Assembly: GCA_902774015.1 (NCBI GenBank) | Contig: CACYHB010000007.1 | Coordinates: 1-64,000, forward strand | Origin: Oscillospiraceae bacterium | GTDB taxonomy: Bacteria > Bacillota > Clostridia > Oscillospirales > Oscillospiraceae | Direction: 5' to 3' | Length of the DNA: 64,000 nt | Shown here: positions 1 to 64,000 of the stretch, one piece after another | How positions within the stretch are numbered: the first letter of the stretch is position 1 | How the letters are laid out: each line of letters opens with the position of its first letter | The notes under the pieces: generated by a model | Databases searched by the model: none | Seen by the model: only the letters and a program-made list of their open reading frames with translations | What the model was told of the DNA's origin: nothing | Made by a program: the position numbers and the translations under genes

Positions 1-1
1 C

Positions 2-103
<102 letters not shown>

Positions 104-122
104 GTCGAACCACAAAACCCAT

Positions 123-160
123 AAAAAGTACCCGAAAGCCCACCTTTCGGGTACTTTTTT
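123..160 (+). terminator. Intrinsic terminator after gap
   Basis: Perfect inverted repeat AAAAAGTACCCGAAAG / CTTTCGGGTACTTTTTT with a 5-base loop, ending in a run of six T. It sits 20 bases after the gap stop codon. Confidence 0.93.
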
Positions 161-246
161 GCCTTGGTACTAAATCCGCTGACTGGGCGGATCGGGTTGA
201 AAGACTTCAATTGGTACGAAAACTGTCAAAAAGGCAAAAGACTTTC

Positions 247-286
247 ATGCCTCTTTCTGTTTCATGCTTGGAACGGAAAGAGGCAT
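247..286. other. Hairpin in the gap-RAYT intergenic region
   Basis: Arms ATGCCTCTTTC (247-257) and GAAAGAGGCAT (276-286) form an 11-bp stem with an 18-base loop. It lacks a T-run on the plus strand. No gene is visible in 161-373; this hairpin and the next one are all I see there. Confidence 0.5.
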
Positions 287-328
287 CATGCTGTCCGCGA
301 AGGTCTTGTTCAGAAATCGTATGCCCAC

Positions 329-375
329 AAAAGGCACGGTCTCCCATTTGTTTGCCTGGGAGAACCGTGCCTTTT
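329..375 (-). terminator. Bidirectional terminator-like hairpin downstream of the RAYT gene
   Basis: Arms AAAAGGCACGGT and ACCGTGCCTTTT flank a second short pair CCCA/TGGG. U-rich ends exist on both strands, so it can end the minus-strand RAYT transcript just at its stop codon. Confidence 0.75.
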
Positions 376-895
376 ATTCTATGGTTTTATTTGTATCCTT
401 ATGCGGTGCCTCCTGATAATACCGATCCTCCGCCCATTTTGCCGGGTTGTTTTCGATATATTCCCAGATTTCCCGATAATCCTTCTCGTTTCGGATCACA
501 TGCTCGTAATAGGATTTTTGCCACAAGGCAGTACCGGCCTGCTTGGAGGCCCAGCGTTTCATCTGCGCCACGATCGTACTGACCGTAGGGGCGGATATCA
601 TCCGCCCGCCCTCAACGTGATGGAGCCGAAGGAGCAAATGAATGTGGTTTGGCATAATGACAGAATGGTCGACTGAAACATTGGGATAGACCGAAGGAAT
701 ATTACGAATGGCAAGATCAACGAGCTCTCCATAGTGGGTAAGCCGTACCTCGGGCGGGCGGCTGATAGCCGCCCCTACGGCGATGTCGGACAAAGTACAG
801 CGCTTTTCTTTCGTGCAGATCGTGATAAAATATACGCCAGGAGAAGAATAATCATAATTCGGCAATCGGATTCGTTTCCGCGCAGGCAAATCCAT
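374..895 (-). CDS. REP-associated tyrosine transposase (RAYT, IS200/Y1 family)
   Basis: A 173-residue Y1 (HUH) single-strand DNA transposase-like protein. The metal-binding HUH motif is in MPNHIHLLLR near the middle, and the C-terminal helix SYYEHVIRNEKDYREI carries the expected catalytic tyrosine, followed by the typical ENNPAKW. The N-terminal MDLPARKRIRLPNYDYS is normal for RAYTs. I chose the ATG at 895 because GGAGG lies 8 bases before it; an ATG further upstream at 934 falls in repeat DNA. Two palindromes related to the neighbouring array lie inside the coding sequence and are translated as GRMISAPTV and GAAISRPPEV. RAYTs are known to mobilise or maintain REP palindromes as single-copy, domesticated genes, and the array right upstream fits that role. 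Confidence 0.9.
   Translation of the reverse strand: MDLPARKRIRLPNYDYSSPGVYFITICTKEKRCTLSDIAVGAAISRPPEVRLTHYGELVDLAIRNIPSVYPNVSVDHSVIMPNHIHLLLRLHHVEGGRMISAPTVSTIVAQMKRWASKQAGTALWQKSYYEHVIRNEKDYREIWEYIENNPAKWAEDRYYQEAPHKDTNKTIE
589..607. repeat. REP palindrome inside the RAYT gene (type 1)
   Basis: Stem GGGCGGAT, loop ATC, stem ATCCGCCC: the same core as the array at 913-1270, here in frame within the transposase and read as GRMISAPTV on the minus strand. Confidence 0.85.
756..775. repeat. REP palindrome inside the RAYT gene (type 2)
   Basis: Stem GGGCGGCT, loop GAT, stem AGCCGCCC followed by CTAC. The same sequence occurs again at about 45125-45147, so this is a dispersed repeat. Confidence 0.8.
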
Positions 896-912
896 GATCC
901 AAACCTCCAATC

Positions 913-1270
913 CCACCGTAGGGGCGGATATCATCCGCCCGTGAGTTCCAGACCCACCGTAGGGGCGGATATCATCCGCCCGTGAGTTCCAGACCCACCG
1001 CAGGGGCGGATATCATCCGCCCGTGAATTCCAGAGCCACCGCAGGTGCGGATATCATCCGCCCGTGAATTCCAGATCCACCGTAGGGGCGGATATTATCC
1101 GCCCGTTAATTCCAATCCCACCGCAGGGGCGGATATCATCCGCCAGTGAGTTCCAGACCCATCGCAGGGGCGGATATCATCCGCCCGTAAGTTCCAATCC
1201 CATCGTAGGGGCGGATATCATCCGCCAGTGAATTCCAGACCCACCGCAGGGGCGGATATCATCCGCCCGT
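913..1270. repeat. Tandem array of nine 41-bp REP-like palindromic units
   Basis: Nine copies of a unit of about 41 bases: CCACCG(T/C)AGGGGCGG, then ATATCATCCGCCCG, then a semi-conserved link such as TGAGTTCCAGAC. Each core is a palindrome (GGGCGGAT-ATC-ATCCGCCC). Units differ by single substitutions (for example AGGTGCGG in unit 4, ATATTATCC in unit 5, CCGCCAG in units 6 and 8). The link segments are also similar to each other, which argues against CRISPR spacers. The array abuts the RBS of the RAYT gene. Confidence 0.92.
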
Positions 1271-1374
1271 TTTTGACGATTATACCACGGCTTCGGCAAA
1301 GAAAACAGGCGTCCTCGCACATCTTTGAACATCTATGGAACATCTCGGAACAACTTTTTTACATCTTATAGCGT

Positions 1375-1403
1375 GATGGAGAGACTTTACGCGTCTCTCC
1401 ATC
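1375..1403. other. Strong hairpin before the membrane-protein operon
   Basis: Arms GATGGAGAGAC and GTCTCTCCATC with a 7-base loop (TTTACGC), followed by ATTTATATTC. It may terminate upstream transcription, but the T-run is imperfect. Confidence 0.5.
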
Positions 1404-1426
1404 ATTTATATTCATTGAGAAAACAA

Positions 1427-1455
1427 TTGTTTTATGTGTAGTGCTATGTTAATAT
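1427..1455 (+). promoter_or_regulatory. Promoter of the leader RNA and membrane operon
   Basis: -35 TTGTTT (1427-1432), 17-base spacer, -10 TAATAT (1450-1455). Transcription would begin at about 1461-1462, exactly where the long hairpin starts. Confidence 0.6.
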
Positions 1456-1460
1456 GTTCT

Positions 1461-1621
1461 TGCGACGCAATCGAATAGAGAGACAAGGACAAGGGTATGT
1501 TTTTACTTCGGTAAAAACGCACCCTCCATTTTGGCATCCCTTGTGCTTGTCTGAAATGATTGCGTCGCGGCAAATGAGGCTATGCGTTTTTCGCGCGTGG
1601 CTTCGGCTGCGCGCTTTTTTT
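1461..1621 (+). ncRNA. Candidate structured leader RNA or small RNA with its own terminator
   Basis: Nested inverted repeats: TGCGACGCAATC (1461) with GATTGCGTCGCG (1558-1569); GACAAGGACAAG with CTTGTGCTTGTC; and an inner hairpin GTTTTTAC-TTCG-GTAAAAAC. The segment CAAGGG can pair either with ACCC of the inner hairpin side or with CCCTTG, so two folds compete. A terminator-like hairpin GCGCG...CGCGC followed by seven T ends it at 1593-1621, 46 bases before the first gene. The promoter-hairpin-terminator-RBS order resembles an attenuator or riboswitch. I do not recognise the family. Confidence 0.5.
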
Positions 1622-1666
1622 CCCCAAAAAGCACAGGATACTGTGAAAAGAGAAGGAGAGTTAAAT

Positions 1667-2149
1667 ATGCAGACTATATTTGTGGTTTTATTTATCATTC
1701 TATATGTGTTAGCAAATGAACTAACTTATATGGTCGCAGTTCATCAGCAAATGGGTTATTGTCAGCATATTTCTGCGGGCGACTTGTGTTGGACAAATCG
1801 TATTATTATGGCAATTCCCTGTGTGTGGTATTGTGGTTGGCTTATTGGAATTGCTTTATTCGCTTTTAGTCTGTTTGGGCTTCTCCACGCGACAATAGGG
1901 TGGGTATTAACTATTCCTACACTAAACATAGATGATGAATATAGAATAATCAGGCACACAGATATGGAATGCGGATTATTGATACCAACAGACATTATCT
2001 GCTTAGTTTTTACACTTCTATCTTTCTTTATGGCTCCATTTAGAAGTGCCATCCAAGTGTTGGGGTCTACAAATATGATATTAGTCATTGTTTCTGTTTT
2101 AGTAATCGGATTTATTGCCCGCGGAATAGTCCTCCGCAAGGTCAGTTAG
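1667..2149 (+). CDS. Small polytopic membrane protein of unknown function
   Basis: A 160-residue protein with about four hydrophobic segments (roughly residues 2-20, 45-75, 100-125 and 130-150) and short polar links. I do not recognise a family. The ATG at 1667 is chosen because AAGGAGAG lies just upstream; reading further upstream runs into the hairpin and terminator. It is the first of three AT-rich genes on the plus strand that together encode membrane proteins, and ends 10 bases before the next start, so they are probably co-transcribed. The base composition is clearly lower in GC than the genes after 4320, which suggests recent acquisition. Confidence 0.75.
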   Translation: MQTIFVVLFIILYVLANELTYMVAVHQQMGYCQHISAGDLCWTNRIIMAIPCVWYCGWLIGIALFAFSLFGLLHATIGWVLTIPTLNIDDEYRIIRHTDMECGLLIPTDIICLVFTLLSFFMAPFRSAIQVLGSTNMILVIVSVLVIGFIARGIVLRKVS

Positions 2150-2159
2150 GAGAGAAATA

Positions 2160-3131
2160 ATGAAAAAACTAATAGCGCTTGTATGCGTCATAGTTTGTTT
2201 GTCGCTATTTCCTTCTCACTGCTTGGCGGAGTCAACTGTAAGTATAGATGAGCTCGGCTTTTCAGTATCTTTACCAGCAGATTCATATGTGTTTACTCAG
2301 AATACGAGCCTATCTTCACCTCTATGGAGCGCATTTGATGTAGAGCCCTCGGTGTTTCTCGATTATTTGAAGAGCAACAATATCTATTTGGATAGCATTG
2401 CGTCCGATGCTTCCTATGAGATTGTTATAATTGGACGCCAGAATCAGAATTATAGCAAAATCTATAACTTGAATCTCTATGATGATAAAGAAATAATGGA
2501 ACTTTTGAGTTCTTCAATCAACAGTGTGAGCGAAGAGCTTGGCGTGAAAACAGAATCGGTATCTATATATAAAACAGGAGATTTAAAATTCTATTCTTTT
2601 TTGGGAACACACTCAGAAGAGGGGCTAGTTATACATATAAAGAGTTTCTTTACTGTGGTGAATGGAATATTTGTTCAAATTACTTTGCGTTCATACGCAG
2701 GCTCACTCAGTAGTCAACAAGAAAAAACAATAAAACAAGTTATCGACAGTGTCCATTTTAAAGAGATACTAAGCAAGCCAGCAACTTTTTCTAATTCCAA
2801 TAGCAACGGTTCCATTTTGTATAAAGCCTTAATTGGCGGCATATCTGCTTTGATTATTGCTGTCCCTTCTGCGCTAATACGAAAAGCTAAAAAAGAGGAA
2901 AAGGAAGATGAGCGCAGCCAAGGAACAGAAAAGGAAGGTAAACTCGAAGAAACGCGTGGGACAGACATAGAAAAAACACCTATAAAGCCATCACAAGAAT
3001 ACCCGATCTCGGACGCCTCATTGGACGAAAGCAATATAACAGAAGCTCGAAAGTATAAGCAATTGCTTGATGAAGGAATTATAACGCAGGATGAATATGA
3101 CGCGAAGAAAAAACAACTTTTAGGACTGTAA
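2160..3131 (+). CDS. Exported membrane protein with C-terminal SHOCT domain
   Basis: A 323-residue protein. Residues 1-23 form a signal peptide (MKKLIALVCVIVCLSLF... ending LAE). Residues 24-210 are a predicted extracytoplasmic domain I do not recognise. A single membrane segment is at about 219-240 (ALIGGISALIIAVPSALI), followed by a charged Lys/Glu-rich linker. The last 30 residues (YKQLLDEGIITQDEYDAKKK) are a SHOCT domain, a short C-terminal module typical of membrane-associated proteins. The RBS is GGAGAG. The next gene ends in an almost identical SHOCT sequence, which suggests the two proteins act together or share a partner at the membrane. Confidence 0.8.
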   Translation: MKKLIALVCVIVCLSLFPSHCLAESTVSIDELGFSVSLPADSYVFTQNTSLSSPLWSAFDVEPSVFLDYLKSNNIYLDSIASDASYEIVIIGRQNQNYSKIYNLNLYDDKEIMELLSSSINSVSEELGVKTESVSIYKTGDLKFYSFLGTHSEEGLVIHIKSFFTVVNGIFVQITLRSYAGSLSSQQEKTIKQVIDSVHFKEILSKPATFSNSNSNGSILYKALIGGISALIIAVPSALIRKAKKEEKEDERSQGTEKEGKLEETRGTDIEKTPIKPSQEYPISDASLDESNITEARKYKQLLDEGIITQDEYDAKKKQLLGL

Positions 3132-3176
3132 TCTACAAAAAGAAGACTAGTATTTATTTCAAAATGGGAGAAGAAA

Positions 3177-3926
3177 ATGTTTGAATATGAATTGATGTAT
3201 TTCTTTGTCGGTGCGCCACTTTGGAATATCCCAGTGATAATAGGCAGTGTGGTTGGTCTTTCGCGCGCAAGGAAGGGTAAATCTCCTTTTGGCGCGTTCA
3301 TTGTTGGTATTATCATTTTGCTGTGTTTAGTGTGGGGCGAATACTCTGGAAATAAACGCCGAAATACAGGGTATCTTCTATCAGAAGAAATGATAATATC
3401 ACTTGTTTTCTGCGCGATTTATCTTTGTATTACGTTGCCTCTGGCGATTAAGAAATATAATAGATACAACAATGAAATGGTCTATTATTGCGTTTCGTGC
3501 GGAAACGACTTCAACGCAGATGTGCGAGATGAACCGCAAGCGAAGTTCAAATGTCCTAAATGCGGTGCTCTGTTAGTTAATACCTCCGTCCTCTCGGCAG
3601 AATGGGAATTGCTGACACCAGAGGGGAAAAAGGAAGCATTACAACAGTTTATATCATCTAAAAACTCTGAACCAGTAGATACAGAGCCCGTAGATACAGA
3701 ACCCGCAGATACAGAACCCGCAGATACAGAGCCCGTAGATACAAAGCCCGTAGATACAGAGCCCGTAGATACACAAATCGTAGATACGAAATCAGAGCCG
3801 TTTACCTCTCGTCCTGACGGTTTTAGCGGCGCTGATGAAATACGAAAATACAAGACCCTTATGGACGAAGGCATCATCACGCAGGAAGAGTTTGACGCGA
3901 AGAAAAAACAGTTGTTGGGACTGTAA
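3177..3926 (+). CDS. Membrane protein with zinc ribbon, EPVDT repeats and SHOCT tail
   Basis: A 249-residue protein. Hydrophobic segments lie at about residues 5-25, 40-58 and 72-90. A zinc ribbon follows (CVSCGNDF ... CPKCGALL, about 105-131), then eight tandem five-residue repeats of the EPVDT type (residues 165-204), then a SHOCT domain (YKTLMDEGIITQEEFDAKKK). The SHOCT tail is nearly the same as that of the preceding gene, also at the DNA level, so one was probably copied from the other. The RBS is GGGAG. A strong terminator follows. The function is unknown; the Pro/Asp/Glu repeat is a likely flexible spacer. Confidence 0.8.
   Translation: MFEYELMYFFVGAPLWNIPVIIGSVVGLSRARKGKSPFGAFIVGIIILLCLVWGEYSGNKRRNTGYLLSEEMIISLVFCAIYLCITLPLAIKKYNRYNNEMVYYCVSCGNDFNADVRDEPQAKFKCPKCGALLVNTSVLSAEWELLTPEGKKEALQQFISSKNSEPVDTEPVDTEPADTEPADTEPVDTKPVDTEPVDTQIVDTKSEPFTSRPDGFSGADEIRKYKTLMDEGIITQEEFDAKKKQLLGL
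3669..3788 (+). repeat. Eight tandem 15-bp coding repeats (EPVDT units)
   Basis: Units of GA(A/G)CCCGTAGATACA with small changes give EPVDT, EPVDT, EPADT, EPADT, EPVDT, KPVDT, EPVDT and QIVDT. The repeat length is a multiple of three, so copy-number change would alter linker length but keep the frame. Confidence 0.9.
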
Positions 3927-3934
3927 AAAACTAT

Positions 3935-3965
3935 CGGCAGGGAGCAAACACTCCCTGCCGTTTTT
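3935..3965 (+). terminator. Intrinsic terminator of the SHOCT operon
   Basis: Perfect 10-bp stem CGGCAGGGAG / CTCCCTGCCG with a 6-base loop and TTTTT directly after. Confidence 0.93.
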
Positions 3966-4128
3966 ATCCCTCCAACAGTCCGATATACTTATACGCCGTC
4001 GTTCTGCTGACGTCGCATAGCCTCGCTAATTCGGTGAGGTTGAACGCACCCTTCTTATACGCTGGATCATGCCGAAGGAAGTTTGCGGGAAGTTCGTCAA
4101 GCGTGGTCTGCGGTCTGCCGATCCCGCC
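3964..4128 (-). pseudogene. Remnant of a small serine recombinase (C-terminal HTH part)
   Basis: The minus strand translates to GIGRPQTTLDELP ... NLTELARLCDVSRTTAYKYIG, which matches the C-terminal end of Hin/resolvase-type recombinases: the GRP hinge followed by a helix-turn-helix. The catalytic N-terminal domain with its serine is absent. Sequence upstream on the same strand seems to continue the relationship in another frame (FFIDRKAG), which suggests decay by frameshift and deletion. The region 4129-4244 holds nothing else that I can identify. Confidence 0.6.
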
Positions 4129-4244
4129 TTGCGGTCGATGAAAAACGCATCGGGTCCGGGCGATTCCTCGTGGGTTTTGCCAGCCGCGGAGAGGATGGCC
4201 TCGCGGCTTCCGTCGGAATTCGGAAGTATTGAGACTGCGCTTGC

Positions 4245-4273
4245 TTGACAAAAGCGTTTTTCAAATCTATTAT
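4245..4273 (+). promoter_or_regulatory. Near-consensus promoter of the gene at 4321
   Basis: -35 TTGACA (4245-4250), 17-base spacer, -10 TATTAT (4268-4273). Confidence 0.85.
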
Positions 4274-4320
4274 GAATATCGAGCAAAGACCGAACATATT
4301 ATAAAGGAAAGGAAACGATC

Positions 4321-4920
4321 ATGAAAAAACTGATTTCGCTGCTGCTTGTCGCTCTGATGCTGGCCTTGCTCACCGGCACTGCCTTCGCGGCGGGGGTCAA
4401 ACAGGACGTTGTGCCGGTAGAAGCGCCCGCGGAAGAAGAGGCGGACGAGACGCCGGAGTACTATTGGGAGGATCTGGTACCCTACGTTGAGGCCTTCGGC
4501 TTGGAGGGACAGTTCTATTCGCTCACCTATTTCGGCCTTGACATGTGGGTGCCTGACGATCTGGAATTCCAGGAGCTCGCGGACGAAGATCTTGAGAAAG
4601 GCCTGGTTGCCTTCGCAACCGACGCCGACGAGAATTGGAAGTTCATGGTCGTGAATCTCGTCTATGATCAGCAGATCGAATCTCTCGAGGAGTGGCAGGA
4701 ACTCCTGAAGGAGCAGGAGGGCATCGAGGAGTCAGTTCTCTGCTATGTCAACGACCTGCCCGTTCTGGAGTATCTGCTGCCGGAGAAGGACTGCTTTGTC
4801 TGCGACCTGTGCCTTGAAGACGGCAGCATCCTGGAGTTCGTCTGGGGGCCGTTCTCCGACGAGGCTTACGCAGTGAACGCCGGCTTCATGTCGAACTCGC
4901 TCATGATCCCGGCCGAATAA
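4321..4920 (+). CDS. Secreted acidic protein of unknown function
   Basis: A 199-residue protein with a clear signal peptide (MKKLISLLLVALMLALL, cleavage near AFAAG). The mature part is very acidic, rich in Glu, Asp, Trp and Tyr, with no membrane anchor, lipobox or sorting signal. It contains two close cysteines (CFVCDLC) near residue 160. I do not recognise a family. The RBS is AAAGGAAAGG and the promoter just upstream is close to consensus, so expression is probably high. It stands alone, with a hairpin after the stop. Confidence 0.75.
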   Translation: MKKLISLLLVALMLALLTGTAFAAGVKQDVVPVEAPAEEEADETPEYYWEDLVPYVEAFGLEGQFYSLTYFGLDMWVPDDLEFQELADEDLEKGLVAFATDADENWKFMVVNLVYDQQIESLEEWQELLKEQEGIEESVLCYVNDLPVLEYLLPEKDCFVCDLCLEDGSILEFVWGPFSDEAYAVNAGFMSNSLMIPAE

Positions 4921-4933
4921 CGCTTCCGAAGAG

Positions 4934-4961
4934 GGGGAAAGGGTGGCGGCATCCTTTCCCC
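4934..4961 (+). terminator. Terminator-like hairpin
   Basis: Stem GGGGAAAGG / CCTTTCCCC with a 10-base loop, followed by TTCGTT, a weak T-rich end. Confidence 0.6.
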
Positions 4962-5002
4962 TTCGTTATCCCTCCGGAGCGAGGCCGCGGCGCTGCCCGT
5001 CG

Positions 5003-5031
5003 TTGCCTTTTGAGGGGGAATATGATAAAAT
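5003..5031 (+). promoter_or_regulatory. Promoter of the lipoprotein gene
   Basis: -35 TTGCCT (5003-5008), 17-base spacer, -10 TAAAAT (5026-5031). This gives a leader of about 100 bases before the start at 5135. Confidence 0.6.
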
Positions 5032-5134
5032 GATCCGGCAGTATTCAGATCGAAGAGACAGGCGGGCGGGCGATTCGCTCCGGAAAACCGGCGCTGGCGC
5101 CCGCTTTCCCAACCTGCCGGATGAAGGAGAAACC

Positions 5135-5641
5135 ATGAACAAGAAAATCCTAATGCTTGTCGCCCTTTGCCTTGCCGCCATGCTTCTGGCGGGCTGCAGC
5201 GTCAGGCTGAATATCAACAAAAAGGAGCCTGCGGCGGAGGAACTGCTGGCAAACGCCGTGCTTGCCGCCGACCCCGTGCGCTACGATCCCGACGGCCAAT
5301 ATACCGTGACCTTCCGCTATGAACAGGGCGGTTTCACCAAGATGGATCTCTCCCGGGCCTATGTGGCCTTTTACCCCGTCACGATCCAGGATCAGATCGA
5401 CGCGATCGTGGGCGAGGACACGGAGGACATTCTGCCTCTGCCGGTCGACGCGCAGAACGCGGTCGACGAGGTCACCGGCGCCGGCAAACTGCAGAAGATC
5501 GCCGTGATCACTGTGGAGACCGTCGATGATCAGACCCTGAAGGTCTCCTTTACGGATAACGACAGCCCGGTGATCGGGAAAAGCTATTATTTCATCATCC
5601 CGAACGAAGGGATCTCGGGCTCCGTGCTGCCCGCGGAATAA
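5135..5641 (+). CDS. Small lipoprotein of unknown function
   Basis: A 168-residue protein. The N-terminus MNKKILMLVALCLAAMLLAGC is a type II signal peptide with the lipobox LAGC, so it should be lipid-anchored to the outer face of the membrane. The rest is a single beta-rich domain (VTFRYEQGG, VAFYPVTI, KVSFTDND) with no family I recognise. The ATG at 5135 is preceded by GAAGGAG; an upstream extension would lack a signal peptide at its end. It is followed 36 bases later by a small membrane protein, so the two may be co-transcribed. Confidence 0.75.
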   Translation: MNKKILMLVALCLAAMLLAGCSVRLNINKKEPAAEELLANAVLAADPVRYDPDGQYTVTFRYEQGGFTKMDLSRAYVAFYPVTIQDQIDAIVGEDTEDILPLPVDAQNAVDEVTGAGKLQKIAVITVETVDDQTLKVSFTDNDSPVIGKSYYFIIPNEGISGSVLPAE

Positions 5642-5677
5642 GCGGGCGTGAAGGGCAGCGGAGAAGGAGTGACGCCG

Positions 5678-5884
5678 ATGAAAGCCTATGGAAAGAAACT
5701 GGCGGAGGGACTGGCCTTTGCCATCGTCGTGGTCCTGATCGCCTGGTTCGACGGAAGCATCACCCCGGCCGGGGCGCGGCCGCTCTGGTTCCAGGTCACG
5801 ACGCGGCTCGTGATCTATACGGCGATTTTCTTCGCCGTGAGCCTTGTCGTGGACGCGATCTTTGCCGGAATCGGGAAAAAGTGA
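5678..5884 (+). CDS. Small two-helix membrane protein
   Basis: A 68-residue protein starting MKAYGKKLAEGL, with two hydrophobic segments (about residues 10-28 and 42-62) and short basic ends. The start at 5678 follows GGAGAAGGAG; an in-frame ATG ten codons earlier would place that RBS inside the gene. No family is recognised. The close spacing after the lipoprotein gene suggests one operon. Confidence 0.65.
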   Translation: MKAYGKKLAEGLAFAIVVVLIAWFDGSITPAGARPLWFQVTTRLVIYTAIFFAVSLVVDAIFAGIGKK

Positions 5885-5898
5885 ATCCCTATGCGGAA

Positions 5899-6092
5899 AG
5901 GCCTCCGGCGATGCCGGGGGCCTCAGACTGTAGACAAACCCGGTTCCGTCCAGCTTGGACTTGCAAGGGGGATTGTGAAGGGGGACGGGGAGTCCCCCTT
6001 CACGTACAATCTCAGCCGATTTTATAACCGATTCAAGGCTATAAAATCGGCCGCTTCAGCGTGCTGAGGCCTCCGGCGATGCCGGGGGCCTT
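5899..6092. repeat. Cluster of hairpins flanked by two copies of the same palindrome
   Basis: The palindrome AGGCCTCCGGC-GAT-GCCGGGGGCC occurs at 5899-5923 and again at 6067-6091. Between them lie GTGAAGGGGGAC...GTCCCCCTTCAC (5975-6003) and GCCGATTTTATA...TATAAAATCGGC (6015-6051). No ORF of note lies in 5885-6150. It could be a small mobile palindromic element, a terminator duplication or a structured RNA. Confidence 0.6.
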
Positions 6093-6162
6093 CGTTCTTG
6101 CCGCGCGCTGTCACCCGTCGGAATAGTATGGGTTAGCCCCATCCTTCCGAAAGGTGATCTTT

Positions 6163-8058
6163 ATGAATCCTGAATCCATTCTCAACTGCCCCGCTCTCCC
6201 GGCGGATCTGCGCGCCGCGCTCGCCGGCGCTCCGTCGATCCTCGCCCCGGAGACGCGGCAGCAGCTTTTTGAACGCTGCTTCGGTCCCGCCGGCGGCTCC
6301 CGCTTCGATGTTTGCTACACCGTCCCCGGGCGCGGCATGTACCGGGAGGCCGAGGTCGTGCGCTGCAAAAACGGCGCCGCGGTCAACTTCGCGGAGGATT
6401 ATATGCGCCGCCGCGACCCCGACTGCATGCGCATCGGCGACGAGCTGCCCACTGACAAGCCCCGCTTCCGGGACGCTTACGGCTATCCCTTCTCGGAGCT
6501 TCGAAAGGAGACCATGGCCTGGCTGCGCGGCCGAAGCCTCCTGCTGCTGCCCTTCTGGGCGGGCGGCCCGCACTTCGGTTATGACGCGCTGCTGCTGTGT
6601 CCGGCCAACGCCGCATTTTTCGCGCTGGCTCTGGCCGATATGCAGGGATTTCGCAGCATTAGGGAGCTGGAGGCGGACTATGCGCCGCGGGCGATCCTCT
6701 ATGCCGCGCCGCCCTTCCGACTGACGCATTTTGCGGGCAGGCAGGTCGTGGTCCACCAGCGCGGCGAGACGCTGCACGAGGTATTCGCCTACAATCTGTA
6801 CCCCGGCCCCTCCGCAAAGAAGGGCGTTTTTTCCGTGCTGCTGGATATTGGCGAGCGGGAGGGCTGGCTCACGAACCATGCTTCCGCGGCGGCAGCGGAG
6901 ACGCGGGAGCAGCGGCGCACGGTGTTTCTGCATGAGGGCGCCTCCGGCGGCGGCAAGAGCGAGCTGCTGGAGGAGATCCACCGGGAGGAGGACGGCCGGA
7001 TCCTCCTGGCGGAGAACACCGCCACCGGCGAAAGGCTGCTTCTGCCCCTCGGCGAGACCTGCCGCCTCCGCCCCGTTGCGGACGACATGGTGCTCGCCCG
7101 TGCGGATCTGCAGGACGGCTCCGGCCGCCTGGTCATCGCCGACGCGGAGGACGGCTGGTTCCTGCGTCTGGACGGCGATCGGGCCTATGGGAGCCTGCCC
7201 GCCTACGAACGCCTGAGCATCCATCCGCCCCGGCCGCTGCTCTTTCTCAATCTGGACGCTCAGCCCGGCGCCACCTGCCTGCCCTGGGAGCCGGTGAAGG
7301 ATTCCGACGGCAGCCCCTGCTCCAATCCCCGCGTCATACTCCCGCGAGGTATGATCGGCGGCGCCGTCCCCGGGGATCAGCCCCAGGCGGTGGACGTCCG
7401 CTCCTTCGGGGTTCGCATGCCGCCCAGCACGGCTGCAGCACCGGACTGCGGCGTGATGGGCCTGATGCAGTTTGTGCCGATCTCTCTGGCCTGGCTGTGG
7501 CGGCTGGTGTCCCCGCGCGGCTACCGGAACCCCTCCATTGCCGAGACGGGCGCTTCTTCCGGCCTGAAGGCCGAGGGCGTGGGCTCCTACTGGCCCTTCT
7601 GCACCGGGCGGCGCGTGACCCAGGCGAATCTTCTGCTGCGCCAGATGCTTGATTCGCCCGGAACGCGGAACGTCCTGCTTCCCAACCAGTACGTCGGAGC
7701 CTGGAGGGTGGGCTTCATGGGCGAGTGGCTCGCAAGAGAGCACATCGCCCGCGTCGGCGTTCCGACCCTGGAGCAGCTGACGCCCGCCCGCTGTCCGCTC
7801 TTCGGATTCGCGCCGGAGAGCATGGCGCCGGAGGAACTGTCCGTGCCGCGCTTCCTGCTGCGGCCGGAAGAGCAGCCGGAGCTGGGAACGGCGGGCTATG
7901 ACGCCGGGGCGGCGATCCTGACGGAGTTTATGAAAAAGCAGGTCTCCCTCCTCCTCACCGACGAGCTGGATCCCCTTGGCCGGCAGATCATCGAACGCTG
8001 CCTCGGCGATGCGCCCGCTGAGGACTATCTGCGCCTGACGCCGTCGAAGCCCTTGTGA
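6163..8058 (+). CDS. DUF4914 family protein with P-loop
   Basis: A 631-residue soluble protein that I recognise as the DUF4914 family, whose usual length is about 620-640 residues. The centre has a Walker-A-like stretch EGASGGGKSE (about 258-267), in a setting reminiscent of HPr kinase/PEP-carboxykinase folds. No membrane segments are visible. The function is unknown; the family is common in anaerobes. I start at ATG 6163 because GAAAGGTGATC directly upstream matches the anti-Shine-Dalgarno; a GTG at 6154 lies inside that site. It stands alone: its stop is followed by the promoter of the suf genes. Confidence 0.8.
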   Translation: MNPESILNCPALPADLRAALAGAPSILAPETRQQLFERCFGPAGGSRFDVCYTVPGRGMYREAEVVRCKNGAAVNFAEDYMRRRDPDCMRIGDELPTDKPRFRDAYGYPFSELRKETMAWLRGRSLLLLPFWAGGPHFGYDALLLCPANAAFFALALADMQGFRSIRELEADYAPRAILYAAPPFRLTHFAGRQVVVHQRGETLHEVFAYNLYPGPSAKKGVFSVLLDIGEREGWLTNHASAAAAETREQRRTVFLHEGASGGGKSELLEEIHREEDGRILLAENTATGERLLLPLGETCRLRPVADDMVLARADLQDGSGRLVIADAEDGWFLRLDGDRAYGSLPAYERLSIHPPRPLLFLNLDAQPGATCLPWEPVKDSDGSPCSNPRVILPRGMIGGAVPGDQPQAVDVRSFGVRMPPSTAAAPDCGVMGLMQFVPISLAWLWRLVSPRGYRNPSIAETGASSGLKAEGVGSYWPFCTGRRVTQANLLLRQMLDSPGTRNVLLPNQYVGAWRVGFMGEWLAREHIARVGVPTLEQLTPARCPLFGFAPESMAPEELSVPRFLLRPEEQPELGTAGYDAGAAILTEFMKKQVSLLLTDELDPLGRQIIERCLGDAPAEDYLRLTPSKPL

Positions 8059-8075
8059 ATCCGGCGGATGCCCAC

Positions 8076-8104
8076 TGTACAATTTTCAAAAAAGAGAGTA
8101 TAAT
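8076..8104 (+). promoter_or_regulatory. Promoter of sufCB with a palindrome over the -10
   Basis: -35 TGTACA (8076-8081), 17-base spacer, -10 TATAAT (8099-8104). The -10 sits between GAGAG and CTCTC (8094-8111), which could be a repressor site such as that of an Rrf2-type regulator; this role is inference. Confidence 0.6.
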
Positions 8105-8139
8105 ATCTCTCACAATTCTTTGCGAGAGAGGAAAGCGGT

Positions 8140-8868
8140 ATGCTGGAACTGAGAGACCTCTCCTTCGCCGTGGAGGAAAACGGCGAGAAAAAGGAGATCC
8201 TGCATGGCCTGAACCTGACCGTGCCGGACAACAGATTCATGGTCGTCACGGGCCCCAACGGCAGCGGCAAGTCCACGCTGGCAAGGCTCATCGCGGGCAT
8301 CGAGAAGCCTACGACCGGCCGGATCCTGCTGGACGGGGAGGACATTACGGAGAAGAGCATCACAGAGCGGGCAAAGCTCGGCATCGGCTACGCCTTCCAG
8401 CAGCCGGTGCGCTTCAAGGGCATCAAGGTGCTGACGCTGCTGCGCCTTGCGGCGGGAAAGCAGATGAGCGTGTCGGAGGCCTGCGGCTATCTGTCCGAGG
8501 TGGGACTCTGCGCCAGGGACTATATCCAGCGCGAGGTGAACGCCTCCCTCTCGGGCGGCGAGCTCAAGCGCATCGAGATCGCCACGGTGCTGGCCCGCCG
8601 GGCGCGCTTCACCGTCTTTGACGAGCCGGAGGCGGGCATCGACCTCTGGAGTTTCCAGAACCTGATCCGCATTTTTGAGTCCATGCGGCAGAACATTAAG
8701 GACAGCTCCATGATCATCATCTCCCATCAGGAACGTATCCTGAACATCGCCGACGAGATCGCCGTCGTTTCCGATGGGCGGATCGAGAGGCAGGGGAGCC
8801 GGGACGAGATCTATCCCACGCTGGTGGGCACCGCGTCGGCGCAGACGGTCTGCAGCCGGCTGAAGTAA
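8140..8868 (+). CDS. sufC: SufC-type ABC ATPase of a minimal Fe-S assembly system
   Basis: A 242-residue ATPase. Walker A is GPNGSGKST (38-46), the signature is LSGGELKRIEIA and Walker B is FTVFDEPEAGID. The E(A/S)GID ending and the ELKR after the signature are typical of SufC, not of transporter ATPases. SufC powers assembly of Fe-S clusters on a SufB scaffold in the cytoplasm. The next gene, 12 bases on, is the only scaffold partner; no SufD, SufS or SufU is nearby. This two-gene arrangement matches the minimal SUF-like (SMS) systems described in anaerobes and archaea. The RBS is GAGAGGAAAG. Confidence 0.92.
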   Translation: MLELRDLSFAVEENGEKKEILHGLNLTVPDNRFMVVTGPNGSGKSTLARLIAGIEKPTTGRILLDGEDITEKSITERAKLGIGYAFQQPVRFKGIKVLTLLRLAAGKQMSVSEACGYLSEVGLCARDYIQREVNASLSGGELKRIEIATVLARRARFTVFDEPEAGIDLWSFQNLIRIFESMRQNIKDSSMIIISHQERILNIADEIAVVSDGRIERQGSRDEIYPTLVGTASAQTVCSRLK

Positions 8869-8880
8869 GGGGGGAGCGGC

Positions 8881-9807
8881 ATGGTACAACTGGACGCGAT
8901 CCAAAAGCGCCTCATTTCCGAGATCGCCGATCTGCACGGCATACCCGAGGGCGCCTACAACTTCCGCGCAAACGGCGGCCTCGCCGGGCGGCAGACCACC
9001 GCCAACATCGACATCGTCTCCAAGGAAAACGGCAGCGGTATCGACGTGCGCATCCGACCCCACACGGTCAACGAGAGCGTGCATATCCCCGTGGTGCTGA
9101 GTCAGACCGGCCTGAAGGAGGTCGTGTACAACGATTTCTACGTGGGCGAGGGGAGCGACGTGGTCATCGTCGCCGGCTGCGGCATCGACAACTGCGGCGG
9201 CCAGGATTCAGAGCATGACGGCATCCACCGCTTCTTCCTGGAAAAGAACGCGCGGGTCCGCTATGTGGAGAAGCACTACGGCTCCGGCGACGGAATGGGC
9301 AAGCGCATCCTCAACCCGGTCACCGAGGTGCACATGGACGAGGGCAGCTATATGGAGATGGAGATGGTGCAGATCAAGGGCGTGGACTCCACCGAGCGCA
9401 GCACCGTCGCCGAACTCAAAAAAGGCGCCAAGATGGTGGTGCGCGAGCGCCTGATGACCCACGGCGAGCAGCGCGCCCTGAGCGTATATAAGGTGGAACT
9501 CAACGGCGAGGGCGCCAGCGCCGACGTGGTCTCCCGTTCCATCGCGCGGGACCGCTCCTATCAGAAGCTGGACGCCTGCATCATCGGCAACGCTCCCTGC
9601 ACGGGCCACACCGAGTGCGACTCCATCATCATGGACGAGGGTACCATTCTGGCGGTGCCCTGCCTGGAGGCCCACCATGTGGACGCCTCCCTGGTGCATG
9701 AGGCCGCCATCGGCAAGATCGCCGGGGAGCAGCTCATCAAGCTCATGACTCTCGGCCTCACCGAGCAGCAGGCCGAGGAAGAGATCATCAACGGCTTTCT
9801 GGCCTGA
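8881..9807 (+). CDS. sufB: SufB/SufD-type Fe-S cluster scaffold (minimal system)
   Basis: A 308-residue protein, shorter than classical SufB (about 470). It has the conserved beta-helix core and the C-terminal stretch EAHHVDASLVHEAAIGKI, where SufB/D proteins bind SufC. Candidate ligands are in VAGCGIDNCGG (two cysteines) and in GHTECDSII. It presumably works with the SufC just upstream as a SufB-SufC scaffold; the sulfur donor must be encoded elsewhere. The RBS is GGGGGAG. It is followed by a hairpin terminator. Confidence 0.9.
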   Translation: MVQLDAIQKRLISEIADLHGIPEGAYNFRANGGLAGRQTTANIDIVSKENGSGIDVRIRPHTVNESVHIPVVLSQTGLKEVVYNDFYVGEGSDVVIVAGCGIDNCGGQDSEHDGIHRFFLEKNARVRYVEKHYGSGDGMGKRILNPVTEVHMDEGSYMEMEMVQIKGVDSTERSTVAELKKGAKMVVRERLMTHGEQRALSVYKVELNGEGASADVVSRSIARDRSYQKLDACIIGNAPCTGHTECDSIIMDEGTILAVPCLEAHHVDASLVHEAAIGKIAGEQLIKLMTLGLTEQQAEEEIINGFLA

Positions 9808-9828
9808 ACAAACGGGACAGATCACGCG

Positions 9829-9854
9829 ATCCCCCGGACATTGTCCGGGGGATT
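9829..9854 (+). terminator. Hairpin terminator after sufB
   Basis: Stem ATCCCCCGGACA / TGTCCGGGGGAT with almost no loop; the following sequence (TCTCACATTCTC) has only a weak T content. Confidence 0.7.
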
Positions 9855-9867
9855 CTCACATTCTCTC

Positions 9868-9896
9868 TTGTGCGCGGCATAAAATGGTGGTATTCT
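9868..9896 (+). promoter_or_regulatory. Possible promoter of the Ddl-like gene
   Basis: -35 TTGTGC (9868-9873), 17-base spacer, -10 TATTCT (9891-9896). It is 35 bases before the TTG start. Confidence 0.45.
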
Positions 9897-9930
9897 AAAC
9901 CAAGTAGTTTCTGGAAAAGAGGCGATTTTT

Positions 9931-10989
9931 TTGAAGATCGTTGTTCTGGGCGGCGGCATCAGCACCGAGCGTCATGTCTCCCTGGTCACCGCCACCTCCG
10001 TCTGCCGGGCCCTGCGCTTTTTGGGCCATCAGGCGATCTTTGTGGATATGTTTCTGGGCCTTGAAGACTTCACCGGCCCGCTGGAGGATGCCTTTGACGC
10101 GCCGGACGGCTTCTGCGGCCAGGTATCCATCGGCCATGAGGCGCCGGATCTGCAGGCGGTGATCGCTTCGCGCCGGGATCAGAGCGCGAGCCGCCTTGGG
10201 AAAAACGTGCTGGAGGTCTGCCGTCTGGCGGACTGCGTGTTCCTCGGCCTCCACGGCGCCGACGGGGAGGACGGGAAGATCCAGGCCGCGCTGGACCTGC
10301 TGGGCGTGCCCTATACCGGCTCCGGCCCGCTGGGCAGCGCCATGGCCATGGATAAGGCGGTGGCGAAGAAGATCGTCTCCGCCGCCGGTGTACGCACGCC
10401 GGAGTGGCAGGAGCTCAGCTTTACCGAGGCCGACATCCCGCAGCTGAAGGAGACGCTCCCGGTGCCCTGCGCCGTGAAGGCGGTGGGCGGCGGATCGTCC
10501 ATCGGCGTGGCGCTGCCGGACACCCGGGAGGAACTGGAGAGCGCGCTGCACGAAGTGCTGCCTTACGGCCGCCGCTTCGTGGTGGAGCGGAAGATCGTCG
10601 GCCGTGAGCTGACGGTGCCGATCCTGGACGAGCGGGCGCTCAGCCCCATCGAGATCGTTCCGCCCGAGGGCATGTCCTTCGACTATGTGGCGAAATATCA
10701 GTCCGGCGACGAGGGCGCGCGGGAGCTCTGCCCCGCCCCCATCGGCGAGGAGGAGAAGCGGCGCGTCAGCGAGGCGGCGCTCGCGGCCCACAGGGCCCTC
10801 GGCCTCTCGGTCTACTCCCGCTCCGATTTTATCATGGACGCCGAGGGACAGATGTGGTATCTGGAGACCAACACCCTTCCCGGTATGACCCCCAACAGCC
10901 TGATCCCCAAGGCCGCCGCTGCGGAGGGCATGAGCTACGCCCAACTCTGTGAGAAGATCGTGCTGCTTTCGCTGCAGGACCGCGTGTGA
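9931..10989 (+). CDS. ddl: D-alanine--D-alanine ligase family protein
   Basis: A 352-residue ATP-grasp enzyme. The N-terminal domain starts KIVVLGGGISTERHVSL, the Ddl substrate-binding signature. The centre has FLGLHGADGEDGKIQ and VPYTGSGPLGSAMAMDK, and the ATP-grasp core has AVKAVGGGSSIGV and YLETNTLPGMTPNSLIPK. Ddl joins two D-alanines for peptidoglycan precursors in the cytoplasm. The start is a TTG at 9931 preceded by AGAGG; no better ATG exists in frame. The family match is clear; whether it is the main Ddl or a paralog with another substrate cannot be decided here. Confidence 0.88.
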   Translation: MKIVVLGGGISTERHVSLVTATSVCRALRFLGHQAIFVDMFLGLEDFTGPLEDAFDAPDGFCGQVSIGHEAPDLQAVIASRRDQSASRLGKNVLEVCRLADCVFLGLHGADGEDGKIQAALDLLGVPYTGSGPLGSAMAMDKAVAKKIVSAAGVRTPEWQELSFTEADIPQLKETLPVPCAVKAVGGGSSIGVALPDTREELESALHEVLPYGRRFVVERKIVGRELTVPILDERALSPIEIVPPEGMSFDYVAKYQSGDEGARELCPAPIGEEEKRRVSEAALAAHRALGLSVYSRSDFIMDAEGQMWYLETNTLPGMTPNSLIPKAAAAEGMSYAQLCEKIVLLSLQDRV

Positions 10990-11065
10990 ATTCACAAATT
11001 CTTGATGTTTTACCCGGGCAATGTGGTAAACTTTGTCCATAGAAAACAGGATTCAGGGTGGGAAC

Positions 11066-11503
11066 ATGAAAGAAAGATTTGCACAGTTTATGAGTGACGC
11101 CCGGCGGCGCATGGCCGGATTCATGGCGGGGAGAAACGGCAACGACCAGCTCAACCTCTTCCTTCTGATCGTGGACGTGGTCCTGCTCCTGCTGGCGTCG
11201 ATCTTCGCCCGCAGCCTCGGCGGCATCCTCTATCCGCTGGTGCTGGTCTTGCTGGGCTACACCTACTTCCGCATGCTCTCCCGCAACCTGTACAAACGGC
11301 GCACGGAGAACGAAAAGTATATGCGTCTGCGCACGAAGGCCGCGTCAAGGCTGCGCCTCGTGCGGGAGCGCTGGGTGCAGCGGCGGGACTATAAGTTCTT
11401 TACATGCCCCTCCTGCAAGGCGGTCATGCGGGTCCCCCGCGGCCGCGGCAAGATCAAGATCGTCTGCCGCAAGTGCGGCAGTTCCTTCACGGGAAAGTCG
11501 TAA
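11066..11503 (+). CDS. Membrane protein with C-terminal zinc ribbon
   Basis: A 145-residue protein. Two adjacent hydrophobic segments (about residues 28-48 and 52-68) anchor it, followed by a basic stretch and a zinc ribbon with CPSC and CRKC (about 115-139). The ATG at 11066 follows AGGGTGGG. The next gene starts at the base after its stop, so translation is likely coupled. The three-gene order zinc-ribbon membrane protein, DUF5685 protein, J-domain protein suggests one functional unit, possibly in protein quality control at the membrane, but no function is known to me. Confidence 0.78.
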   Translation: MKERFAQFMSDARRRMAGFMAGRNGNDQLNLFLLIVDVVLLLLASIFARSLGGILYPLVLVLLGYTYFRMLSRNLYKRRTENEKYMRLRTKAASRLRLVRERWVQRRDYKFFTCPSCKAVMRVPRGRGKIKIVCRKCGSSFTGKS

Positions 11504-12358
11504 ATGTTCGGTTATCTCGTTGCCGACACGGGCAAGCTGACCGGGGAGGAGTTCAAGCGCTATCGCGCCTGCTACTGCGGCCTCTGCCGCAGCATCCGGG
11601 AGCGCCACGGGCAGAACGCCGGCCTTGCCCTGACCTATGACATGGCCTTTCTCGTGCTGCTGCTCTCCTCCCTCTATGAGCCGGAGGAACGGGCGGGGGA
11701 GGGCACGTGCATGCCCCATCCCATTGAGGCCCGCGCTTTCTGGCAGAACGAGAGCACGGATTACGCCGCCGATCTGAACACGGCGCTGGCCTATCTCAAA
11801 TGCCTGGACGACTGGGAGGACGACGGGAATCTCGGCGCACTGGCGGAGGCAAAGCTCCTGGAGAAGAGCTTTCACGAGACGGAAGCGGCCTGGCCGCGCC
11901 AGTGCGGAGCGATCCGCCGCTCACTGGAGGCGCTGCACGAGCTGGAAAAGAACAGGATCGAGGACGCGGATGCCGCGGCGGAGAGCTTCGGCGGACTGAT
12001 GGCGGAGCTGATGGTCTGGCGGGAGGACCGCTGGGAGGCGGATCTGCGCGCCGTCGGGCGCAGCCTAGGGCGCTTTCTCTACGTGATGGACGCCTGCATG
12101 GATCTGGACGAGGACGCCCGCCGCAATCGTTACAATCCCTTCCGCCGCTGGTACGGCCTGCCCGACAACGAGCAGCGCTTCCGCGACATTCTGCAGATGC
12201 TGCTGGGCGAGTGCCTGGCTTCCTTCGACCGCCTGCCGCTGGTGCAGGACGTGCCGATCCTGAAAAACATCCTCTGCGCCGGTCTCTGGCAGCAGTTTGA
12301 TCAAAAATACACCACCAAGGGGAAAAGGGGACGCGCAGATGGTGCAGGACCCGTATAA
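11504..12358 (+). CDS. DUF5685 family protein
   Basis: A 284-residue soluble protein whose start MFGYLVADTGKLTGEEFKRY and CYCGLCRSIRERHGQ are characteristic of the DUF5685 family, seen in Clostridia beside J-domain proteins. It has a two-cysteine CYCGLC motif near residue 25 and two acidic helices (YLKCLDDWEDDG; DACMDLDEDA) with aspartates placed as in terpene-synthase-like all-alpha folds, a resemblance only. The last 20 bases overlap the following J-domain gene, indicating coupled translation. Confidence 0.78.
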   Translation: MFGYLVADTGKLTGEEFKRYRACYCGLCRSIRERHGQNAGLALTYDMAFLVLLLSSLYEPEERAGEGTCMPHPIEARAFWQNESTDYAADLNTALAYLKCLDDWEDDGNLGALAEAKLLEKSFHETEAAWPRQCGAIRRSLEALHELEKNRIEDADAAAESFGGLMAELMVWREDRWEADLRAVGRSLGRFLYVMDACMDLDEDARRNRYNPFRRWYGLPDNEQRFRDILQMLLGECLASFDRLPLVQDVPILKNILCAGLWQQFDQKYTTKGKRGRADGAGPV

Positions 12359-13022
12359 AGTTCTGGGTGTAGCGCCTGACGCCTCCGATGAGGAGATCAA
12401 GAAGGCTTACCGGGACCTCACAAAGAAATATCACCCGGACTTGAACCCCGGAGATGCTAAGGCGGCCGAAAAGATGAACGACATCAACGCCGCCTACGAC
12501 GCCATCAAGAACGGTACCGCGCAGCAGCAGAGCTACGGCGGGAACGCGGCCTATCAGCAGTACAGCCAGAACGCGGGCTACGGCTGGGGGGGCGGCGGCT
12601 TCACCGGCTGGGACAACTGGTACACCGGCGCGCAGCAGCAGTATCAGCAGCAGGAGCGCAGCGAATACACCGCCGCGCGCAGCTTCATCCGCAACGGGCT
12701 GTACCGGGAGGCGCTCAACGCCCTCTCCGGCGTGCCGGCCGTCGAGCGGGACGGGCGCTGGTACTATCTCTGCGCCGTTGCCAACATGTACATGGGCAAC
12801 AAGATCGCGGCCCTGGAGCAGGCCAAGCGCGCCGCCGCCATGGACCCGGACAACGGGGAGTATGCGCGGCTGATGCAGATGCTGCAGCAGGGCGGGGATT
12901 TCTACCGCGGCTATCAGCAGGAGTACAGCAGCGGGCTGAGCTTCAACCGCCTGTGCATGACCGTGTGCCTTGCCAACATGTGCCTCGGCCCCATGTGCGG
13001 CTATCGCTTCATCTGCTGCTGA
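12339..13022 (+). CDS. J-domain (DnaJ-like) co-chaperone with Cys-rich tail
   Basis: A 227-residue protein. Residues 4-60 are a J domain with YHPDLN (HPD at 32-34), which should stimulate an Hsp70 partner such as DnaK. A Gln/Tyr/Gly-rich linker follows (about 70-110), then two TPR-like helical repeats (YREALNALSGVPAVERDGRW, NKIAALEQAKRAAAMDPDN). The end is hydrophobic and Cys-rich (CMTVCLANMCLGPMCGYRF then CC), which could insert in a membrane or bind metal. It is not classical DnaJ: no central zinc-finger domain. The start overlaps the DUF5685 gene by 20 bases; AAAAGGGG is the RBS. Confidence 0.85.
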   Translation: MVQDPYKVLGVAPDASDEEIKKAYRDLTKKYHPDLNPGDAKAAEKMNDINAAYDAIKNGTAQQQSYGGNAAYQQYSQNAGYGWGGGGFTGWDNWYTGAQQQYQQQERSEYTAARSFIRNGLYREALNALSGVPAVERDGRWYYLCAVANMYMGNKIAALEQAKRAAAMDPDNGEYARLMQMLQQGGDFYRGYQQEYSSGLSFNRLCMTVCLANMCLGPMCGYRFICC

Positions 13023-13029
13023 GTCACCG

Positions 13030-13074
13030 AAGGCCCGCTGCCCTGTTCCAAAGGAACGGGGCAGCGGGCCTTTT
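13030..13074 (+). terminator. Intrinsic terminator after the J-domain operon
   Basis: Long stem AAGGCCCGCTGCCC / GGGCAGCGGGCCTT, with an extra pair GTTCC/GGAAC in the loop, then TTTTGC. Confidence 0.88.
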
Positions 13075-13088
13075 GCGCAGGATCGGTT

Positions 13089-13619
13089 TTACGGGAACAG
13101 CTCGCCTAGGCATTTGTCCGTATACTCAGTCAAGGCCCCAAAGTCCACATAGGGCTTGTAGACACTCTCCAGCGCGTCGTGCAGCGCCTTCGCCTCCCGG
13201 AGCTTTTCGCAGGCGTCGTCATAGAGGGCGCGGTATTCTGCCGTGAGCCTGCGCGCCTCCTCCCTGTCCTTCTCCGCCATGGGCAGCCGGACAAAGGAAC
13301 CAAGGTTTACATAATCAGAATCCACGCCGAAGTGCCGCGGTTCCACGACGTGGGGCGCGGTGCCGTCCACCCAGGCCTGATGCAGCGCCGGGATGTATAC
13401 GCCGTCCAGAGAGTCCGGGTCGCCGGAGCAGAGCACGTAGTGCACGCCCAGCCCGCGGGCCTCGGCCGCCCGGCCGAGCTTTCGCATGAAGCCGGATTTG
13501 CCGCAGCCGGGGCCGCCCTTGAGGATGTGAAGGAAGGCGCCCTCTTCCGGCGGAAAGCCCGCGTACAGCGAGATAAAGCCCTTGCCGGAATTGGCGCCCA
13601 GAAAGTAGGTCTGATTCAT
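13089..13619 (-). CDS. P-loop ATPase, PRK06851-like, half length
   Basis: A 176-residue protein starting MNQTYFLGANSGKGFISLY. The P-loop is KGGPGCGKS near residue 36, and the motif LCSGDPDSLDGVYIP follows; both are typical of the clostridial PRK06851 ATPase family. That family usually has two such domains in about 360 residues; here only the first is present, and the protein ends after a helical segment with an ordinary stop. It may be a natural single-domain version or a truncated copy. The start at 13619 follows GGGAGGAAG. The role is unknown; it is divergent from the HAD phosphatase gene. Confidence 0.65.
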   Translation of the reverse strand: MNQTYFLGANSGKGFISLYAGFPPEEGAFLHILKGGPGCGKSGFMRKLGRAAEARGLGVHYVLCSGDPDSLDGVYIPALHQAWVDGTAPHVVEPRHFGVDSDYVNLGSFVRLPMAEKDREEARRLTAEYRALYDDACEKLREAKALHDALESVYKPYVDFGALTEYTDKCLGELFP

Positions 13620-13681
13620 ATTCTTCCTCCCGGTTGACAAAAGATCTGACTTCATTAACCTATGCCACGAAAGGCGTGAAT

Positions 13682-14341
13682 ATGTTGTACGACTATATCT
13701 TGTTTGATTTTGACGGCACGGTATACGACACCGTGGAGGGCATCGCCAGATCGGTGCGCTACGCGCTCAACAAGCACGGCTGGGACGCGGAGCTCTCGGA
13801 GCTGCGCTGCTTTGCCGGTCCGCCGCTGGACGAGATGTTCATGGAGAAATACGGCGTGAGCCGGGAGATGGGGCTGCGGCTCACGGAGGAATTCCGGGAG
13901 CGCTACAAGCCCGTCGGCGTCTACGAATCCCGCCCCTTCGAGGGCGTGCGGGAGCTGCTGACCGCCCTGCGCGCAGCGGGGAAGAAGACCGCCGTGGCCA
14001 CCTCCAAGCCCCAGCATCTGGCCGAAGAGCTGCTGCAGCGCTCCGGGATGCGCGCACTCTTCGACGTGGTCTGCGGCTCGGAACCCACAGGCGGCGGCAA
14101 CGCAAAGTGGCAGGTGACGGAGCGGGCGCTCCGGGCCCTCGGCGCGGAGAAGGCGCGCAGCGTGCTGGTGGGCGACACGAAGTACGACGTGCGCGGGGCG
14201 CAGCGGGTCGGGATCCCGTGCATCGGCGTGCGCTACGGCTACGCGGCGCCAGGTGAGATGGAGGAGGCCGGCGTTCTGGCCATGGCTGCGGACACGGAGG
14301 AGCTGCTGAGACTCCTTCTGGGCGACGAAACCGGGATGTGA
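13682..14341 (+). CDS. HAD-family hydrolase, phosphoglycolate-phosphatase-like
   Basis: A 219-residue haloacid-dehalogenase-type phosphatase. Motif I is LFDFDGTVYDT (aspartates at 9 and 11), motif II is VATSKP, and motif III/IV lies in SVLVGDTKYDVRGAQ. A small helical cap is inserted after motif I, as in Gph/PpaX enzymes. The substrate is likely a small sugar phosphate or pyrophosphate. The ATG at 13682 follows GAAAGG. A possible -35 (TTGACA at 13634) lies upstream without a good -10. The stop codon is inside the arm of a shared terminator hairpin. Confidence 0.85.
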   Translation: MLYDYILFDFDGTVYDTVEGIARSVRYALNKHGWDAELSELRCFAGPPLDEMFMEKYGVSREMGLRLTEEFRERYKPVGVYESRPFEGVRELLTALRAAGKKTAVATSKPQHLAEELLQRSGMRALFDVVCGSEPTGGGNAKWQVTERALRALGAEKARSVLVGDTKYDVRGAQRVGIPCIGVRYGYAAPGEMEEAGVLAMAADTEELLRLLLGDETGM

Positions 14342-14358
14342 AAAATCACATCCCGGTT
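14329..14358. terminator. Bidirectional terminator between convergent genes
   Basis: Perfect stem AACCGGGATGTG / CACATCCCGGTT with loop AAAAAT. It overlaps the stop codon of the HAD gene and lies at the end of the YpsA-like gene. Confidence 0.8.
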
Positions 14359-14359
14359 G

Positions 14360-14869
14360 TCATATCTCGATCACAATGGTTTTGAGCCCCTGCCGCATGG
14401 CATAGAGGAGGGTGCTCTGGGTGCCGCCTGGGCGGCCGTTGTAGCAGGCGAGGACCAGCGACGAGCGATCGACCATGCTGCGGTTTCGCCGCTGCATGCA
14501 GTCCGGCGTATAGTGGATCTGAAGCACTGTGACCCGGCTGCAGCGGTCCAGGATGCCGTTGTAGCGCTGCCGCTGCCGCAGGGGCCATTTGTCCGGCTGC
14601 GTGCCGCAGGGGATCACCGCCTCCAGCGTTACGTCCGGGTGGCTGTCCCGCAGGGCCAGCACCGCCTCGGCGAAATACATGTCGCAGCCCAGGGCCATCC
14701 CGCAGAGAAAGTGCCGCCAGCCGGCCTCGTACACGCCCTCCAGCCGGGCGGCCAGCTCCAGCTTCAGCTCCAGGCAGCGCGGGTCGTTTTCATTGGTACC
14801 CCAGGGCAGGGACTGGGGCCGGTGCCCGGTAAAACAGCAGCTGTTCTCCCGAGCCTGCCATTGCGCCAT
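14360..14869 (-). CDS. SLOG-domain protein, YpsA/DUF1273 family
   Basis: A 169-residue protein. The near-N-terminal CCFTGHRPQSLPWG and the later RRNRSMVDRSSLVLACYN and GRPGGTQSTLLYAMRQG are the landmark motifs of the DUF1273 (YpsA) branch of the SLOG superfamily, which binds nucleotide-type ligands in a Rossmann-like fold. In Bacillus the family is linked to cell division and stress, but the biochemical role is not established. The start at 14869 is chosen for AAAGGAGG upstream; earlier in-frame starts lie beyond that RBS. Confidence 0.85.
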   Translation of the reverse strand: MAQWQARENSCCFTGHRPQSLPWGTNENDPRCLELKLELAARLEGVYEAGWRHFLCGMALGCDMYFAEAVLALRDSHPDVTLEAVIPCGTQPDKWPLRQRQRYNGILDRCSRVTVLQIHYTPDCMQRRNRSMVDRSSLVLACYNGRPGGTQSTLLYAMRQGLKTIVIEI

Positions 14870-14930
14870 ACGCCGCCCCTCCTTTCCCGAGCCTCTATCC
14901 TGAAGCACAGTATATTCCATGGCGGGGGAC

Positions 14931-14959
14931 TTGTCAAAGGCTCTTTCCTGTGCTATACT
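14931..14959 (+). promoter_or_regulatory. Promoter of the FMN riboswitch-ribU unit
   Basis: -35 TTGTCA (14931-14936), 17-base spacer, -10 TATACT (14954-14959), placing the transcript start at the beginning of the riboswitch. Confidence 0.8.
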
Positions 14960-14965
14960 CATGCT

Positions 14966-15075
14966 GTCTTCAGGGCAGGGTGAAATTCCCGACCGGCGGT
15001 AAAGTCCGCGACCTGCGAAAGCAGCTGACCCGGTGAAACTCCGGGACCGACAGTAAAGTCTGGATGGAAGAAGAC
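14966..15075 (+). promoter_or_regulatory. FMN riboswitch (RFN element)
   Basis: The conserved RFN core is clear: CAGGGTGAAATTCCC, then GACCGGCGGTAAAGTC, then CCGGTGAAACTCCGG and GACAGTAAAGTCTGGATG. The closing stem is GTCTTC (14966-14971) with GAAGAC (15070-15075). FMN binding is expected to favour the terminator at 15112 and so shut off the transporter gene when flavin is plentiful. Confidence 0.97.
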
Positions 15076-15111
15076 GGGGAAAACGCAGATTCCTTGTCCT
15101 TCCTTTGTGCG

Positions 15112-15139
15112 CCCGAAGCAGCAGCTTCGGGATTTTTTA
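15112..15139 (+). terminator. Riboswitch-controlled terminator
   Basis: Stem CCCGAAGC / GCTTCGGG, loop AGCA, followed by ATTTTTTAT. It lies between the FMN aptamer and the ribU RBS, the usual expression platform. Confidence 0.93.
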
Positions 15140-15159
15140 TTGTGTAAGGAGGAATCAAC

Positions 15160-15891
15160 ATGGAAAACCTGAAGTTCATTCTTGTGTGCCTTGCGATCTT
15201 TGCGGGGCTCCTGCTGGTGGCGATTGCCTTTGAGCGCATGCTCGTGAAGGACCGCAAAGCCTTTTCGGACACCCATTACATCGCCTATACCGCCATCTTC
15301 GCCTGCATGGCGGGCGTCCTGATGCTGGTGGAGATCCCGCTCTTCTTCGCACCGGGCTTTTACAAGATGGATCTGAGCGAGCTGCCCATTCTGATCTGCA
15401 CCTTCTATCTGGGGCCGGTGGCCGGCGTGGCGGCCGAGCTGATCAAGGTCTGCATCAAGCTCCTGTTGAAAGGAACTTCCACCGCCTTCGTGGGCGATTT
15501 CGCCAACTTCGCCGTGGGCTGCTCCTTCGTTTTGCCGGCCAGCGTCGTCTATCACGCAAAGCCCAGCCGCGCTTCCGCCCTCACCGGCATGATCGTCGGC
15601 ACTCTGGTGATGACCGTCTTCGGCAGCGCTTTCAACGCCGTCTATCTGCTGCCCAAGTTCGCCGTCCTCTTCGGCATGCCCATGGAGGTCATCGTCGGCA
15701 TGGGTACCAAGGTGAATCCCGCCATCCACAGCGTCTCCACCCTGGTCCTTTTTGCCGTGGTACCCTTCAACCTGCTCAAGGGCATCGTGGTTTCTCTGCT
15801 CACCTTCCTGCTGTATAAGCGCATTTCGCCGATCCTCCACAAGGGCGACGAACGCCGCCGCCGGAAGCGCGCAGACAGGGCAGCAGCCTGA
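15160..15891 (+). CDS. ribU: Riboflavin ECF transporter S component (RibU-like)
   Basis: A 243-residue membrane protein with about six hydrophobic helices. Segments such as LPILICTFYLGPVAGVAAEL and KLLLKGTSTAFVGDFANF are typical of RibU S components, which capture riboflavin and share a common EcfA/A'/T energising module encoded elsewhere. The FMN riboswitch directly upstream independently supports flavin transport. The RBS is AAGGAGG. The C-terminus is very basic (DERRRRKRADRA), and its last 92 bases overlap the end of the convergent flippase gene. Confidence 0.93.
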   Translation: MENLKFILVCLAIFAGLLLVAIAFERMLVKDRKAFSDTHYIAYTAIFACMAGVLMLVEIPLFFAPGFYKMDLSELPILICTFYLGPVAGVAAELIKVCIKLLLKGTSTAFVGDFANFAVGCSFVLPASVVYHAKPSRASALTGMIVGTLVMTVFGSAFNAVYLLPKFAVLFGMPMEVIVGMGTKVNPAIHSVSTLVLFAVVPFNLLKGIVVSLLTFLLYKRISPILHKGDERRRRKRADRAAA

Positions 15892-17164
15892 GAAGGCTCA
15901 GGGCCAGGTTCAGCCCCTCGCAGAAGTACAGCACGGCCACATAGGCGCCAAGTCCCCGGCGCGGCAGCAGAAGCAGCAACAGCAGAAGCCCCAGGGAGGC
16001 CTCCGCCACGTTCACGCCCATGCTCCAGAGCTGCTCCCCCAGACCCTTGAGGCAGCCGTCCGCCGCCAGATCCACGTACGTCACGGGCATCAGCGGCGCG
16101 AGGATGCGCAGAAAGCGGGCGGCGTCCCGGCTGTGAAAGAGCAGACCGCCCAGAAGATCGGCGCAGAGAAACAGAATAGCGGACACCGCCAGGGAGTACT
16201 GCAGGCTCAGCCGCAGCAGTCTCCCGGCGGTGTTTTTGATTGTTTCCCTGTCGTCTCGCACCTGGGCTTTCGTGAGAACGGGGACGACCAGCTCAGCCGC
16301 GGAGGCCGGCAGGCAGGCGGGGAAAAACAGAAGCGGCAGCACCATGCCCTGGATCACCCCGTAGCCCGCCAGCGCCGTCTCCGCGTTCAGCCCGGAGGCG
16401 CGCAGCCCGCGGGGGATCAGGAGCTGCCGCAGCGTGGTGAGGGCGCTGCGCGTACAGGCGGAGAACGCCAGGGGCAGCGCCAGGCGCAGAAGCCGCGCAG
16501 AATAGCGGCCGCCGGTCTCCGTCCCGGGACGACGCTGCCGTTCACAGACGAAGAAAGCGGCCAGAAGCAGCAGCGACAGAAGATCCGCCGCCGCTCTGGC
16601 GAGCATCAGAGCCGCGCAGCGCATCTCAAGATCGCCGGGCGGCGTCCGCTTCAGCAGCAGCACGCTCAGCCCGACGCCGGCCAGCGCCTCCGCCAGCTGT
16701 GCCAGCACCGGCTTCCAGACCAGACCGCGGGCGGTGTAGTAACCGGAGAGAGCGGCACAGAGGGAAATGCAGGGCATGGAGAGGGCGGCGATGCGCAGCG
16801 GGAGCACGGCGCGTGCGTCGCCGATCCAGAGGAAGCCCAGCGGTTCCGCCAGCAGCCGCAGCAGCAGGAGCGCACAGAGACCGCAGAAGCCGGCATAGGC
16901 AAGGCAGCGGCCCATGGCGCGCTGTACGCTGTCCCGTCCGGCGCCCAGCTCCTCGGCCACCAGCCGGGTGGAGGCAAAGCGGATGCCGGAGATGGCAAGA
17001 GTCGCGCACAGGCCGCTGACCGAGAGCGTCAGCTGATGCAGTCCGAGCCCCGCCGCGCCGAGACTCCGGGCGAGAAAGGCGTGATAGCCCATGTCGATCC
17101 CGCTCATCAGCAGGGAGGCGCCGGTGAGCAGCAGCGTGTTGCGCGTAAAGGAATCAGAGATCAT
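15800..17164 (-). CDS. Polysaccharide/lipid flippase of the MOP superfamily (SpoVB-like)
   Basis: A protein of about 454 residues with 12-14 hydrophobic segments. The start of the mature core, NTLLLTGASLLMSGIDMGYH then LGAAGLGLHQL, follows the pattern of MurJ/SpoVB/Wzx-type flippases (LIGAEGLGLYQL). Such proteins flip lipid-linked sugars across the membrane; SpoVB-type members act in cell-wall or spore cortex synthesis. The start is uncertain: ATG 17164 has a weak RBS (ATAGG) and the ATG at 17218 has none. The 3' end overlaps ribU by 92 bases on the opposite strand; the last 25 residues are low-complexity. Confidence 0.78.
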   Translation of the reverse strand: MISDSFTRNTLLLTGASLLMSGIDMGYHAFLARSLGAAGLGLHQLTLSVSGLCATLAISGIRFASTRLVAEELGAGRDSVQRAMGRCLAYAGFCGLCALLLLRLLAEPLGFLWIGDARAVLPLRIAALSMPCISLCAALSGYYTARGLVWKPVLAQLAEALAGVGLSVLLLKRTPPGDLEMRCAALMLARAAADLLSLLLLAAFFVCERQRRPGTETGGRYSARLLRLALPLAFSACTRSALTTLRQLLIPRGLRASGLNAETALAGYGVIQGMVLPLLFFPACLPASAAELVVPVLTKAQVRDDRETIKNTAGRLLRLSLQYSLAVSAILFLCADLLGGLLFHSRDAARFLRILAPLMPVTYVDLAADGCLKGLGEQLWSMGVNVAEASLGLLLLLLLLPRRGLGAYVAVLYFCEGLNLALSLLRLLPCLRASGGGVRRPCGGSAKCAYTAGR

Positions 17165-17268
17165 GCTTGAGCCTATGCGCCGCGGAACGCGGATAGAATC
17201 CCGCTTGCAATGATCCATGACCGGTGATAGAATAAGAAAAAACGTAACGATTCAGTCCTGGGCTCGAT

Positions 17269-17304
17269 GGGGGAGTTCAGTGGGGCACTCCCCTCTGATT
17301 TTTC
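17269..17304 (+). other. Hairpin with T-run upstream of the deacetylase operon
   Basis: Stem GGGGAGT / ACTCCCC (17270-17293) followed by TCTGATTTTT, a possible terminator in plus orientation. No ORF of note lies in 17219-17508. Confidence 0.4.
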
Positions 17305-17390
17305 GCCTCGGAAAGCGAAAAACAAAGCCAAATTCGTTTTTGACGGGGCTCTGCCTCGCCAAAAACACCCCAAGCCGAGCTCTGCACGGC

Positions 17391-17505
17391 CTCGCGCCGA
17401 CCAAAGCGGGCCTTGTGCCCGCTGCGATAAGCGCGAGTATCCCCTAACTGTTTAGTCTCCCGCAGGGGGACTGAACAGTTACGAAAAAACACAATCGAGG
17501 ATACT
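17391..17505 (+). other. Nested inverted repeats in the leader of the deacetylase gene
   Basis: CTCGCGC...GCGCGAG (17391-17437) encloses AGCGGG-CCTTGTG-CCCGCT. Next, AGTATCC (17436) and GGATACT (17499-17505) enclose TAACTGTTTAGTC / GACTGAACAGTTA. The last stem covers the RBS region of the TTG start, so it could control translation. No known riboswitch class was recognised. Confidence 0.45.
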
Positions 17506-17508
17506 GTA

Positions 17509-18768
17509 TTGAGAGCTTTGAAACACGCGGCGCTTGTACTCCTTGCGCTGCTTCTTCTGATCATCCTGCCCTCCGGCTGCGGCGCCGCGCTGGGGGAACG
17601 CCTGGGGCAGCGCGGGCAGACGGCCGCGCCTGTCCTTCCTTCCGCCGAAACGACGGCAGAACCCACGACGGAACCCACGCCCGAACCTACGCCCGAACCC
17701 ACGCCCGAACCCACGCCGGAGCCGCCTCTGCCCGCCGGCATGGCCGTGACGGTGGACGGAAAGCCGCTCCCTTCCGGGACAGTGATGAAAAACGACGTGT
17801 GCTACATGTCCCTCGCCGAGGCCGCCGAGGCGCTGGGCCTGGAGCCTGCCCGGGAGGGGGACGCGGTCTCCTTCACCTGGCGCCGCCGGGAAGTGCGCTT
17901 CACCCTGGGGGGCGATATGCTGGTCTACGGGGAGCAGGCACGGGAGCTGATCCCGGCTGCCGCCGCCTATCAGCGGGAGGTCTGGGTGCCGGTGCAGGCT
18001 TTCTGTGATGCGCTGGACATTTCGGTGTTCCTCGACGAGGAGAACGAGCGCCTCTACTGCACACCCGCCGCGGGGGCCTGGGAGCTCCCGGAGGGCTACA
18101 AGGTGCCGGTGCTGATGTACCACGGCGTCAACGACTACGCCTGGACCATGCCGAGCCTTTTCGTGACGCCCGCGGAGATGGAGGAACAGCTCGTCTACCT
18201 GCTCGATAACGGCTGGGATCCCATCTGGTTTGAGGATCTGGAGCACGTGGAGGAGTATGACAAGCCCATCATCCTGACCTTTGACGACGGCTATGTGTGC
18301 AACTACAACATCCTCTTCCCGCTGCTGCAGAAATACAACGTAAAGGCCACCTTCTTCATCATCACCAACTATCTGAGCCGTCCCGAGGGTTCCGGCTACT
18401 CCAATATCGAGCAGTATCTGACCTGGGACAATCTCCGGGAGATGGACGCATCGGGCCTCTGCTCGATCCAGAGCCATACGGCGGAGCACCTGGACATGGA
18501 CATTCTGGGAGAACCCTCGACCCGCCGGGAGCTGGAGGGCTCCAAGCTGATGCTGCTGCGGCAGATCGGGAAGGAACCCTACGCGGTTTCCTATCCGGAG
18601 GGACGGGCCACGGAGCTGACCTATCAGGTCACGCGGGAGAACTACCGCTTCGGCGTGAAAATGAGCGGCGCCACCTACGTGACCGGAGACGATCCGGTGG
18701 TGATCTGGCGCATCTTCATCCCGCGGGGAACTACCATTCAGGAATATGAGAACCTGATTAACAAATAA
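17509..18768 (+). CDS. Exported polysaccharide deacetylase with stalk domain
   Basis: A 419-residue protein. The N-terminus is a signal sequence or lipoprotein-like signal (LLIILPSGCG). A Thr/Pro/Glu repeat linker follows (about 48-75), then a copper-amine-oxidase-N-type stalk domain (VTVDGKPLPSG...YMSLAEAAEALG, about 79-185), then a NodB-type deacetylase. The catalytic motifs are TFDDG (257-261), HTAEH (323-327) and SYPEGRATE. It should remove N-acetyl groups from peptidoglycan or another surface glycan outside the cell. The start is TTG at 17509 with GAGG upstream. It heads a four-gene operon and has an unusually folded leader. Confidence 0.88.
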   Translation: MRALKHAALVLLALLLLIILPSGCGAALGERLGQRGQTAAPVLPSAETTAEPTTEPTPEPTPEPTPEPTPEPPLPAGMAVTVDGKPLPSGTVMKNDVCYMSLAEAAEALGLEPAREGDAVSFTWRRREVRFTLGGDMLVYGEQARELIPAAAAYQREVWVPVQAFCDALDISVFLDEENERLYCTPAAGAWELPEGYKVPVLMYHGVNDYAWTMPSLFVTPAEMEEQLVYLLDNGWDPIWFEDLEHVEEYDKPIILTFDDGYVCNYNILFPLLQKYNVKATFFIITNYLSRPEGSGYSNIEQYLTWDNLREMDASGLCSIQSHTAEHLDMDILGEPSTRRELEGSKLMLLRQIGKEPYAVSYPEGRATELTYQVTRENYRFGVKMSGATYVTGDDPVVIWRIFIPRGTTIQEYENLINK

Positions 18769-18780
18769 GGAGGAATTCAC

Positions 18781-19374
18781 ATGATCATCACCATCGGCAG
18801 AGAACACGGCAGCGGGGGCCATGAGATCGCCCGCGCCCTGGCGGATGCGCTGGGCTATGCCTGCTATGACAAGGAGATCGTGGATCACGCGGCCGAGAGC
18901 TCCAACTTCAGCCGGGAGATCCTGGATTCCTTCGATGAAAAGCGGGTCTCGCCCTACGTGGTGCCCGTACCGAACTTTGTGGGCATGGGCGAGAGCTTCC
19001 GCCTGAACATGCAGGTGGCCGCCGCCCAGTTCGAGGCGATCCGGAGCCTCGCTGAGAAAGGCAACGGGATCTTTGTGGGCCGCTGCGCCGACTATGTGCT
19101 CAGAAACCGGGAGGATCTGCTGCGCGTGTTCATCCAGGCCGGGGAGGAGAGCCGGACGCAGGAGATGATGAAGCGCCGCGCGCTGACGGAGGAGCAGGCC
19201 AGAAAGCTCATCCGCCAGGTGGACAAGGACCGTGCGAGCTATTACCGCTACTATACCGATCAGGTATGGGGCGACCGGGAGAATTACGATCTGTGCATCA
19301 ACAGCGACAAGGTCGGGGTGCAGGGAGCCGTGGAGATCATCCGGAGCTTCCTTGCGGCGATGGAGAACAGATGA
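18781..19374 (+). CDS. Cytidylate kinase-like family protein
   Basis: A 197-residue protein that starts MIITIGREHGSGGHEIARAL; the P-loop GREHGSGGHEIA and LGYACYDKEIVDHAA are typical of the cytidylate-kinase-like family (AAK_like) common in Clostridia. VGRCADYVL and the later YYTDQVWGDRENYDLCINS also fit. True CMP kinase activity is not established for the family; the P-loop lacks the usual GKS/T. It is 12 bases after the deacetylase with an AAGGAGG RBS, and the next gene overlaps it by 4 bases. Confidence 0.85.
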   Translation: MIITIGREHGSGGHEIARALADALGYACYDKEIVDHAAESSNFSREILDSFDEKRVSPYVVPVPNFVGMGESFRLNMQVAAAQFEAIRSLAEKGNGIFVGRCADYVLRNREDLLRVFIQAGEESRTQEMMKRRALTEEQARKLIRQVDKDRASYYRYYTDQVWGDRENYDLCINSDKVGVQGAVEIIRSFLAAMENR

Positions 19375-20036
19375 AACAGCGGCGCACCTTTGCCCTTCTG
19401 CTCGCAGCCGTTCTGCTGCTCGCTGCCTGCGGCGCGGAAAGACCGGCTGCACGGAGCGCTCCCGCAGCGTCTCCGAGCACGGCGCCGACGAGCACGCCGG
19501 CGCCGAAAGCACCCAACGACAACAGCGCTGTCAAGATCCAGGGAACGCCGGTCGGCACACTCGACTGCAAGGCGGCGTTCGGGACCGAGTTTTCCGAGAT
19601 CTGGGAGGTCCCGGAAGGGGAGAGCGTCACCCGGCGCTTTTACAACTATACCGACGGACTGGGCCTCTGGGACAACTTCCTCGTCATCCTCCAGAATACC
19701 GACGCCGGGCACAGCGCGGAGGAGGCGGCGGATTACGCTGAATACGCGGTGCTCCGGGCCGATCATTACGGCTGGGGCGACGGCTTCTCCGAGGCTGAGA
19801 AGGAGAGCGACTGGAACTGGGAGACCTTCACCGAGGACATGAACGGTGCCCTCGTCGAGCTCACGGTCTCCCTGAAAAAGGGCCTGGTCGACGTGCGCTT
19901 TACCGCGACGGTCGACGAGGAGACCGTCTATCATCAGAGCTATACCGGCATCCATGCGGAAGGCCCGGTGTTTTTCTGCCTGAGCGTGGAAAACGCCTGC
20001 CTGGATCTGCTGCCGGAGGATACAGAATCAGAATAA
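19371..20036 (+). CDS. Lipoprotein of unknown function
   Basis: A 221-residue protein. MKQRRTFALLLAAVLLLAACG is a lipoprotein signal with the lipobox LAAC. A short Ala/Pro/Ser/Thr linker (residues 22-47) leads to a globular domain with many Trp, Tyr and acidic residues. No family is recognised. ATG 19371 overlaps the stop of the previous gene (ATGA), so translation is coupled; an upstream in-frame start is rejected because the lipobox would be internal. Confidence 0.75.
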   Translation: MKQRRTFALLLAAVLLLAACGAERPAARSAPAASPSTAPTSTPAPKAPNDNSAVKIQGTPVGTLDCKAAFGTEFSEIWEVPEGESVTRRFYNYTDGLGLWDNFLVILQNTDAGHSAEEAADYAEYAVLRADHYGWGDGFSEAEKESDWNWETFTEDMNGALVELTVSLKKGLVDVRFTATVDEETVYHQSYTGIHAEGPVFFCLSVENACLDLLPEDTESE

Positions 20037-20048
20037 AGGGGAAAGAGT

Positions 20049-21602
20049 ATGGAACTGAAGAACACAGTGCTCGGCATCGAGCTGGGCTCGACCCGCATCA
20101 AGGCCGTTCTGATCGACGAGCGGCATCTCCCCATCGCCTCCGGCGATTATGAGTGGGAGAATCAGCTGGTCAACGGCGTCTGGACCTATGGCATGGACAG
20201 GGTGCACACCGGCGTGCAGACCTGCTTTGCCAGGCTGGCGGAGGACGTGAAGACCCGATACGGCGTCGCGCTCGACACCGTGGGCGCCATCGGCGTCTCC
20301 GCCATGATGCACGGCTATCTGCCCTTTGACGCAGAAGGAAAACAGCTTGCCGAGTTTCGCACCTGGCGCAACACGATCACCGGCGAAGCGGCTGAGAAGC
20401 TGACCGCGCTCTTTGACTTCAATATTCCCCAGCGCTGGAGCATCGCCCATCTCTATCAGGCCGTCCTGAACGGAGAGGAGCACGTGAAGGACATCGCATA
20501 CCTCACAACGCTGGCCGGCTATATCCACTGGCAGCTCACCGGCGAGAAGCTCATGGGCGTGGGCGAGGCTTCCGGCATGTTCCCCATCGACAGCGCCCGC
20601 TGCGATTACGATGAGGTCATGCTGCGCAAGTTTCGGGAGCTGACCGGCATCGATCTGCGCGCGATCCTGCCCAAGGTGCTGCCCGCGGGCGCGTGCGGCG
20701 GCACGCTCAGCGCCGCGGGCGCGAAGTTCCTGGACCCCGGCGGCGTCCTGCAGCCCGGCATCCCCGTGGCTCCCTGCGAGGGCGACGCGGGCACCGGCAT
20801 GGCGGCCACGAACTCCGTCCGTCCCCGTACCGGCAACGTCTCCGCCGGCACCTCCGACTTTGCGATGATCGTCACGGAGAAGCCCCTGGGCGTCCACCGG
20901 GAGATCGACATGGTCACCACGCCGGACGGCGCGCCCGTGGCGATGGTACACTGCAACAACTGCACCTCCGATATCAACGCCTGGGTGAATCTCCTGAGTG
21001 AGTTCGCCTTCGCCATCGGCGCGCCGCAGAACAAGGGAGAACTCTTTTCCATGCTCTTCCGCAAGGCGCTGGAGGGCGACGCGGACTGCGGCGGCCTGAT
21101 GAGCTATAACTACTTCTCGGGCGAGGGCGTCACCGATCTGGACGAGGGGCGGCCCCTCTTCCTCCGTACGCCGGACGCGAAGTTCACGCTGGCAAACTTT
21201 ATGCGCACGCACATCCTCTCCGCGCTCTCCACCCTGAAGATCGGTCTGGACATCCTGACGCGGACCGAGCAGGTGGGCATCGACAAACTCTACGGCCACG
21301 GCGGGTTCTTCAAGACCCCCGAGGTGGGACAGCGGATGCTGTCCGCGGCGGTGGGCGCGCCGGTCTCCGTGATGGAGACGGCGGGCGAGGGCGGCCCCTA
21401 CGGCATGGCGCTGCTTGGCGCCTACATGCTCTGGCGCGAGGAGGGCGAGAGCCTGGCGGATTACCTGGACAACAAGGTCTTCGCCGAGGCAAAATCCGTC
21501 ACCCTGATGGCCGATGTTCAGGACGTGGAGGGCTTCAACCGCTTCCTCTCGCGCTACAAAGCCGCGCTCCCGGCGGAGAAGCTGGCGGCCCGGGCATTCT
21601 GA
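20049..21602 (+). CDS. FGGY-family carbohydrate kinase
   Basis: A 517-residue enzyme with two actin-like halves. The N-terminal phosphate loop is [15 protein letters not shown]; the FGGY signatures are around [13 protein letters not shown] and [18 protein letters not shown]. Such kinases phosphorylate pentoses, glycerol or related sugars with ATP in the cytoplasm; this one looks closest to xylulokinase/ribulokinase-like members. Its substrate cannot be fixed, as no isomerase or sugar transporter lies next to it. It follows the lipoprotein by 12 bases with a GGGGAAAG RBS and ends the operon at a terminator. Confidence 0.85.
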
Positions 21603-21637
21603 GACTGCTGTTTCTGCAATCGATCTATCATCCGTTA

Positions 21638-21671
21638 CAGCCCCATGCATTGATTTGCATGGGGCTGTTCA
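21638..21671 (+). terminator. Intrinsic terminator after the FGGY kinase
   Basis: Stem CAGCCCCATGCA / TGCATGGGGCTG, loop TTGATT, followed by TTCAT. Confidence 0.8.
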
Positions 21672-21760
21672 TATTGCGAAAGAAACGGCGCGTCTCGAAT
21701 CGCATGAGACATGAGAGGAAGAATCGCATCTTCCGCTGCTTGCAGAATTGTATAAAAAGA

Positions 21761-21789
21761 TTGTCTTTTCAGAACACAATTGGTATACT
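21761..21789 (+). promoter_or_regulatory. Promoter of the first glycan-regulation cassette
   Basis: -35 TTGTCT (21761-21766), 17-base spacer, -10 TATACT (21784-21789), 60 bases before the ATG at 21849. Confidence 0.75.
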
Positions 21790-21848
21790 GACATGGAAAG
21801 AAATGGAATCCCCCGGAAAGCCCTACCTACCCTGTAAGGAGAGAAAAC

Positions 21849-22694
21849 GTGGAAAGAATTGTGCAGCGGATCCTGCTGATCTTTTTTGCTCTGTCGCTCG
21901 TGCTGTTCGGCGCAGGCTATTATCGGACAAGGCTCATGCGAGACGTAAACGGTCCGACAATCCGGATGGAGGAGACGAGTATCATGCTCTCGGTTCAGGA
22001 CCCCGAGGAAGCCATCCTCCGCGGAATGGAAGCGCATGACGGAAAAGACGGGGATGTGAGCGCTTCGCTGGTGATCCAGAGCATGTCCAATTTTGTGGAA
22101 AAAGGCTGGCGGCAGGTTACGGTCGCGGCCTTCGACAGCGACAACAATGTGACGAAGGCGACGCGCGACGTCCGCTACAGCGACTATGTTTCTCCCCGCT
22201 TTTCCATCCGAACGCCGCTGGTTTTCGCGGTCGGCGAGAAGGAATCCACGATCATTCGCGCAGTGCAGGCGCAGGATTGCCTGGACGGCGATCTGAGCGC
22301 GAGCATCACCGTTGAGCTGGAGGATCGGGAAGGATGGCTGGACAGCAGTTCGGCAGGAGAGACGCGTCTGGTCTACACCGTGATCAACAGCGCGGGAGAC
22401 GTGGCCTCGCTTCCGGTCACGGTACAGATATGCGACTATCGGGATACGCTGGCGGCGTCGGCGCTGCTTTCGAGCAATCTGGTTTATCTCCCGCGCGGCA
22501 CGGACTTTGAACCGAGATCCTATTTTGTCGGTGTGATGAAAAATGAGGAGCAGATCCCTTTTGACGGCATGGTCGTGCAGATGTTCAGCACGGTGGACAG
22601 CTCAAAACCGGGGGTCTACGAAGTTCGATTTACCGTGACCGATACAGAGGAGGAGACCGTGACGACGCGCTGTTTGTATGTGATTGTGGAGTGA
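21849..22694 (+). CDS. Membrane-anchored exported protein with Ig-like repeats
   Basis: A 281-residue protein. One N-terminal membrane helix (about residues 6-24) anchors it; the rest is probably outside. Three beta-sandwich-like repeats are visible, each with the theme AxDxxDGD(V/L)S followed by a strand pair (HDGKDGDVSASLVIQ; QDCLDGDLSASITVE), like Ig/cadherin-type modules. A clear paralog is at 53425. Both directly precede two Wzz/BY-kinase genes, so the protein likely belongs to a polysaccharide export and length-control assembly. The RBS is AAGGAG. Confidence 0.75.
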   Translation: MERIVQRILLIFFALSLVLFGAGYYRTRLMRDVNGPTIRMEETSIMLSVQDPEEAILRGMEAHDGKDGDVSASLVIQSMSNFVEKGWRQVTVAAFDSDNNVTKATRDVRYSDYVSPRFSIRTPLVFAVGEKESTIIRAVQAQDCLDGDLSASITVELEDREGWLDSSSAGETRLVYTVINSAGDVASLPVTVQICDYRDTLAASALLSSNLVYLPRGTDFEPRSYFVGVMKNEEQIPFDGMVVQMFSTVDSSKPGVYEVRFTVTDTEEETVTTRCLYVIVE

Positions 22695-22698
22695 TGAG

Positions 22699-24168
22699 AT
22701 GGAAGACAGGTATGAAAGCGGCAATGTGGGCATGGAGTTCAAACCTTCGCCGATCGACTGGGACAGCATCCTGAGGGATCTCCTGAAAGGCTGGTGGATG
22801 ATCGTCCTGGCTGCGCTTACCGCCGCGCTTCTGGTCGGAGGGTTTCATGAACTCCGCTATCAACCCGAGTACTGCTCGTCAAGCACCTTCGTCATCGGCC
22901 GGTCCGGCTTCTCCTATCAGCACATCTACGACAATCTGACCCAGGCGGAGAAGACGACCAAGCAATACGCCCAGGTGGTCAACAGCTCCATCCTGCGCGG
23001 GCGCGTCTGTGAAGAGCTGGGACTGCCCTCCTTTGACGCCAGGGTATCGGTCGAGTCGGTGGAGTCGACGAATCTGATGGTTATGACCGTTACGGCAGAT
23101 ACTCCGCGCAAGGCTTTTCTGATCAACCGTTCCATCCGGAAAAACGCGCTGGACCTGATGGGCTTTTTCATGGACGGCGTCACGATGATGGAGCTGGAAG
23201 CGGCGAACATCCCCGCGCAGCCGGTCAGTCCGCTGCGCATAGAAAGCGCCATGGAGTCTGCGGCGGGACTCGGCGCGGTGGGCATGGCGGCGATCCTGGT
23301 GGTGCTCTCTTGCTGGAGAGACACGATCAAGAATCCGGAGGACGTCACCCGAAAGGTGGACGCGAAGCTGCTCGCCACGATCTATCACGAGCGAAAGCAT
23401 CCATCGGTCCGGCAGCACAGGAAGAAAAAGCGTGTCTCCCTGCTGCTCGACAATCCCATGCTCAGCTTCGGCTTTCTGGAATCCTATCGCTTCCTTGCGT
23501 CTCGCGTACGCAGGGCAATGGACAAAAACGGCAGGAAGGTACTGCTGGTGACCAGCGTCACGGAGAATGAGGGAAAGTCCACCGTTTCGGCCAATCTTGC
23601 CATTGCCCTGGCCCAGACCGGGAAAAAAGTCCTGCTGATCGACTGCGACTTCCGCAAGCCGTCCCTGTTCAGGATCTTTGAGATGAAGGTAGACGAGTCA
23701 CAGGATCTCACCAATGCGATCCGTGACAAAACGAGACCGCAGATCGTCCCCTACGAAGGAGAGCCGAATCTGTATCTTCTGCTGTGCCGCAAGGCAAGGA
23801 CCAAGCCCTGGGACATGGATTCGCTGGCATATTTTGTGGACTCCGTCCGCAGGATACGCGAGGCTGCGGATTACGTGATCGTGGATTCCGGCCCCATGGC
23901 GCTGGTCTCGGACTCGGAGGAATTCGCCGGCTGGGCGGACGCCTGCCTTCTGGTGATCCGGCAGGACTTGATGGAGGCCAGCTACATCAACGACGCGATC
24001 GACAATCTGGAGGAGACCGGTGCGGATCTGATCGGGTGCGTCCTCAACGGAATGCGCCACGGCCTTGTAGGACGGATGCGCGAGCGGAGCAGCTATTACG
24101 GCAGCGCATACGGGAACTACTCCCACTATCGAAAAGCGCCGTCGAGCGGAGGTGAGCGGGAAACATGA
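22699..24168 (+). CDS. Wzz-type chain-length protein fused to BY-kinase
   Basis: A 489-residue protein. The Wzz part spans about 20-205, with membrane helices at 31-49 and 188-206 enclosing an external loop. The cytoplasmic kinase part has Walker A TSVTENEGKST (285-295), Walker A' LLIDCDFRKP (312-321) and Walker B VIVDSGPM. The C-terminus is Tyr-rich (SSYYGSAYGNYSHY), the usual autophosphorylation cluster. BY-kinases control polysaccharide polymerisation and export. ATG 22699 follows GTGGAG; the gene starts 4 bases after the previous stop. The P-loop has ENEGKS where many relatives have PGEGKS. Confidence 0.9.
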   Translation: MEDRYESGNVGMEFKPSPIDWDSILRDLLKGWWMIVLAALTAALLVGGFHELRYQPEYCSSSTFVIGRSGFSYQHIYDNLTQAEKTTKQYAQVVNSSILRGRVCEELGLPSFDARVSVESVESTNLMVMTVTADTPRKAFLINRSIRKNALDLMGFFMDGVTMMELEAANIPAQPVSPLRIESAMESAAGLGAVGMAAILVVLSCWRDTIKNPEDVTRKVDAKLLATIYHERKHPSVRQHRKKKRVSLLLDNPMLSFGFLESYRFLASRVRRAMDKNGRKVLLVTSVTENEGKSTVSANLAIALAQTGKKVLLIDCDFRKPSLFRIFEMKVDESQDLTNAIRDKTRPQIVPYEGEPNLYLLLCRKARTKPWDMDSLAYFVDSVRRIREAADYVIVDSGPMALVSDSEEFAGWADACLLVIRQDLMEASYINDAIDNLEETGADLIGCVLNGMRHGLVGRMRERSSYYGSAYGNYSHYRKAPSSGGERET

Positions 24169-25646
24169 CAGGAAGCGAAGACAGCCGCTTCGAAAACGAG
24201 CCGGGACTGCCGGTCGATATAACGAAGCTCCTGGCCAAGGCGTGGAAGCAGTTTCTGCGCAGCTGGTGGCTGCTGCTCCTGCTGATGGCTCTGTGCGCCG
24301 GCCTGTCTCTGGCCAGCCACGCTGCCCGTCACAGAGACCTGTACGAGGCATACGCCTCCTTTTCTGTCAGCGCGGGCAACCCCAAAGACGCTGCGTCTAC
24401 CTACAATACGCGCGTATCGCTGAATCAGCTGGGGAAGACGTTCCCCTTCATTCTGGAAAGCGGCGCTCTGAACACGGTCGTGCGGGAGAAGCTGGGCCTT
24501 GCTTCCCTCCCGGTCACGATCTCGGCAGAGGTCGTGAGCGACACAAGCCTCTTCCGCATCTCTGTGAGCGGCGAGGATCCGGAGCTTTGCCGGCAGGCGC
24601 TGGATGCGGTGATAGAGAACTATCCGCAGGTGGCGCAGTATGTGATCGGAAAGACGATGCTGACGATGCTGGACTATTCCGGCACGCCTGTGACGCCGGT
24701 TAATCTTGTCAGCCGGAGATCGCTGGTCATACGCGGCGCGAAGATCGGCGGGCTGATCTATCTGGCGGTCCTGGGGGCGCTGGTCGTTCTGCGCAGAACG
24801 GTGGAGAGCGAGAACGATCTCAAGGGCTATACGAGCCTTCGCTGTCTGGCCAGCATCCCCTTCGTGCTTCTGAAAAAGCGAAGCAGGAAGAAAAAACTGC
24901 TTCTCATCAACCGCACTTCGGTCCCACCCGCGTTTACGGAGGCCTTCAATCTTCTGCGAGTGCGTCTGCTGCGGGAGATGGACCGTAAAGGGAAGAAAGT
25001 GCTGATGCTTACGAGCGCGGGGGAACGGGAAGGGAAAACCACGGTTTCTGCTAATCTTGCGCTCTGCTGCGCGCAGAAGGGCTTTCGTGTCCTCCTGATC
25101 GACTGCGATCTGCGCCATCCCTCTGTGGCGGCGTGTCTGGGCGTCACGGTCGAGCGTGAGATCGCGGACGTGCTGAGAGGGCGGCTGACTGTCAGCGAGG
25201 CGATCGAGCCCTGTGTTGGGAGCCTGGATATTCTGGCCGGCGCAGTCAGTCTGAATGCAGCGGACATCCCAAAGGTTCTGACGACGGATGCGGTCGAAAA
25301 ACTGATGGAATACGCCCGGGAGCATTACGATTACATCTTTGTGGACACGCCGCCCTGCGGGATCATCCAGGATGCGCTGGCCATTGCGCCTGCCTGTGAC
25401 GCAGCCGTCGCCGTGATCCGGCAGGATTATCTTGCACGGACCAGGATCCTGGAGGTGCTGAATCTGTTGACGGATTCCAATGCCGGACTCATCGGCTGCG
25501 TGATCAACGGGGAGTCAGGCGGCGTCGGCTCCTACGGCCACGGACGCTACGGCTACGGCAGCGGCTACGGGGCCTACGGCCGGTACGGCAGATACGGGAC
25601 TTATGGCAGCAGCAAATACACCCAAAGGAAGACGAAGGCAAGATGA
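24165..25646 (+). CDS. Second Wzz-type protein fused to BY-kinase
   Basis: A 493-residue protein. Membrane helices lie at about 34-50 and 193-209. The kinase has Walker A TSAGEREGKTT (283-293), Walker A' LLIDCDLRHP (310-319) and Walker B IFVDTPP. The tail has a long Gly/Tyr-rich stretch (GYGSGYGAYGRYGRYGTYG), the expected tyrosine cluster. It overlaps the preceding kinase gene by 4 bases and has GGAGG as RBS. The two kinases are different paralogs, each resembling its counterpart at 54298 or 55953, so a whole cassette was duplicated. Confidence 0.9.
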   Translation: MTGSEDSRFENEPGLPVDITKLLAKAWKQFLRSWWLLLLLMALCAGLSLASHAARHRDLYEAYASFSVSAGNPKDAASTYNTRVSLNQLGKTFPFILESGALNTVVREKLGLASLPVTISAEVVSDTSLFRISVSGEDPELCRQALDAVIENYPQVAQYVIGKTMLTMLDYSGTPVTPVNLVSRRSLVIRGAKIGGLIYLAVLGALVVLRRTVESENDLKGYTSLRCLASIPFVLLKKRSRKKKLLLINRTSVPPAFTEAFNLLRVRLLREMDRKGKKVLMLTSAGEREGKTTVSANLALCCAQKGFRVLLIDCDLRHPSVAACLGVTVEREIADVLRGRLTVSEAIEPCVGSLDILAGAVSLNAADIPKVLTTDAVEKLMEYAREHYDYIFVDTPPCGIIQDALAIAPACDAAVAVIRQDYLARTRILEVLNLLTDSNAGLIGCVINGESGGVGSYGHGRYGYGSGYGAYGRYGRYGTYGSSKYTQRKTKAR

Positions 25647-25650
25647 AAAA

Positions 25651-25678
25651 GGCGAGTCCGCTGCTATGCGGACTCGCC
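25651..25678. terminator. Hairpin between convergent genes
   Basis: Perfect 11-bp stem GGCGAGTCCGC / GCGGACTCGCC with a 6-base loop just after the kinase stop. No good T-run follows on the plus strand; upstream A5 gives a U-run on the minus strand. Confidence 0.65.
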
Positions 25679-25817
25679 GTGTGCTTTCAAATCAAATATG
25701 CGCGGGCATTTTTAGATCGCGAATATCGACCCTTTCGGATCGGATCCCGGTACCTTTTTCTTCCCGCTCCTTCCATTTCTGCGATCGCGGGTTTCCCGCA
25801 GGGAATAGGAATGCAGC

Positions 25818-26690
25818 TCAGCCTGTGCCTGTCAGCGTGATCACACTGACCTCCGGCATGTTGAAGATCCTGGGGACACGGCCGCGGCCGGCAAGTCCCG
25901 CGTTGATGATCATGGTATATTTGCCGTCGTCAAAATGATAAAGGCCGCGGTCGTATTTCGGAAAGAAGCCCTGGTTCGGAGCGTAGACGCCGCCGATCCT
26001 CGGGATCCGGAACAGGCCCCCGTGGGTATGACCGCAGAGGTAGAGGTCTCCGGTCCAGGTCTCATGCCCGTCGGCAAAAAAACCCTCCGGCATATGACGC
26101 AGCACAATGGCGGGGGTGCCGTCCGAGCCGACGCTTTTTTCCATCACGTAGTCCGGCGCAGCGGTCATCAACTTCCGACTGTAATACTTATAGTGCCCCA
26201 TTGTAAAACCGACGTTGACCCGGTTCCCGCCGATCTCGGTTTCCAGGTAATCATCCAGCATCGCAATCGCGCCCGTTTCGTTGACGGCGGCAAGGACCCG
26301 CTCCGGCCCGAGAGGACAGTCCATCTCGGTGTTCCCGAGAGTATAATAAACCTGAGCTATGTTTTGGAGGTTCCTGAGAAAGGCGCAAAGCTCCTCCAGG
26401 TCGGCAGCATCCGCATCGTTGTTGATCATATCGCCCAGACAGAAGACGGCGGCCGGCTCCTGTGCGGCGACGGCGGAAAGGAGACGCTCATTGTCCCTGC
26501 CGAACCGGCGGCTGTGCAGATCGGAGATCACGGCGATCCGGATATCCTGACGGATCCCCTCGATGGGGATCGTGTACTCTTTCACGGAGAGCGAATATGT
26601 GCAGACAACTGCGGAGGCGCAGCAAAGCAATGCGGCGCAGACGATCAAAGCTATGAGAAGACGCAGATATACAGGAGGTTTCTTTTTCAT
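25818..26690 (-). CDS. Membrane-anchored metallophosphoesterase
   Basis: A 290-residue protein with one N-terminal membrane helix (about 9-30). The calcineurin-like metal motifs are all present: SDLHS (56-60), GDMIN (87-91), LGNTE, and CGHTHGG near residue 220. It resembles the YkoQ/YaeI group, which acts on phosphate esters at the membrane, in some cases on lipid A-like or lipid-linked substrates. Its start overlaps the stop of the nucleotidyltransferase gene by 4 bases, so the two form one operon on the minus strand between the kinase cassette and the main glycan operon. Confidence 0.85.
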   Translation of the reverse strand: MKKKPPVYLRLLIALIVCAALLCCASAVVCTYSLSVKEYTIPIEGIRQDIRIAVISDLHSRRFGRDNERLLSAVAAQEPAAVFCLGDMINNDADAADLEELCAFLRNLQNIAQVYYTLGNTEMDCPLGPERVLAAVNETGAIAMLDDYLETEIGGNRVNVGFTMGHYKYYSRKLMTAAPDYVMEKSVGSDGTPAIVLRHMPEGFFADGHETWTGDLYLCGHTHGGLFRIPRIGGVYAPNQGFFPKYDRGLYHFDDGKYTMIINAGLAGRGRVPRIFNMPEVSVITLTGTG

Positions 26691-27856
26691 AAGATCTTGT
26701 ACTGCTTCAGCAGCTTTACACGCTCGGAACCGAGCGAGACGCTTTCCGCCGCCTCCCTGCTGCCTCCGTGCAGGAGGTAGGACGTGATGCGGGCGAGCCA
26801 GGCGGCAGGGAGAAGAAGAACACTCCTCTTCACCCAGGGATATTTCAGCTCCATGACCGCCCGGGTGGGGAAAGCGCTGCGCAGTACCGCGTGACCGTGC
26901 GAAGTGTCCGCGGAACCCTGCATGGCGGCGAAGGTGATATTGCCGCTGTGGGTTCGTTTCGCCGTGTTGTTTCCGTATACTCCGCCGTCCAGAGCGTCCG
27001 CAATGAGAGCGCTACTGTCGGCCAGCGTCCAGTCGGCAGGCGGGATCATGCCGAAAAACTTCTGACCGGCGTCCATCACGGCACCGGCAAAAACCTCGGC
27101 ACGGACAAGCGCCAGCGCCTGCCTCACCCGTGCCCACTCGATCTCATAGGCGAGAGACCATCGCGCGGCGTCGCAGATCTGCCGGACGCCGACGCCGGAG
27201 TTGACGAAGTGCTTGAAGGCGTGCAGCAGAAGAAAAGTCATATGGTCGGTAGGGTCGAGCACCCGAAGACGTATGCCGTCGATCTCCTGAAAGCGGCTGC
27301 GCTCCCAGAATCCGGAACTGAGCCCGTTGAGAATGCTCAGCGCCCTGTTCTCCTGCGGAAACAGCTCCCAGTGCCCTTCCAGAACAAAATCGCCCTTGTG
27401 GTAACGCCCTTCGTGGTCGCTCCTGTATTCGGAATCCTCCTGGAAGCCGAGCTCCAGTAAAGCGGCGTGAAAGGCGGGATACTCCTCCTGAGGAACATAC
27501 AGATCCTCGTCGGAAGAAGGCCGCTCATCCGGCTTCGGATAGGTCTGGCGGCAGAGAATGCCTTTGACCACTAGGGGAGAGAAGCCTTTCTCGCTCAGCG
27601 CGCGATAGGTGTCCAGAAAGACCGCGCTCCTCCGCACCTGGGAGGCAATGGAAAGCATGACCTCTCTGCGCCACAGAGCACGGACCTCGCCCGGGAGACG
27701 ATTCTGCAGAGAGGTATAAACGAACGGCAGCAACTGCTGTCCGACGGCAAGCACGCGGAGTGCTTCCCAGGAAAAATCCTCGGGAATCTCCGCGTGACAG
27801 GGTTCGTGATTCAGATAGGCAGAAAGGGAATCCAGAAACAGATCGTTCAGTGTCAT
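26687..27856 (-). CDS. Nucleotidyltransferase-fold protein (PF14907-like)
   Basis: A 389-residue protein. The motif VVKGILCRQTYP (96-107) and then SSDEDLYV (114-121, acidic pair D116 and D118) is the pattern of the nucleotidyltransferase family PF14907. The C-terminal half is helical (ALDGGVYGNN, AMELKYPW-like). Members are found in glycan and peptide-modification loci; the reaction is not known. The N-terminal half of the fusion protein at 49467 is a diverged paralog: both share the spacing and a GGVYG motif. The RBS is poor (AAGGA 12 bases before the ATG). An operator-like palindrome lies 7 bases upstream. Confidence 0.75.
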   Translation of the reverse strand: MTLNDLFLDSLSAYLNHEPCHAEIPEDFSWEALRVLAVGQQLLPFVYTSLQNRLPGEVRALWRREVMLSIASQVRRSAVFLDTYRALSEKGFSPLVVKGILCRQTYPKPDERPSSDEDLYVPQEEYPAFHAALLELGFQEDSEYRSDHEGRYHKGDFVLEGHWELFPQENRALSILNGLSSGFWERSRFQEIDGIRLRVLDPTDHMTFLLLHAFKHFVNSGVGVRQICDAARWSLAYEIEWARVRQALALVRAEVFAGAVMDAGQKFFGMIPPADWTLADSSALIADALDGGVYGNNTAKRTHSGNITFAAMQGSADTSHGHAVLRSAFPTRAVMELKYPWVKRSVLLLPAAWLARITSYLLHGGSREAAESVSLGSERVKLLKQYKIL

Positions 27857-27862
27857 AGAAAA

Positions 27863-27877
27863 TGATAATCCTTATCA
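27863..27877. promoter_or_regulatory. Operator-like palindrome, copy 1
   Basis: TGATAATCCTTATCA, a 6-3-6 palindrome in the leader of the minus-strand gene at 27856. It resembles half of a Fur-type site but lacks the 7-1-7 arrangement. No coding gene was seen in 27857-28299. Confidence 0.45.
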
Positions 27878-28109
27878 AATGAAGCAATAGAAAGGTATGG
27901 GTTGAAAGCGGCTGTGATTCGAGAGCATCTGTGCGCTGCGGAAATAACCATTAAAATGCATATAGGCTTCCGTATCCGGCCAAAAGCAGCGGCTGTCAAA
28001 ACTACAGAAATGGAGCAGCGGAAGAAAATATACATACTTTAATATTAGCATGGATTTCCCCAAAAGTCCATAAAAAGAATCTGCAATGGGTCAGTATCTG
28101 CCTGCCCCT

Positions 28110-28124
28110 TGATGATCCTTATCA
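28110..28124. promoter_or_regulatory. Operator-like palindrome, copy 2
   Basis: TGATGATCCTTATCA, one base different from copy 1 and 97 bases upstream of the -10 region's -35 of the main operon promoter (28221). Confidence 0.4.
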
Positions 28125-28220
28125 TGAACGGCCGATGTATAGGCGCCGACTTGCATACTCAGTGCAGTTTCCTTTATACACATTAGAATGTTACACGCTG
28201 TATACAGACTGTTTTTGCGA

Positions 28221-28249
28221 TTGACGAGCGGTGCGCTTGGTGGTAAAAT
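28221..28249 (+). promoter_or_regulatory. Promoter of the main polysaccharide operon
   Basis: -35 TTGACG (28221-28226), 17-base spacer, -10 TAAAAT (28244-28249). The first gene starts at 28300. Confidence 0.8.
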
Positions 28250-28299
28250 GGCATGTAATGTAAAATGAGTTGTTGTGTCTTTTGCGGGGGAATATAGGA

Positions 28300-28938
28300 G
28301 TGCGCAGGGAATCATTCTATGAAAAGTACATCAAGCGTGGAATGGACTTCTTTGGCGCCTGCATAGCTGTTGTGCTGGTTGCGATACCCATGGCGATCAC
28401 CGCTGTTGCCGTCCGGGTCACGCTCGGAGCACCGGTTCTGTACAGTGCGGTTCGCATCGGAAAAGATGAGAAGCCGTTCATGATGTACAAATTCAGAAGC
28501 ATGACCAACGAAAAGGATGAGGACGGAAAGCTGCTGCCGGATGCTGAGCGCATGACGAAGCTGGGAAAGTTCTTGCGGAGCACCAGCCTCGATGAGCTCC
28601 CGGAGCTGTTCTCCATCCTGAAGGGCGACATGGCTTTTATAGGACCGCGCCCGATGCCTGTAGAATATCTTCCCTATTTCAGAGCGGAAGAACGAGTCCG
28701 CCATACCTGCCGCGGCGGGATGTCCGGGCTGGCGCAGGTCAACGGCCGGACAAACATAACCTGGGATGAAAAATTCAGTTACGATATAGAATACGTGGAA
28801 AACATGTCGTTTTCTCAGGACTTCAGGATTTTTTTTGCGACGATCCGAAAAGTCTTTGAGCGGGAAAACATCGGTGCCCCGGATGAGGGCCAGAACATTG
28901 ACCTGAACCTGACGCGGCCGAAACAAGAGGATATATGA
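28300..28938 (+). CDS. Initiating phosphoglycosyl transferase (bacterial sugar transferase family)
   Basis: A 212-residue monotopic enzyme, the short PglC-like form. It has an N-terminal membrane-entering helix after KYIKRGMDFFGA, then MYKFRSM, LGKFLRSTSLDELPEL, KGDMAFIGPRPMP and GMSGLAQVNGR, all family signatures. It should move a sugar phosphate from a UDP-sugar to undecaprenyl phosphate at the inner face of the membrane, the first step of repeat-unit synthesis. The start is taken as GTG 28300, with GCGGGGG nine bases upstream; the upstream in-frame ATG has no RBS. It heads a long operon of overlapping genes. Confidence 0.9.
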   Translation: MRRESFYEKYIKRGMDFFGACIAVVLVAIPMAITAVAVRVTLGAPVLYSAVRIGKDEKPFMMYKFRSMTNEKDEDGKLLPDAERMTKLGKFLRSTSLDELPELFSILKGDMAFIGPRPMPVEYLPYFRAEERVRHTCRGGMSGLAQVNGRTNITWDEKFSYDIEYVENMSFSQDFRIFFATIRKVFERENIGAPDEGQNIDLNLTRPKQEDI

Positions 28939-30101
28939 TACATACACCGTATTTTGAGATCCGAAAGGATGCTCTGGATAAGAATATTGAGGATTTGACC
29001 GAAGCGCTGAAAAGCGAATGGGGGAAGAGCATCTTTTCCTATTCCGTGAAAACCAACTCGCTTCCGTGGCTGCTGCGGCATCTGCGGGAGTTTGACGCAT
29101 GGGCGGAGGTCGTTTCCAGCGACGAGTATCGCTTGGCAAGGCTGATGGGTTATCCTCAATCGAGAATCGTTTTCAATGGGCCGGTAAAGGGCAGAGATGA
29201 TTTCCTGGATGCCCTCCGCAACGGTGCGGTGATCAACATCGACTCAGAGCGGGAGATCCGCTGGCTTGAGGAAGAGACGTTTTCCACACCGCGAACAGTC
29301 GGGCTGCGCGTGAATTTCTCGGTGGAGGACTGTTGCCCAGGCGACATTGGCTGGGAAAAAGACGGAACCCGCTTCGGCTTTAGTTATGAAAACGGCGCGC
29401 TGAAGAAGGCCGTCGAGAGAATCAACCGCATCTCCAACATTCGAGTCGGCGGACTGCATATGCATGTTTCAAACCCGAAACGCGGTGTAAACGTATACCG
29501 CACACTGGCGGCAATGGCCGCACGGATTATTCGGGAATATCAGATCGAAGCGGAATACGTGGATATCGGCGGCAGCTTCTTTGGCGGCGTTCCGGGAAAG
29601 ACCACTTTTGTCGAGTATATTTCCGCAATCAGGGAAGAATTGGAGAGTACGGTGGATCCGCAGCGGACAGCGCTCATCGTGGAGCCGGGCAGTGCGATCA
29701 TTGCATCTCCTGTGGATTTTGTGACCTCGGTGATTGACGTCAAGAACACTGCGAAAAGCCGGATGGTTACAGTCGATGGCAGTCGGTGCAATATTGATCC
29801 GCTGCTTCTAAAACAGAATTATCTGCTTGATCTTGTGTCCGAAGGAAAGACGTATCCCGGCAAGCAGATCGTATGCGGTTTTACCTGCATGGACAAGGAC
29901 AGGATTCTGGAGATCTGCGATATGCCGGAGCTGCATGAAGGCGACCGGTTGGTCTTCCATCGCGTAGGCGCCTACACCATGCAGATGAATCCGCTTTTCA
30001 TCAGCTTTTTCCCTGCGGTCTATGTGCGTGACGGGGAACTGAAATGCGTTCGGCCCGCATGGACAGCGGAGGATTTCGTGAATGAAAGACCGAACAAGTA
30101 A
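28935..30101 (+). CDS. PLP-dependent decarboxylase-fold enzyme (LysA/ODC family III)
   Basis: A 388-residue protein. The PLP lysine is in FSYSVKTN (K39), and the barrel motifs HMHVSNPK, YVDIGGSFFGG and EPGSAII are typical of the diaminopimelate/ornithine decarboxylase group. CGFTCMDKD near 315 carries the conserved cysteine at the second-subunit active site. Decarboxylases of this fold normally make lysine or polyamines, but in polysaccharide and siderophore loci they supply special amines. The 4-base overlap with the sugar transferase ties it to the glycan pathway. The substrate is unknown. Confidence 0.85.
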   Translation: MIHTPYFEIRKDALDKNIEDLTEALKSEWGKSIFSYSVKTNSLPWLLRHLREFDAWAEVVSSDEYRLARLMGYPQSRIVFNGPVKGRDDFLDALRNGAVINIDSEREIRWLEEETFSTPRTVGLRVNFSVEDCCPGDIGWEKDGTRFGFSYENGALKKAVERINRISNIRVGGLHMHVSNPKRGVNVYRTLAAMAARIIREYQIEAEYVDIGGSFFGGVPGKTTFVEYISAIREELESTVDPQRTALIVEPGSAIIASPVDFVTSVIDVKNTAKSRMVTVDGSRCNIDPLLLKQNYLLDLVSEGKTYPGKQIVCGFTCMDKDRILEICDMPELHEGDRLVFHRVGAYTMQMNPLFISFFPAVYVRDGELKCVRPAWTAEDFVNERPNK

Positions 30102-31293
30102 AATGAAAAAATTGATGATCCTGGGCGGCGGCCCAAACCAGGTGCCTCTCATTAAGGCGGCAAAGAGGATCGGCGTTTACGTCATTGTCTGCGATTACAG
30201 GGAATCGGCCCCCGGGGTCGCCTTGGCAGACGACTTCCGCCTCGTGAGCATAATGGATCTGGAAGGCGTCGTACGGGCTGCGCAGGAGGAGCAGGTTGAC
30301 GGAGTTTTTACCAATTCCGAGCCTGCGATGCAGGTCGCGACAGATGCTGCAAACCGCCTCGGCCTCCCTGCCAACGACTCTTCGGTGATCGCGCTGCTTT
30401 CCAGCAAGGCGGAGTTCCGCAGGCTGCAGAAAGAGAACGGATTTACGGCGCCTGCTTCGGGTGCGGCCTCCGATCTGGAGGAAGCAAAAAAACTGGCGTC
30501 CTGCATGTCCTTCCCCTTGATTGTCAAGCCCGCCGCCTCTTCCGGGAGCCGCGGAGTGACAAAAATCAACAGTATGGAAGAACTTGACGATGCTTTTTCC
30601 TACGCGATGCGGTACACACGGAACGGTCTGGCGATCGTAGAAGAGTTCTTCGTGAACCGGAATGCAGATCTTCTTGGCGGCGATATTTTCGTCTCAGAGG
30701 GCGAAGTCGTTTTCTGGGGTCTTCTCAGCGACGTGCGCGACAAGAAGTATTTCCCCCTTCTGCCGGGTGGCAAACGCTATCCGATCGCTTTGCCAGAAGC
30801 ACAGGTAGATCGTATCAAAGAGGAGACGTCACGGATTGTAAAGGCCTCCGGTTTCCGCTTCGGCGCGCTGAATCTGGAGATCATGCTCGGCGCGGCGGGG
30901 GAGGTGTTCTTCGTGGAGATTAATCCCCGCAACGGAGGCAATCTGATCCCGGAAGAATTGCAGGTTGCCACAGGCTTTGACCTGTTTGACGCTTCTGTAC
31001 GTGCTGCGCTCGGCGAAAAGATCCCGCCCTTTGATGATTGCGGTTCATGCGCCAGCGCAAACTATCTGGTGCACAGCAGATATGGCGGAAAGTTAAATCG
31101 CGTGTTGTTTTCAGCACAGCTTGCCCCATCTGTGATCGCCTATGTTCCCGACCTCCGGAAAGGCGATCCCGTGGAACCTTTTATCAATGCGGATAAGCGG
31201 GTGGGAACGGTTTTCCTGAAGTTTGATTCCGTGCAGGAACGGGACGAGATGCTGGAGGAGATCGAGGAGCATATTCTTGTGGAACTGGAGTGA
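30082..31293 (+). CDS. ATP-grasp ligase
   Basis: A 403-residue enzyme. The N-terminal MKKLMILGGGPNQVPLIKAA is the pre-ATP-grasp domain, similar to carbamoyl-phosphate or biotin carboxylase relatives. The ATP-grasp core has PLIVKPAASSGSRGVTKI and the metal-binding FFVEINPRNGGNLIPEE. Such enzymes join a carboxylate to an amine or thiol through an acyl phosphate. It overlaps the decarboxylase gene by 20 bases; the start at 30082 has GGAGG nine bases upstream, while the ATG at 30103 has none. Its position suggests that it couples the decarboxylase product or an amino acid to a carboxylated sugar. Confidence 0.85.
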   Translation: MKDRTSKMKKLMILGGGPNQVPLIKAAKRIGVYVIVCDYRESAPGVALADDFRLVSIMDLEGVVRAAQEEQVDGVFTNSEPAMQVATDAANRLGLPANDSSVIALLSSKAEFRRLQKENGFTAPASGAASDLEEAKKLASCMSFPLIVKPAASSGSRGVTKINSMEELDDAFSYAMRYTRNGLAIVEEFFVNRNADLLGGDIFVSEGEVVFWGLLSDVRDKKYFPLLPGGKRYPIALPEAQVDRIKEETSRIVKASGFRFGALNLEIMLGAAGEVFFVEINPRNGGNLIPEELQVATGFDLFDASVRAALGEKIPPFDDCGSCASANYLVHSRYGGKLNRVLFSAQLAPSVIAYVPDLRKGDPVEPFINADKRVGTVFLKFDSVQERDEMLEEIEEHILVELE

Positions 31294-32348
31294 CATCTTT
31301 GGAGCTTGGCAGTGAATTCTGGGATGCGCCGCTGCGCGAGAGAAGAGAGCCGCTCCCGGATGAGAATACGCGCTTTGTCCTCTCCGGGCGGACGGCTCTT
31401 GAACTTGTCGCCCGGGATTTGATCGCCGAACGGGGCATCCGCTCCGCCTGTCTTCCCGCGTATTGCTGCGATTCCATGATCGCTCCGTTTCACAAGCTGG
31501 GGTTGGAGCTGCGTTTTTATGATGTGATTCCGACGGAGGACGGTGTGTGCCGCCTCCTTCCCGAGAATCACGGCTGCGATGCCGTGCTGCTGCTGGATTA
31601 CTTTGGCTATGCGCAGCCGGAGACCGCAGCACTGGCCGAGCGGGAACACACCCGGGGCGTTGCGGTGATTCTGGATCGTGTGCAGTCGTTTTACTCTGTG
31701 TCAGAGAGCGTAAACTACGCAGATTATACGGTGATGAGCTGGCGCAAGTGGTTTTTCTCCTGCGCCGCCGCGGCTGAAAAACGGAACGGAACCTGGCTGA
31801 CACCCGCGGCAAACAGGATATGCCCCGACTATGCTGCGCTCCGCAGGAAAGCGGCAATGCGCAAAGCTGCCTACATCCGCTCCGGCGAGGGCGATAAAAA
31901 GCTGTTCCTGGACGGTTTCGCGCAGGCAGAGTTGCTGCTGGAAGCGCACAGTTCCGGCTGTGCTGCAGAAGGTGAAAGCGTGGAGGCTCTCCGGCGAGTC
32001 GATGTTCCGTTTGTTCGACAGCGGCGCCGGGAGAATGCGAGCGCGCTCTACGAGGGACTCAAAGAGCTGCGTCCCTATGGCGTTCGCCCGCTGTTCCCGG
32101 CATTCAATGAGGAAGACGTTCCTCTTTTTGTGCCTGTTCTTGTTCCCCCTGAGTGCAGAGATGCTCTGCGCTGTTATCTGATCAGCAAACAAATATATTG
32201 TCCGATCCACTGGCAGGATTCAAAGACAGGCGGCGGAACGGATTGTTATCAACAGGAACTCTCCCTTTTGTGTGACCAGCGATACAGTTTGGAAGACGTG
32301 GAGAGGCAGCTTCGTGTTATAAAGGAGTTTTTCTTCCGTGATGCATGA
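31290..32348 (+). CDS. DegT/DnrJ-like PLP enzyme, divergent
   Basis: A 352-residue protein with the overall order of DegT/DnrJ/EryC1 aminotransferases. The N-terminal FVLSGRTALELVARDL, the PLP-stacking ILDRVQSFY (D129) and SWRKWFF (K153) lie where these enzymes have the PLP aspartate and the lysine. The lysine context differs from the usual SxxKxLxxGEGG, and the glycine-rich loop is missing, so it may use another reaction or be inactive. The start is GTG at 31290, overlapping the previous stop. It probably modifies a sugar or amino acid in the same pathway. Confidence 0.65.
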   Translation: MTSLELGSEFWDAPLRERREPLPDENTRFVLSGRTALELVARDLIAERGIRSACLPAYCCDSMIAPFHKLGLELRFYDVIPTEDGVCRLLPENHGCDAVLLLDYFGYAQPETAALAEREHTRGVAVILDRVQSFYSVSESVNYADYTVMSWRKWFFSCAAAAEKRNGTWLTPAANRICPDYAALRRKAAMRKAAYIRSGEGDKKLFLDGFAQAELLLEAHSSGCAAEGESVEALRRVDVPFVRQRRRENASALYEGLKELRPYGVRPLFPAFNEEDVPLFVPVLVPPECRDALRCYLISKQIYCPIHWQDSKTGGGTDCYQQELSLLCDQRYSLEDVERQLRVIKEFFFRDA

Positions 32349-33342
32349 TGTTTATTTCCTCCCGGCATACGGAAAACTGAATGAAAAGATCGAAGGCGGA
32401 CGTGTCCAGACCTTTGACTTCCGCTGTGCTTTCGGGCAGATTAGAAGTGTATATATCAAGCGGGAAATCCCGTTTGTCCTGGACGGCGTGCAGTATTTTG
32501 ATGCGGTCACGCCCTATGGATATGGCGGCCCGGTCGTTTTGGAAGCCTCCGACCGTGAGAAACTTCTGGCGTGCTATTCGGAAGCGTATAGGGAAAAGTG
32601 CCGGGAAGAACGGATCGTGGATGAGTTTGTCCGTTTTCATCCACTGGCAGAAAACGCTTTGGATTTCAGAGACCTGTATGAGGTCAGCTTCAACCGGCAT
32701 ACCATCGCCGTGGACCTCACGGAAGATACGTATCTGTACAGTCAGTTCACGCCGGACTGCCGAAACATGATACGCAAGGCCGCAAAAAAAGGCGTAGTGA
32801 CACAAGTGGACGAGAACTGCGAGCATCTGGAGGAGTTCATTCAACTCTATTATGCCACGATGGAAAAAAACTTCGCCAGCAGCTATTACTATTTTGAAAA
32901 GTCATATTTTGAAGGCCTGAAGAACAGTGAGGCATTCAGGCTGATCCTGATCAATGCCTATGTGGAGAATGAGATCATTGCATCTTCCATGTTCATGCGC
33001 AGCGATGAGAATATGCACTACCACCTCTCCGCGACCAATCCGGAATATTATTCCTTTGCTTCGAATAATGCCATTCTGGCTCTGGCGTGCGAATACGGAC
33101 ATGAGCAGCGATTGAAGAACCTTCACTTGGGCGGCGGACTGTCGGCAGACGAAAAGGATCCGCTTTTGCGGTTTAAACGGAACTTTGGCCGACAGGACAA
33201 GAACTTGAAGGATTTCTATCTGGGGAAAGCGATTTTTCTGCCGGAAGTATACGAGAAGCTATGCTCGCTGACCCGGGAGGCGGGCCAGGAGAATGAACAG
33301 GATCTGGGAAACTTTTTCCCTGCCTATCGGAAGGCGCACTGA
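32338..33342 (+). CDS. FemAB/GNAT-like acyltransferase
   Basis: A 334-residue soluble protein. Features such as TPYGYGGPVV, FTPDCRNMIRKAAKKG, LYYATMEKN and the region MHYHLSATNPEY to LGGGLSADEKDPLLRFKRNFG follow the FemAB-like branch of the GNAT fold, in which aminoacyl or acetyl groups are added to cell-wall precursors. In a glycan operon it may add an amino acid or acyl group to an amino sugar. The start is GTG 32338 or ATG 32341; AAAGGAG upstream favours the first. It overlaps the previous gene by 11 bases. Confidence 0.75.
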   Translation: MMHDVYFLPAYGKLNEKIEGGRVQTFDFRCAFGQIRSVYIKREIPFVLDGVQYFDAVTPYGYGGPVVLEASDREKLLACYSEAYREKCREERIVDEFVRFHPLAENALDFRDLYEVSFNRHTIAVDLTEDTYLYSQFTPDCRNMIRKAAKKGVVTQVDENCEHLEEFIQLYYATMEKNFASSYYYFEKSYFEGLKNSEAFRLILINAYVENEIIASSMFMRSDENMHYHLSATNPEYYSFASNNAILALACEYGHEQRLKNLHLGGGLSADEKDPLLRFKRNFGRQDKNLKDFYLGKAIFLPEVYEKLCSLTREAGQENEQDLGNFFPAYRKAH

Positions 33343-33345
33343 ATC

Positions 33346-34428
33346 ATGAGGGTGTTTCTTGCAGGAAACGATACATACGGTATGTATCTATTCCGCCGCG
33401 ATCTGATTTCAAGGATCCTTGCGGATGGTCACGAGGTGTATGTGTCTGTTCCCGACGGAGAGTGTACTGCAAAAATCAAGGCGCTGGGCTGCCGATTTAT
33501 CGATACGGAGATCGACCGGCGCGGTATCAACCCCCGGCGTGATTACGTGCTCTTCCGGACATACCGAAAGCTTCTGAAAGAGATACGTCCAGACCTTGTA
33601 GTGACCTATACGATCAAGCCGAATATATACTGCGGTATGGCGGCAAGAACTCTGGGGATTCCGTATGCTATCAATATCACCGGGCTCGGTACCGCCTTTC
33701 AGAGCGGAAGAATACTGAAGACGCTTGCCGAAATACTGTACCATGTGGGCTGCGGAAGGGCAAAAGTCGTTTTTGTCGAGAACCCCGGAATCAAGGAAGA
33801 ACTGCTTTCCATGGGGCTCTTTCCGGAGGAAAAGATCTGCGTGCTCCATGGCGCAGGCGTGAATATGGAACGCTTTGCTCCGGCACCTTATCCCGAGGAC
33901 GATCGGCCGGTGAAATACCTGTTTATCGGCCGCGTCATGAAAGAAAAAGGAATTGACGAGTTTTTCGATGCGGCCAGAAGGCTCAATCGAGAGGGATTCT
34001 CCTGCGAATATCATGTTGCGGGGGACTTTGAGGAGGATTACGAGGAACGCATCCAGCAGATGCAGGATCATGAGAACCTCGTCTATCACGGTTTTGTGGA
34101 TGATGTTCGACCGCTGATCGCCTCCTGCCACTGCTTTGTCCTGCCCAGCTATCATGAAGGTATGGCCAACACGCTTTTGGAATGCGGAGCTATGGGGAGA
34201 CCGTTGATTACCAGTGCGATCCATGGCTGTATGGAAGCGGTAGAGGATGGAAAAAGCGGCTTTCTTGTGCCCCCGCGGGACGCCGGTAGCCTGTATGAGG
34301 CGATGAAGCGCTTTGCCCTCCTTCCCCTTTCACGCAAGGCGCAGATGGGGCGTGCTGGTCATGAATTTATTTGCGCTGTATTTGACAAAAAGCAGGTAAT
34401 AGAGCAGACGGTGAGGATGCTTTACTGA
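33346..34428 (+). CDS. GT4-family glycosyltransferase
   Basis: A 360-residue GT-B enzyme. The acceptor domain starts MRVFLAGNDTYGMYLFRRDL; YTIKPNIYCGMAARTLGIP and ITGLGTAF are typical of glycosyltransferases that use undecaprenyl-linked acceptors. The donor domain has LFIGRVMKEKGIDEFF and SYHEGMANTLLECGAMGRP, with the E-x7-E GT4 motif. It should add one sugar to the growing lipid-linked repeat unit at the cytoplasmic membrane face. The donor sugar is not predictable. Confidence 0.9.
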   Translation: MRVFLAGNDTYGMYLFRRDLISRILADGHEVYVSVPDGECTAKIKALGCRFIDTEIDRRGINPRRDYVLFRTYRKLLKEIRPDLVVTYTIKPNIYCGMAARTLGIPYAINITGLGTAFQSGRILKTLAEILYHVGCGRAKVVFVENPGIKEELLSMGLFPEEKICVLHGAGVNMERFAPAPYPEDDRPVKYLFIGRVMKEKGIDEFFDAARRLNREGFSCEYHVAGDFEEDYEERIQQMQDHENLVYHGFVDDVRPLIASCHCFVLPSYHEGMANTLLECGAMGRPLITSAIHGCMEAVEDGKSGFLVPPRDAGSLYEAMKRFALLPLSRKAQMGRAGHEFICAVFDKKQVIEQTVRMLY

Positions 34429-34440
34429 GGAGACAGTACC

Positions 34441-35631
34441 ATGGATATGGTATTTGTGTATGAAGACAAGATTGCACGGGATACGAACGGAAACTACTAC
34501 GTGGGAAGCGCGTTTTCTCAGAAAGTATTCGATCGGTATCTGCAGCATTTCGATCATATTATTTTGCTGATGAGAGAAGCGGAGGTAGCACCGGATGATA
34601 CCGTCGCTCTTTCCAGAATGAATCGGATCAACACTGAACGAATTGATGTGGTGCTGCTGCCGAATCCTACGGCTTCCATCAGGCACTATCTGAATCCCCG
34701 GGTTCATGCGGCGTTCAAGAGCATTGTTCTTAATGAGATCAAGCCTGATCGAGCGGTGATTGTGCGTGTGCCGTCGACCAGCGGCACCATCGCGGCAGAT
34801 TACTGCCATAAACACGGTATTCCCTTTCTGGCAGAGGCGATCGGCTGCCCCTGGGACAGCCTTTGGAACCACAGTCTGCGGGGAAAGCTTCTGGCACCCG
34901 CTTCCTGGCTTGATATGCGTCGGGTGATGCGACATGCGCCGTATTCGGTCTACGTGACCAGTGAATTCCTCCAGCACCGTTATCCCTGCTCTGGGATCAC
35001 CGCCTCAATCTCCGATGTGGAGCTTCGTCCGCTGGATCCGTCTGTATTGGATGCGAGGATACAGCGAATCCGAAACCACAGCGGAAGGCTGAAGATCGCA
35101 ACAAGCGGGGCATTGATTGCCGTAAAGGGACAAAAATATGTGATACAGGCGATTGCAAAGCTCAAGGCCCAGGGAAATGACGGGTTTGAATATCATCTCG
35201 CCGGAAGCGGCGATGATGAAACGCTTCGAAAACTCGCAAAAGAGCTTTATGTTGAAGATCTGGTCGTTTTTGAGGGGCGGCTTGCCCATGAAAAAGTGTT
35301 CCCATGGCTGGACGAAATGGACCTTTATATCCAGCCGAGCCTGACGGAAGGAATGCCAAGAGCGCTGATTGAGGCCATGAGCAGGGGACTGCCCGCGCTC
35401 GGCTCCGGAACCGGCGGCATTCCCGAACTTCTGGGTGAGGATTGTATTTTCTCGCGTAAAGGCGTTGATGCCCTGGCACGCTTGCTTCCGACGATCACTC
35501 CAGAGAAAATGGAACGCATGGCCGCCCGAAACTTCGAGCGTGCAAAGGAATACCAAAAAGAAACGCTGGATTTGCTCCGCTTCGATTTCTATTCGGCGTT
35601 TGCCAATGCGGCGGCGGGGGAGAAGCAATGA
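34441..35631 (+). CDS. GT4-family glycosyltransferase
   Basis: A 396-residue GT-B enzyme. The C-terminal donor-binding half has IATSGALIAVKGQKYVIQAI, YHLAGSGDDETLRKLA and QPSLTEGMPRALIEAMSRG, the conserved GT4 sequence. The N-terminal half is less typical (MDMVFVYEDKIARDTNGNYY). It follows a GAGGAG RBS 12 bases after the previous gene and overlaps the next by 4 bases. It likely adds a further sugar of the repeat unit. Confidence 0.88.
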   Translation: MDMVFVYEDKIARDTNGNYYVGSAFSQKVFDRYLQHFDHIILLMREAEVAPDDTVALSRMNRINTERIDVVLLPNPTASIRHYLNPRVHAAFKSIVLNEIKPDRAVIVRVPSTSGTIAADYCHKHGIPFLAEAIGCPWDSLWNHSLRGKLLAPASWLDMRRVMRHAPYSVYVTSEFLQHRYPCSGITASISDVELRPLDPSVLDARIQRIRNHSGRLKIATSGALIAVKGQKYVIQAIAKLKAQGNDGFEYHLAGSGDDETLRKLAKELYVEDLVVFEGRLAHEKVFPWLDEMDLYIQPSLTEGMPRALIEAMSRGLPALGSGTGGIPELLGEDCIFSRKGVDALARLLPTITPEKMERMAARNFERAKEYQKETLDLLRFDFYSAFANAAAGEKQ

Positions 35632-36761
35632 AGGGAGCAATCCGAGTCCTGCATGTCTTTTATGGCCTTGATTCCGGGGGCGTATCCAATTATGTGATGA
35701 ACCTGTACCGGAATATCGATACGGATCGGATTCAGTTCGATTTTGCCATGACTTCGGGGAAAAAGGCGCTCTTCGACGATGAGGTGCTTGCCAGAGGCGG
35801 CCGCGTGTTCTATTTCGAATCCCAAAGCAACCTCGCGGAAGGCTTTCGGAAGATACTTCGCGAAAACGGGCCTTTTGATGCGGTTCACAGTCACCTGTTT
35901 TTTTTCTCCGGGATACTCCTCAGAGAGGCTAAACGCGCGGGTATCCCAATTCGAATCGCCCATGCTCACAATGCTTATACCGGTGAAACACGCTCTCATG
36001 TCAGAGCGCTGTACGAAAAAAGCATGCAACTGCTAATCCGGATGAATGCGACCCATATGCTGGGATGCTCTCAAAAGGCCTGTCGCTACGTGTTTGGTGA
36101 GCAAAGCATGCGGGATAAGCGGACACAGGTCGTCCCCGACGGCATTGACTGCGGGCGTTTTGCGTTTTGCCCGGAGATTCGTGAACAGGTTCGGAAAGAA
36201 TATGGCCTACAAGGAAGATATGTAGTCGGGCACGTGGGGCATTTCAATCCAGCCAAGAACCATGAAAAGATCTTGGACGTATTCCAGGAGCTTTGCCAGT
36301 TGCGAGATGACGCCGCGCTTCTGCTGGTGGGCGACGGGGAACTGGAAGAAGAGGTCAAAGAGCGCGTGAAAGAACTGGGGATTTCCGACCGGGTCATTTT
36401 TGCCGGCGCCCATAAGGACGTAGAGTGCTTTTATCAGGCGATGGACGTGTTTCTCTTCCCCTCCCGTTATGAGGGCTTCGGAATGGCCATGATCGAGGCG
36501 CAGAGCAGTGGGCTTCTGTGCGTGGCATCGGATGTGGTGCCCCAGGAGACAAATGTGAGCGGCCGCAGTGTCTATCTTCCTTTGGAGGAAGATGCACACG
36601 TCTGGGCGCAACACCTGACTGCAGCGGTACGGGATGAGAGCAGTGCTGCTTTCGTCAGCGTTGCTGCCGTTTTTGACGCGCATAGTACAAGTAAGGAAAT
36701 AGAAAGATTGTATTTGAGGAATGATAGCCGATGGCTTACGAAAGATACAGCAACAGAATAG
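35628..36761 (+). CDS. GT4-family glycosyltransferase (EpsF-like)
   Basis: A 377-residue GT-B enzyme. The start RVLHVFYGLDSGGVSNYVMN and the motif HSHLFFFSGILLREAKRAGI with RIAHAHNAY are characteristic of EpsF/capsular GT4 enzymes. The donor half has VGHVGHFNPAKNHEKILDVF and FLFPSRYEGFGMAMIEAQSSG. Role as for its neighbours: repeat-unit extension. It overlaps the flanking genes by 4 and 31 bases, so expression is strictly coupled. Confidence 0.9.
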   Translation: MKGAIRVLHVFYGLDSGGVSNYVMNLYRNIDTDRIQFDFAMTSGKKALFDDEVLARGGRVFYFESQSNLAEGFRKILRENGPFDAVHSHLFFFSGILLREAKRAGIPIRIAHAHNAYTGETRSHVRALYEKSMQLLIRMNATHMLGCSQKACRYVFGEQSMRDKRTQVVPDGIDCGRFAFCPEIREQVRKEYGLQGRYVVGHVGHFNPAKNHEKILDVFQELCQLRDDAALLLVGDGELEEEVKERVKELGISDRVIFAGAHKDVECFYQAMDVFLFPSRYEGFGMAMIEAQSSGLLCVASDVVPQETNVSGRSVYLPLEEDAHVWAQHLTAAVRDESSAAFVSVAAVFDAHSTSKEIERLYLRNDSRWLTKDTATE

Positions 36762-37918
36762 GAGATAATCAGGTCGCTTTGTCAGGCCTGGTGGTGACAG
36801 CTGTCTTTTTTCTGGTGTCCTCACAGGTGCTGATCCTGCCGCTCCCGAGCATCGCGACGCAAGTGTTCCGCCCATTGATTGTGCTTGCCTGTATGTTCCG
36901 CATGCGGGATACCGGCGGCGTCAATTCCTGGGCCAGCACATTCGCAATCATCGCTGCGATCCACGCCTTGGCGTCTCTGGTATTTCACACGGAGCTATGG
37001 AGCAGCAAAGTCTTTTTCTCGGGGATTGCTGTCGTGTTGTATTTCCTTATGTTTGCCTTTGCCATTAGCGTAAAATGGTCCGGACACGAGCTGAAGTTTA
37101 TGCTCTTTTTCTCGTTTTTCGCCTGCTTTATTTGTGCAGTCGCGCTTCTGACGAGCAACGACCCCACAGATTTCCAAGCCGCAACTGTCGGACATCTGAA
37201 GCTGCTCGGATATGAGGTCAACCGTAATAAGAACGCGTATCAGTTTTCTTTCGGTGTGGTCCTCGGACTCATTTACCTGTTCAAAGGAAAGAGAATCCCA
37301 AAACTCCTTTTCGCCGGGATGACAGCGGTGATGGTTTACGCTCTTTTGTACAGCCAGTGCCGCGGAGCTTTCCTGTGCTGTGTCGCAGGATCTACGGTTG
37401 TGATCCTTGGAATGCTCCTGGACCTTCGCAAGAGAAGCGGCAGCACTGCGTTCACTCTGCTCGTGCTGACTGTTCTGGCGTATATCGCCGCATATATGCT
37501 CCTGAAGAACAGCGAATTGAGCCGCTTGATCAATACGGATAATACATCCGGGCGAGATGAAGGCATCGTTGAAGCTTTGAATATTTTCAGAAACAGCGAT
37601 TTTTTCAGCCGACTATTTGGCAGCGGCTTCGGGTATGAATCCACACAGATCGAGGGCATCGGCGCTCATATGGTATTTGTCAGCTTCCTTGTCTCCATTG
37701 GAATACTGGGTATGCTGTTGACTCTGGGAATGTTTACTTCCGCTTTCCGCCGGTGCTTTGGCGCGGGGGCGTATGGCTTGTTTCTGTGCGCTTTTCTCAA
37801 AGCCTTTTTTGAGAGCGCTGACTACAACATATATATTCCTATGATTTTGGCGGTCTTAATCTGCGACTATGCCAGAAGAACCGGGAGAAGCCATTATGAA
37901 CTCTTTAGCCGAAAATAA
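36731..37918 (+). CDS. Wzy-like polysaccharide polymerase
   Basis: A 395-residue integral membrane protein with about ten helices. A long external loop near residues 255-300 has TSGRDEGIVEALNIFRNSDF and FGSGFGYESTQIEGIGAH, the arrangement seen in O-antigen ligase/polymerase (Wzy) proteins, with an Arg in TSGRDEG. It would polymerise undecaprenyl-linked repeat units on the outer face. The start overlaps the GT gene by 31 bases with AGGA nine bases upstream. The next gene overlaps its end by 23 bases. Confidence 0.85.
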   Translation: MAYERYSNRIGDNQVALSGLVVTAVFFLVSSQVLILPLPSIATQVFRPLIVLACMFRMRDTGGVNSWASTFAIIAAIHALASLVFHTELWSSKVFFSGIAVVLYFLMFAFAISVKWSGHELKFMLFFSFFACFICAVALLTSNDPTDFQAATVGHLKLLGYEVNRNKNAYQFSFGVVLGLIYLFKGKRIPKLLFAGMTAVMVYALLYSQCRGAFLCCVAGSTVVILGMLLDLRKRSGSTAFTLLVLTVLAYIAAYMLLKNSELSRLINTDNTSGRDEGIVEALNIFRNSDFFSRLFGSGFGYESTQIEGIGAHMVFVSFLVSIGILGMLLTLGMFTSAFRRCFGAGAYGLFLCAFLKAFFESADYNIYIPMILAVLICDYARRTGRSHYELFSRK

Positions 37919-39389
37919 GAAAAAAAATCTATGGATGTACCCTGCCCTGGCGCTTTCTATGATGTTTTGCGCGGCTTTTACAAGCCCACTTTACCCACAT
38001 TATGTTGGCTTGGATTCTTCCATGTTCCTGATTACTGCAAAAGGAATGCTTCAGGGAAAGATCTGTTATCTTGATCTCTTCGACCATAAGGGACCGGTTC
38101 TGTTCTGGATTGAGGAAGCCGGATATGCCATCGGCGGCAGAACCGGAGTATGGATTCTGCAGTGTCTGTTTGCCTTTGCGGATCTATGGCTGATCGGAAA
38201 GATCTGCCGCTTGTTTCGCGCCAATGCAATAATGCCTTCTTTGAGCTTTTTTGCTCTGTTGTTTTATCTCTTCAGCCATGGAGATCTGACAGAGGAATTC
38301 TGTATGCCGATGATCCTGCTGGGTTTTTATCTTGAGCTTCGGTTCCTCCGGTCGCAGGAGAAAACACATCCTGTCGGATGGGCATTTGTATATGGATTGC
38401 TTTTTGGCCTCATGGCGTTTATACGCGTTAACAATGCCGTTATCCTGTGTTCGCTCCTTCTGTGCATCGCAATCTGTCTGATCATAGACCGTCATTGGGG
38501 CAATCTCTTGCTCAATCTCTGCGCGGGCGTTACGGGACTGGCGATCGTGGCAATCCCGATCTGCCTATATTATCATGAAAAAGGCGCGCTGGAGGACATG
38601 CTCTACGCGACTTTTCTGCACAATTTTATGTATGCGAAAAACAATACGCACAGACTGATTTTTTCCGGACACTTCCTCTTTTATGCAGCTTTATATCTTC
38701 CGGGTTTTTTCGCTTTTTTTCTGTTCCTGATCCGCAGCCTACACGTGGAAGAGCGGCGACTCTATGTCTCCCTCTGTGTGGCGACAACAATTACGTATGG
38801 AATGCTGCTGTATACAAACGCATATGAGCACTATTTTGTGCTTGGTATTCCGCTTTTTCTCGCGGCTGTTGCTGTGCTGCTGGAGGGAACTGAATGGATG
38901 CATCCTTTGGAGGCGCTGAAGCAGCTCTTACAGATGGGAAGTGGAAAACGTCGCGCAGCGGGAGCGATCTGCTGCGGGATTGTATGCCTGTATTTTTTGT
39001 TGAGTGCGTACAGCGCCTGCGCACCAATTTACAAATGTTGGCTTACGGACATTACAGAGAATCAGTATCGTCAGATCCACGAGAGCGTCCAGTCCATCCC
39101 GGAGGAAGAGCGAGACTCTGTAATTGGCTATGAGGTGCTTGCGGATTTCTATTTCTTTGCCGATATTGTACCATGCTACAGGTATTATACTCTGCAACAT
39201 TGGATGACCTCGGATGTCCGTGATGTGGAAGGGGATTTTTGCCGTTTTGTGGAAGACGAAAAACCTCTGTGGGTAGTAACAAACAAGCATTCTACGTTGC
39301 CTCTGGTTCTCCCGATGTTTATTGAAGAATATTCACTTGTTATGAGTGACGACTTTGTTGACTACTATCGGCTGCAGGCAGAAGCGTGA
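37896..39389 (+). CDS. GT-C glycosyltransferase-like membrane protein (GT39-like)
   Basis: A 497-residue protein with about ten hydrophobic helices. The first outside loop has HYVGLDSSMFLITAKGMLQG and then YLDLFDHKGPVLFW, the acidic Asp plus DHKGP pattern of GT39/ArnT-like GT-C enzymes that use polyprenyl-phosphate sugars. It probably decorates the glycan or a protein on the outer face. I chose ATG 37896, preceded by GGGAGAAG; an earlier in-frame ATG at 37869 has no RBS. The C-terminal 120 residues are soluble and outside. Confidence 0.75.
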   Translation: MNSLAENKKKNLWMYPALALSMMFCAAFTSPLYPHYVGLDSSMFLITAKGMLQGKICYLDLFDHKGPVLFWIEEAGYAIGGRTGVWILQCLFAFADLWLIGKICRLFRANAIMPSLSFFALLFYLFSHGDLTEEFCMPMILLGFYLELRFLRSQEKTHPVGWAFVYGLLFGLMAFIRVNNAVILCSLLLCIAICLIIDRHWGNLLLNLCAGVTGLAIVAIPICLYYHEKGALEDMLYATFLHNFMYAKNNTHRLIFSGHFLFYAALYLPGFFAFFLFLIRSLHVEERRLYVSLCVATTITYGMLLYTNAYEHYFVLGIPLFLAAVAVLLEGTEWMHPLEALKQLLQMGSGKRRAAGAICCGIVCLYFLLSAYSACAPIYKCWLTDITENQYRQIHESVQSIPEEERDSVIGYEVLADFYFFADIVPCYRYYTLQHWMTSDVRDVEGDFCRFVEDEKPLWVVTNKHSTLPLVLPMFIEEYSLVMSDDFVDYYRLQAEA

Positions 39390-39463
39390 TGCGCTGCGTT
39401 GTCCTTCTGAGAGCAAGGCTTATTCCTCCGGCAGATAATAGAAAGAAGGATGATCGAAAACAG

Positions 39464-41407
39464 ATGAAAACAAAACAGTTTGAAATCTTGTTTGACAAGC
39501 GAAGAACATGCTTGTGCCTGCTTCTGATGGCGGCAGCTGTGACCGGCTGCGCCCTGACAGACTGCTTGCTTCACGGGGCGGTTTTCGTGATCCTTCTGTT
39601 GGCGCTGATCCCTTCCTCTGTAAAACCGAAGAGCCGCTTTGCTGAGCTGCTCGGCATCTCGCTGTGGCTTTTGATGAGCGCCGCCGTGGTGTTTCTGATT
39701 GTCCAGCTAGCTATCGATGCCAGTGTCCGCCCGGTGGGATTGTATCGCGGCGCACTGAATATCGGAATTATTCTTTCTGTCTTTCTTCTCTTGCTGTTTA
39801 TCCAGGGGAAACTAAGGCCTGCTGTATTATGCGGGGCGTTTGTTTCCCTTCTCTATGCCACGATAGACTTTTATGTCCTGCGCTTTCGAGGCAGAGAGAT
39901 AACGCCTTTCGACGTGCTTACCATTCGGACAGCGGCAAACGTTGCCCAGGAATATGATTTTACACCGGGCGTTACACTTCTGTTCGCATGGCTTGAATAC
40001 CTGCTGCTCGTGATCCTGAGTTTTTCTCTGCCGAAGCAAAAGAAAAGCCTGGGGTGGGTAAAGCGGGCGGCTGCGCTTGCCTGCGCTGCGGCGATTGCGC
40101 TTGCGGTGTCCCTTGGTTCGGGTCCTGTGCACGCGAAACATTTCGGTACAGCAGGTGCAGGCATCAACGGAACCCTCCTCAATTTCGCGCTGCAGATAAA
40201 ATCGCTGGGCAACAACCCGCCGGATAGATACAGTGCTGCTTCAATTGCGGCATTGGAGCAGCATGCAGGGGGAGCGGCGCAGGAAGCATCACATGACCCG
40301 GACGTTATCGTGATCATGGACGAGTCTTTTGCCGATCTCTCGATCCTTGGGGAGGACTTGAGGACGAACCAGCCCGTAACGCCGTTCATTGATTCTCTTA
40401 GGGAGGACACGGTACGTGGCTTCGCCCTTTCCTCCGTCTACGGCGGAGATACCGCCAACTCCGAGTACGAATACCTGACAGGCAATTCTATGTTTTTCTT
40501 CCCTGAGAACACGGTGCCATACCAGCAATACGTGAAGAATGAGAGCTATTCTCTCGCGTCCTGGCTGGGGAGAAAGGGCTATTATTCGCTGGCGATGCAC
40601 CCATTCCTGTCCAGCGGCTGGATGAGGACGCAGGCGTATCCGCTTCTTGGCTTTGATGAGTACATGTTTATCGACGCTTTTCCGCAGGAGGAGTATGTCC
40701 GGGAATACATCAGCGATGCGGAGATGTTCCGGACCATGGAAGCAAAGTACGAAGAACTGACCGGAGCGGGCAACAAAGTTTTCCTGTTTGGCGTGACGAT
40801 GCAAAATCACGGCGGCTACAAATACGAAGGTGAGGATTTCATCCATACGATCCAACTGCAGGGCTATCAAGGCAGTTATCCTGAGGCGGAGCAGTACCTG
40901 TCGCTGATCCATGAGACGGACACGGCGGTGGAGGACCTGATCGACTATTTCCGCGGCGTAGAGAGAGACGTCGTGATCGCCTTTTTCGGCGATCATCTGC
41001 CCGGACTTCCGATAGAGTTTTACGAAGAGATTCATGGCGGAGCCTTCAGAAATACGGAGGAACTCCAGAAATATATGGTCCCGTTTTTTATCTGGGCCAA
41101 CTATGACATTGAAGAACAGGAGATCCCGCTCTCAAGCATCAATTATCTTGGCGCGCTGACGTTTGAAGCAGCGGGAATGGAGCTGCCGCCGTATCAGCAG
41201 CTGCTTCTGGACTGGGCGGATACGATTCCCGCGATTTGCTCAAAAGGCTGGTATTCCGCCGAAAGAGGCTGCTTTACCATGCGGGAATCACTCACTTCCG
41301 ATGAAATGACTGTATCGGAGCAAGAAGTCTTGCGGGATAATGCGATCCTTGCGTACAACAGTGCCATCGATACGGAGCACGCTTCGACTGTTTTTTTCGC
41401 TGACTGA
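39464..41407 (+). CDS. LtaS-like phosphoglycerol transferase family protein
   Basis: A protein of about 647 residues. Five or so membrane helices fill the first 200 residues. The extracellular alkaline-phosphatase-type domain starts at VIVIMDESFADLS (metal Glu), has the nucleophile region YGGDTANSEYEYLTG (Thr), and the metal site FFGDHLPGLP. LtaS relatives move glycerol phosphate from phosphatidylglycerol to teichoic acid or a surface glycan. The start is uncertain: a GTG/ATG at 39386-39389 would add 25 residues without changing the domains. It ends 50 bases before the next gene. Confidence 0.87.
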   Translation: MKTKQFEILFDKRRTCLCLLLMAAAVTGCALTDCLLHGAVFVILLLALIPSSVKPKSRFAELLGISLWLLMSAAVVFLIVQLAIDASVRPVGLYRGALNIGIILSVFLLLLFIQGKLRPAVLCGAFVSLLYATIDFYVLRFRGREITPFDVLTIRTAANVAQEYDFTPGVTLLFAWLEYLLLVILSFSLPKQKKSLGWVKRAAALACAAAIALAVSLGSGPVHAKHFGTAGAGINGTLLNFALQIKSLGNNPPDRYSAASIAALEQHAGGAAQEASHDPDVIVIMDESFADLSILGEDLRTNQPVTPFIDSLREDTVRGFALSSVYGGDTANSEYEYLTGNSMFFFPENTVPYQQYVKNESYSLASWLGRKGYYSLAMHPFLSSGWMRTQAYPLLGFDEYMFIDAFPQEEYVREYISDAEMFRTMEAKYEELTGAGNKVFLFGVTMQNHGGYKYEGEDFIHTIQLQGYQGSYPEAEQYLSLIHETDTAVEDLIDYFRGVERDVVIAFFGDHLPGLPIEFYEEIHGGAFRNTEELQKYMVPFFIWANYDIEEQEIPLSSINYLGALTFEAAGMELPPYQQLLLDWADTIPAICSKGWYSAERGCFTMRESLTSDEMTVSEQEVLRDNAILAYNSAIDTEHASTVFFAD

Positions 41408-41458
41408 AACGGGCAAAGGGAGAAACTTGACTTTGGAGCAGAGGCAAGGAAAAGCACA

Positions 41459-42709
41459 ATGAGAATCCTCTATATTTCCGGGGACAATCCGGCCGTGGAT
41501 ACGATCCTGAACGGGATGGATGATTCCACGCTGGGCGGGCTGCCCGCTTTCTACTATCCGTTCAAAATGCTCCTTGAGCGCGGGCACACGATCGACCTGC
41601 TGCTCTACACGGCGGAGGAAAAGACCGTCACGGAGAGCGCGCATTTCAAAGCGGAAAACCTGATCCAGCTGCACCCGAAGAACGGTATGCTGCCCGGCGC
41701 GGTGGAATACGCGCTGCAGCTGACAGGCGCTGCCCGCAGCCTGCTGAATGAGAGACACTACGATTTTGTCTACGGCATGAGCGAAGGGGCCCACCTGGCC
41801 GTTCGTGAGGCGGCGAAGCGGGGGATCCCCTGCGGTCTGCGGCAGTTCGGCACGCAGGAAATGGCGAACGTGCTGGAGCCGATACGGAGCGTTTTGCTGC
41901 GCCGCTTGAAGGCGTTGAAGGACTATACCTATATCACGCTCTCCATGCAGAGCAGAAAGAGCTTTCTGCTGGCGACGGACGACGGGACCGACACGGGTGC
42001 CGTGCCGGGGCTGCTGGGGATCGAAGCGCTGCCTTACCGTTTCTTTCTGTGGCACACCGGCATTGAAATCCCCGCGGAGCAGCCGGCCCTCGGAGATGGG
42101 GAGACGTATCCCGCGGGCTACGCGCCCATGGTGCTCTCTCACATCGGCCGGGTGACGGAACTGAAATCGCAGGATCGCAGCCTGCGCATCCTGGAGCAGC
42201 TGCACCGGAAGGGTTATCCTTTCCATCTCTATTTTGTGGGAGATATCCGAAGCGAAGCCTTTCACAAGGAACTGCTGGCTTGGGCGGAGGAGCATGGCTT
42301 GGAAGCCTATGTCCATTTTACCGGTTTTCTGAATCAGAAGGTGTGTAGGGCATATGCACGCAATTCTTTTATGACACTTCTGACAGCAGACTTCAACGGC
42401 GGCAACGTCTTTTACGAGATCATGAGCGAGGGAGCGCTTCTCCTCATGCTCCGGGACCCGTCCCTTGACCGCTATGCGGAGAACGGCGTTAACTGCGTGG
42501 TATGCGGCAAGGAAGAGTATGAGCAGGCGGCGGAGCGGATCCTCGCGCTGATGGACAAAGAAGATACGCAGGCCGCCATTCGCCGCGCAGCGTATCAGAC
42601 TGCGCGGGAGAAATTTCTCTCCATAGAAAAGCGCTTCGGTCTGGAAGCCGACCTGGTGGAGGCCGCGGCGAGAGGGGAGGATCTTTCCCGTTTCCCGGAG
42701 ACCTTATAA
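41459..42709 (+). CDS. GT4-like glycosyltransferase
   Basis: A 416-residue GT-B type protein. The N-terminal MRILYISGDNPAVDTILNGM and GGLPAFYYPFKMLLERGHTI, and the donor half VLSHIGRVTELKSQDRSLRI, YFVGDIRSEAF, VHFTGFLNQK and FYEIMSEGALLLM, match the fold; the last is a degenerate form of the usual EGFG...EA motif. It carries AAGGA as RBS. GC content rises in this gene compared with the operon before it, which marks the right edge of the AT-rich block. Confidence 0.8.
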   Translation: MRILYISGDNPAVDTILNGMDDSTLGGLPAFYYPFKMLLERGHTIDLLLYTAEEKTVTESAHFKAENLIQLHPKNGMLPGAVEYALQLTGAARSLLNERHYDFVYGMSEGAHLAVREAAKRGIPCGLRQFGTQEMANVLEPIRSVLLRRLKALKDYTYITLSMQSRKSFLLATDDGTDTGAVPGLLGIEALPYRFFLWHTGIEIPAEQPALGDGETYPAGYAPMVLSHIGRVTELKSQDRSLRILEQLHRKGYPFHLYFVGDIRSEAFHKELLAWAEEHGLEAYVHFTGFLNQKVCRAYARNSFMTLLTADFNGGNVFYEIMSEGALLLMLRDPSLDRYAENGVNCVVCGKEEYEQAAERILALMDKEDTQAAIRRAAYQTAREKFLSIEKRFGLEADLVEAAARGEDLSRFPETL

Positions 42710-42758
42710 CAAATATAAAGACCCGATAGAAGCCGGACTGCGGGTCGGAGGAAACAGC

Positions 42759-44237
42759 ATGACGGATGAATCGCACAGCAACACAAGAGGGAAGGCCCTG
42801 TCGGGGCTGATGTGGCGCTTTCTGGAGCGCTTCGGGGCCCAGGGCGTGACCTTTGTCGTGTCGATCATTCTGGCGCGGCTGCTCGACCCCGAGGTGTACG
42901 GCGTGGTCGCCATCGTCACGGTGGTGACGGCGATCCTGAACGTCTTTGTGGACAGCGGGCTCGGCAACGCTCTGATCCAGAAGAAGGACGCGGACGACCT
43001 GGACTTCTCCACGGTGTTCTTCTTCAATATGGCCATGTGCGCGGCGCTGTATCTGCTGGTGTTTGCCGCGGCGCCCCTGATCGCGCGTATTTACGGCATG
43101 CCGGAGCTGACGGCTCTGATCCGCGTGATGAGCCTGATCCTGATCATCTCCGGCGTGAAGAACGTGCAGCAGGCATACGTTTCCCGGCATCTGCTCTTTA
43201 AGCGCTTTTTCTTCGCCACGCTGGGCGGGACGCTGGGCGCGGCGGTGCTGGGCATCTGGATGGCCTACCGGGGGATGGGCGCGTGGGCGCTGGTGGCGCA
43301 GGGCCTGTTCAACGCGGCGACGGATACGCTGATCCTCTGGCTTACGGTCAAGTGGCGGCCGAAACGGATGTTTTCGTGGGAGCGCTTCCGCGGCCTGTTT
43401 TCCTTCGGCTGGAAGCTGCTGGCGTCCCAACTGATCGAGACGGTGTACAACAATCTGCGCCAGCTCATTATCGGCAAGCTGTATACCGCGGAGAGCCTGG
43501 CCTTCTATAATCGGGGCTACATGCTGCCCAACGTGTTCGTTGTGAACGTGAACAGCTCCATCGACAGCGTGCTGCTGCCGGTGATGTCCGGCGTGCAGGA
43601 CGAGGTGGAGAGCGTCAAGGCGATGACGCGGCGCTCGGTGAAGCTCAGCTCCTACGTGATGTGGCCGCTGCTGCTTGGGCTGGCTGCCTGCTCCCGCCCG
43701 CTGGTCACGGTGCTGCTGACGGCCAAGTGGCTGCCCTGCGTGCCCTACGTGATCATCTTCTGCGTCAGCTACGCCTTTCTGCCGGTGCAGACGGCGAACC
43801 TGAACGCGATCAAGGCCCTGGGCCGGAGCGACATCTATCTGCGGCTGGAGACGATCAAGAAGCTGATCGGCTTTGCGATCCTGCTCGCCACGATGTGGTT
43901 CGGGCCGCTGGTCATGGCGGCGAGCAACCTGTTTTTCAGCGTGGTGAACATGGTCATCAACGCCTGGCCGAACCGGAAGCTGCTGGGCTATTCCTTCCGG
44001 CAGCAGGCGGCGGACATGCTGCCCTCGGCGCTGCTGGCCGGGCTGATGTTCGCGGCGGTGTGGTGCCTGCAGTATCTGGGTCTCTCCCCGGCGATGACCC
44101 TGCTGGTGCAGATCCCGGCGGGCGCCGCGGTCTACGTGCTCGGCTCCGCGCTCTTTCGGATCGAGAGCTTCGGCTATCTGCTGGGGCTTGTCAGGGAGTT
44201 GCTGACGCGCAGGAGACGGGGGCGGACGCAGGCCTGA
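42759..44237 (+). CDS. Wzx-type repeat-unit flippase
   Basis: A 492-residue membrane protein with 12-14 helices, of the MOP superfamily. The start KALSGLMWRFLERFGAQGVTF, VSIILARLLDPEVYGVVAIV and GNALIQKKDADDLDFSTVFF are typical of the WzxC/lipopolysaccharide flippase group. It should flip the finished undecaprenyl-linked unit outward for polymerisation by the Wzy-like protein. RBS GGAGG. It is GC-rich, unlike the central operon genes. The gene ends the polysaccharide operon; no clear terminator follows. Confidence 0.92.
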   Translation: MTDESHSNTRGKALSGLMWRFLERFGAQGVTFVVSIILARLLDPEVYGVVAIVTVVTAILNVFVDSGLGNALIQKKDADDLDFSTVFFFNMAMCAALYLLVFAAAPLIARIYGMPELTALIRVMSLILIISGVKNVQQAYVSRHLLFKRFFFATLGGTLGAAVLGIWMAYRGMGAWALVAQGLFNAATDTLILWLTVKWRPKRMFSWERFRGLFSFGWKLLASQLIETVYNNLRQLIIGKLYTAESLAFYNRGYMLPNVFVVNVNSSIDSVLLPVMSGVQDEVESVKAMTRRSVKLSSYVMWPLLLGLAACSRPLVTVLLTAKWLPCVPYVIIFCVSYAFLPVQTANLNAIKALGRSDIYLRLETIKKLIGFAILLATMWFGPLVMAASNLFFSVVNMVINAWPNRKLLGYSFRQQAADMLPSALLAGLMFAAVWCLQYLGLSPAMTLLVQIPAGAAVYVLGSALFRIESFGYLLGLVRELLTRRRRGRTQA

Positions 44238-44309
44238 GTGGGCCGCGCGGCTTTGGTCGATTTCTACAAATATTTGGAAAATTTTTCGGGAAAAAAGGCA
44301 AGGGAACTC

Positions 44310-44338
44310 TTGACAAAGCGGATGCGAGAGGTTAAAAT
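44310..44338 (+). promoter_or_regulatory. Strong promoter of precursor gene A, outside the inverted repeat
   Basis: -35 TTGACA (44310-44315), 17-base spacer, -10 TAAAAT (44333-44338). It is 43 bases left of inverted repeat A, so inversion would not move it. Confidence 0.85.
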
Positions 44339-44381
44339 TACCCTGTAACATAGCTTGCGGCAGTTTGCCGCGATCTTTCGA

Positions 44382-44491
44382 AAAGTATAACACTCTGTTA
44401 AATGGGAGGATACATAAATGAAAACTTGGACGATACCGCAGGTGGTGGTCGAGGCTTTCCGCGCCAATGAGTACGTGGCGGGTTCGTGCCA
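44382..44491 (+). repeat. Inverted repeat A (110 bp) covering leader, RBS, start and codons 1-24
   Basis: This segment matches the reverse complement of 45626-45735 with only four or so mismatches in 110 bases. It runs from AAAGTATAACACTCTG through GGGAGGATACATAAATG to GGTTCGTGCCA. Confidence 0.93.
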
Positions 44492-44852
44492 ACAGGCATT
44501 TGTTGCAGATGAAACAGCTATCAAAGCCGTCATGGCGGATAGACAGATTGATTTCAACTGTGAAGCTAGTGGTGAAGGCAGACCTCCTTCTTCTGGTCAG
44601 AGTATTTTTATCAGTAGTAGTAATTTGACTCAATGGAATATTGATCAAGGTTTGATTGGCCCGTATGAAGCGGGAGTTCACATCAGAGCAGATAACGCGA
44701 CTCAAGCGCAGCAGTATGTAGATCAGGGGCTTTTTGATAGGTACTATTCCCAAAGTGGCATGTATTATGGCGTAGTCAATATTTACTTGTTCCAATATAG
44801 TAAGGACTGGCATCCATCGTCTAAATTTGAAGGTTCTATAAAGTTTTCTTGA
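44418..44852 (+). CDS. Candidate peptide precursor A, W-x-x-P...NEYVA leader family
   Basis: A 144-residue soluble protein without a signal peptide. The N-terminus MKTWTIPQVVVEAFRANEY then VAGSCQ is nearly identical to that of the convergent gene at 45699; the rest (Gln, Ser, Asp, Tyr-rich) is different. It ends in KFS; its two paralogs end in NFS. The conserved leader and variable core, next to a radical SAM enzyme, a PqqD-like protein and an exporter, fit a RiPP-type precursor, but its length is unusual and it could instead be a secreted surface protein. The RBS is GGGAGG. The promoter at 44310 is close to consensus. Confidence 0.6.
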   Translation: MKTWTIPQVVVEAFRANEYVAGSCQQAFVADETAIKAVMADRQIDFNCEASGEGRPPSSGQSIFISSSNLTQWNIDQGLIGPYEAGVHIRADNATQAQQYVDQGLFDRYYSQSGMYYGVVNIYLFQYSKDWHPSSKFEGSIKFS

Positions 44853-44891
44853 GAGACCGCTGCTCTCCTACACAGTTTGATTCAGATTACA

Positions 44892-44920
44892 ACACCCCGG
44901 CGGGAATCCCGCCGGGGTGT
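44892..44920 (+). terminator. GC-rich hairpin after precursor A
   Basis: Stem ACACCCCGGCGGG / CCCGCCGGGGTGT with a tiny loop, followed by CGGCTTGC. No T-run. A near-identical hairpin follows precursor B, in inverted orientation (45207-45237). Confidence 0.65.
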
Positions 44921-44939
44921 CGGCTTGCAGAGAAAGCTC

Positions 44940-45150
44940 GTTTCTGTCATCCTGAGCGCAGCGAAGGATCTGAAGTCCCTCTTTATCGGAGAGAACAAGA
45001 GGAGTCATGCGCCATTATTCACGGAGGGGCGACGATGAGCCGCCCTCCGGTGCGGCAGAAAAAACGAGAAAAATCAGGCGAATTCGTTCAAACGTGCGAA
45101 TCCGCCTGATTCTTCTTGCTGAGCGGGCGGCTGATAGCCGCCCCTACTGT
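44940..45150. repeat. REP-like palindromes between the two precursor genes
   Basis: Three palindromic elements and one dispersed-type repeat lie here. TGTCATCCTGAGCGCAGCG (44946 on) is a repeat type found in many bacterial genomes. GGAGGGGCG...CGCCCTCC is at 45022-45048. AATCAGGCG...CGCCTGATT is at 45072-45111. GGGCGGCTGATAGCCGCCC at about 45125 is the same palindrome as inside the RAYT gene at 756. No gene is visible in 44853-45276. Confidence 0.75.
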
Positions 45151-45206
45151 GCCGAAGCTGCTTCGTGCGTTTTCGGAACATGCTCCTTTTCAGCCATCAG
45201 CAAGCC

Positions 45207-45237
45207 AGCACCCCGGCGGGATTTCCCGCCGGGGTGC
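45207..45237 (-). terminator. GC-rich hairpin after precursor B
   Basis: Stem AGCACCCCGGCGGG / CCCGCCGGGGTGCT. It is the inverted counterpart of the hairpin at 44892, including the adjacent GGCTTGC on the minus strand. Confidence 0.65.
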
Positions 45238-45276
45238 TGCTTTCTGTATTAAGCTGTGCAGATACGTAACGACCTA

Positions 45277-45699
45277 TCAAGAAAAGTTAGCAATAGTATA
45301 ATCGGTAACCGGATGATAATGGTTGTTGCCACCAGCGGGAAAATAGAAAGCATAGACTTTAGCCCAGTAAGAAGTACTAGTTGGGCTCTGCCTTACGACA
45401 TTCAAATGAAGAGTATTTTCTGCATAGTCCACATACTCTGGCTTAATTTGCATCCACGCTTCAACTGCTCCGTCCTTATCAATTTGTTTCCATTGATAAT
45501 CATTCAAAGCAGTACTAAACATATATCCTTCCGGATAACCCCAATCACCATCATCACCATTAAGATCAAGACTATTATTTCTTCTTATTCTTATGAGATC
45601 TTCTTCATTTGATACAAATGAGTCCTGGCACGAACCTGCCACGTACTCATTGGCGCGGAAAGCCTCGACCACCACCTGCGGCATCATCCAAGTTTTCAT
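45277..45699 (-). CDS. Candidate peptide precursor B, W-x-x-P...NEYVA leader family
   Basis: A 140-residue protein without signal peptide. The first 25 residues, MKTWMMPQVVVEAFRANEY then VAGSCQ, match precursor A at 22 or more positions; the remainder diverges (RIRRNNSLDLNGDDGDWG; ending ANFS). Its only cysteine is at position 24. The gene faces precursor A. The RBS and leader are the inverted copy of A's. Upstream of the repeat only a weaker promoter is visible (TTGTTT, 16 bases, TATAAC, the -10 inside the repeat), so B may be less expressed or silent in this orientation. Confidence 0.6.
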   Translation of the reverse strand: MKTWMMPQVVVEAFRANEYVAGSCQDSFVSNEEDLIRIRRNNSLDLNGDDGDWGYPEGYMFSTALNDYQWKQIDKDGAVEAWMQIKPEYVDYAENTLHLNVVRQSPTSTSYWAKVYAFYFPAGGNNHYHPVTDYTIANFS

Positions 45700-45735
45700 T
45701 TATGTATCCTCCCATTTAGCAGAGTGTTATACTTT
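45626..45735 (-). repeat. Inverted repeat B (110 bp)
   Basis: Reverse-complement partner of 44382-44491. Both repeats end at the same base of codon 25, so recombination between them would exchange the variable parts in frame. Confidence 0.93.
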
Positions 45736-45826
45736 GCGTAAAAAAATAAACAATTTAGTTAAATATAGCGCTAAATTGCAGGAGAGGATATGTTATGAAA
45801 AAGAACGAGACGAAACGAAAACGAAC

Positions 45827-46771
45827 CTATTCGAGCAGGGAAGAGAGCTTGTTCATGTTCCGGCGCTTGAAGTCCATAGAGGGGTGCACGTAGCGGTTCA
45901 TGGTGATGCTCACGCTGGCGTGGCCCAGGATCTCGCTGAGGCTCTTCACGTCGAAGCCCAGCTCCACGCAGCGGGTGGCGAAGCTGTGGCGGCAGGTGTG
46001 GAAGGAGGCGTCCCGGATGCCGCAGGCCCGCAGGGCCTCCTTGTAGCGGTTCTCCAGCGTGCGCGGCTCCACGAAGAAGGGCTTGCCCGTGAGGAAATAG
46101 CAGCCGTCCGAGCGCCGATAGGGCCGCAGCACCTCGATCAGGAAATCCGGCAGGGGAATGCTGCGCAGGGAACAGGCGCTCTTGGGCGGGGTGATGACGA
46201 TGCGGGTCTTCTGCTTTTCGTCAAAGGTCTGCAGCCGCTGGAGCGTGGCGCGCACGGTGAGGCTTTTGTCCTCCAGCGAGATATCGCCCCAGCGCAGGGC
46301 GCAGAGCTCGCCGATGCGGATCCCGGTATACAGGCTCAGCAGGATCCCCAGCCGGCAGAGATCCGGCTTCTCGCAGAGCCAGGCCGTCAGACGGCGCTGC
46401 TCCTCCTGCGTGAAGACCCGCAGCGGCTTTCGCTGCTGCCGCGCGACCAGACCGTGCAGATCCGCCGCGTCCGCGCCCCGGTCCTGGGCAAAGCGGAGCA
46501 CGCACTTGAGCACGGAGAGCACGTCCGTCACCGTCTTGGGGGCGAGCCCGGCGCCTTTCCTGCCCCCGCTCTGCAGAAGCTGCTGGCGGAAGGCCGCCGC
46601 GCGCTCCCGGGTGACGGCCTCCGGCGGCAGATCGCCGAAGGCGGGCAGCAGGTAGGAATTGAGAATGTTCACGTAGCGGACGCGGCTGGAGTCCTTCAGC
46701 TCCGTCTCCGGAGAGCTGAGCCACTGCCGCGCCCAGTCGGCAAAGCTGCCGGGGATTCGCGGGGGGTCCAT
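45827..46771 (-). CDS. Tyrosine recombinase/integrase next to the inverted repeats
   Basis: A 314-residue recombinase. Residues 8-95 are a SAM-like DNA-binding domain. The catalytic residues are all present: R152 in YTGIRIGEL, K197 in PPKSA, H258 and R261 in HTCRHSF, H284 in LGHASV and Y294 in MNRYVH. The ATG at 46771 follows AAAGGAGG. The stop lies 92 bases from inverted repeat B. No phage or plasmid gene accompanies it, so a local role in inverting the 44382-45735 segment is the simplest idea; an integrase of a lost element is the alternative. Confidence 0.9.
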   Translation of the reverse strand: MDPPRIPGSFADWARQWLSSPETELKDSSRVRYVNILNSYLLPAFGDLPPEAVTRERAAAFRQQLLQSGGRKGAGLAPKTVTDVLSVLKCVLRFAQDRGADAADLHGLVARQQRKPLRVFTQEEQRRLTAWLCEKPDLCRLGILLSLYTGIRIGELCALRWGDISLEDKSLTVRATLQRLQTFDEKQKTRIVITPPKSACSLRSIPLPDFLIEVLRPYRRSDGCYFLTGKPFFVEPRTLENRYKEALRACGIRDASFHTCRHSFATRCVELGFDVKSLSEILGHASVSITMNRYVHPSMDFKRRNMNKLSSLLE

Positions 46772-46824
46772 GCGTTTTCCTCCTTTCCCGCACCGTCCGG
46801 GGCGTCTCGGCGAGACGCCGGGCG

Positions 46825-46867
46825 AAAAAAATGAGGTGGATCCGTAGGAAGAACGAAAACACCTCAT
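46825..46867 (-). terminator. Terminator-like hairpin of the radical SAM operon
   Basis: On the minus strand ATGAGGTG and CACCTCAT pair around a 21-base loop, followed by seven T (46825-46831 on the plus strand are A). A second palindrome GGCGTCTCGGCGAGACGCC is at 46801-46819. Confidence 0.55.
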
Positions 46868-46934
46868 GGCTGACAACAAACCGTTTTTGACAGGGGCGGC
46901 GAAAGCCGCCTCTTTTGCCGGGGAGAGAAAGCCT

Positions 46935-48101
46935 TTACAGGCCGGGGGAGTCCTCCTGTGCGCACTCGCCGTCGGCAGCCGCCAGCTCCTCACGCATGAG
47001 CCGTTCCAGCTCCAGCGTGTAGCGGCAGGCGTAGTCCGGCTTGCCGTCCTGCCGCCCGGTCTCGTAGAGGGCAGAGGCGGGGCAGATATCGCAGAGGCCG
47101 CGGCGGGGGCAGACGGCGCAGTCGGCATGGATGAGCAGCGCCTCCATCCCGTCCTGGATCTGCCGCCAGGCGGCGGCAAAGCCGAGCGCGAACACGTCGG
47201 CCTCCGGGGAGCGCAGGATCACGCAGGGCCGCATATGTCCCTGCCAGTTGAGCGTGAAGGAGCAGCGCCCCGCCTTGCAGGTATTGCGCTCGGGCTTCCG
47301 CGCCTCCGGATGCTCTTCGGCGAAGCGGGCGCGGGCGTCCACCTCGGCGATCTGCCGGGCGCAGTAGGCCAGAAAGTCCTCCCGCTCGGGATAATAACGC
47401 CGGTGGATCTCGTGGGCGGTTTGGGCGGCCTCCTCCGCCGGAAGGCGGGAGGAGAAATCGAAGCCGCGGCTGCGCTCCCGCGTGGCGGGCATGATGCGGG
47501 GATCGATGCCGTAGACCAAATCGCGCTCTTTGCAGTAGTCCAGGAAGGCGGACAGGTCCTCCGCATTTTTCACGGTCATCGTGTAGCTGAGCTTCACGTG
47601 GACCCCGCGCTGCCGCAGCAGCTCGATGGCCCGCACCGTGCGCGCATAGCCGCCGGGCAGATGGCACAGCTCCCGGTAGGCCTTGTCGCTCGCGCCGTAG
47701 AGGGTGACGTTCACGCGACGGGGCGGGTTCTGTGCGAAGAAATCCGCCCACTCCTCGTCCAGCAGCGTGCCGTTGGTGTTGAGCATCAGGATGAAGCCCA
47801 TCTTCCGCAGGCCCAGGTACAGCTCCCGAAAGCCGGGGTAGAGCAGCGGCTCCCCGCCGGTCAGCAGCAGGAAAAGCACCCCGGCGTCACGCATCTCCTG
47901 CGCGACCGAGAGCCACTCCTCCGCCGTGCGCAGGCGGCCACGGGCCTCCATCTCCTCGCGCGACAGGCGGACGTAGCACATGTCGCAGTCCATGGTGCAC
48001 AGGGGCGTCACCTCGATGCTGCCGTTGAGGGGGATGCGTTTGGCGTCCGCCATGCGGAACAGCGCCTGCTCGCTCCGCTCAAAATCCTCGATGGGGTTCA
48101 T
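46935..48101 (-). CDS. Radical SAM/SPASM peptide-modifying enzyme
   Basis: A 388-residue enzyme. The radical SAM cluster motif is CTMDCDMC (C35, C39, C42) and GGEPLLYPG (82-90) is the SAM-binding loop. A C-terminal SPASM region has eight cysteines: C275, C280, C293, C328, C331, C337, C340 and C359, with the C-x2-C-x5-C-x2-C cluster CAVCPRRGLCDIC. SPASM enzymes form cross-links or epimerise residues in ribosomal peptides, or mature enzymes. It is translationally coupled (4-base overlap) to the PqqD-like gene, the usual recognition partner. The precursor-like genes at 44418 and 45699 are the best local substrates. Confidence 0.93.
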   Translation of the reverse strand: MNPIEDFERSEQALFRMADAKRIPLNGSIEVTPLCTMDCDMCYVRLSREEMEARGRLRTAEEWLSVAQEMRDAGVLFLLLTGGEPLLYPGFRELYLGLRKMGFILMLNTNGTLLDEEWADFFAQNPPRRVNVTLYGASDKAYRELCHLPGGYARTVRAIELLRQRGVHVKLSYTMTVKNAEDLSAFLDYCKERDLVYGIDPRIMPATRERSRGFDFSSRLPAEEAAQTAHEIHRRYYPEREDFLAYCARQIAEVDARARFAEEHPEARKPERNTCKAGRCSFTLNWQGHMRPCVILRSPEADVFALGFAAAWRQIQDGMEALLIHADCAVCPRRGLCDICPASALYETGRQDGKPDYACRYTLELERLMREELAAADGECAQEDSPGL

Positions 48102-48436
48102 TTTTCCCCGTCCTCCCGGATCAGCGTGCCCAGATCCAGACTCTCCAGCAAGAAACGGTACACGCCGTACTCGATGAACTTCGGGTCGCCGTTCTCACTC
48201 TCGAACTCGTGCAGGGCGTTCTCCAGCACCTGGGCGGGCGTTGCGCCCTTCCTGAAGTGCCGCCAGAGCCAGGCCGAGGTCTCGTTGAGGGTCAGCATGG
48301 TGTTTTCAAAGCGGCCGGATTCCACCACCGGCACCACCACGCACTCGTCCCCGATCTCACGCAGAATGAAGTCCGGATTCGTCACGAGCCGGGTGTTCCA
48401 GTCCACGTCATTGAAGATGATCTTGTTTTCGTCCAT
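48098..48436 (-). CDS. PqqD-like RiPP recognition element protein
   Basis: A 112-residue protein of the PqqD family. It begins with a short strand region (WNTRLVTNPDFILREIG) and has LTLNETSAWLWRHFRKGA, the typical PqqD/RRE signature. PqqD proteins are small winged-helix proteins that bind the leader of a ribosomal peptide and present it to the radical SAM enzyme. It overlaps the HPr-kinase-like gene by 29 bases and the radical SAM gene by 4, so all three are made together. Confidence 0.9.
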   Translation of the reverse strand: MDENKIIFNDVDWNTRLVTNPDFILREIGDECVVVPVVESGRFENTMLTLNETSAWLWRHFRKGATPAQVLENALHEFESENGDPKFIEYGVYRFLLESLDLGTLIREDGEK

Positions 48437-49301
48437 ATCCGTTCTCCTGTCTTCTTTCGTCGTTTTCCAGCGTATCCGCGAGCAGCTCCACCGTCTCGCG
48501 GGAAATGGTGCAGGCCAGATGGTAGACCGGGATCTCGCGCGTGAGCGCCTCGATCAGATCCATGGCCCGGTTTTGAAAGTCCCGGCTCCAGCGGTTGACC
48601 GTGATCTGGGTGTAGATCTGTGAAAAGGCCGCCATCGGCCCCAGCCGCTCGATCCGGTTCTCCGGGGCCTGGCTCAGCATCACGATCGCCCGGATGGGCG
48701 TGCTTTCGTTGTTGCAGATCTCCGAGCTGCCGCAGACCGGCCAGCCGCAGGCCTGCCACACGCCGCCGGCCTTCTGCAGCAGCGAGCGGTCCCCGTTGAG
48801 CTGCTTTACGCCGCGGTACCGCTCCCAGAGCCCGGCCTGGGTGCTCTTGCCCGTGCCGGAGGGCGCGGAAAAGAGGATCGCCCCGCGCTCCGTGCGGATG
48901 TAGGCCGAGTGCAGCACCAGCGCATCGCGCCCGATCATCCGCCGCTCAAAGGCGAAGAGGGAGGAGAACATCGTGTCGTATTTGAGCTCCCCCAGCACCC
49001 GGGGCAGCAGCAGGATCTCCGCGCTGTCCGCCGCCGTCTCCCGGTAACAGGCATAGGGCGCCGCGCCCGTCTCGCTGACGTAGCGGGTCTCCAGCCCGTC
49101 CCGCTCCAGCACCAGCAGATCCTTCCGCAGCGCGATCCGGCGGCCCTCCGGCTCCGGCAGCGCGTCCGCGAGCGCGATCCGGTAGGCGTAGTCCGGCGCG
49201 TCGGCGTCCGATTCAAATTTCATGAAATTTTCCGGGGGCCGCACCTCGTCCGGACACGAAAGCCGGAACGAAAAGTCCCCGATGCGAAAGCATTTGTCCA
49301 T
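48408..49301 (-). CDS. HPr-kinase-like P-loop protein
   Basis: A 297-residue protein. The P-loop is FSAPSGTGKST (144-154); LNGDRSLL (168-175) matches the second motif of HPr kinase-like proteins. The N-terminal 120 residues are a separate domain. HPr-kinase-related proteins together with PqqD-like and nucleotidyltransferase proteins form the known but uncharacterised HPr-rel-A group, seen in peptide and polysaccharide loci. ATG 49301 follows TGGAG. It heads the minus-strand operon and is divergent from the fusion gene at 49467. Confidence 0.85.
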   Translation of the reverse strand: MDKCFRIGDFSFRLSCPDEVRPPENFMKFESDADAPDYAYRIALADALPEPEGRRIALRKDLLVLERDGLETRYVSETGAAPYACYRETAADSAEILLLPRVLGELKYDTMFSSLFAFERRMIGRDALVLHSAYIRTERGAILFSAPSGTGKSTQAGLWERYRGVKQLNGDRSLLQKAGGVWQACGWPVCGSSEICNNESTPIRAIVMLSQAPENRIERLGPMAAFSQIYTQITVNRWSRDFQNRAMDLIEALTREIPVYHLACTISRETVELLADTLENDERRQENGYGRKQDHLQ

Positions 49302-49334
49302 GCGCGCTGCTCCAGATTTTTCAGTCGTATCAAC

Positions 49335-49362
49335 ATGATACCATAGATTGTCAAGAATACAA
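49335..49362 (-). promoter_or_regulatory. Promoter of the HPr-kinase-PqqD-radical SAM operon
   Basis: Minus strand: -35 TTGTAT (49362-49357), 16-base spacer, -10 TATCAT (49340-49335). A second TTGACA-like element lies inside the spacer. Confidence 0.45.
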
Positions 49363-49402
49363 GCACCCGTCTGCAAAAGCAAAGGGAGATAGGAAAAAAG
49401 AC

Positions 49403-49430
49403 TTGTAAAACCGAAAAATGAGAGTATAAT
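49403..49430 (+). promoter_or_regulatory. Promoter of the fusion protein-exporter operon
   Basis: -35 TTGTAA (49403-49408), 16-base spacer, consensus -10 TATAAT (49425-49430). It is divergent from the promoter at 49335-49362, so one intergenic region may control both halves of the cluster. Confidence 0.7.
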
Positions 49431-49466
49431 TATTCTGCCATATTATGTGAACGAAAGGGGCAGAAC

Positions 49467-50798
49467 ATGGACCGTTCCCGGCTGTGCTTTCTCGCGCTGC
49501 TGCGCTGCGCCCTGGGCGCCGCGCCCTCGGCTGAAATCGGCGCGCCGGGGGAGGAAGTGTTCCGCCTCGCCCAGACCCAGACGCTGCTGCCCGTGCTCGT
49601 CGATACGGCCGCGCGTCTCTGCGGGCCTGCCTGCGTCCCACCCGCTTACCGGCGGACCGCCGCCCGCCTGACTTCGTTCCAGACCGCGCAGAACGTCCTG
49701 TTTCAGAAGCTGCTCGACGGCCTGCTGGACGCGGGGCTTTCGCCCCTGTCGCTGCGCGGCGCGTCGGACCGGGTGCTCTTTCCCGCGGGGCTGCCCCTCC
49801 TCTGCGACGTGGAGGAGCTGGCCGTCCGGCCGGAGGAGCGGGAAGAATGCGAGCGCATCCTGCTGGATCACGGCCTCGCACCCGAGAACGGTGAACCAAA
49901 CGTGTTCTGCCGCCGGGAGAAGCGCCTCTGCGTCCGGCTCACGGTACTGCCCGACTTTCCCGTTTCCCGCCTGCTGACAGGCCCGGACGGCGCGCGCTGC
50001 CCCGTCCCCGCTCCGACGCCGCAGCTGCTGTGGCGGCTGCGCTGCGCCTCGGCAAATCTCTGCCGCGGCGGCGTCGGCCTCGCGGATCTGTGCGGGATCT
50101 GCCTGCTGGCCGAACGGTATGACGCGGAGATCGACTGGCCCGCCCTTCGGGAAGAGCTGGAAAGCGCCGGTCTCGAGGCTTTCGCTGCCGCCGTCTTTCA
50201 GATCGGCCGGGAAACCCTGGGGCTGCAGACAAGGGAGCTCTTTCCGCAGATATCGGCCGGGCCGCTGCTCGACGCGATGCTGGAGGGCGGGGTCTACGGC
50301 TGCGAGGGCGATCTTCGCGCCTATGGCGTTGAAGAGGGCCGCCCCGGCGGGCAGATGAACACCTTCGCCTATCTCACGGCGCTGCGCGCCCTGATCGAGG
50401 GCGGACGCAGCCTGACGCTGACCGTCTCCGGCAGCAGCATGACGCCTTTCCTCTGCCCCCGGCGCGACCGGGTCCGGCTCTCTCCGCCGGAACGACCCCT
50501 GCGCCGCGGCGACGTCGTGTTTTACCAGCAGGGGGGCGGGCAGTTCATCCTGCACCGCATCCTGCGCGCTTACGGCGGCGCGGAGCCGCGCTTTGACATC
50601 GTGGGCGACGCCCAGACCGCCGTCGACCGCGGCGTCCGCCGGGAGCAGATTTTCGCTCTGGCTGTCGACGCCGAGCGCAAGGGCCGTCCGGCCGGACCGG
50701 GCCATTTCTGGTGGCGCTTTTTCGCCGGCCCATGGCTGCGGCTTCTGCCGCTGCGCCCCGTTCTTACGCGCCTTTACGCTGCGCTTCGGGGCAGATAG
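49467..50798 (+). CDS. Fusion of nucleotidyltransferase-like and S26 signal-peptidase-like domains
   Basis: A 443-residue protein without signal peptide or N-terminal membrane helix. Residues 1-300 follow the PF14907 nucleotidyltransferase layout, but the acidic pair is degraded (CDVEELAV in place of SDxDL); GGVYG near 275 is shared with the protein at 27856. Residues 315-400 are an S26 peptidase of the SipW/ER type: TVSGSSMTPF (Ser324), RRGDVVFYQ, FILHRIL (His363) and GDAQTAVD (Asp387). It may cut the precursor leader in the cytoplasm before export. The fusion is unusual. RBS AAAGGGG; the exporter gene follows. Confidence 0.8.
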   Translation: MDRSRLCFLALLRCALGAAPSAEIGAPGEEVFRLAQTQTLLPVLVDTAARLCGPACVPPAYRRTAARLTSFQTAQNVLFQKLLDGLLDAGLSPLSLRGASDRVLFPAGLPLLCDVEELAVRPEEREECERILLDHGLAPENGEPNVFCRREKRLCVRLTVLPDFPVSRLLTGPDGARCPVPAPTPQLLWRLRCASANLCRGGVGLADLCGICLLAERYDAEIDWPALREELESAGLEAFAAAVFQIGRETLGLQTRELFPQISAGPLLDAMLEGGVYGCEGDLRAYGVEEGRPGGQMNTFAYLTALRALIEGGRSLTLTVSGSSMTPFLCPRRDRVRLSPPERPLRRGDVVFYQQGGGQFILHRILRAYGGAEPRFDIVGDAQTAVDRGVRREQIFALAVDAERKGRPAGPGHFWWRFFAGPWLRLLPLRPVLTRLYAALRGR

Positions 50799-50832
50799 AA
50801 CCCGGGCCGCTTTCAATCATTCGGAGTGAGCA

Positions 50833-52617
50833 ATGGATCAACATACAGACGAAAACAAAGCGTTTTTCAACTCCCTTCATACGCTGCGCGTCAAGATCAA
50901 GGACGGCACCTTCCATGAGATCCTGGAAGACTGGCGCTGGATCTTCTCCTACAGCAAGCGCTACAAGGGAGCCATCCTCTTCTACGTGCTGCTGGGCGTC
51001 TTCAGTACCTCGCTCGGCCTGGTGGCCAGCGTGGCCAGCAAGTATATGGTGGACATCATCACCGGCTATCAGACGGAGAAGCTGGGGATCTTCATCGGCC
51101 TGACCGTGGGCAGCGCCCTCTTCAGCCTGATCTTCTCCAACCTCATCGGCCGCATCTCCACCAAGCTCAGCATCGATATCAACAACGACATCCAGGCCGA
51201 TATCTTCGACCAGATCATCGACGTGGACTGGAAGGCCATCAACAAGTATTCAAACGGCGATATCCTCAACCGCTTCAACGGCGACGTGGGCACGGTCAGC
51301 GGCAACGCCATCGGCTGGCTGCCCTCTATCATCATCTCCATCTACAACTTCATCGTCACCTTCTTCCTGATCTGGCACTACAACAAGGTCATGTCCCTGC
51401 TGGCCTTCGCCAGCGCGCCGATCATGCTGCTGATGAGCAAGTATCTGATCACCAAGCAGCGGGAATACTCCAAGAAGGTGCGCGAGACCAGCAGCGAGAT
51501 GATGAGCTTCGAGGTCGAGACCTTCTATAATTTTGACACCATCAAGTCCTTCGGCGTCATGGAGAGCTACGGCCGCAAGCTGCGCGACTGGCAGAAGAAG
51601 TTCAAGAAGCTCAGCCTGGACTACAATCTCTTCACCATCAAGACCGGCATCTTCATGTCCCTGATGGGCATGGTCATCCAGTACGCCGCCTTCGGCTACT
51701 GCCTGTTTTTGATGTGGACCCACCAGATCACCTACGGCACCATGACGCTCTTCCTCGAACAGAGGGGGAGACTCGCCGGCGCTTTCAACAGCGTGGTCGG
51801 CATCATCCCCTCCTTCCTGACAAGCTCCGTCTCCGCCCACCGCATCCGCGAGCTCATCGATCTGCCCCGGGAACGTCACATCCCCGAGAGCGAGGAGCTG
51901 CGGGAACTGGCCGAGGAGGGCGTGGAGGTGCGGATGACGGACGTGAGCTTCGCCTATCTGGAGGGCCAGCAGGTCATCCAAAACTCCGATTTCCGCGCCG
52001 CGCCCGGGGAGATCGTGGCGCTGGTCGGCCCCTCCGGCGAGGGGAAGACCACCATGATCCGCCTGATGCTCGGCCTGATCCGGCCCGATGAGGGCGTGGC
52101 CCTGCTTCGCGGCAGCGATGGCAGGGAAGTGGAGATGAACGCGGACAGCCGCTATCTCTTCTCCTACGTGCCCCAGGGCAACACCGTCCTGTCGGGCACC
52201 GTGGCCGAGAACATGCGCATGGTAAAGGAGGACGCCACCGACGAGGAGATCGTCGAGGCGCTGAAGATCGCCTGCGCCTGGGATTTTGTCTCCAAGATGC
52301 CGGAGGGCATCAACTGCAAGATCGGCGAGCGCGGCCGCGGCTTCTCCGAAGGCCAGGCCCAGCGCATCGCCATCGCCCGCGCCGTCCTGCGCGACGCGCC
52401 GATCCTGCTGCTGGACGAGGCCACCTCCGCGCTTGACGTGACCACCGAGCGCCAGGTGCTGCGCAACATCGTGCAGCGCAGGCCCAACAAGGTCTGCATC
52501 GTGACTACCCACCGCCCCACGGTCATCAATCTCTGCCAGCGGGTCTACCGCGTGATGGAGACCCACGTCACCGAGCTGAGCGAGGAGGAGTCCAGCCGTA
52601 TGGTCATGGACTTCTGA
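50833..52617 (+). CDS. ABC exporter (membrane and ATPase domains in one chain)
   Basis: A 594-residue half-transporter. Six membrane helices lie between residues 40 and 320; the ATPase has Walker A GPSGEGKTT, a signature GFSEGQAQRIAIARA and Walker B ILLLDEATSALD. The signature is FSEGQ, not LSGGQ. It has no C39 peptidase domain at the N-terminus, so leader removal must be done by another protein, for which the S26-like domain upstream is a candidate. It probably exports the modified peptide as a dimer. RBS GGAGTGAG. Confidence 0.9.
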   Translation: MDQHTDENKAFFNSLHTLRVKIKDGTFHEILEDWRWIFSYSKRYKGAILFYVLLGVFSTSLGLVASVASKYMVDIITGYQTEKLGIFIGLTVGSALFSLIFSNLIGRISTKLSIDINNDIQADIFDQIIDVDWKAINKYSNGDILNRFNGDVGTVSGNAIGWLPSIIISIYNFIVTFFLIWHYNKVMSLLAFASAPIMLLMSKYLITKQREYSKKVRETSSEMMSFEVETFYNFDTIKSFGVMESYGRKLRDWQKKFKKLSLDYNLFTIKTGIFMSLMGMVIQYAAFGYCLFLMWTHQITYGTMTLFLEQRGRLAGAFNSVVGIIPSFLTSSVSAHRIRELIDLPRERHIPESEELRELAEEGVEVRMTDVSFAYLEGQQVIQNSDFRAAPGEIVALVGPSGEGKTTMIRLMLGLIRPDEGVALLRGSDGREVEMNADSRYLFSYVPQGNTVLSGTVAENMRMVKEDATDEEIVEALKIACAWDFVSKMPEGINCKIGERGRGFSEGQAQRIAIARAVLRDAPILLLDEATSALDVTTERQVLRNIVQRRPNKVCIVTTHRPTVINLCQRVYRVMETHVTELSEEESSRMVMDF

Positions 52618-52631
52618 GCGGAGGGACGAGC

Positions 52632-53384
52632 ATGATCGACCTGCACACCCACATCCTCCCCGGTGTGGACGACGGCTCCCAGAGTATGGAGATGTCGCTG
52701 GAGATGCTGCACATGGCAGCCCAGAGCGGCGTGGACCGGATCGTGGCCACACCGCACTGCAACATACCCTTTGAATTTGATAACTATCTCTCCCCCGAGA
52801 TGGAGGAGCTCTGGGAAGAGCTGAAGCTTGCGAAAGAAGAGGCCGGCATCCCCATCGAACTTCTGCACGGGATGGAAATCTTTGCAACGCCGGAGCTGCC
52901 GGAGCTTCTGGAGGAAAACCGCGTATGGACGCTCAGCGGCACCCGCTATTTCCTGACGGAGTTCAGCTTCAACGAAAACCCAGATTTCGTCCTGGACATT
53001 CTGGAGCAGTGCACGGAGCTGGGCTACCGCCCGGTGATCGCCCACCCGGAACGCTACTTCTTCATCCAGGACGATCCGCAGCTGGCCTATGAGCTCTGCG
53101 TGGCCGGATATCCGCTGCAGCTGAACAAGGGCAGCCTGCTGGGACGCTTCGGCCCCGCACCCCGGCGCTGCGCGGAGCTGCTGATGGATCACGGCCTGGC
53201 CGCCTGCGTGGCCAGCGACGCCCACCGCCCCTGGCAGCGCAGCACCTACATGGGGGAGATCCGGGATTTCCTGAATGCGGAATTCGGGGAAAACTATCAG
53301 AAACTGCTGCTGGAGATCAACCCGGAGCGGATCCTGCGCGGCGAAGAGCTGCTGGGATACGAGCCGATCTCTTTCCTGAAATAA
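52632..53384 (+). CDS. CpsB/YwqE-type tyrosine-protein phosphatase (PHP fold)
   Basis: A 250-residue protein. The start MIDLHTHILPGVDDGS with HxHxxPGxDDG is diagnostic for CpsB-type PHP phosphatases, followed by ATPHCN, HGMEIF, IAHPERY and ASDAHRP metal motifs. It dephosphorylates BY-kinases and so regulates capsule or exopolysaccharide length. The two BY-kinase genes lie just downstream. It follows the exporter by 15 bases (RBS GGAGGG), so the peptide exporter and the glycan cassette may share a transcript. Confidence 0.93.
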   Translation: MIDLHTHILPGVDDGSQSMEMSLEMLHMAAQSGVDRIVATPHCNIPFEFDNYLSPEMEELWEELKLAKEEAGIPIELLHGMEIFATPELPELLEENRVWTLSGTRYFLTEFSFNENPDFVLDILEQCTELGYRPVIAHPERYFFIQDDPQLAYELCVAGYPLQLNKGSLLGRFGPAPRRCAELLMDHGLAACVASDAHRPWQRSTYMGEIRDFLNAEFGENYQKLLLEINPERILRGEELLGYEPISFLK

Positions 53385-53424
53385 AGAGCCTTTCTGAAAG
53401 AATTGTGATTGGAGAAAGCATGGC

Positions 53425-54294
53425 ATGAAAAAACTGAGAATTGCGATCGTTGTGTTCTTCGTCATCGTGGCGGCGATCTTCGGCGTTCGTCGGGTACATG
53501 AGGAGCTGACTGCCGACTACTCCGCGCCGGTGATCCAGTCCATCAACGACCATATCGAGGCCAGTGTCAAGGTCACGGACCAGGAACTCCTGGTGGGCAT
53601 GGGCACCGGCGACAATCTGGACGGCAACGTCAACGAGACGCTGATGGTGGTGTCCAAGTCCAAGTTCATCCAGAAGGGCACCCGCTACGTCAATTACGCC
53701 GCCTTTGACCAGAGCAACAACGTCGGCACCTACACGAGGGTGCTGACCTACACGGATTATGTGTCGCCCCATTTTTCGATCCATGAGCCGCTGGTTTTTC
53801 TGGCGGGAAGCTCCCAGACGGATATTCTGCGCAACGTCGAAGCCTATGACTGTCTGGACGGCAACATCACCTCCCAGATCATGCTGACCTGGGGCGCGTC
53901 GCAGCCCATCAGCGAGAGTGCACAGGCGCAGACGATCAACCTGCAGGTGACCAACAGCGCCGGCGATACCAGCACACTGGAGCTCCAGGCCCTGTCGGAG
54001 GACTATGAAACCTACTACCGGCAGTCCCCCCATCTGAAGGACTATGTGATCTACGTTAAAGTGGGGGAGCAGCCCGATTACCGCTCCTATATCGACGGGA
54101 TCTGGAACGGTTCGAAACGCGCCTTGAAGGACACGGAATTTGATGTGAACACCGATTTCCAGATCGACAGCAGCGCCGTGGATCTCTATACCCCCGGCAG
54201 TTACACCGTGACCTATTCCCTGAGCCGGGCGCTGGCGGACGGGACCCGCCAACCGCTGGGAACGACGGTCATGTACGTGGAGGTGGAGGAATAA
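53425..54294 (+). CDS. Membrane-anchored Ig-like protein (paralog of 21849)
   Basis: A 289-residue protein with one N-terminal membrane helix (residues 3-20) and an outer region of beta-rich repeats. YTDYVSPHFSIHEPLVF and YDCLDGNITSQI align well with YSDYVSPRFSIRTPLVF and QDCLDGDLSASI in the first cassette. RBS TTGGAG. Its position before two Wzz/BY-kinase genes is the same as in the first cassette, so it is probably a fixed accessory part of this export system. The function is unknown. Confidence 0.78.
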   Translation: MKKLRIAIVVFFVIVAAIFGVRRVHEELTADYSAPVIQSINDHIEASVKVTDQELLVGMGTGDNLDGNVNETLMVVSKSKFIQKGTRYVNYAAFDQSNNVGTYTRVLTYTDYVSPHFSIHEPLVFLAGSSQTDILRNVEAYDCLDGNITSQIMLTWGASQPISESAQAQTINLQVTNSAGDTSTLELQALSEDYETYYRQSPHLKDYVIYVKVGEQPDYRSYIDGIWNGSKRALKDTEFDVNTDFQIDSSAVDLYTPGSYTVTYSLSRALADGTRQPLGTTVMYVEVEE

Positions 54295-54297
54295 AAC

Positions 54298-55956
54298 ATG
54301 AATAACGACGATTTTTCCTCTGTCATTGAGCGGCTGGACCTGTACAGCATGCTCCGGGACGTGGTCCGGAACCTCTGGGCGATCATCCTCGCCGCGGCGG
54401 CAGTGGCCATGATCGTGAACATGAATGTCCGCTCCGATTTCCAGAGCACCTACTCCACCACGGCGACCTTCGTCGTGACCTCCAAGACCTCCAGCAATTA
54501 CGCCTACAGCAATCTGTCCGCGGCGTCCTCCATGGCGGACAGCTTCACGAACATCCTCAACAGCCGCCTGCTGCGAAAAAAGGTCTGCGAGGATCTGGGT
54601 ATTTCCTCCTTCAACGCCAGAACAAGCGCCAACGTGATCCAGGGCACCAATCTGATGACCCTGCAGGTCACGGCGGACTCCCCCTGGAATACCTACCGTA
54701 TCATCCGCTCCATCATGAAAAACATCGGCGGCCTGACCCAATACGTCTCCGACGACATGGTGATGGAAGTGCTGCAGGAGCCGCCCGTTCCCACGGGCGC
54801 CGACGCGTCCTTCTCTGCCTTCAATCAGACGAGAGAGGCGTTCCTGGTTGCGTTTTTCGTCGTTGCGCTGGCTTTTATGTATCTTTCGTATATGAAAGCG
54901 ACGATCAAGAGCGAAAAGGACATGGAGGACAAGCTCGACGCCAAGAGCCTCGGCATGGTGTACTACGACCCCACCTACCGCTCTCTGGGCGCACTCCTCC
55001 GGAGGGAAAAAAACCGGCACATCATCACCGACATTGCCGCGCCTTTTGAATTTGTGGAGCGCTATAAGAAGATCAGCGCGAATATCTCCGCCAAGGCGCA
55101 GCAGTCCGGCGCCAGGATCATCCTGGTCACCAGCCTGCGGGAGCATGAGGGCAAATCCACGGTTTCGGCGAACCTGGCCCTGTCCCTGGCCCAGCAGTCC
55201 TACTCCGTGCTGCTGATCGACGGCGATATGCGCAGACCGACGCAGAACCATGTTTTCCTCAAGGCAAAGGACAAGCTGCAGCATTCTCTGGTGGATCTGC
55301 TGCAGGGAAAGGCCAGCATGGCCGAGGCCCTTCGCTATGACGCCGAGCGCGGCATCCGGCTTTTGCTCAACGACAGGAACTACCCCAACTCCACGGACAT
55401 CGTCTCTTCTCCCATGATGGAGAAGCTCTTGAACGTGGCCTCGAAGCATTTTGACTACGTGATCGTCGACTCGCCGCCCATGTCCCTGATGGCGGACGCC
55501 GAGGTCCTGGCGGATCGTGCGGATCTGAGCGTTCTCGTGGTGCGCTACGACCACTCCCTGGCGCCGGAGCTGAACGACGCCATCGACTCTCTGCGCGACT
55601 GCCGCGCGGAATTTGCCGGCTGCGTCCTCAACGAGGTGCAGACCATGCCCGGCATGCGGCACACCGTCGGCGGCTACGGCGGCTACGGGCGCTACTCGCA
55701 TTACCGCCGTTACGGCGATTACAACGCCTACGGCCACTATGCCACGCAGAACGAGGACAGCGGCAGCGAGCGGAAAAACCGTTCCGAGCGCAGAGACAGC
55801 GGCAACTCCCGGAGTCGGAGCGGCAGTGCGTCTCCCCGCAGCGGCAGCAGATCTGCCGTGCGCAGCGGCAGGGAAAAGAAAAACAGCGCCCCGGCAGACG
55901 CGGCGATGCCCGAGATCTCCGGTGAAACTGAGAATCAGGGAGGTGAGCAGGTATGA
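54298..55956 (+). CDS. Wzz/BY-kinase fusion with Ser/Arg-rich tail
   Basis: A 552-residue protein. Wzz membrane helices lie at about 26-42 and 180-198. The kinase part has Walker A TSLREHEGKST (278-288), Walker A' LLIDGDMRRP (305-314) and Walker B VIVDSPP. After the tyrosine cluster (GYGGYGRYSHYRRYGDYNAYG) it continues with about 75 extra residues rich in Ser, Arg and Gly, absent from its counterpart at 22699. RBS GGAGG. It starts 3 bases after the previous stop and overlaps the next gene by 4 bases. Confidence 0.9.
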   Translation: MNNDDFSSVIERLDLYSMLRDVVRNLWAIILAAAAVAMIVNMNVRSDFQSTYSTTATFVVTSKTSSNYAYSNLSAASSMADSFTNILNSRLLRKKVCEDLGISSFNARTSANVIQGTNLMTLQVTADSPWNTYRIIRSIMKNIGGLTQYVSDDMVMEVLQEPPVPTGADASFSAFNQTREAFLVAFFVVALAFMYLSYMKATIKSEKDMEDKLDAKSLGMVYYDPTYRSLGALLRREKNRHIITDIAAPFEFVERYKKISANISAKAQQSGARIILVTSLREHEGKSTVSANLALSLAQQSYSVLLIDGDMRRPTQNHVFLKAKDKLQHSLVDLLQGKASMAEALRYDAERGIRLLLNDRNYPNSTDIVSSPMMEKLLNVASKHFDYVIVDSPPMSLMADAEVLADRADLSVLVVRYDHSLAPELNDAIDSLRDCRAEFAGCVLNEVQTMPGMRHTVGGYGGYGRYSHYRRYGDYNAYGHYATQNEDSGSERKNRSERRDSGNSRSRSGSASPRSGSRSAVRSGREKKNSAPADAAMPEISGETENQGGEQV

Positions 55957-57371
55957 ATGAGAGCGTTCCCGTAAAAACTGATGAAGTGGAACAGCTGGAC
56001 ATCGTCTCCTTCCTGTTCGACGCCCTGCACCGCCTGCGCAGCTTCTGGTGGATCATCCTGCTGCTGACGGTCGTTTTCGCAGGCGCATTTTATTACCGCT
56101 CGAGTGTGAGTTATGTGCCGAACTATGTGGCGGAGTGCACTGTATCCGTGGAAATCGTCAACGGCGGCACCTATTCCAACCAGAACACCGCCCGCCAGAT
56201 GGGCGTGGTCTTCCCCTATATCCTCACCAGCGGCGCCCTGTCCGACGTGATCGCCAACGACCTGGGGACGGACGGTGTGCCGGGCTCAATCTCCGTCAAC
56301 GCCATTGAAGGCACAAACCTGCTGACCATCTCCGTGAGCGGAAGCGATCCGGAGATGACATACCGGATCCTGCAGTCTGTGCTGAAAAACTATCCCGAGG
56401 TGGCCCAGTACGTGGTGGGTCAGACCAAGCTCACGCTCATCGACGACAGCGGCGTACCCGGCGATAGCGGCAGAGAATCCGTGCTGCGCGGTTCGGCGAC
56501 CAAGGGCGCCGTGGTGGGCTTCATGATCGGCCTGGTGCTGCTGGTTTTGTACACGGTCAGCTCCCGTACGGTACGCACGGAGGAAGATCTTCGGGCCTTG
56601 TTCAATGTTCCCTGCCTCGGTACGCTTCCTGTCTGCAAAAAGAAAAAGCGCAGCCGCAATGTCAGCAGGGAGATCAACATCCTCTATGACACGAACCAGG
56701 GCGCCTATATTGAAGCGATGCGTCTGATCCGCACGAGGCTGGAGCGCCAGATGGGCGACAAGCAGGTGCTGATGGTCACAAGCTCCATCCCCGGCGAGGG
56801 CAAATCCACCGTGGCGGCCAACCTGGCTGTGTCCATGGCGAAGAAGAACAAACGGGTCGTGCTGGTGGACTGCGACCTGCGCAATCCTACCCAGGGCAAG
56901 CTCTTCAATCTCCAGGGCGGCAACGCCGGCCTCGTCTCCGTGCTCACGGGAAAGGCCCGGCTGGAAGAAGCGCTGGTGGAAATCAGCGACAAGGGCGGCC
57001 CTCTGGGGCTGACCCTGCTGCCCGGCAGCGATAAAGAATCCCGCCTCGTGGAGATCATGGGCAGCGAAGCCATGAGCCAGATGGTGGAGGAACTGAAAAA
57101 ACAGGCGGACGTGGTCATCCTGGATACGCCGCCCTCCGCCATGCTGGTGGACGCAACGCTTCTGTCCCGCCATGTGGACGGGGTGGCCTATGTGGTGATG
57201 AGCGACTTTGCGAAGCGGCGCTTCATCTACAAAGGGATGGAAGAGCTGAGCAACAACGGCGTGCCGATCTTCGGCTGCATCCTCAACGGCGGCAAGAAGC
57301 ATTCCGGCCGCGGCTACGGTTACGGCTACTACGGCTACGGCTACGGTTACGGTTCCAAGAGCAAATCCTGA
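55953..57371 (+). CDS. Wzz/BY-kinase fusion with canonical P-loop
   Basis: A 472-residue protein. Membrane helices lie at about 31-48 and 185-202. Walker A SSIPGEGKST (277-286) is canonical, Walker A' is LVDCDLRNP and Walker B VVILDTPPS. The tail is a Gly/Tyr repeat (YGYGYYGYGYGYG) for autophosphorylation. It is the counterpart of the kinase at 24165. Of the four BY-kinases in the window it alone has PGEGKS. Confidence 0.92.
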   Translation: MNESVPVKTDEVEQLDIVSFLFDALHRLRSFWWIILLLTVVFAGAFYYRSSVSYVPNYVAECTVSVEIVNGGTYSNQNTARQMGVVFPYILTSGALSDVIANDLGTDGVPGSISVNAIEGTNLLTISVSGSDPEMTYRILQSVLKNYPEVAQYVVGQTKLTLIDDSGVPGDSGRESVLRGSATKGAVVGFMIGLVLLVLYTVSSRTVRTEEDLRALFNVPCLGTLPVCKKKKRSRNVSREINILYDTNQGAYIEAMRLIRTRLERQMGDKQVLMVTSSIPGEGKSTVAANLAVSMAKKNKRVVLVDCDLRNPTQGKLFNLQGGNAGLVSVLTGKARLEEALVEISDKGGPLGLTLLPGSDKESRLVEIMGSEAMSQMVEELKKQADVVILDTPPSAMLVDATLLSRHVDGVAYVVMSDFAKRRFIYKGMEELSNNGVPIFGCILNGGKKHSGRGYGYGYYGYGYGYGSKSKS

Positions 57372-57466
57372 GCACAGGCTTCTCGGAAAAAGAGGTGTGA
57401 GAGAAGATCAAAAACGGACATGACAAAAAGCATGGCGGAGCGGGGAGAAAGCGCTCGCCCCTCCTG

Positions 57467-58453
57467 GTGATCCTGTTTCTCTTCCTCATGCTGGTGCTCA
57501 TTGCGACGCTGGCGATCGGCTGGATGATGAGCCACAGCCTCAACCGGATCGGACGCGTGGATCTGGAGAAGGAGCAGCAGACCTGGATCGCGCCCGAAGA
57601 GGTACGGCAGAGCGAGACGGCGGCTGCTCCGGCCGAGGAGACTGAGAGCGCCCCGGAACTGATCTGGACCCGGCCGGAAGTGAAGGAAAAAACCCAAAAC
57701 ATCCAGAACATCCTGCTGATCGGCCAGGACCGGCGCCCCGGCGAGGGACGCGCCCGCTCGGACAGCATGATCCTCTGCAGCTTCAACGCGGATACTGGCA
57801 AGATCATCCTGACTTCCCTGATGCGCGACATGTACGTGCCGTTTCCCGGCGATTATATCGACAACCGCATCAACGCGGCCTATCCCATCGGCGGGATGAG
57901 CTTTCTGGATCAGCTGATCGAGGAGGACTTCGGCGTGCACGTCGACGGCAACGTGGAGGTGGATTTCGACGGCTTTCTCCAGGCAATGGCGATGCTGGCC
58001 CCGCTGGACATCGAGCTGAAATCCTACGAGGTCGGCTATATGAACAACGGGAACGACTGGCACATGCAAGAGGGAGTCAATTCCATGAATGCGGAGCAGC
58101 TGCTCCGCTACGCGCGTATGCGCTACGCCGGCCACGGCGACTGGGAGCGGACCGAGCGGCAGAGAGTCGTCCTGCGGGCTGCCTTTGAAAAGGTAAAGGG
58201 CCTGAGCATCCGGGAACTGACCGAGCTCGCCGACGCGCTGCTGCCGAATTTTACCACCGATCTGACGAATCCGGAGATCCTGCGCTATGTGTACCTGCTG
58301 GTCACCCGGCGGATGAGCATCGGAGAGACCTACCGGCTGCCGGTGGACGGCAGCTATACCGAGCAGAGCATCCGCGGGATGGCGGTGCTGGTGCCGGATC
58401 TGGAGCAGAACAGCGAGTATCTTCACGCGTATATCTATGGAAGCCAACCATAA
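57467..58453 (+). CDS. LytR-CpsA-Psr (LCP) family ligase, start uncertain
   Basis: At least 328 residues. A membrane helix is at the very start (ILFLFLMLVLIATLAIGW); the LCP domain has NILLIGQDRRPGEGRARSDS, SLMRDMYVPFPGD, RINAAYPIGG and LRYARMRYAGHGDWERTERQ. LCP enzymes attach undecaprenyl-linked glycans to peptidoglycan or proteins. The first conventional in-frame start is GTG 57467, directly at the helix. Twenty codons upstream, after the stop at 57398, the frame encodes a basic stretch ending GRKRSPLLV, and AGAGGTG lies nine bases before an ATC codon at 57407, which may be the true start. Confidence 0.85.
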   Translation: MILFLFLMLVLIATLAIGWMMSHSLNRIGRVDLEKEQQTWIAPEEVRQSETAAAPAEETESAPELIWTRPEVKEKTQNIQNILLIGQDRRPGEGRARSDSMILCSFNADTGKIILTSLMRDMYVPFPGDYIDNRINAAYPIGGMSFLDQLIEEDFGVHVDGNVEVDFDGFLQAMAMLAPLDIELKSYEVGYMNNGNDWHMQEGVNSMNAEQLLRYARMRYAGHGDWERTERQRVVLRAAFEKVKGLSIRELTELADALLPNFTTDLTNPEILRYVYLLVTRRMSIGETYRLPVDGSYTEQSIRGMAVLVPDLEQNSEYLHAYIYGSQP

Positions 58454-58458
58454 GAAAC

Positions 58459-58490
58459 CTCCCGGCAGAACGGAGTCTGCCGGGAGATTT
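58459..58490. terminator. Terminator between convergent genes
   Basis: Stem CTCCCGGCAGA / TCTGCCGGGAG, loop ACGGAG or so, then ATTTTACGTTTT. It can serve the LCP gene and the minus-strand precursor-like gene. Confidence 0.85.
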
Positions 58491-58496
58491 TACGTT

Positions 58497-58919
58497 TTAT
58501 GAGAAGTTTTGGGTCGACGTTGGCGTAAAGGGAGGGGGAGTGCTGCTGTCATATGTGCCCGTAGGGTATAATAAACCGGTTTTGCCGTCACCGAGGAAAT
58601 ATACGTCGTACTGATCGACAAAATAATTCGTTGGGAAGGTATAGCTTTCTGTGAGCAACAGATAGGTATAATTACTGTAAAAATTTATGTTGTTCAACCA
58701 CCTGTTCGCAGAAGTACTCCCTTCCAGTACGATCGATGTGCTGGTTTTATCATCGATATCTTCGTTGCTGCTCAGTATAGTCCGCAATCCATTCCCGTCC
58801 AGATCGATATATTTCGCCTCCGATGAAAGAGAAACACCCGCCATCTGCGCGCATGCGGCTACGTATTCATTCGAAGCAAAGCCTTCGACCAAAATCTTCG
58901 GCATCGTCCAGATTGTCAT
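58497..58919 (-). CDS. Candidate peptide precursor C, third member of the NEYVA family
   Basis: A 140-residue protein starting MTIWTMPKILVEGFASNEY then VAACAQ, a diverged form of the leader in precursors A and B, and ending QNFS. The middle is Asn/Ser/Thr/Tyr-rich with no further cysteine after position 23. The true start is 58919 because AAGGAGG lies just upstream; the frame remains open 35 codons further, without an RBS. It has its own consensus-like promoter. It lacks the 110-bp repeat, so it is not part of the invertible segment. It is about 10 kb from the modifying enzymes. Confidence 0.6.
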   Translation of the reverse strand: MTIWTMPKILVEGFASNEYVAACAQMAGVSLSSEAKYIDLDGNGLRTILSSNEDIDDKTSTSIVLEGSTSANRWLNNINFYSNYTYLLLTESYTFPTNYFVDQYDVYFLGDGKTGLLYPTGTYDSSTPPPFTPTSTQNFS

Positions 58920-59037
58920 GCTGATTCCTCCTTGGGGAAAAGAAAAGCAACCGCGCAGCGCGGAAATACTACTCGGATAACAGAAATGCTGCGTCCCTTG
59001 CACACGGATAACAGAAAATTCCATGATACACTATTTG

Positions 59038-59066
59038 ATTTTACATAACTTGCCATGGCTTGTCAA
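59038..59066 (-). promoter_or_regulatory. Promoter of precursor-like gene C
   Basis: Minus strand: -35 TTGACA (59066-59061), 17-base spacer, -10 TAAAAT (59043-59038). It gives a leader of about 110 bases. Confidence 0.8.
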
Positions 59067-59228
59067 CGGTTTTTCCATTTATTGTAATTTAAGCAGTCCC
59101 CTTTATTCCCTGTGAAAGCCGCCTGTGCTCCCCGTTTGCGGGGGAAGGCGCCTTCTGACCCGGGCAGCGGACAGCGCACATCCCCACGACAGGATCCGCG
59201 TCGGCTGAAGAAAAGCCTCCGGCGTCCG

Positions 59229-59257
59229 TTGACAAAAAGAGCTGCGATTGCTATAAT
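59229..59257 (+). promoter_or_regulatory. Full-consensus promoter of the wall-anchor/sortase unit
   Basis: -35 TTGACA (59229-59234), 17-base spacer, -10 TATAAT (59252-59257), all consensus. The rest of 59067-59228 has no recognisable feature. Confidence 0.92.
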
Positions 59258-59291
59258 CCTTTTAGAATCATTGCAAAGGAGCATTTTCAAA

Positions 59292-59513
59292 ATGAAACGT
59301 CTGATTGCGATCCTTTTGATTGTCCTGATATTTGCCAGCCTTTCCGTGACCGCCTATGCCACCTACAACAGCAACCAGGGCGGCAATCACACCCCGTCCG
59401 GCGGCGGCAGTTCCTCCGCTCCGCAGACCGGCTCCGGCCTCGTGCTGGCGCTGGCGGCCGTGGCCTGCGGCGCTGGCGGCGTGTTCGCCTATTCCCGCAA
59501 ACAGAGCAAATAA
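59292..59513 (+). CDS. Tiny exported protein with sortase-like anchor
   Basis: A 73-residue protein. Residues 1-23 are a signal peptide (MKRLIAILLIVLIFASLSV). A Gly/Ser/Asn-rich stretch follows, then SAPQTGSG, a hydrophobic helix (LVLALAAVACGAGGVFAYS) and RKQSK, the three-part pattern of a cell-wall sorting signal with a variant LPxTG-like site (APQTG). After signal and sorting cleavage fewer than 30 residues would remain. The sortase gene is 8 bases downstream and probably acts on it. RBS AAAGGAG. Confidence 0.72.
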   Translation: MKRLIAILLIVLIFASLSVTAYATYNSNQGGNHTPSGGGSSSAPQTGSGLVLALAAVACGAGGVFAYSRKQSK

Positions 59514-59521
59514 AGCTAATC

Positions 59522-60421
59522 ATGCGCGATAAGAAGAAAATGTATCGTACGATCAGCATCGTCAGTTTCTTGGTGATGCTGATCTCGCTTATTGCCCTGG
59601 TTGGCATTTTTCTCCTTTACCGCTGGTCGGACGGGCAGTATCAGGACCTGGCCCGACTGGCGAGAGGCATCCGCGCTGAGCTGGAAGAGATCGCGGAGCA
59701 GACGGAGCCTTCCCCGAGCGTGACGGAGGAGCCGCTGCCTGAGAGCGGCCCGGTGGTGCCGGTAGTGCCCGTTATGCCGGAGGCAAGCCCGGAGCCGGAG
59801 CTTGCCCCCATCCCGGTGGATTTTGATTATCTGCGGGAGCTCAATCCGGACATAATCGCCTGGATCCTCGTGGACGGGACGGATATCGATTACCCCGTGC
59901 TGTACGACAGCACGCGGGAGCGCTTTTACCTGAGCCACAATTACGCCGGAGCCTATACCATGTACGGTTCCATCTTCATGCTATCCGAATGCCGGCGGGA
60001 TTTTGCCAATTTCAACAGCGTCGTCTACGGCCACAATATGCTGGACGGGCGCATGTTCGCTCAGCTTCACCGCTTTGAGAAGCAGGAGTTTTTCGACGAG
60101 CACGACAGCATCCTGATCTACACGCCCGACCGGGTGCTGGAATACCGGATCTTCGCCGCATACATGACCGACAAGCTCAACCAGATCGTGAATTTCGACG
60201 ACGCCACCGAGGAGACCCGCCAGGCCTATATCGACCGTATTTTCTCCCATGAGGCGCGCGCCATCTTTCGCGAGGGCGTGAGCGTGACGCCGGACGACCG
60301 GATCGTGACGCTCTCCACCTGCATCGGCAATCCCGCCAACCGCTATCTGGTGCAGGGAGTGCTGGTAAGCGAGCAGCCGGGCGTCTACGTGCCGCAAACC
60401 GAGGAAAGCAATGCAGGATAA
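59522..60421 (+). CDS. srtB: Class B sortase
   Basis: A 299-residue membrane-bound transpeptidase. One N-terminal membrane helix (about 12-32), a coiled and Pro-rich linker (40-98), then the sortase domain. The catalytic triad is visible: H171 in VVYGHNM, C267 in TLSTCIGN and R274 in NRYLVQGVL. The longer insertion between His and Cys is typical of class B. It should anchor exported proteins to peptidoglycan. It lies directly after its likely substrate. The RBS is weak; an in-frame ATG at 59540 is an alternative start. It overlaps the LCP gene by 11 bases. Confidence 0.9.
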   Translation: MRDKKKMYRTISIVSFLVMLISLIALVGIFLLYRWSDGQYQDLARLARGIRAELEEIAEQTEPSPSVTEEPLPESGPVVPVVPVMPEASPEPELAPIPVDFDYLRELNPDIIAWILVDGTDIDYPVLYDSTRERFYLSHNYAGAYTMYGSIFMLSECRRDFANFNSVVYGHNMLDGRMFAQLHRFEKQEFFDEHDSILIYTPDRVLEYRIFAAYMTDKLNQIVNFDDATEETRQAYIDRIFSHEARAIFREGVSVTPDDRIVTLSTCIGNPANRYLVQGVLVSEQPGVYVPQTEESNAG

Positions 60422-61550
60422 AAGAGAAGAGACCGTGCCCTCTGCGGCGGCGGAAGATAAACAGAAAACGGGCAGCCCGGAGCGGACGTTGGCCATCGTG
60501 CTGGCCTCGATCGCCGGGCTGCTGGTGCTGCTTGTCCTTGCGGCGGGGGGCTTCCTGCTCTATTCCCGCTCGCTGCATGGAAACATGTTTGCCGAGCGCA
60601 GCTCCGAGGGCATGCGGATGCTGCGGGAGCAGCAGGCCGCGGCTGTGACGCCGGAGCCTTCTCCGACCCCGATCCTCGCGGATCTCGACGCCGACTGGAT
60701 CGACAGCGAGGGCCGCGCATGGCGCTATAAGGACAACGTGGTGACCGTGCTGCTGATGGGTGTGGATTACATGTGGAAGTCCTACCATTGGAAGAGCGGG
60801 ACCACGTTCAACGGCGGAAACGCGGACGTGCTGGCGCTGGCGGTGCTGGACCTGAACGAGGAGAGTCTGCATGTCCTGTATATTCCGCGCGACACCATGA
60901 CAGACGTACTGGCCGTGGATCCGGAGGGCAATTATGAGGACACGATCTATACCAATATCAGCGCCGCCCACAGTTACGGAGACGGTGGGGAACTGAGCTG
61001 TGAACTGACGGCGCAGGCAGTGTCCAATCTGCTCTGCGGAGTCCATATCGACCGTTATGCCGCCGTCAATACGGACGCTGTCAACGTGATCAACAATCAG
61101 CTGGGCGGCGTGGAGATCACGCTGGATAAGGACTATACGGAAATCTACCACAGCCTGACGGAAGGCAGCACCGTGCGCCTGGACAACTGGCTGCTTCAGC
61201 GGATGATCTCCTACCGGGACAAGCGGGAAATCGACGGCGCCTATGACCGGGGCCTGCGGGATCTGAAGATCCTGCGCGCCATGTTCGATCAGTTCAAGGA
61301 CATGGCGAAGGAGGACCCGGGGCTGACCCTGAAGATGGTCAAATCTCTGGATGGCTATCTCCACACAAATCTGACCCTGGACGAAATCAGTTTTCTGGCC
61401 CAGCGCGTATTGAAAATCCCACTCGGCGACAAGCCGGTGGTGAGCCTCAAGGGCGAAAACCGTTCCGGGGAGCAATACGTGGAATTCTATCCGGACGAGC
61501 AGTGGCTGCACGACTATGTGGCCGAGACCTTCTTCGTCCCCGTCCAGTAA
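60411..61550 (+). CDS. LytR-CpsA-Psr (LCP) family protein
   Basis: A 379-residue protein. A membrane helix at about 27-52 follows a charged cytoplasmic start. A linker with PEPSPTPI leads to the LCP domain: VVTVLLMGVDYMW, DVLALAVLDLNEESLHVLYI, PRDTMTDV, RYAAVNTDAVNVINNQLGGV and YDRGLRDLKILRAMFDQ. It resembles LCP members found beside sortases in Clostridia. It may attach glycans to the wall or to sorted proteins. Coupled to the sortase gene by an 11-base overlap. Confidence 0.88.
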   Translation: MQDKREETVPSAAAEDKQKTGSPERTLAIVLASIAGLLVLLVLAAGGFLLYSRSLHGNMFAERSSEGMRMLREQQAAAVTPEPSPTPILADLDADWIDSEGRAWRYKDNVVTVLLMGVDYMWKSYHWKSGTTFNGGNADVLALAVLDLNEESLHVLYIPRDTMTDVLAVDPEGNYEDTIYTNISAAHSYGDGGELSCELTAQAVSNLLCGVHIDRYAAVNTDAVNVINNQLGGVEITLDKDYTEIYHSLTEGSTVRLDNWLLQRMISYRDKREIDGAYDRGLRDLKILRAMFDQFKDMAKEDPGLTLKMVKSLDGYLHTNLTLDEISFLAQRVLKIPLGDKPVVSLKGENRSGEQYVEFYPDEQWLHDYVAETFFVPVQ

Positions 61551-61555
61551 GAAAG

Positions 61556-61590
61556 CAGAGCCTGTGACCGAAGTCACAGGCTCTGTTGTT
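61556..61590 (+). terminator. Intrinsic terminator after the sortase-LCP operon
   Basis: Stem CAGAGCCTGTGAC / GTCACAGGCTCTG, loop CGAA, followed by TTGTTG. Confidence 0.85.
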
Positions 61591-61628
61591 GCCTTAGGCG
61601 TTCTGCATGGATACAGCTTAGGAAAACC

Positions 61629-61657
61629 TTGAATTGCTGCGAAAATGAGAATATAAT
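61629..61657 (+). promoter_or_regulatory. Promoter of the glycosyltransferase pair
   Basis: -35 TTGAAT (61629-61634), 17-base spacer, -10 TATAAT (61652-61657). Confidence 0.75.
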
Positions 61658-61769
61658 AATTTTATTATAGACGCAAAGGCAGCTTGAATCTTGAAACTGG
61701 GATCGGATGGTAGCCAAGTCCGCCTCCCGTATGTTTCGGATCCGCTGCCGCAGTTTTACGGGTATACGA

Positions 61770-62960
61770 ATGAAGATACTGTTTCTGAATCAGTTTTTTA
61801 CCCCTTCGGTGAATTCCTCTGCGACGCTTCCGTATGACGCCGCCCGCTATCTCGTCGGACAGGGCTTTGCGGTGGACGCGCTTGTGGGCTACCCGAAGGA
61901 ATACAATATGGGCCTTGCCGTTCCCCTGCGGGAGAGCGTGAGCGGGATCTCCGTGCGCAGACTGCGGTATCTCCAGCTCAAACGCAGCGGCAAGATCGGT
62001 CGCCTGATCAACTATTTTTCGTTTACCGCCGCCGTGCTTCTCCATTTGCATTTGCTGAAGCACTATGACTGCGTCGTGGTGTTCTCCAATCCGCCGATCC
62101 TGCCGCTGGCTGCGGTCCTGGCCCGCCGCCTGTACGGTACGCCCTTTCTCTTCGTCGCTTACGACGTTTACCCGGAGGTGGCCTATCCCTCCGGAAGCAT
62201 TCGCCCGGGTTCTGCCGTCGACCGCGTGATGAAGCGCATCAACCGCTCGCTGTACGCCGGGGCCTCCGGTGTCGTCGCCCTTACGGAGGAGATGCGGCAG
62301 TTCCTGCTCGCCTCCCGGCCCGAACTCAGTCAGGACCGGGTGAGAGTCATCCACAACTGGGCCTTTGAGGAAGAGCGGTATACGACGGATCGGGCCGCCG
62401 ACGACGGAGAGTTCCTGGTCACGTATTTCGGGAATATGGGCATCTGTCAGGAGATGGATACGCTGATGGACGCCGCCGCGCTGCTCAGGGACGACAGACG
62501 GATCCGATTCCTGTTCGTCGGTTTCGGGACCAAAGAGGCTGCGCTGGAAGAACGGGCGCGGCGGGAGAAGCTTGAGAGGGTCCGCTTCGAGGGGCATTTG
62601 ACCGGCAAGCGCTTTACGGATGCGGTTTCCGGCAGCGGATGCACCGTTATCACGCTTGCGGAAGGGCTTCGCGGCACCTGCGCGCCCAGCAAGTATTACA
62701 GCTCCCTCTGTCTGGGACGCCCGATCCTGAGCATTACGGAACCCGGATCCTATCTTCCGGCGGAAATCGAGCGGGAGGGGATCGGTTTCGGAACGCGGAT
62801 CGGTGACGCCGAAACGCTGCGGGATCATATCCTGTGGCTGGCGGAGCATCCGGAGGAATGTGACGCCATTGGGGAAAGGGCGCGGGCTCTGTACCGGAGG
62901 AAATACGCCCGCGAAAAGAGCCTGTCCGCTTATGCGCAGTGGCTGCGCGAACTGAAATAG
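61770..62960 (+). CDS. GT4-family glycosyltransferase (WbuB-like)
   Basis: A 396-residue GT-B enzyme. MKILFLNQFFTPSVNSSATL, VVFSNPPILPLAAVLARRLY and FLFVAYDVYPEVAY match the WbuB/fucosaminyl-transferase-like branch. The donor half has VTYFGNMGICQEMDTLMDAA and RGTCAPSKYYSSLCLGRPIL. The ATG at 61770 has only GGG as RBS; an extension to 61707 adds no conserved sequence. It starts a new operon that runs out of the window. Confidence 0.87.
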   Translation: MKILFLNQFFTPSVNSSATLPYDAARYLVGQGFAVDALVGYPKEYNMGLAVPLRESVSGISVRRLRYLQLKRSGKIGRLINYFSFTAAVLLHLHLLKHYDCVVVFSNPPILPLAAVLARRLYGTPFLFVAYDVYPEVAYPSGSIRPGSAVDRVMKRINRSLYAGASGVVALTEEMRQFLLASRPELSQDRVRVIHNWAFEEERYTTDRAADDGEFLVTYFGNMGICQEMDTLMDAAALLRDDRRIRFLFVGFGTKEAALEERARREKLERVRFEGHLTGKRFTDAVSGSGCTVITLAEGLRGTCAPSKYYSSLCLGRPILSITEPGSYLPAEIEREGIGFGTRIGDAETLRDHILWLAEHPEECDAIGERARALYRRKYAREKSLSAYAQWLRELK

Positions 62961-63022
62961 CCGCTGCGGTCTTTGCATCGGGCGAAAAGGAAAAATCAGA
63001 CGAAAGCGCGGAGGGCGGGAAC

Positions 63023-64000
63023 ATGAAAGTATTGCATATCAATTCCGTCGCCGCCTTCGGCAGCACGGCGACGATCGCGGAAGACCTCTGCCGGGGTCTG
63101 GAAGCACGCGGCGGGCGGGCTGTGCTGGCCTACGGACGCGGAGACGCCTCTGATAAAGCTTCCTGTATCCGCATCGGCTCTCCCTTGTCTGTCCTGGCCC
63201 ACGGCGCCGCCTCCCGGATCTCCGACCGGCACGGCCGGTATTCCCTTGCGGCGACCGCAGCCTTTCTCCGCCGGGCGGAAGCCTTCCGGCCGGATCTGGT
63301 GCATCTGCATAATCTGCACGGATATTATCTGAATTACCCGATGCTGTTTGCCTGGCTGCGGGACAAAAAGCTCCCCGTGGTTTGGACGCTTCACGATTGC
63401 TGGGCCTTCACCGGCCATTGCGCGCACTTCATCCCCTCCGGCTGCGAAAAGTGGCGGAGCGGATGCGGCGCCTGCGGGCAGAAGGGGAGCTACCCGAAAA
63501 GCCTGCTGGCGGACGCCTCCTCCCGCAACCATGCGGACAAACGCCGCTGCTTTACCGGCCTGGATACGCTCACCGTGGTGACCCCAAGCGAATGGCTCAA
63601 GAGCCTCGCCGGGCAGTCTTTCCTGGGCGCGTACCCGATCCGATGCATTCACAACGGCGTGGACCTGGGGCTTTTCCGGCCGGACGGGCCGGAATATCCG
63701 CCCCTGTCGCATAAGGAAGACAGGATCCTGCTGCTGGGTGTCGCCGGCTCCTGGGCGGAGAATAAGGGCCTGGAAGATTTCTTTCGCCTCCGGCAGCTGC
63801 TGGACGCGCGGTATCGGATCGCGCTGGTCGGTCTCAGCCCCGCGCAGCTTGCCTCGCTGCCCGAAGGGGTGGAGGGCTTCGGCAGGATCCGTTCGGCCGA
63901 AGAGCTGGCAGCGATCTACCGCAGCGCAGATCTGTTTCTCAATCCCAGCTACGCCGACACCTATCCGAGTACGCAGCTGGAGGCGCTGGCAAGCGGGACG
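63023..64000 (+). CDS. GT4-family glycosyltransferase, 3' end missing
   Basis: The frame is open from the ATG at 63023 (RBS GGAGGGCGGG) to the last base, 326 codons. MKVLHINSVAAFGSTATIAE, LVHLHNLHGYYLNYPMLF and VVWTLHDCWAFTGHCAHF are typical of WcaC-like glycosyltransferases; the CEKWRSGCGACGQ cysteines are part of that family. The donor half begins LLGVAGSWAENKGLEDFF and continues to NPSYADTYPSTQLEALASG at the window edge, so the GT4 core is nearly complete. Confidence 0.9.
   Translation, partial: MKVLHINSVAAFGSTATIAEDLCRGLEARGGRAVLAYGRGDASDKASCIRIGSPLSVLAHGAASRISDRHGRYSLAATAAFLRRAEAFRPDLVHLHNLHGYYLNYPMLFAWLRDKKLPVVWTLHDCWAFTGHCAHFIPSGCEKWRSGCGACGQKGSYPKSLLADASSRNHADKRRCFTGLDTLTVVTPSEWLKSLAGQSFLGAYPIRCIHNGVDLGLFRPDGPEYPPLSHKEDRILLLGVAGSWAENKGLEDFFRLRQLLDARYRIALVGLSPAQLASLPEGVEGFGRIRSAEELAAIYRSADLFLNPSYADTYPSTQLEALASGT

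Follow-up and report, generated by a model that had tools for sequence, protein, structure and literature searches.

A segment of about 1.34 kb within the 64,000-nucleotide stretch of DNA that we analyzed (here, the window), from a probable gut bacterium, is very probably an inverton of the 314-amino-acid (aa) tyrosine recombinase encoded beside it, because its ends rank first and second in the window against a matrix of the recombinase family's sites, are rare in the genome, and have identical, inverted spacers. The segment contains two complete, convergent, paralogous precursor genes (here, genes A and B), each with its own ribosome-binding site (RBS), leader, core, and 3' hairpin. The main effect of inversion would probably be promoter choice, in which gene A or gene B is placed behind a fixed promoter on the left; flipping would then likely change which of two proteins is made at a surface-sugar gene cluster.

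Inverted repeats and the recombinase core site

The segment is bracketed by two long repeats, at 44382-44491 (plus strand) and 45626-45735 (minus strand), which are inverted copies identical at 106/110 positions, much as an initial annotation of this DNA had described (110-bp inverted repeats with about four mismatches). Also as described there, each repeat holds a 5' leader, RBS, ATG, and codons 1-24, the left one for gene A and the right one for gene B; each contains in addition part of a recombination site. One of the four mismatches lies in the 5' untranslated part, two fall in codons 5 and 6 (T/M and I/M), and one, in codon 21, is silent, with codons 1-24 identical between the genes at 69/72 positions. 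The extended arms (44376-44523 and 45594-45741) are 89% alike; farther out, identity is 12/60 upstream of the 25-bp site described below and 53/108 past codon 24. Only two copies of the 110-bp repeat occur in the whole 2.78-Mb genome. It is extremely unlikely that two loci were wrongly joined at the repeat during assembly: the draft genome is fragmented (88 contigs, 5.9% contamination), but the window lies on one contig of 88.9 kb, where the repeats have a coherent polysaccharide locus to either side, the adjoining cassette recurs in 70 other loci, and similar inverted pairs occur in other assemblies.

The tyrosine recombinase gene (45827-46771, minus strand) matches Pfam Phage_integrase at 4.2e-23, and its product has all of the catalytic residues R-K-HxxR-H-Y. 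The gene's end at 45827 is 91 bp from the right repeat (92 by the initial count), outside the segment. PADLOC returned no match for gene A, gene B, or the recombinase.

Missed by the initial annotation was the recombinase core site at the repeat ends, which starts 5 bp outside them. In 7/16 relatives of the window recombinase, an inverted pair of palindromic 25-bp sites (10-5-10) lies around the recombinase gene. The 5-bp spacer differs between these seven loci and is equal within each pair, an equality that is partly by construction since the pairs were found as exact repeats. The other 9/16 relatives, where some contigs end, yielded no palindromic pair around the recombinase; these nine were omitted from the site matrix, among them L038, which has a 442-bp inverted repeat without the 25-bp site. 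The matrix was built from the sites of the seven relatives, with the window excluded. The likeness of the window's sites to those of the relatives had been noticed before the matrix was built, and its register was taken from the palindromes rather than from the window.

When all 64,000 positions of the window were scanned with this matrix, the two repeats ranked first and second (22.3 and 22.0 bits) and the next position scored 12.2 bits; the site scores were reached in 0/300 first-order Markov simulations. The best match is the right site, TACGCAAAGT-ATAAC-ACTCTGCTAA (45716-45740, read on the minus strand, 22.28 bits), and the second is the left site, TTCGAAAAGT-ATAAC-ACTCTGTTAA (44377-44401, plus strand, 21.99 bits). 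The two share one 5-bp spacer in inverted orientation (ATAAC/GTTAT). The left site departs from the consensus at three positions and the right site at two. Across the genome, the consensus is found at three places with at most three mismatches, two of them the window repeats, and a reversed control is found at one. In leave-one-out analysis, both pair members were the two best matches in 5/7 source loci; the failures were L198, where the true sites ranked second and third, and L047, where one site ranked second and its partner was not recovered in register. The full matrix also found a 28-bit site in L200, a locus outside the matrix set. A site lies 51 to 147 bp past the recombinase stop in 7/9 close relatives and 86 bp past it in the window. 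The site pairs of the seven relatives have the recombinase gene between them, whereas the window pair does not.

Both window repeats carry the core site of the recombinase family, with palindromic arms and an identical spacer, and their matrix ranks support the initial proposal of an invertible segment. The cognate sites of the relatives likewise make the adjoining recombinase, which that proposal had implied, the likely enzyme. It would recognize the two inverted 25-bp sites and recombine them at the shared spacer. The derived site predicts the exact crossover bases and allows a sequence search for other invertons of this recombinase family.

One alternative is that A and B are fixed inverted paralogs left by an old inverted duplication, with the recombinase and sites a decayed remnant, no inversion today, and the leaders kept alike by gene conversion because a single PqqD/radical-SAM pair has to accommodate both. 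The window recombinase does lack the N-terminal arm-binding domain that the aligned relative L045 has and that the open reading frames (ORFs) of most relatives include, and no reading frame for it was found upstream of the gene. The sites are also imperfect, which could reduce recombination activity. We nevertheless consider fixed paralogs unlikely, given the intact catalytic residues, the identical spacers, and the location of the best two of 64,000 sites at the repeat ends.

Crossover position and promoter choice

The left spacer occupies 44387-44391 and the ATG of gene A lies at 44418, which puts the predicted crossover 27 to 31 bp upstream of the start codon. Because the cognate site is in the 5' untranslated region, leader and core would travel together. 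The initial annotation had instead placed the crossover in the leader codons, joining each fixed leader to a swapped core at codon 25; exchange at the site would produce no such fusion. Homologous recombination inside the 110-bp repeat could in principle yield that outcome, since the repeat extends to codon 24 with 69/72 identity and both frames agree, so that any crossover within it would be in frame. We regard this as very improbable. The cognate site-specific core sits at the outer end of the repeat, in the 5' untranslated region, and exchange at the site or at codon 24 would give nearly the same products: the leaders differ at residues 5 and 6 only and, being nearly equal, offer no domain-swap benefit from a crossover within the repeat.

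Promoter choice, the outcome that we favor for inversion at the sites, fits the flanks of the segment. A sigma-70 consensus scan placed a promoter beyond only one end of the segment: TTGACA-17-TAAAAT (44310-44338, plus strand) matches 11/12 consensus positions, in line with the sole near-consensus promoter annotated initially on the left, outside the repeat, and no near-consensus promoter was found on the right flank. The scan of the region gave three sites against a shuffle mean of 1.4, and the number itself is unremarkable. A small hairpin between the promoter and the left site (44357-44371, plus strand, fold z -1.2) is not remarkable. In the assembled orientation, the only one known, gene A would be read from this promoter. 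The other gene would then face the right flank, which lacked any such promoter in the scan and where an A+T-rich hairpin followed by a T-run (45751-45778, minus strand, -6.2 kcal/mol, z -2.75, 4/200 shuffles as good), in the gap between the recombinase and the right site, may be a weak terminator. Another terminator-like hairpin (46824-46869, minus strand, -19.4 kcal/mol, z -3.65) lies between the radical SAM gene and the recombinase. Hairpins also follow gene A (44892-44920, plus strand, -29.5 kcal/mol, z -5.45) and gene B (45206-45239, minus strand, -39 kcal/mol, z -8.25). The initial annotation described them as inverted copies of one another; we gave this no weight as support for inversion because both are self-complementary, so that any copy is an inverted copy too.

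DNA inversion is a well-known route to bacterial surface variation. In Campylobacter fetus sap and similar two-gene switches, inversion chooses which complete gene meets the promoter, while in the R64 PilV shufflon (Rci) and in hsdS inversion, coding segments are exchanged within one protein. The window resembles sap in having complete genes with conserved 5' ends and a putative choice of promoter by inversion; sap differs in its recombination system, its large S-layer proteins, and its lack of a maturation cassette. With shufflons and hsdS, the window has in common site-specific inversion, as proposed here, and a recombinase adjoining the segment, but it has two complete genes and a predicted crossover that precedes the start codon. 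The initial annotation had appealed to shufflon and surface-layer logic and suggested that inversion could choose the product. Shufflon logic is inapplicable because each core keeps its own leader: rather than a fixed N terminus with startless 3' cassettes, we found two complete genes with the site upstream of the ATG. The suggested choice of product applies as promoter choice between complete genes. Passages of PMC5903667 and PMC11892184 also name hsdS inversion.

The precursors and the adjoining modification cassette

Gene A (44418-44852, plus strand) encodes 144 aa with the leader MKTWTIPQVVVEAFRANEYVAGSC; gene B (45277-45699, minus strand) encodes 140 aa with the same leader except at residues 5 and 6. 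A third precursor paralog (58497-58919, minus strand) has the leader MTIWTMPKILVEGFASNEYVAAC and no repeat. All three end in serine. The parts of A and B beyond the leader, initially called unrelated, have a Smith-Waterman score of 56 that was reached by 0/300 shuffles; by this comparison the cores are old, diverged paralogs, which would also suit the inverted duplication considered above. Of the initial annotation, the repeats, recombinase, left promoter, and link to a modification cluster thus stand, and the crossover in leader codons, unrelated cores, and hairpin argument do not. Its term "peptide precursor" is loose for proteins of 140 to 144 aa. For class 0, the best-sampled precursor class, structure prediction gave a beta-rich folded core (mean pLDDT 85.8), and this model had no PDB match at an E value of ≤0.001. 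The prediction for precursor B, from four sequences, was unusable (mean pLDDT 40.7).

A cassette of modification genes adjoins the recombinase, which supports the initially proposed link. Its members are a radical SAM protein (46935-48101, minus strand, PF04055 at 3e-27), a PqqD-like protein (48098-48436, minus strand, PF05402 at 1.2e-5), and an HprK-like (ScmC-like) kinase (48408-49304, minus strand, TIGR04249 at 1.1e-8, below the cut-off, with no Pfam match). These are followed by a nucleotidyltransferase (NTP_transf_5) fused to an S24/S26-like peptidase region (49467-50798, plus strand, PF14907 at 2.6e-11, PF00717 at 0.004, the latter below the cut-off) and an ABC exporter with a fused ATPase (50833-52617, plus strand, identified by Pfam scan). 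The precursors are probably handled by this cassette of an exopolysaccharide locus.

The radical-SAM/PqqD/HprK-like cassette is conserved across 70 loci, 36 of which have polysaccharide genes in the stretch examined. Leader genes are present in 64/70 radical SAM loci, a PqqD match in 44/70, and an HprK-like kinase, in the stretch examined, in 51/70. These counts leave out L042 to L044 (duplicates of L081, L069, and L093) and L121 to L124 (remote radical-SAM matches). The precursors fall into 13 core classes and 95/96 end in serine; a shared leader on diverse cores beside a PqqD-like protein and a maturase is a RiPP-like pattern. In the close cassette of L117, the radical SAM frame is cut short next to a transposase-like ORF, and the locus is uninformative on the precursor side.

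The likeliest kinase reaction would be phosphorylation of the near-invariant C-terminal serine. Passages of PMC9266682 describe the lasso-peptide C-terminal serine kinases/nucleotidyltransferases PadeK and PsmK/PsmN, systems that share with the window a PqqD-type protein, a kinase, a nucleotidyltransferase, and a conserved C-terminal serine. The window differs from the lasso systems as described there in its 140-aa substrates, radical SAM enzyme, and polysaccharide locus; no asparagine-synthetase-like cyclase or B2 protease was recognized among the ORFs at 36 to 64 kb, ten proteins of which were Pfam scanned. Among NCBIfam models, those of the SynChlorMet cassette also matched: the kinase has HprK-like ScmC as its best named model, and the radical SAM matches include ScmE/F, all window matches being far below the models' cut-offs. 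The cassette looks new to description: no Pfam or NCBIfam model was matched above its cut-off by the representative precursors that were scanned; matches to PF16242, PF05851, PF13457, and TIGR02678 were below it and were rejected.

Related arrangements at other loci

Leaders have been homogenized at loci with no recombinase match (L071, L110, L095, and L082); in L071, two of three same-strand precursors share 119 bp at 99%. This is what fixed paralogs under gene conversion would show. Against that explanation, opposite-strand precursor pairs within 5 kb accompany recombinases: a recombinase or fragment is present in 3/3 such loci and 0/16 same-strand sets, with the 5-kb limit picked after the loci had been seen. 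Adding two opposite-strand pairs without a recombinase match, L067 (separated by 8 kb) and L179 (by 5.2 kb, with a weak second leader), gives 3/5 against 0/16 (Fisher p 0.0075). The initial annotation had named a recombinase absent beside retained repeats as evidence against its reading; in three leader-bearing relatives of the same genus (G012, G118, and G136), the stretches examined contain the cassette and neither a recombinase nor an inverted pair, so the named combination is not seen there.

In three genomes (L098, L149, and L178), a recombinase of a clade unrelated to that of the window lies between or beside inverted precursor genes. This kind of arrangement, parallel to that of the window but with another recombinase, is seen in Erysipelotrichia. 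Among the four precursor 5' boxes of L098, outer flank, spacer, and inner edge are paired in each of the three ways that are possible, which is reassortment, and excision would be possible there between sites in direct orientation. Along with the low G+C content of the window cores (41% and 38%, against 67 to 68% for the recombinase and radical SAM genes), L098 is consistent with sites that serve integron-like capture and loss of precursor cassettes, rather than on/off switching, and with A+T-rich cores so acquired. For the window we think this quite unlikely: only two sites stand out, no cassette array is present, and the pair can only invert because its sites stand in inverted order.

In passages of PMC11892184, inverton group 139/invertase group 35 is 32/33 Clostridia, with repeats grouped by a shared motif and a tyrosine-type recombinase within 5 kb. 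The window is like these invertons, as described there, in its inverted repeats and nearby tyrosine recombinase, a likeness at the level of description. The main text of that paper contains no occurrence of "radical SAM," "RiPP," or "bacteriocin." What would be novel in the window is the use of inversion to select among the substrates of a radical-SAM maturation cassette; no such case was among the matches listed in a non-exhaustive search of titles and abstract starts, from which subscription journals were mostly absent. A broader model, doubtful as a whole, is that these precursors are surface proteins of gut Firmicutes, that their leader is read by the PqqD-like/radical-SAM pair, that the locus's HprK-like kinase and nucleotidyltransferase phosphorylate the near-invariant C-terminal serine and perhaps link it to polysaccharide, and that at least two unrelated tyrosine-recombinase clades were independently recruited to the 5' ends, making a capsule-linked protein coat phase variable.

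We rejected the Thomasclavelia 5' box as a proven recombination site, the case for it being weak. The core of this box, GGTATAATCTTATTTGTA, also occurs, intact or altered at one or two positions, ahead of precursors in L156, L110, and L179, with no recombinase match in the stretch examined, and the box is therefore at least partly a shared promoter.

Inverted leader repeats and precursor genes of the window

The window forms part of a 2.78-Mb genome in 88 contigs. The repeats at 44382-44491 and 45626-45735 are inverted as the initial annotation had described, with 106 of 110 positions identical (mismatches at 44398, 44431, 44435, and 44480), and the whole 2.78-Mb genome contains these two copies and no more. 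They hold the 5' ends of two convergent precursor genes, A (44418-44852, plus strand, 144 amino acids) and B (45277-45699, minus strand, 140 amino acids). Identity between the arms is 12/60 outward of the left site of a putative 25-bp recombination core, 22/25 within the site, 16/16 from the site to the ATG, and 69/72 nt over codons 1 to 24, with leader differences confined to residues 5 and 6; over the following 36 codons it is 53/108 nt. The likeness of the repeats is far beyond chance, and the abrupt loss of identity at the leader/core border, also part of that annotation, is real.

The further claim that the cores are unrelated did not hold, as a local alignment of the A and B cores scores 56, a value matched by 0 of 300 shuffles. 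A and B are old paralogs whose 5' ends became alike again. Both cores are A+T-rich (41% G+C in A, 38% in B), and G+C is richer in the leader codons (58% and 57%), the recombinase gene (67%), and the radical SAM gene (68%). A third precursor paralog at 58497-58919 has a leader related to those of A and B; its core has no significant similarity to that of A (221/300 shuffles as good) and weak likeness at most to that of B (10/300). Between the convergent genes, at 44940-45150, lie short repeat-like stretches of the CATCCTGAGCGCAGCGAAGGATCT and GCGGCTGATAGCCGCCCC types, which by eye look like intergenic repeats of loci L042-L044.

Beyond the right repeat, the minus strand encodes the tyrosine recombinase (45827-46771), a radical SAM protein (46935-48101), a PqqD-like protein (48098-48436), and an HprK-like kinase (48408-49304). 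The plus strand carries, in order, a nucleotidyltransferase bearing an S24/S26-like region, an ABC exporter, and CpsB and Wzz/Wzc-like open reading frames (ORFs), the Wzc label having been assigned by eye. Elsewhere in the window, Ig-like ORFs occur together with Wzc/Wzz-like ORFs in two sets of the same layout (21849-25646 and 53425-57371), which by eye resemble two polysaccharide-assembly modules. A minus-strand ORF at 374-934 may encode a REP-associated transposase, whose motif it resembles.

The recombinase, its candidate site, and the proposed switch

The window recombinase has all of the catalytic residues (R, K, HxxR, H, and Y) and matches PDB chains of XerA and Int. The N-terminal arm-binding domain present in the L045 relative and in most relatives with ORFs listed is missing from it, and no such domain is readable upstream of the gene; the enzyme is probably active all the same. 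A search of 400 family genomes at an E value of ≤1e-75 returned ten matches, the window's own and nine relatives with 44 to 49% identity, and the genus search added seven further relatives with 29 to 43% identity. Near these relatives lie a sugar transferase (L195), an S-layer-domain protein (L196), and, in L199, a 1,390-amino-acid repeat protein and a glycosyltransferase; other neighbors are mobile-element-like genes in L198, an AraC-type regulator in L197, and a gene of the rRNA-methylase family in L194. In L201 (25-4457), a relative with 46% identity lies directly upstream of PqqD, precursor-like, HprK, and radical SAM genes, all four named by eye, and the precursor-like ORF ends in NASA. 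It is the second locus, after the window, in which this recombinase family accompanies such a cassette. Inverton group 139, as described in PMC11892184, has 32 of 33 members from Clostridia and is linked to a tyrosine recombinase group; it may involve the same recombinase family. Around a more distant relative, L038 carries a perfect 442-bp inverted repeat (589-1030 and 2416-2857).

We sought exact inverted repeats around each of the 16 recombinase relatives. Seven of these genes lie between inverted copies of a palindromic site with a 5-bp center, such as TTCGCAGAGT-TAGCC-ACTCTGCGAA in L190. Both copies of a pair have the same spacer, partly because the search was for exact repeats, and the spacer varies from one of the seven loci to another. 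Such palindromic inverted pairs with a shared spacer have the sequence anatomy of a tyrosine-recombinase inversion site.

From these seven loci, we built a symmetric matrix with one vote per locus, ignoring the spacer and excluding the window. Across the roughly 64,000 window positions, the two best matches were 45716-45740 (22.28 bits) and 44377-44401 (21.99 bits), followed by a third at 12.2 bits; none of 300 first-order Markov simulations of the 64-kb window reached either the maximum or the second-best score. The two window sites share the spacer ATAAC in inverted order. With up to three mismatches, the consensus occurs at three places in the whole genome, both window sites and one other, and the reversed-consensus control occurs at one. 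In leave-one-out scans, the pair gave the two best matches in L194, L195, L196, L197, and L199; recovery was weaker in L198, where the true sites ranked second and third, and in L047 one site ranked second with its partner not in register. The full matrix also found a 28-bit site in L200, a locus not used for building. The site lies 51 to 147 bp past the recombinase stop in seven of the nine relatives L194-L202 and 86 bp past it in the window; in L199 the distance is 487 bp, and the matrix scan found no site after the stop in L201. In a further 1.44 Mb of fetched loci, seven matches exceeded 15 bits, the best of which (19.1 bits) lies just past the second recombinase of L098.

Crossover by the recombinase would fall 27 to 31 bp upstream of the ATG, so that inversion would swap two whole units, each comprising RBS, leader, core, and hairpin. 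When the inverted order is modeled, the left flank is followed by B, which keeps its own leader and reads in frame. The left flank has a promoter matching the consensus at 11 of 12 bases; at the same threshold, no promoter was found in the right flank, which contains an A+T-rich hairpin with a T-run. As assembled, A stands behind the strong left promoter, and expression of A and B would probably differ with orientation. Crossover at the site leaves the homogenized leader codons unexplained; our guess is that gene conversion between the repeats, together with selection for a leader compatible with one PqqD/radical-SAM pair, made the leaders alike.

The cassette and its precursors in other genomes

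A scan of the genome collection with five radical SAM query sequences yielded 74 loci, of which 70 (L051-L120) were treated as this radical SAM family; four remote loci were left out. In the stretches examined, many on short contigs, we found a leader gene in 64 of 70 loci (missing in L059, L070, L077, L091, L092, and L117), PqqD in 44, HprK in 51, ABC in 39, and CpsB or Wzc in 36. One common arrangement runs PqqD, precursor, radical SAM, HprK, ABC, nucleotidyltransferase/peptidase, and CpsB, the precursor directly preceding the radical SAM gene on the same strand. This cassette, with its leader precursors and S24-like peptidase, is widespread. Four recombinase queries matched in two of the 70 loci, L098 and L101.

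Among all 102 genomes of the genus in the collection, a leader profile search gave four positives at an E value of ≤1e-5, one of them the genome of the window. In the other three (G012, G118, and G136), the cassette lies next to CpsB/Wzc genes and has one or two precursors on the same strand, and the stretches fetched contain neither a recombinase match nor an inverted leader pair. Of nearly full-length radical SAM matches, that of L051 is the closest (61%); this locus has one precursor, which faces the radical SAM gene with no recombinase between them, and the contig ends soon beyond.

The precursor set comprises 96 sequences (91 from L051-L120, three from the window, and two from L149), mostly about 120 to 160 amino acids long, which blastp sorts into 13 classes. 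The scanned representatives gave no Pfam or NCBIfam model above cutoff. For the largest class (49 members), a structure predicted from 35 aligned sequences has a beta-rich core (mean pLDDT, 85.8), with no PDB match at an E value of ≤0.001. A C-terminal serine is present in 95 of 96 precursors, the exception being an 86-amino-acid reading frame in L108 that ends early. Lasso-peptide kinases phosphorylate a conserved C-terminal serine, and a nucleotidyltransferase homolog is linked to hexoses on that residue, as described in PMC9266682. By analogy, the HprK-like kinase here would phosphorylate the C-terminal serine of the precursors.

Strand arrangement and a parallel in Erysipelotrichia

Among loci found independently of the recombinase, a recombinase or fragment accompanied precursor pairs on opposite strands no more than 5 kb apart in 3 of 3 cases (L098, L101, where the match is a fragment, and L178) and same-strand sets in none of 16 (Fisher P = 0.001). 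Adding L067, with precursors 8 kb apart and no recombinase, gives a P value of 0.0035, and adding L179 as well (5.2 kb apart, no recombinase) gives 0.0075. In L071 (6767-9481), three precursors lie on the same strand, two with 119 bp in common at 99% around the start codon; this locus has no recombinase match.

The radical SAM scan also found L098, from Thomasclavelia (class Erysipelotrichia), in which four precursors in alternating orientation (2012-6678) surround a 388-amino-acid recombinase only 22% identical to that of the window. Of its 5' boxes, five of six pairs are 95 to 100% alike over 44 to 64 bp, and the sixth is 85% alike over 122 bp. In our reading, the outer flank groups boxes a and d, the spacer a and b, and the inner edge a and c, which are all three quartet pairings; without recombination or parallel change, one tree permits one pairing only. 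Because the box core also precedes precursors with no recombinase match nearby, part of this likeness reflects a shared promoter.

Orthologs of the L098 recombinase lie between inverted precursor genes in L149 (78%), where the shared 5' stretch is only about 30 bp at 90%, and, with a frameshift, in L178 (68 to 79%). L178 and L110 are contigs of one genome labeled Massilimicrobiota. In L178 (681-1786), the recombinase homolog is split over two frames near its C terminus, either through a frameshift or through misassembly. The L178 contig starts inside another copy of the leader box.
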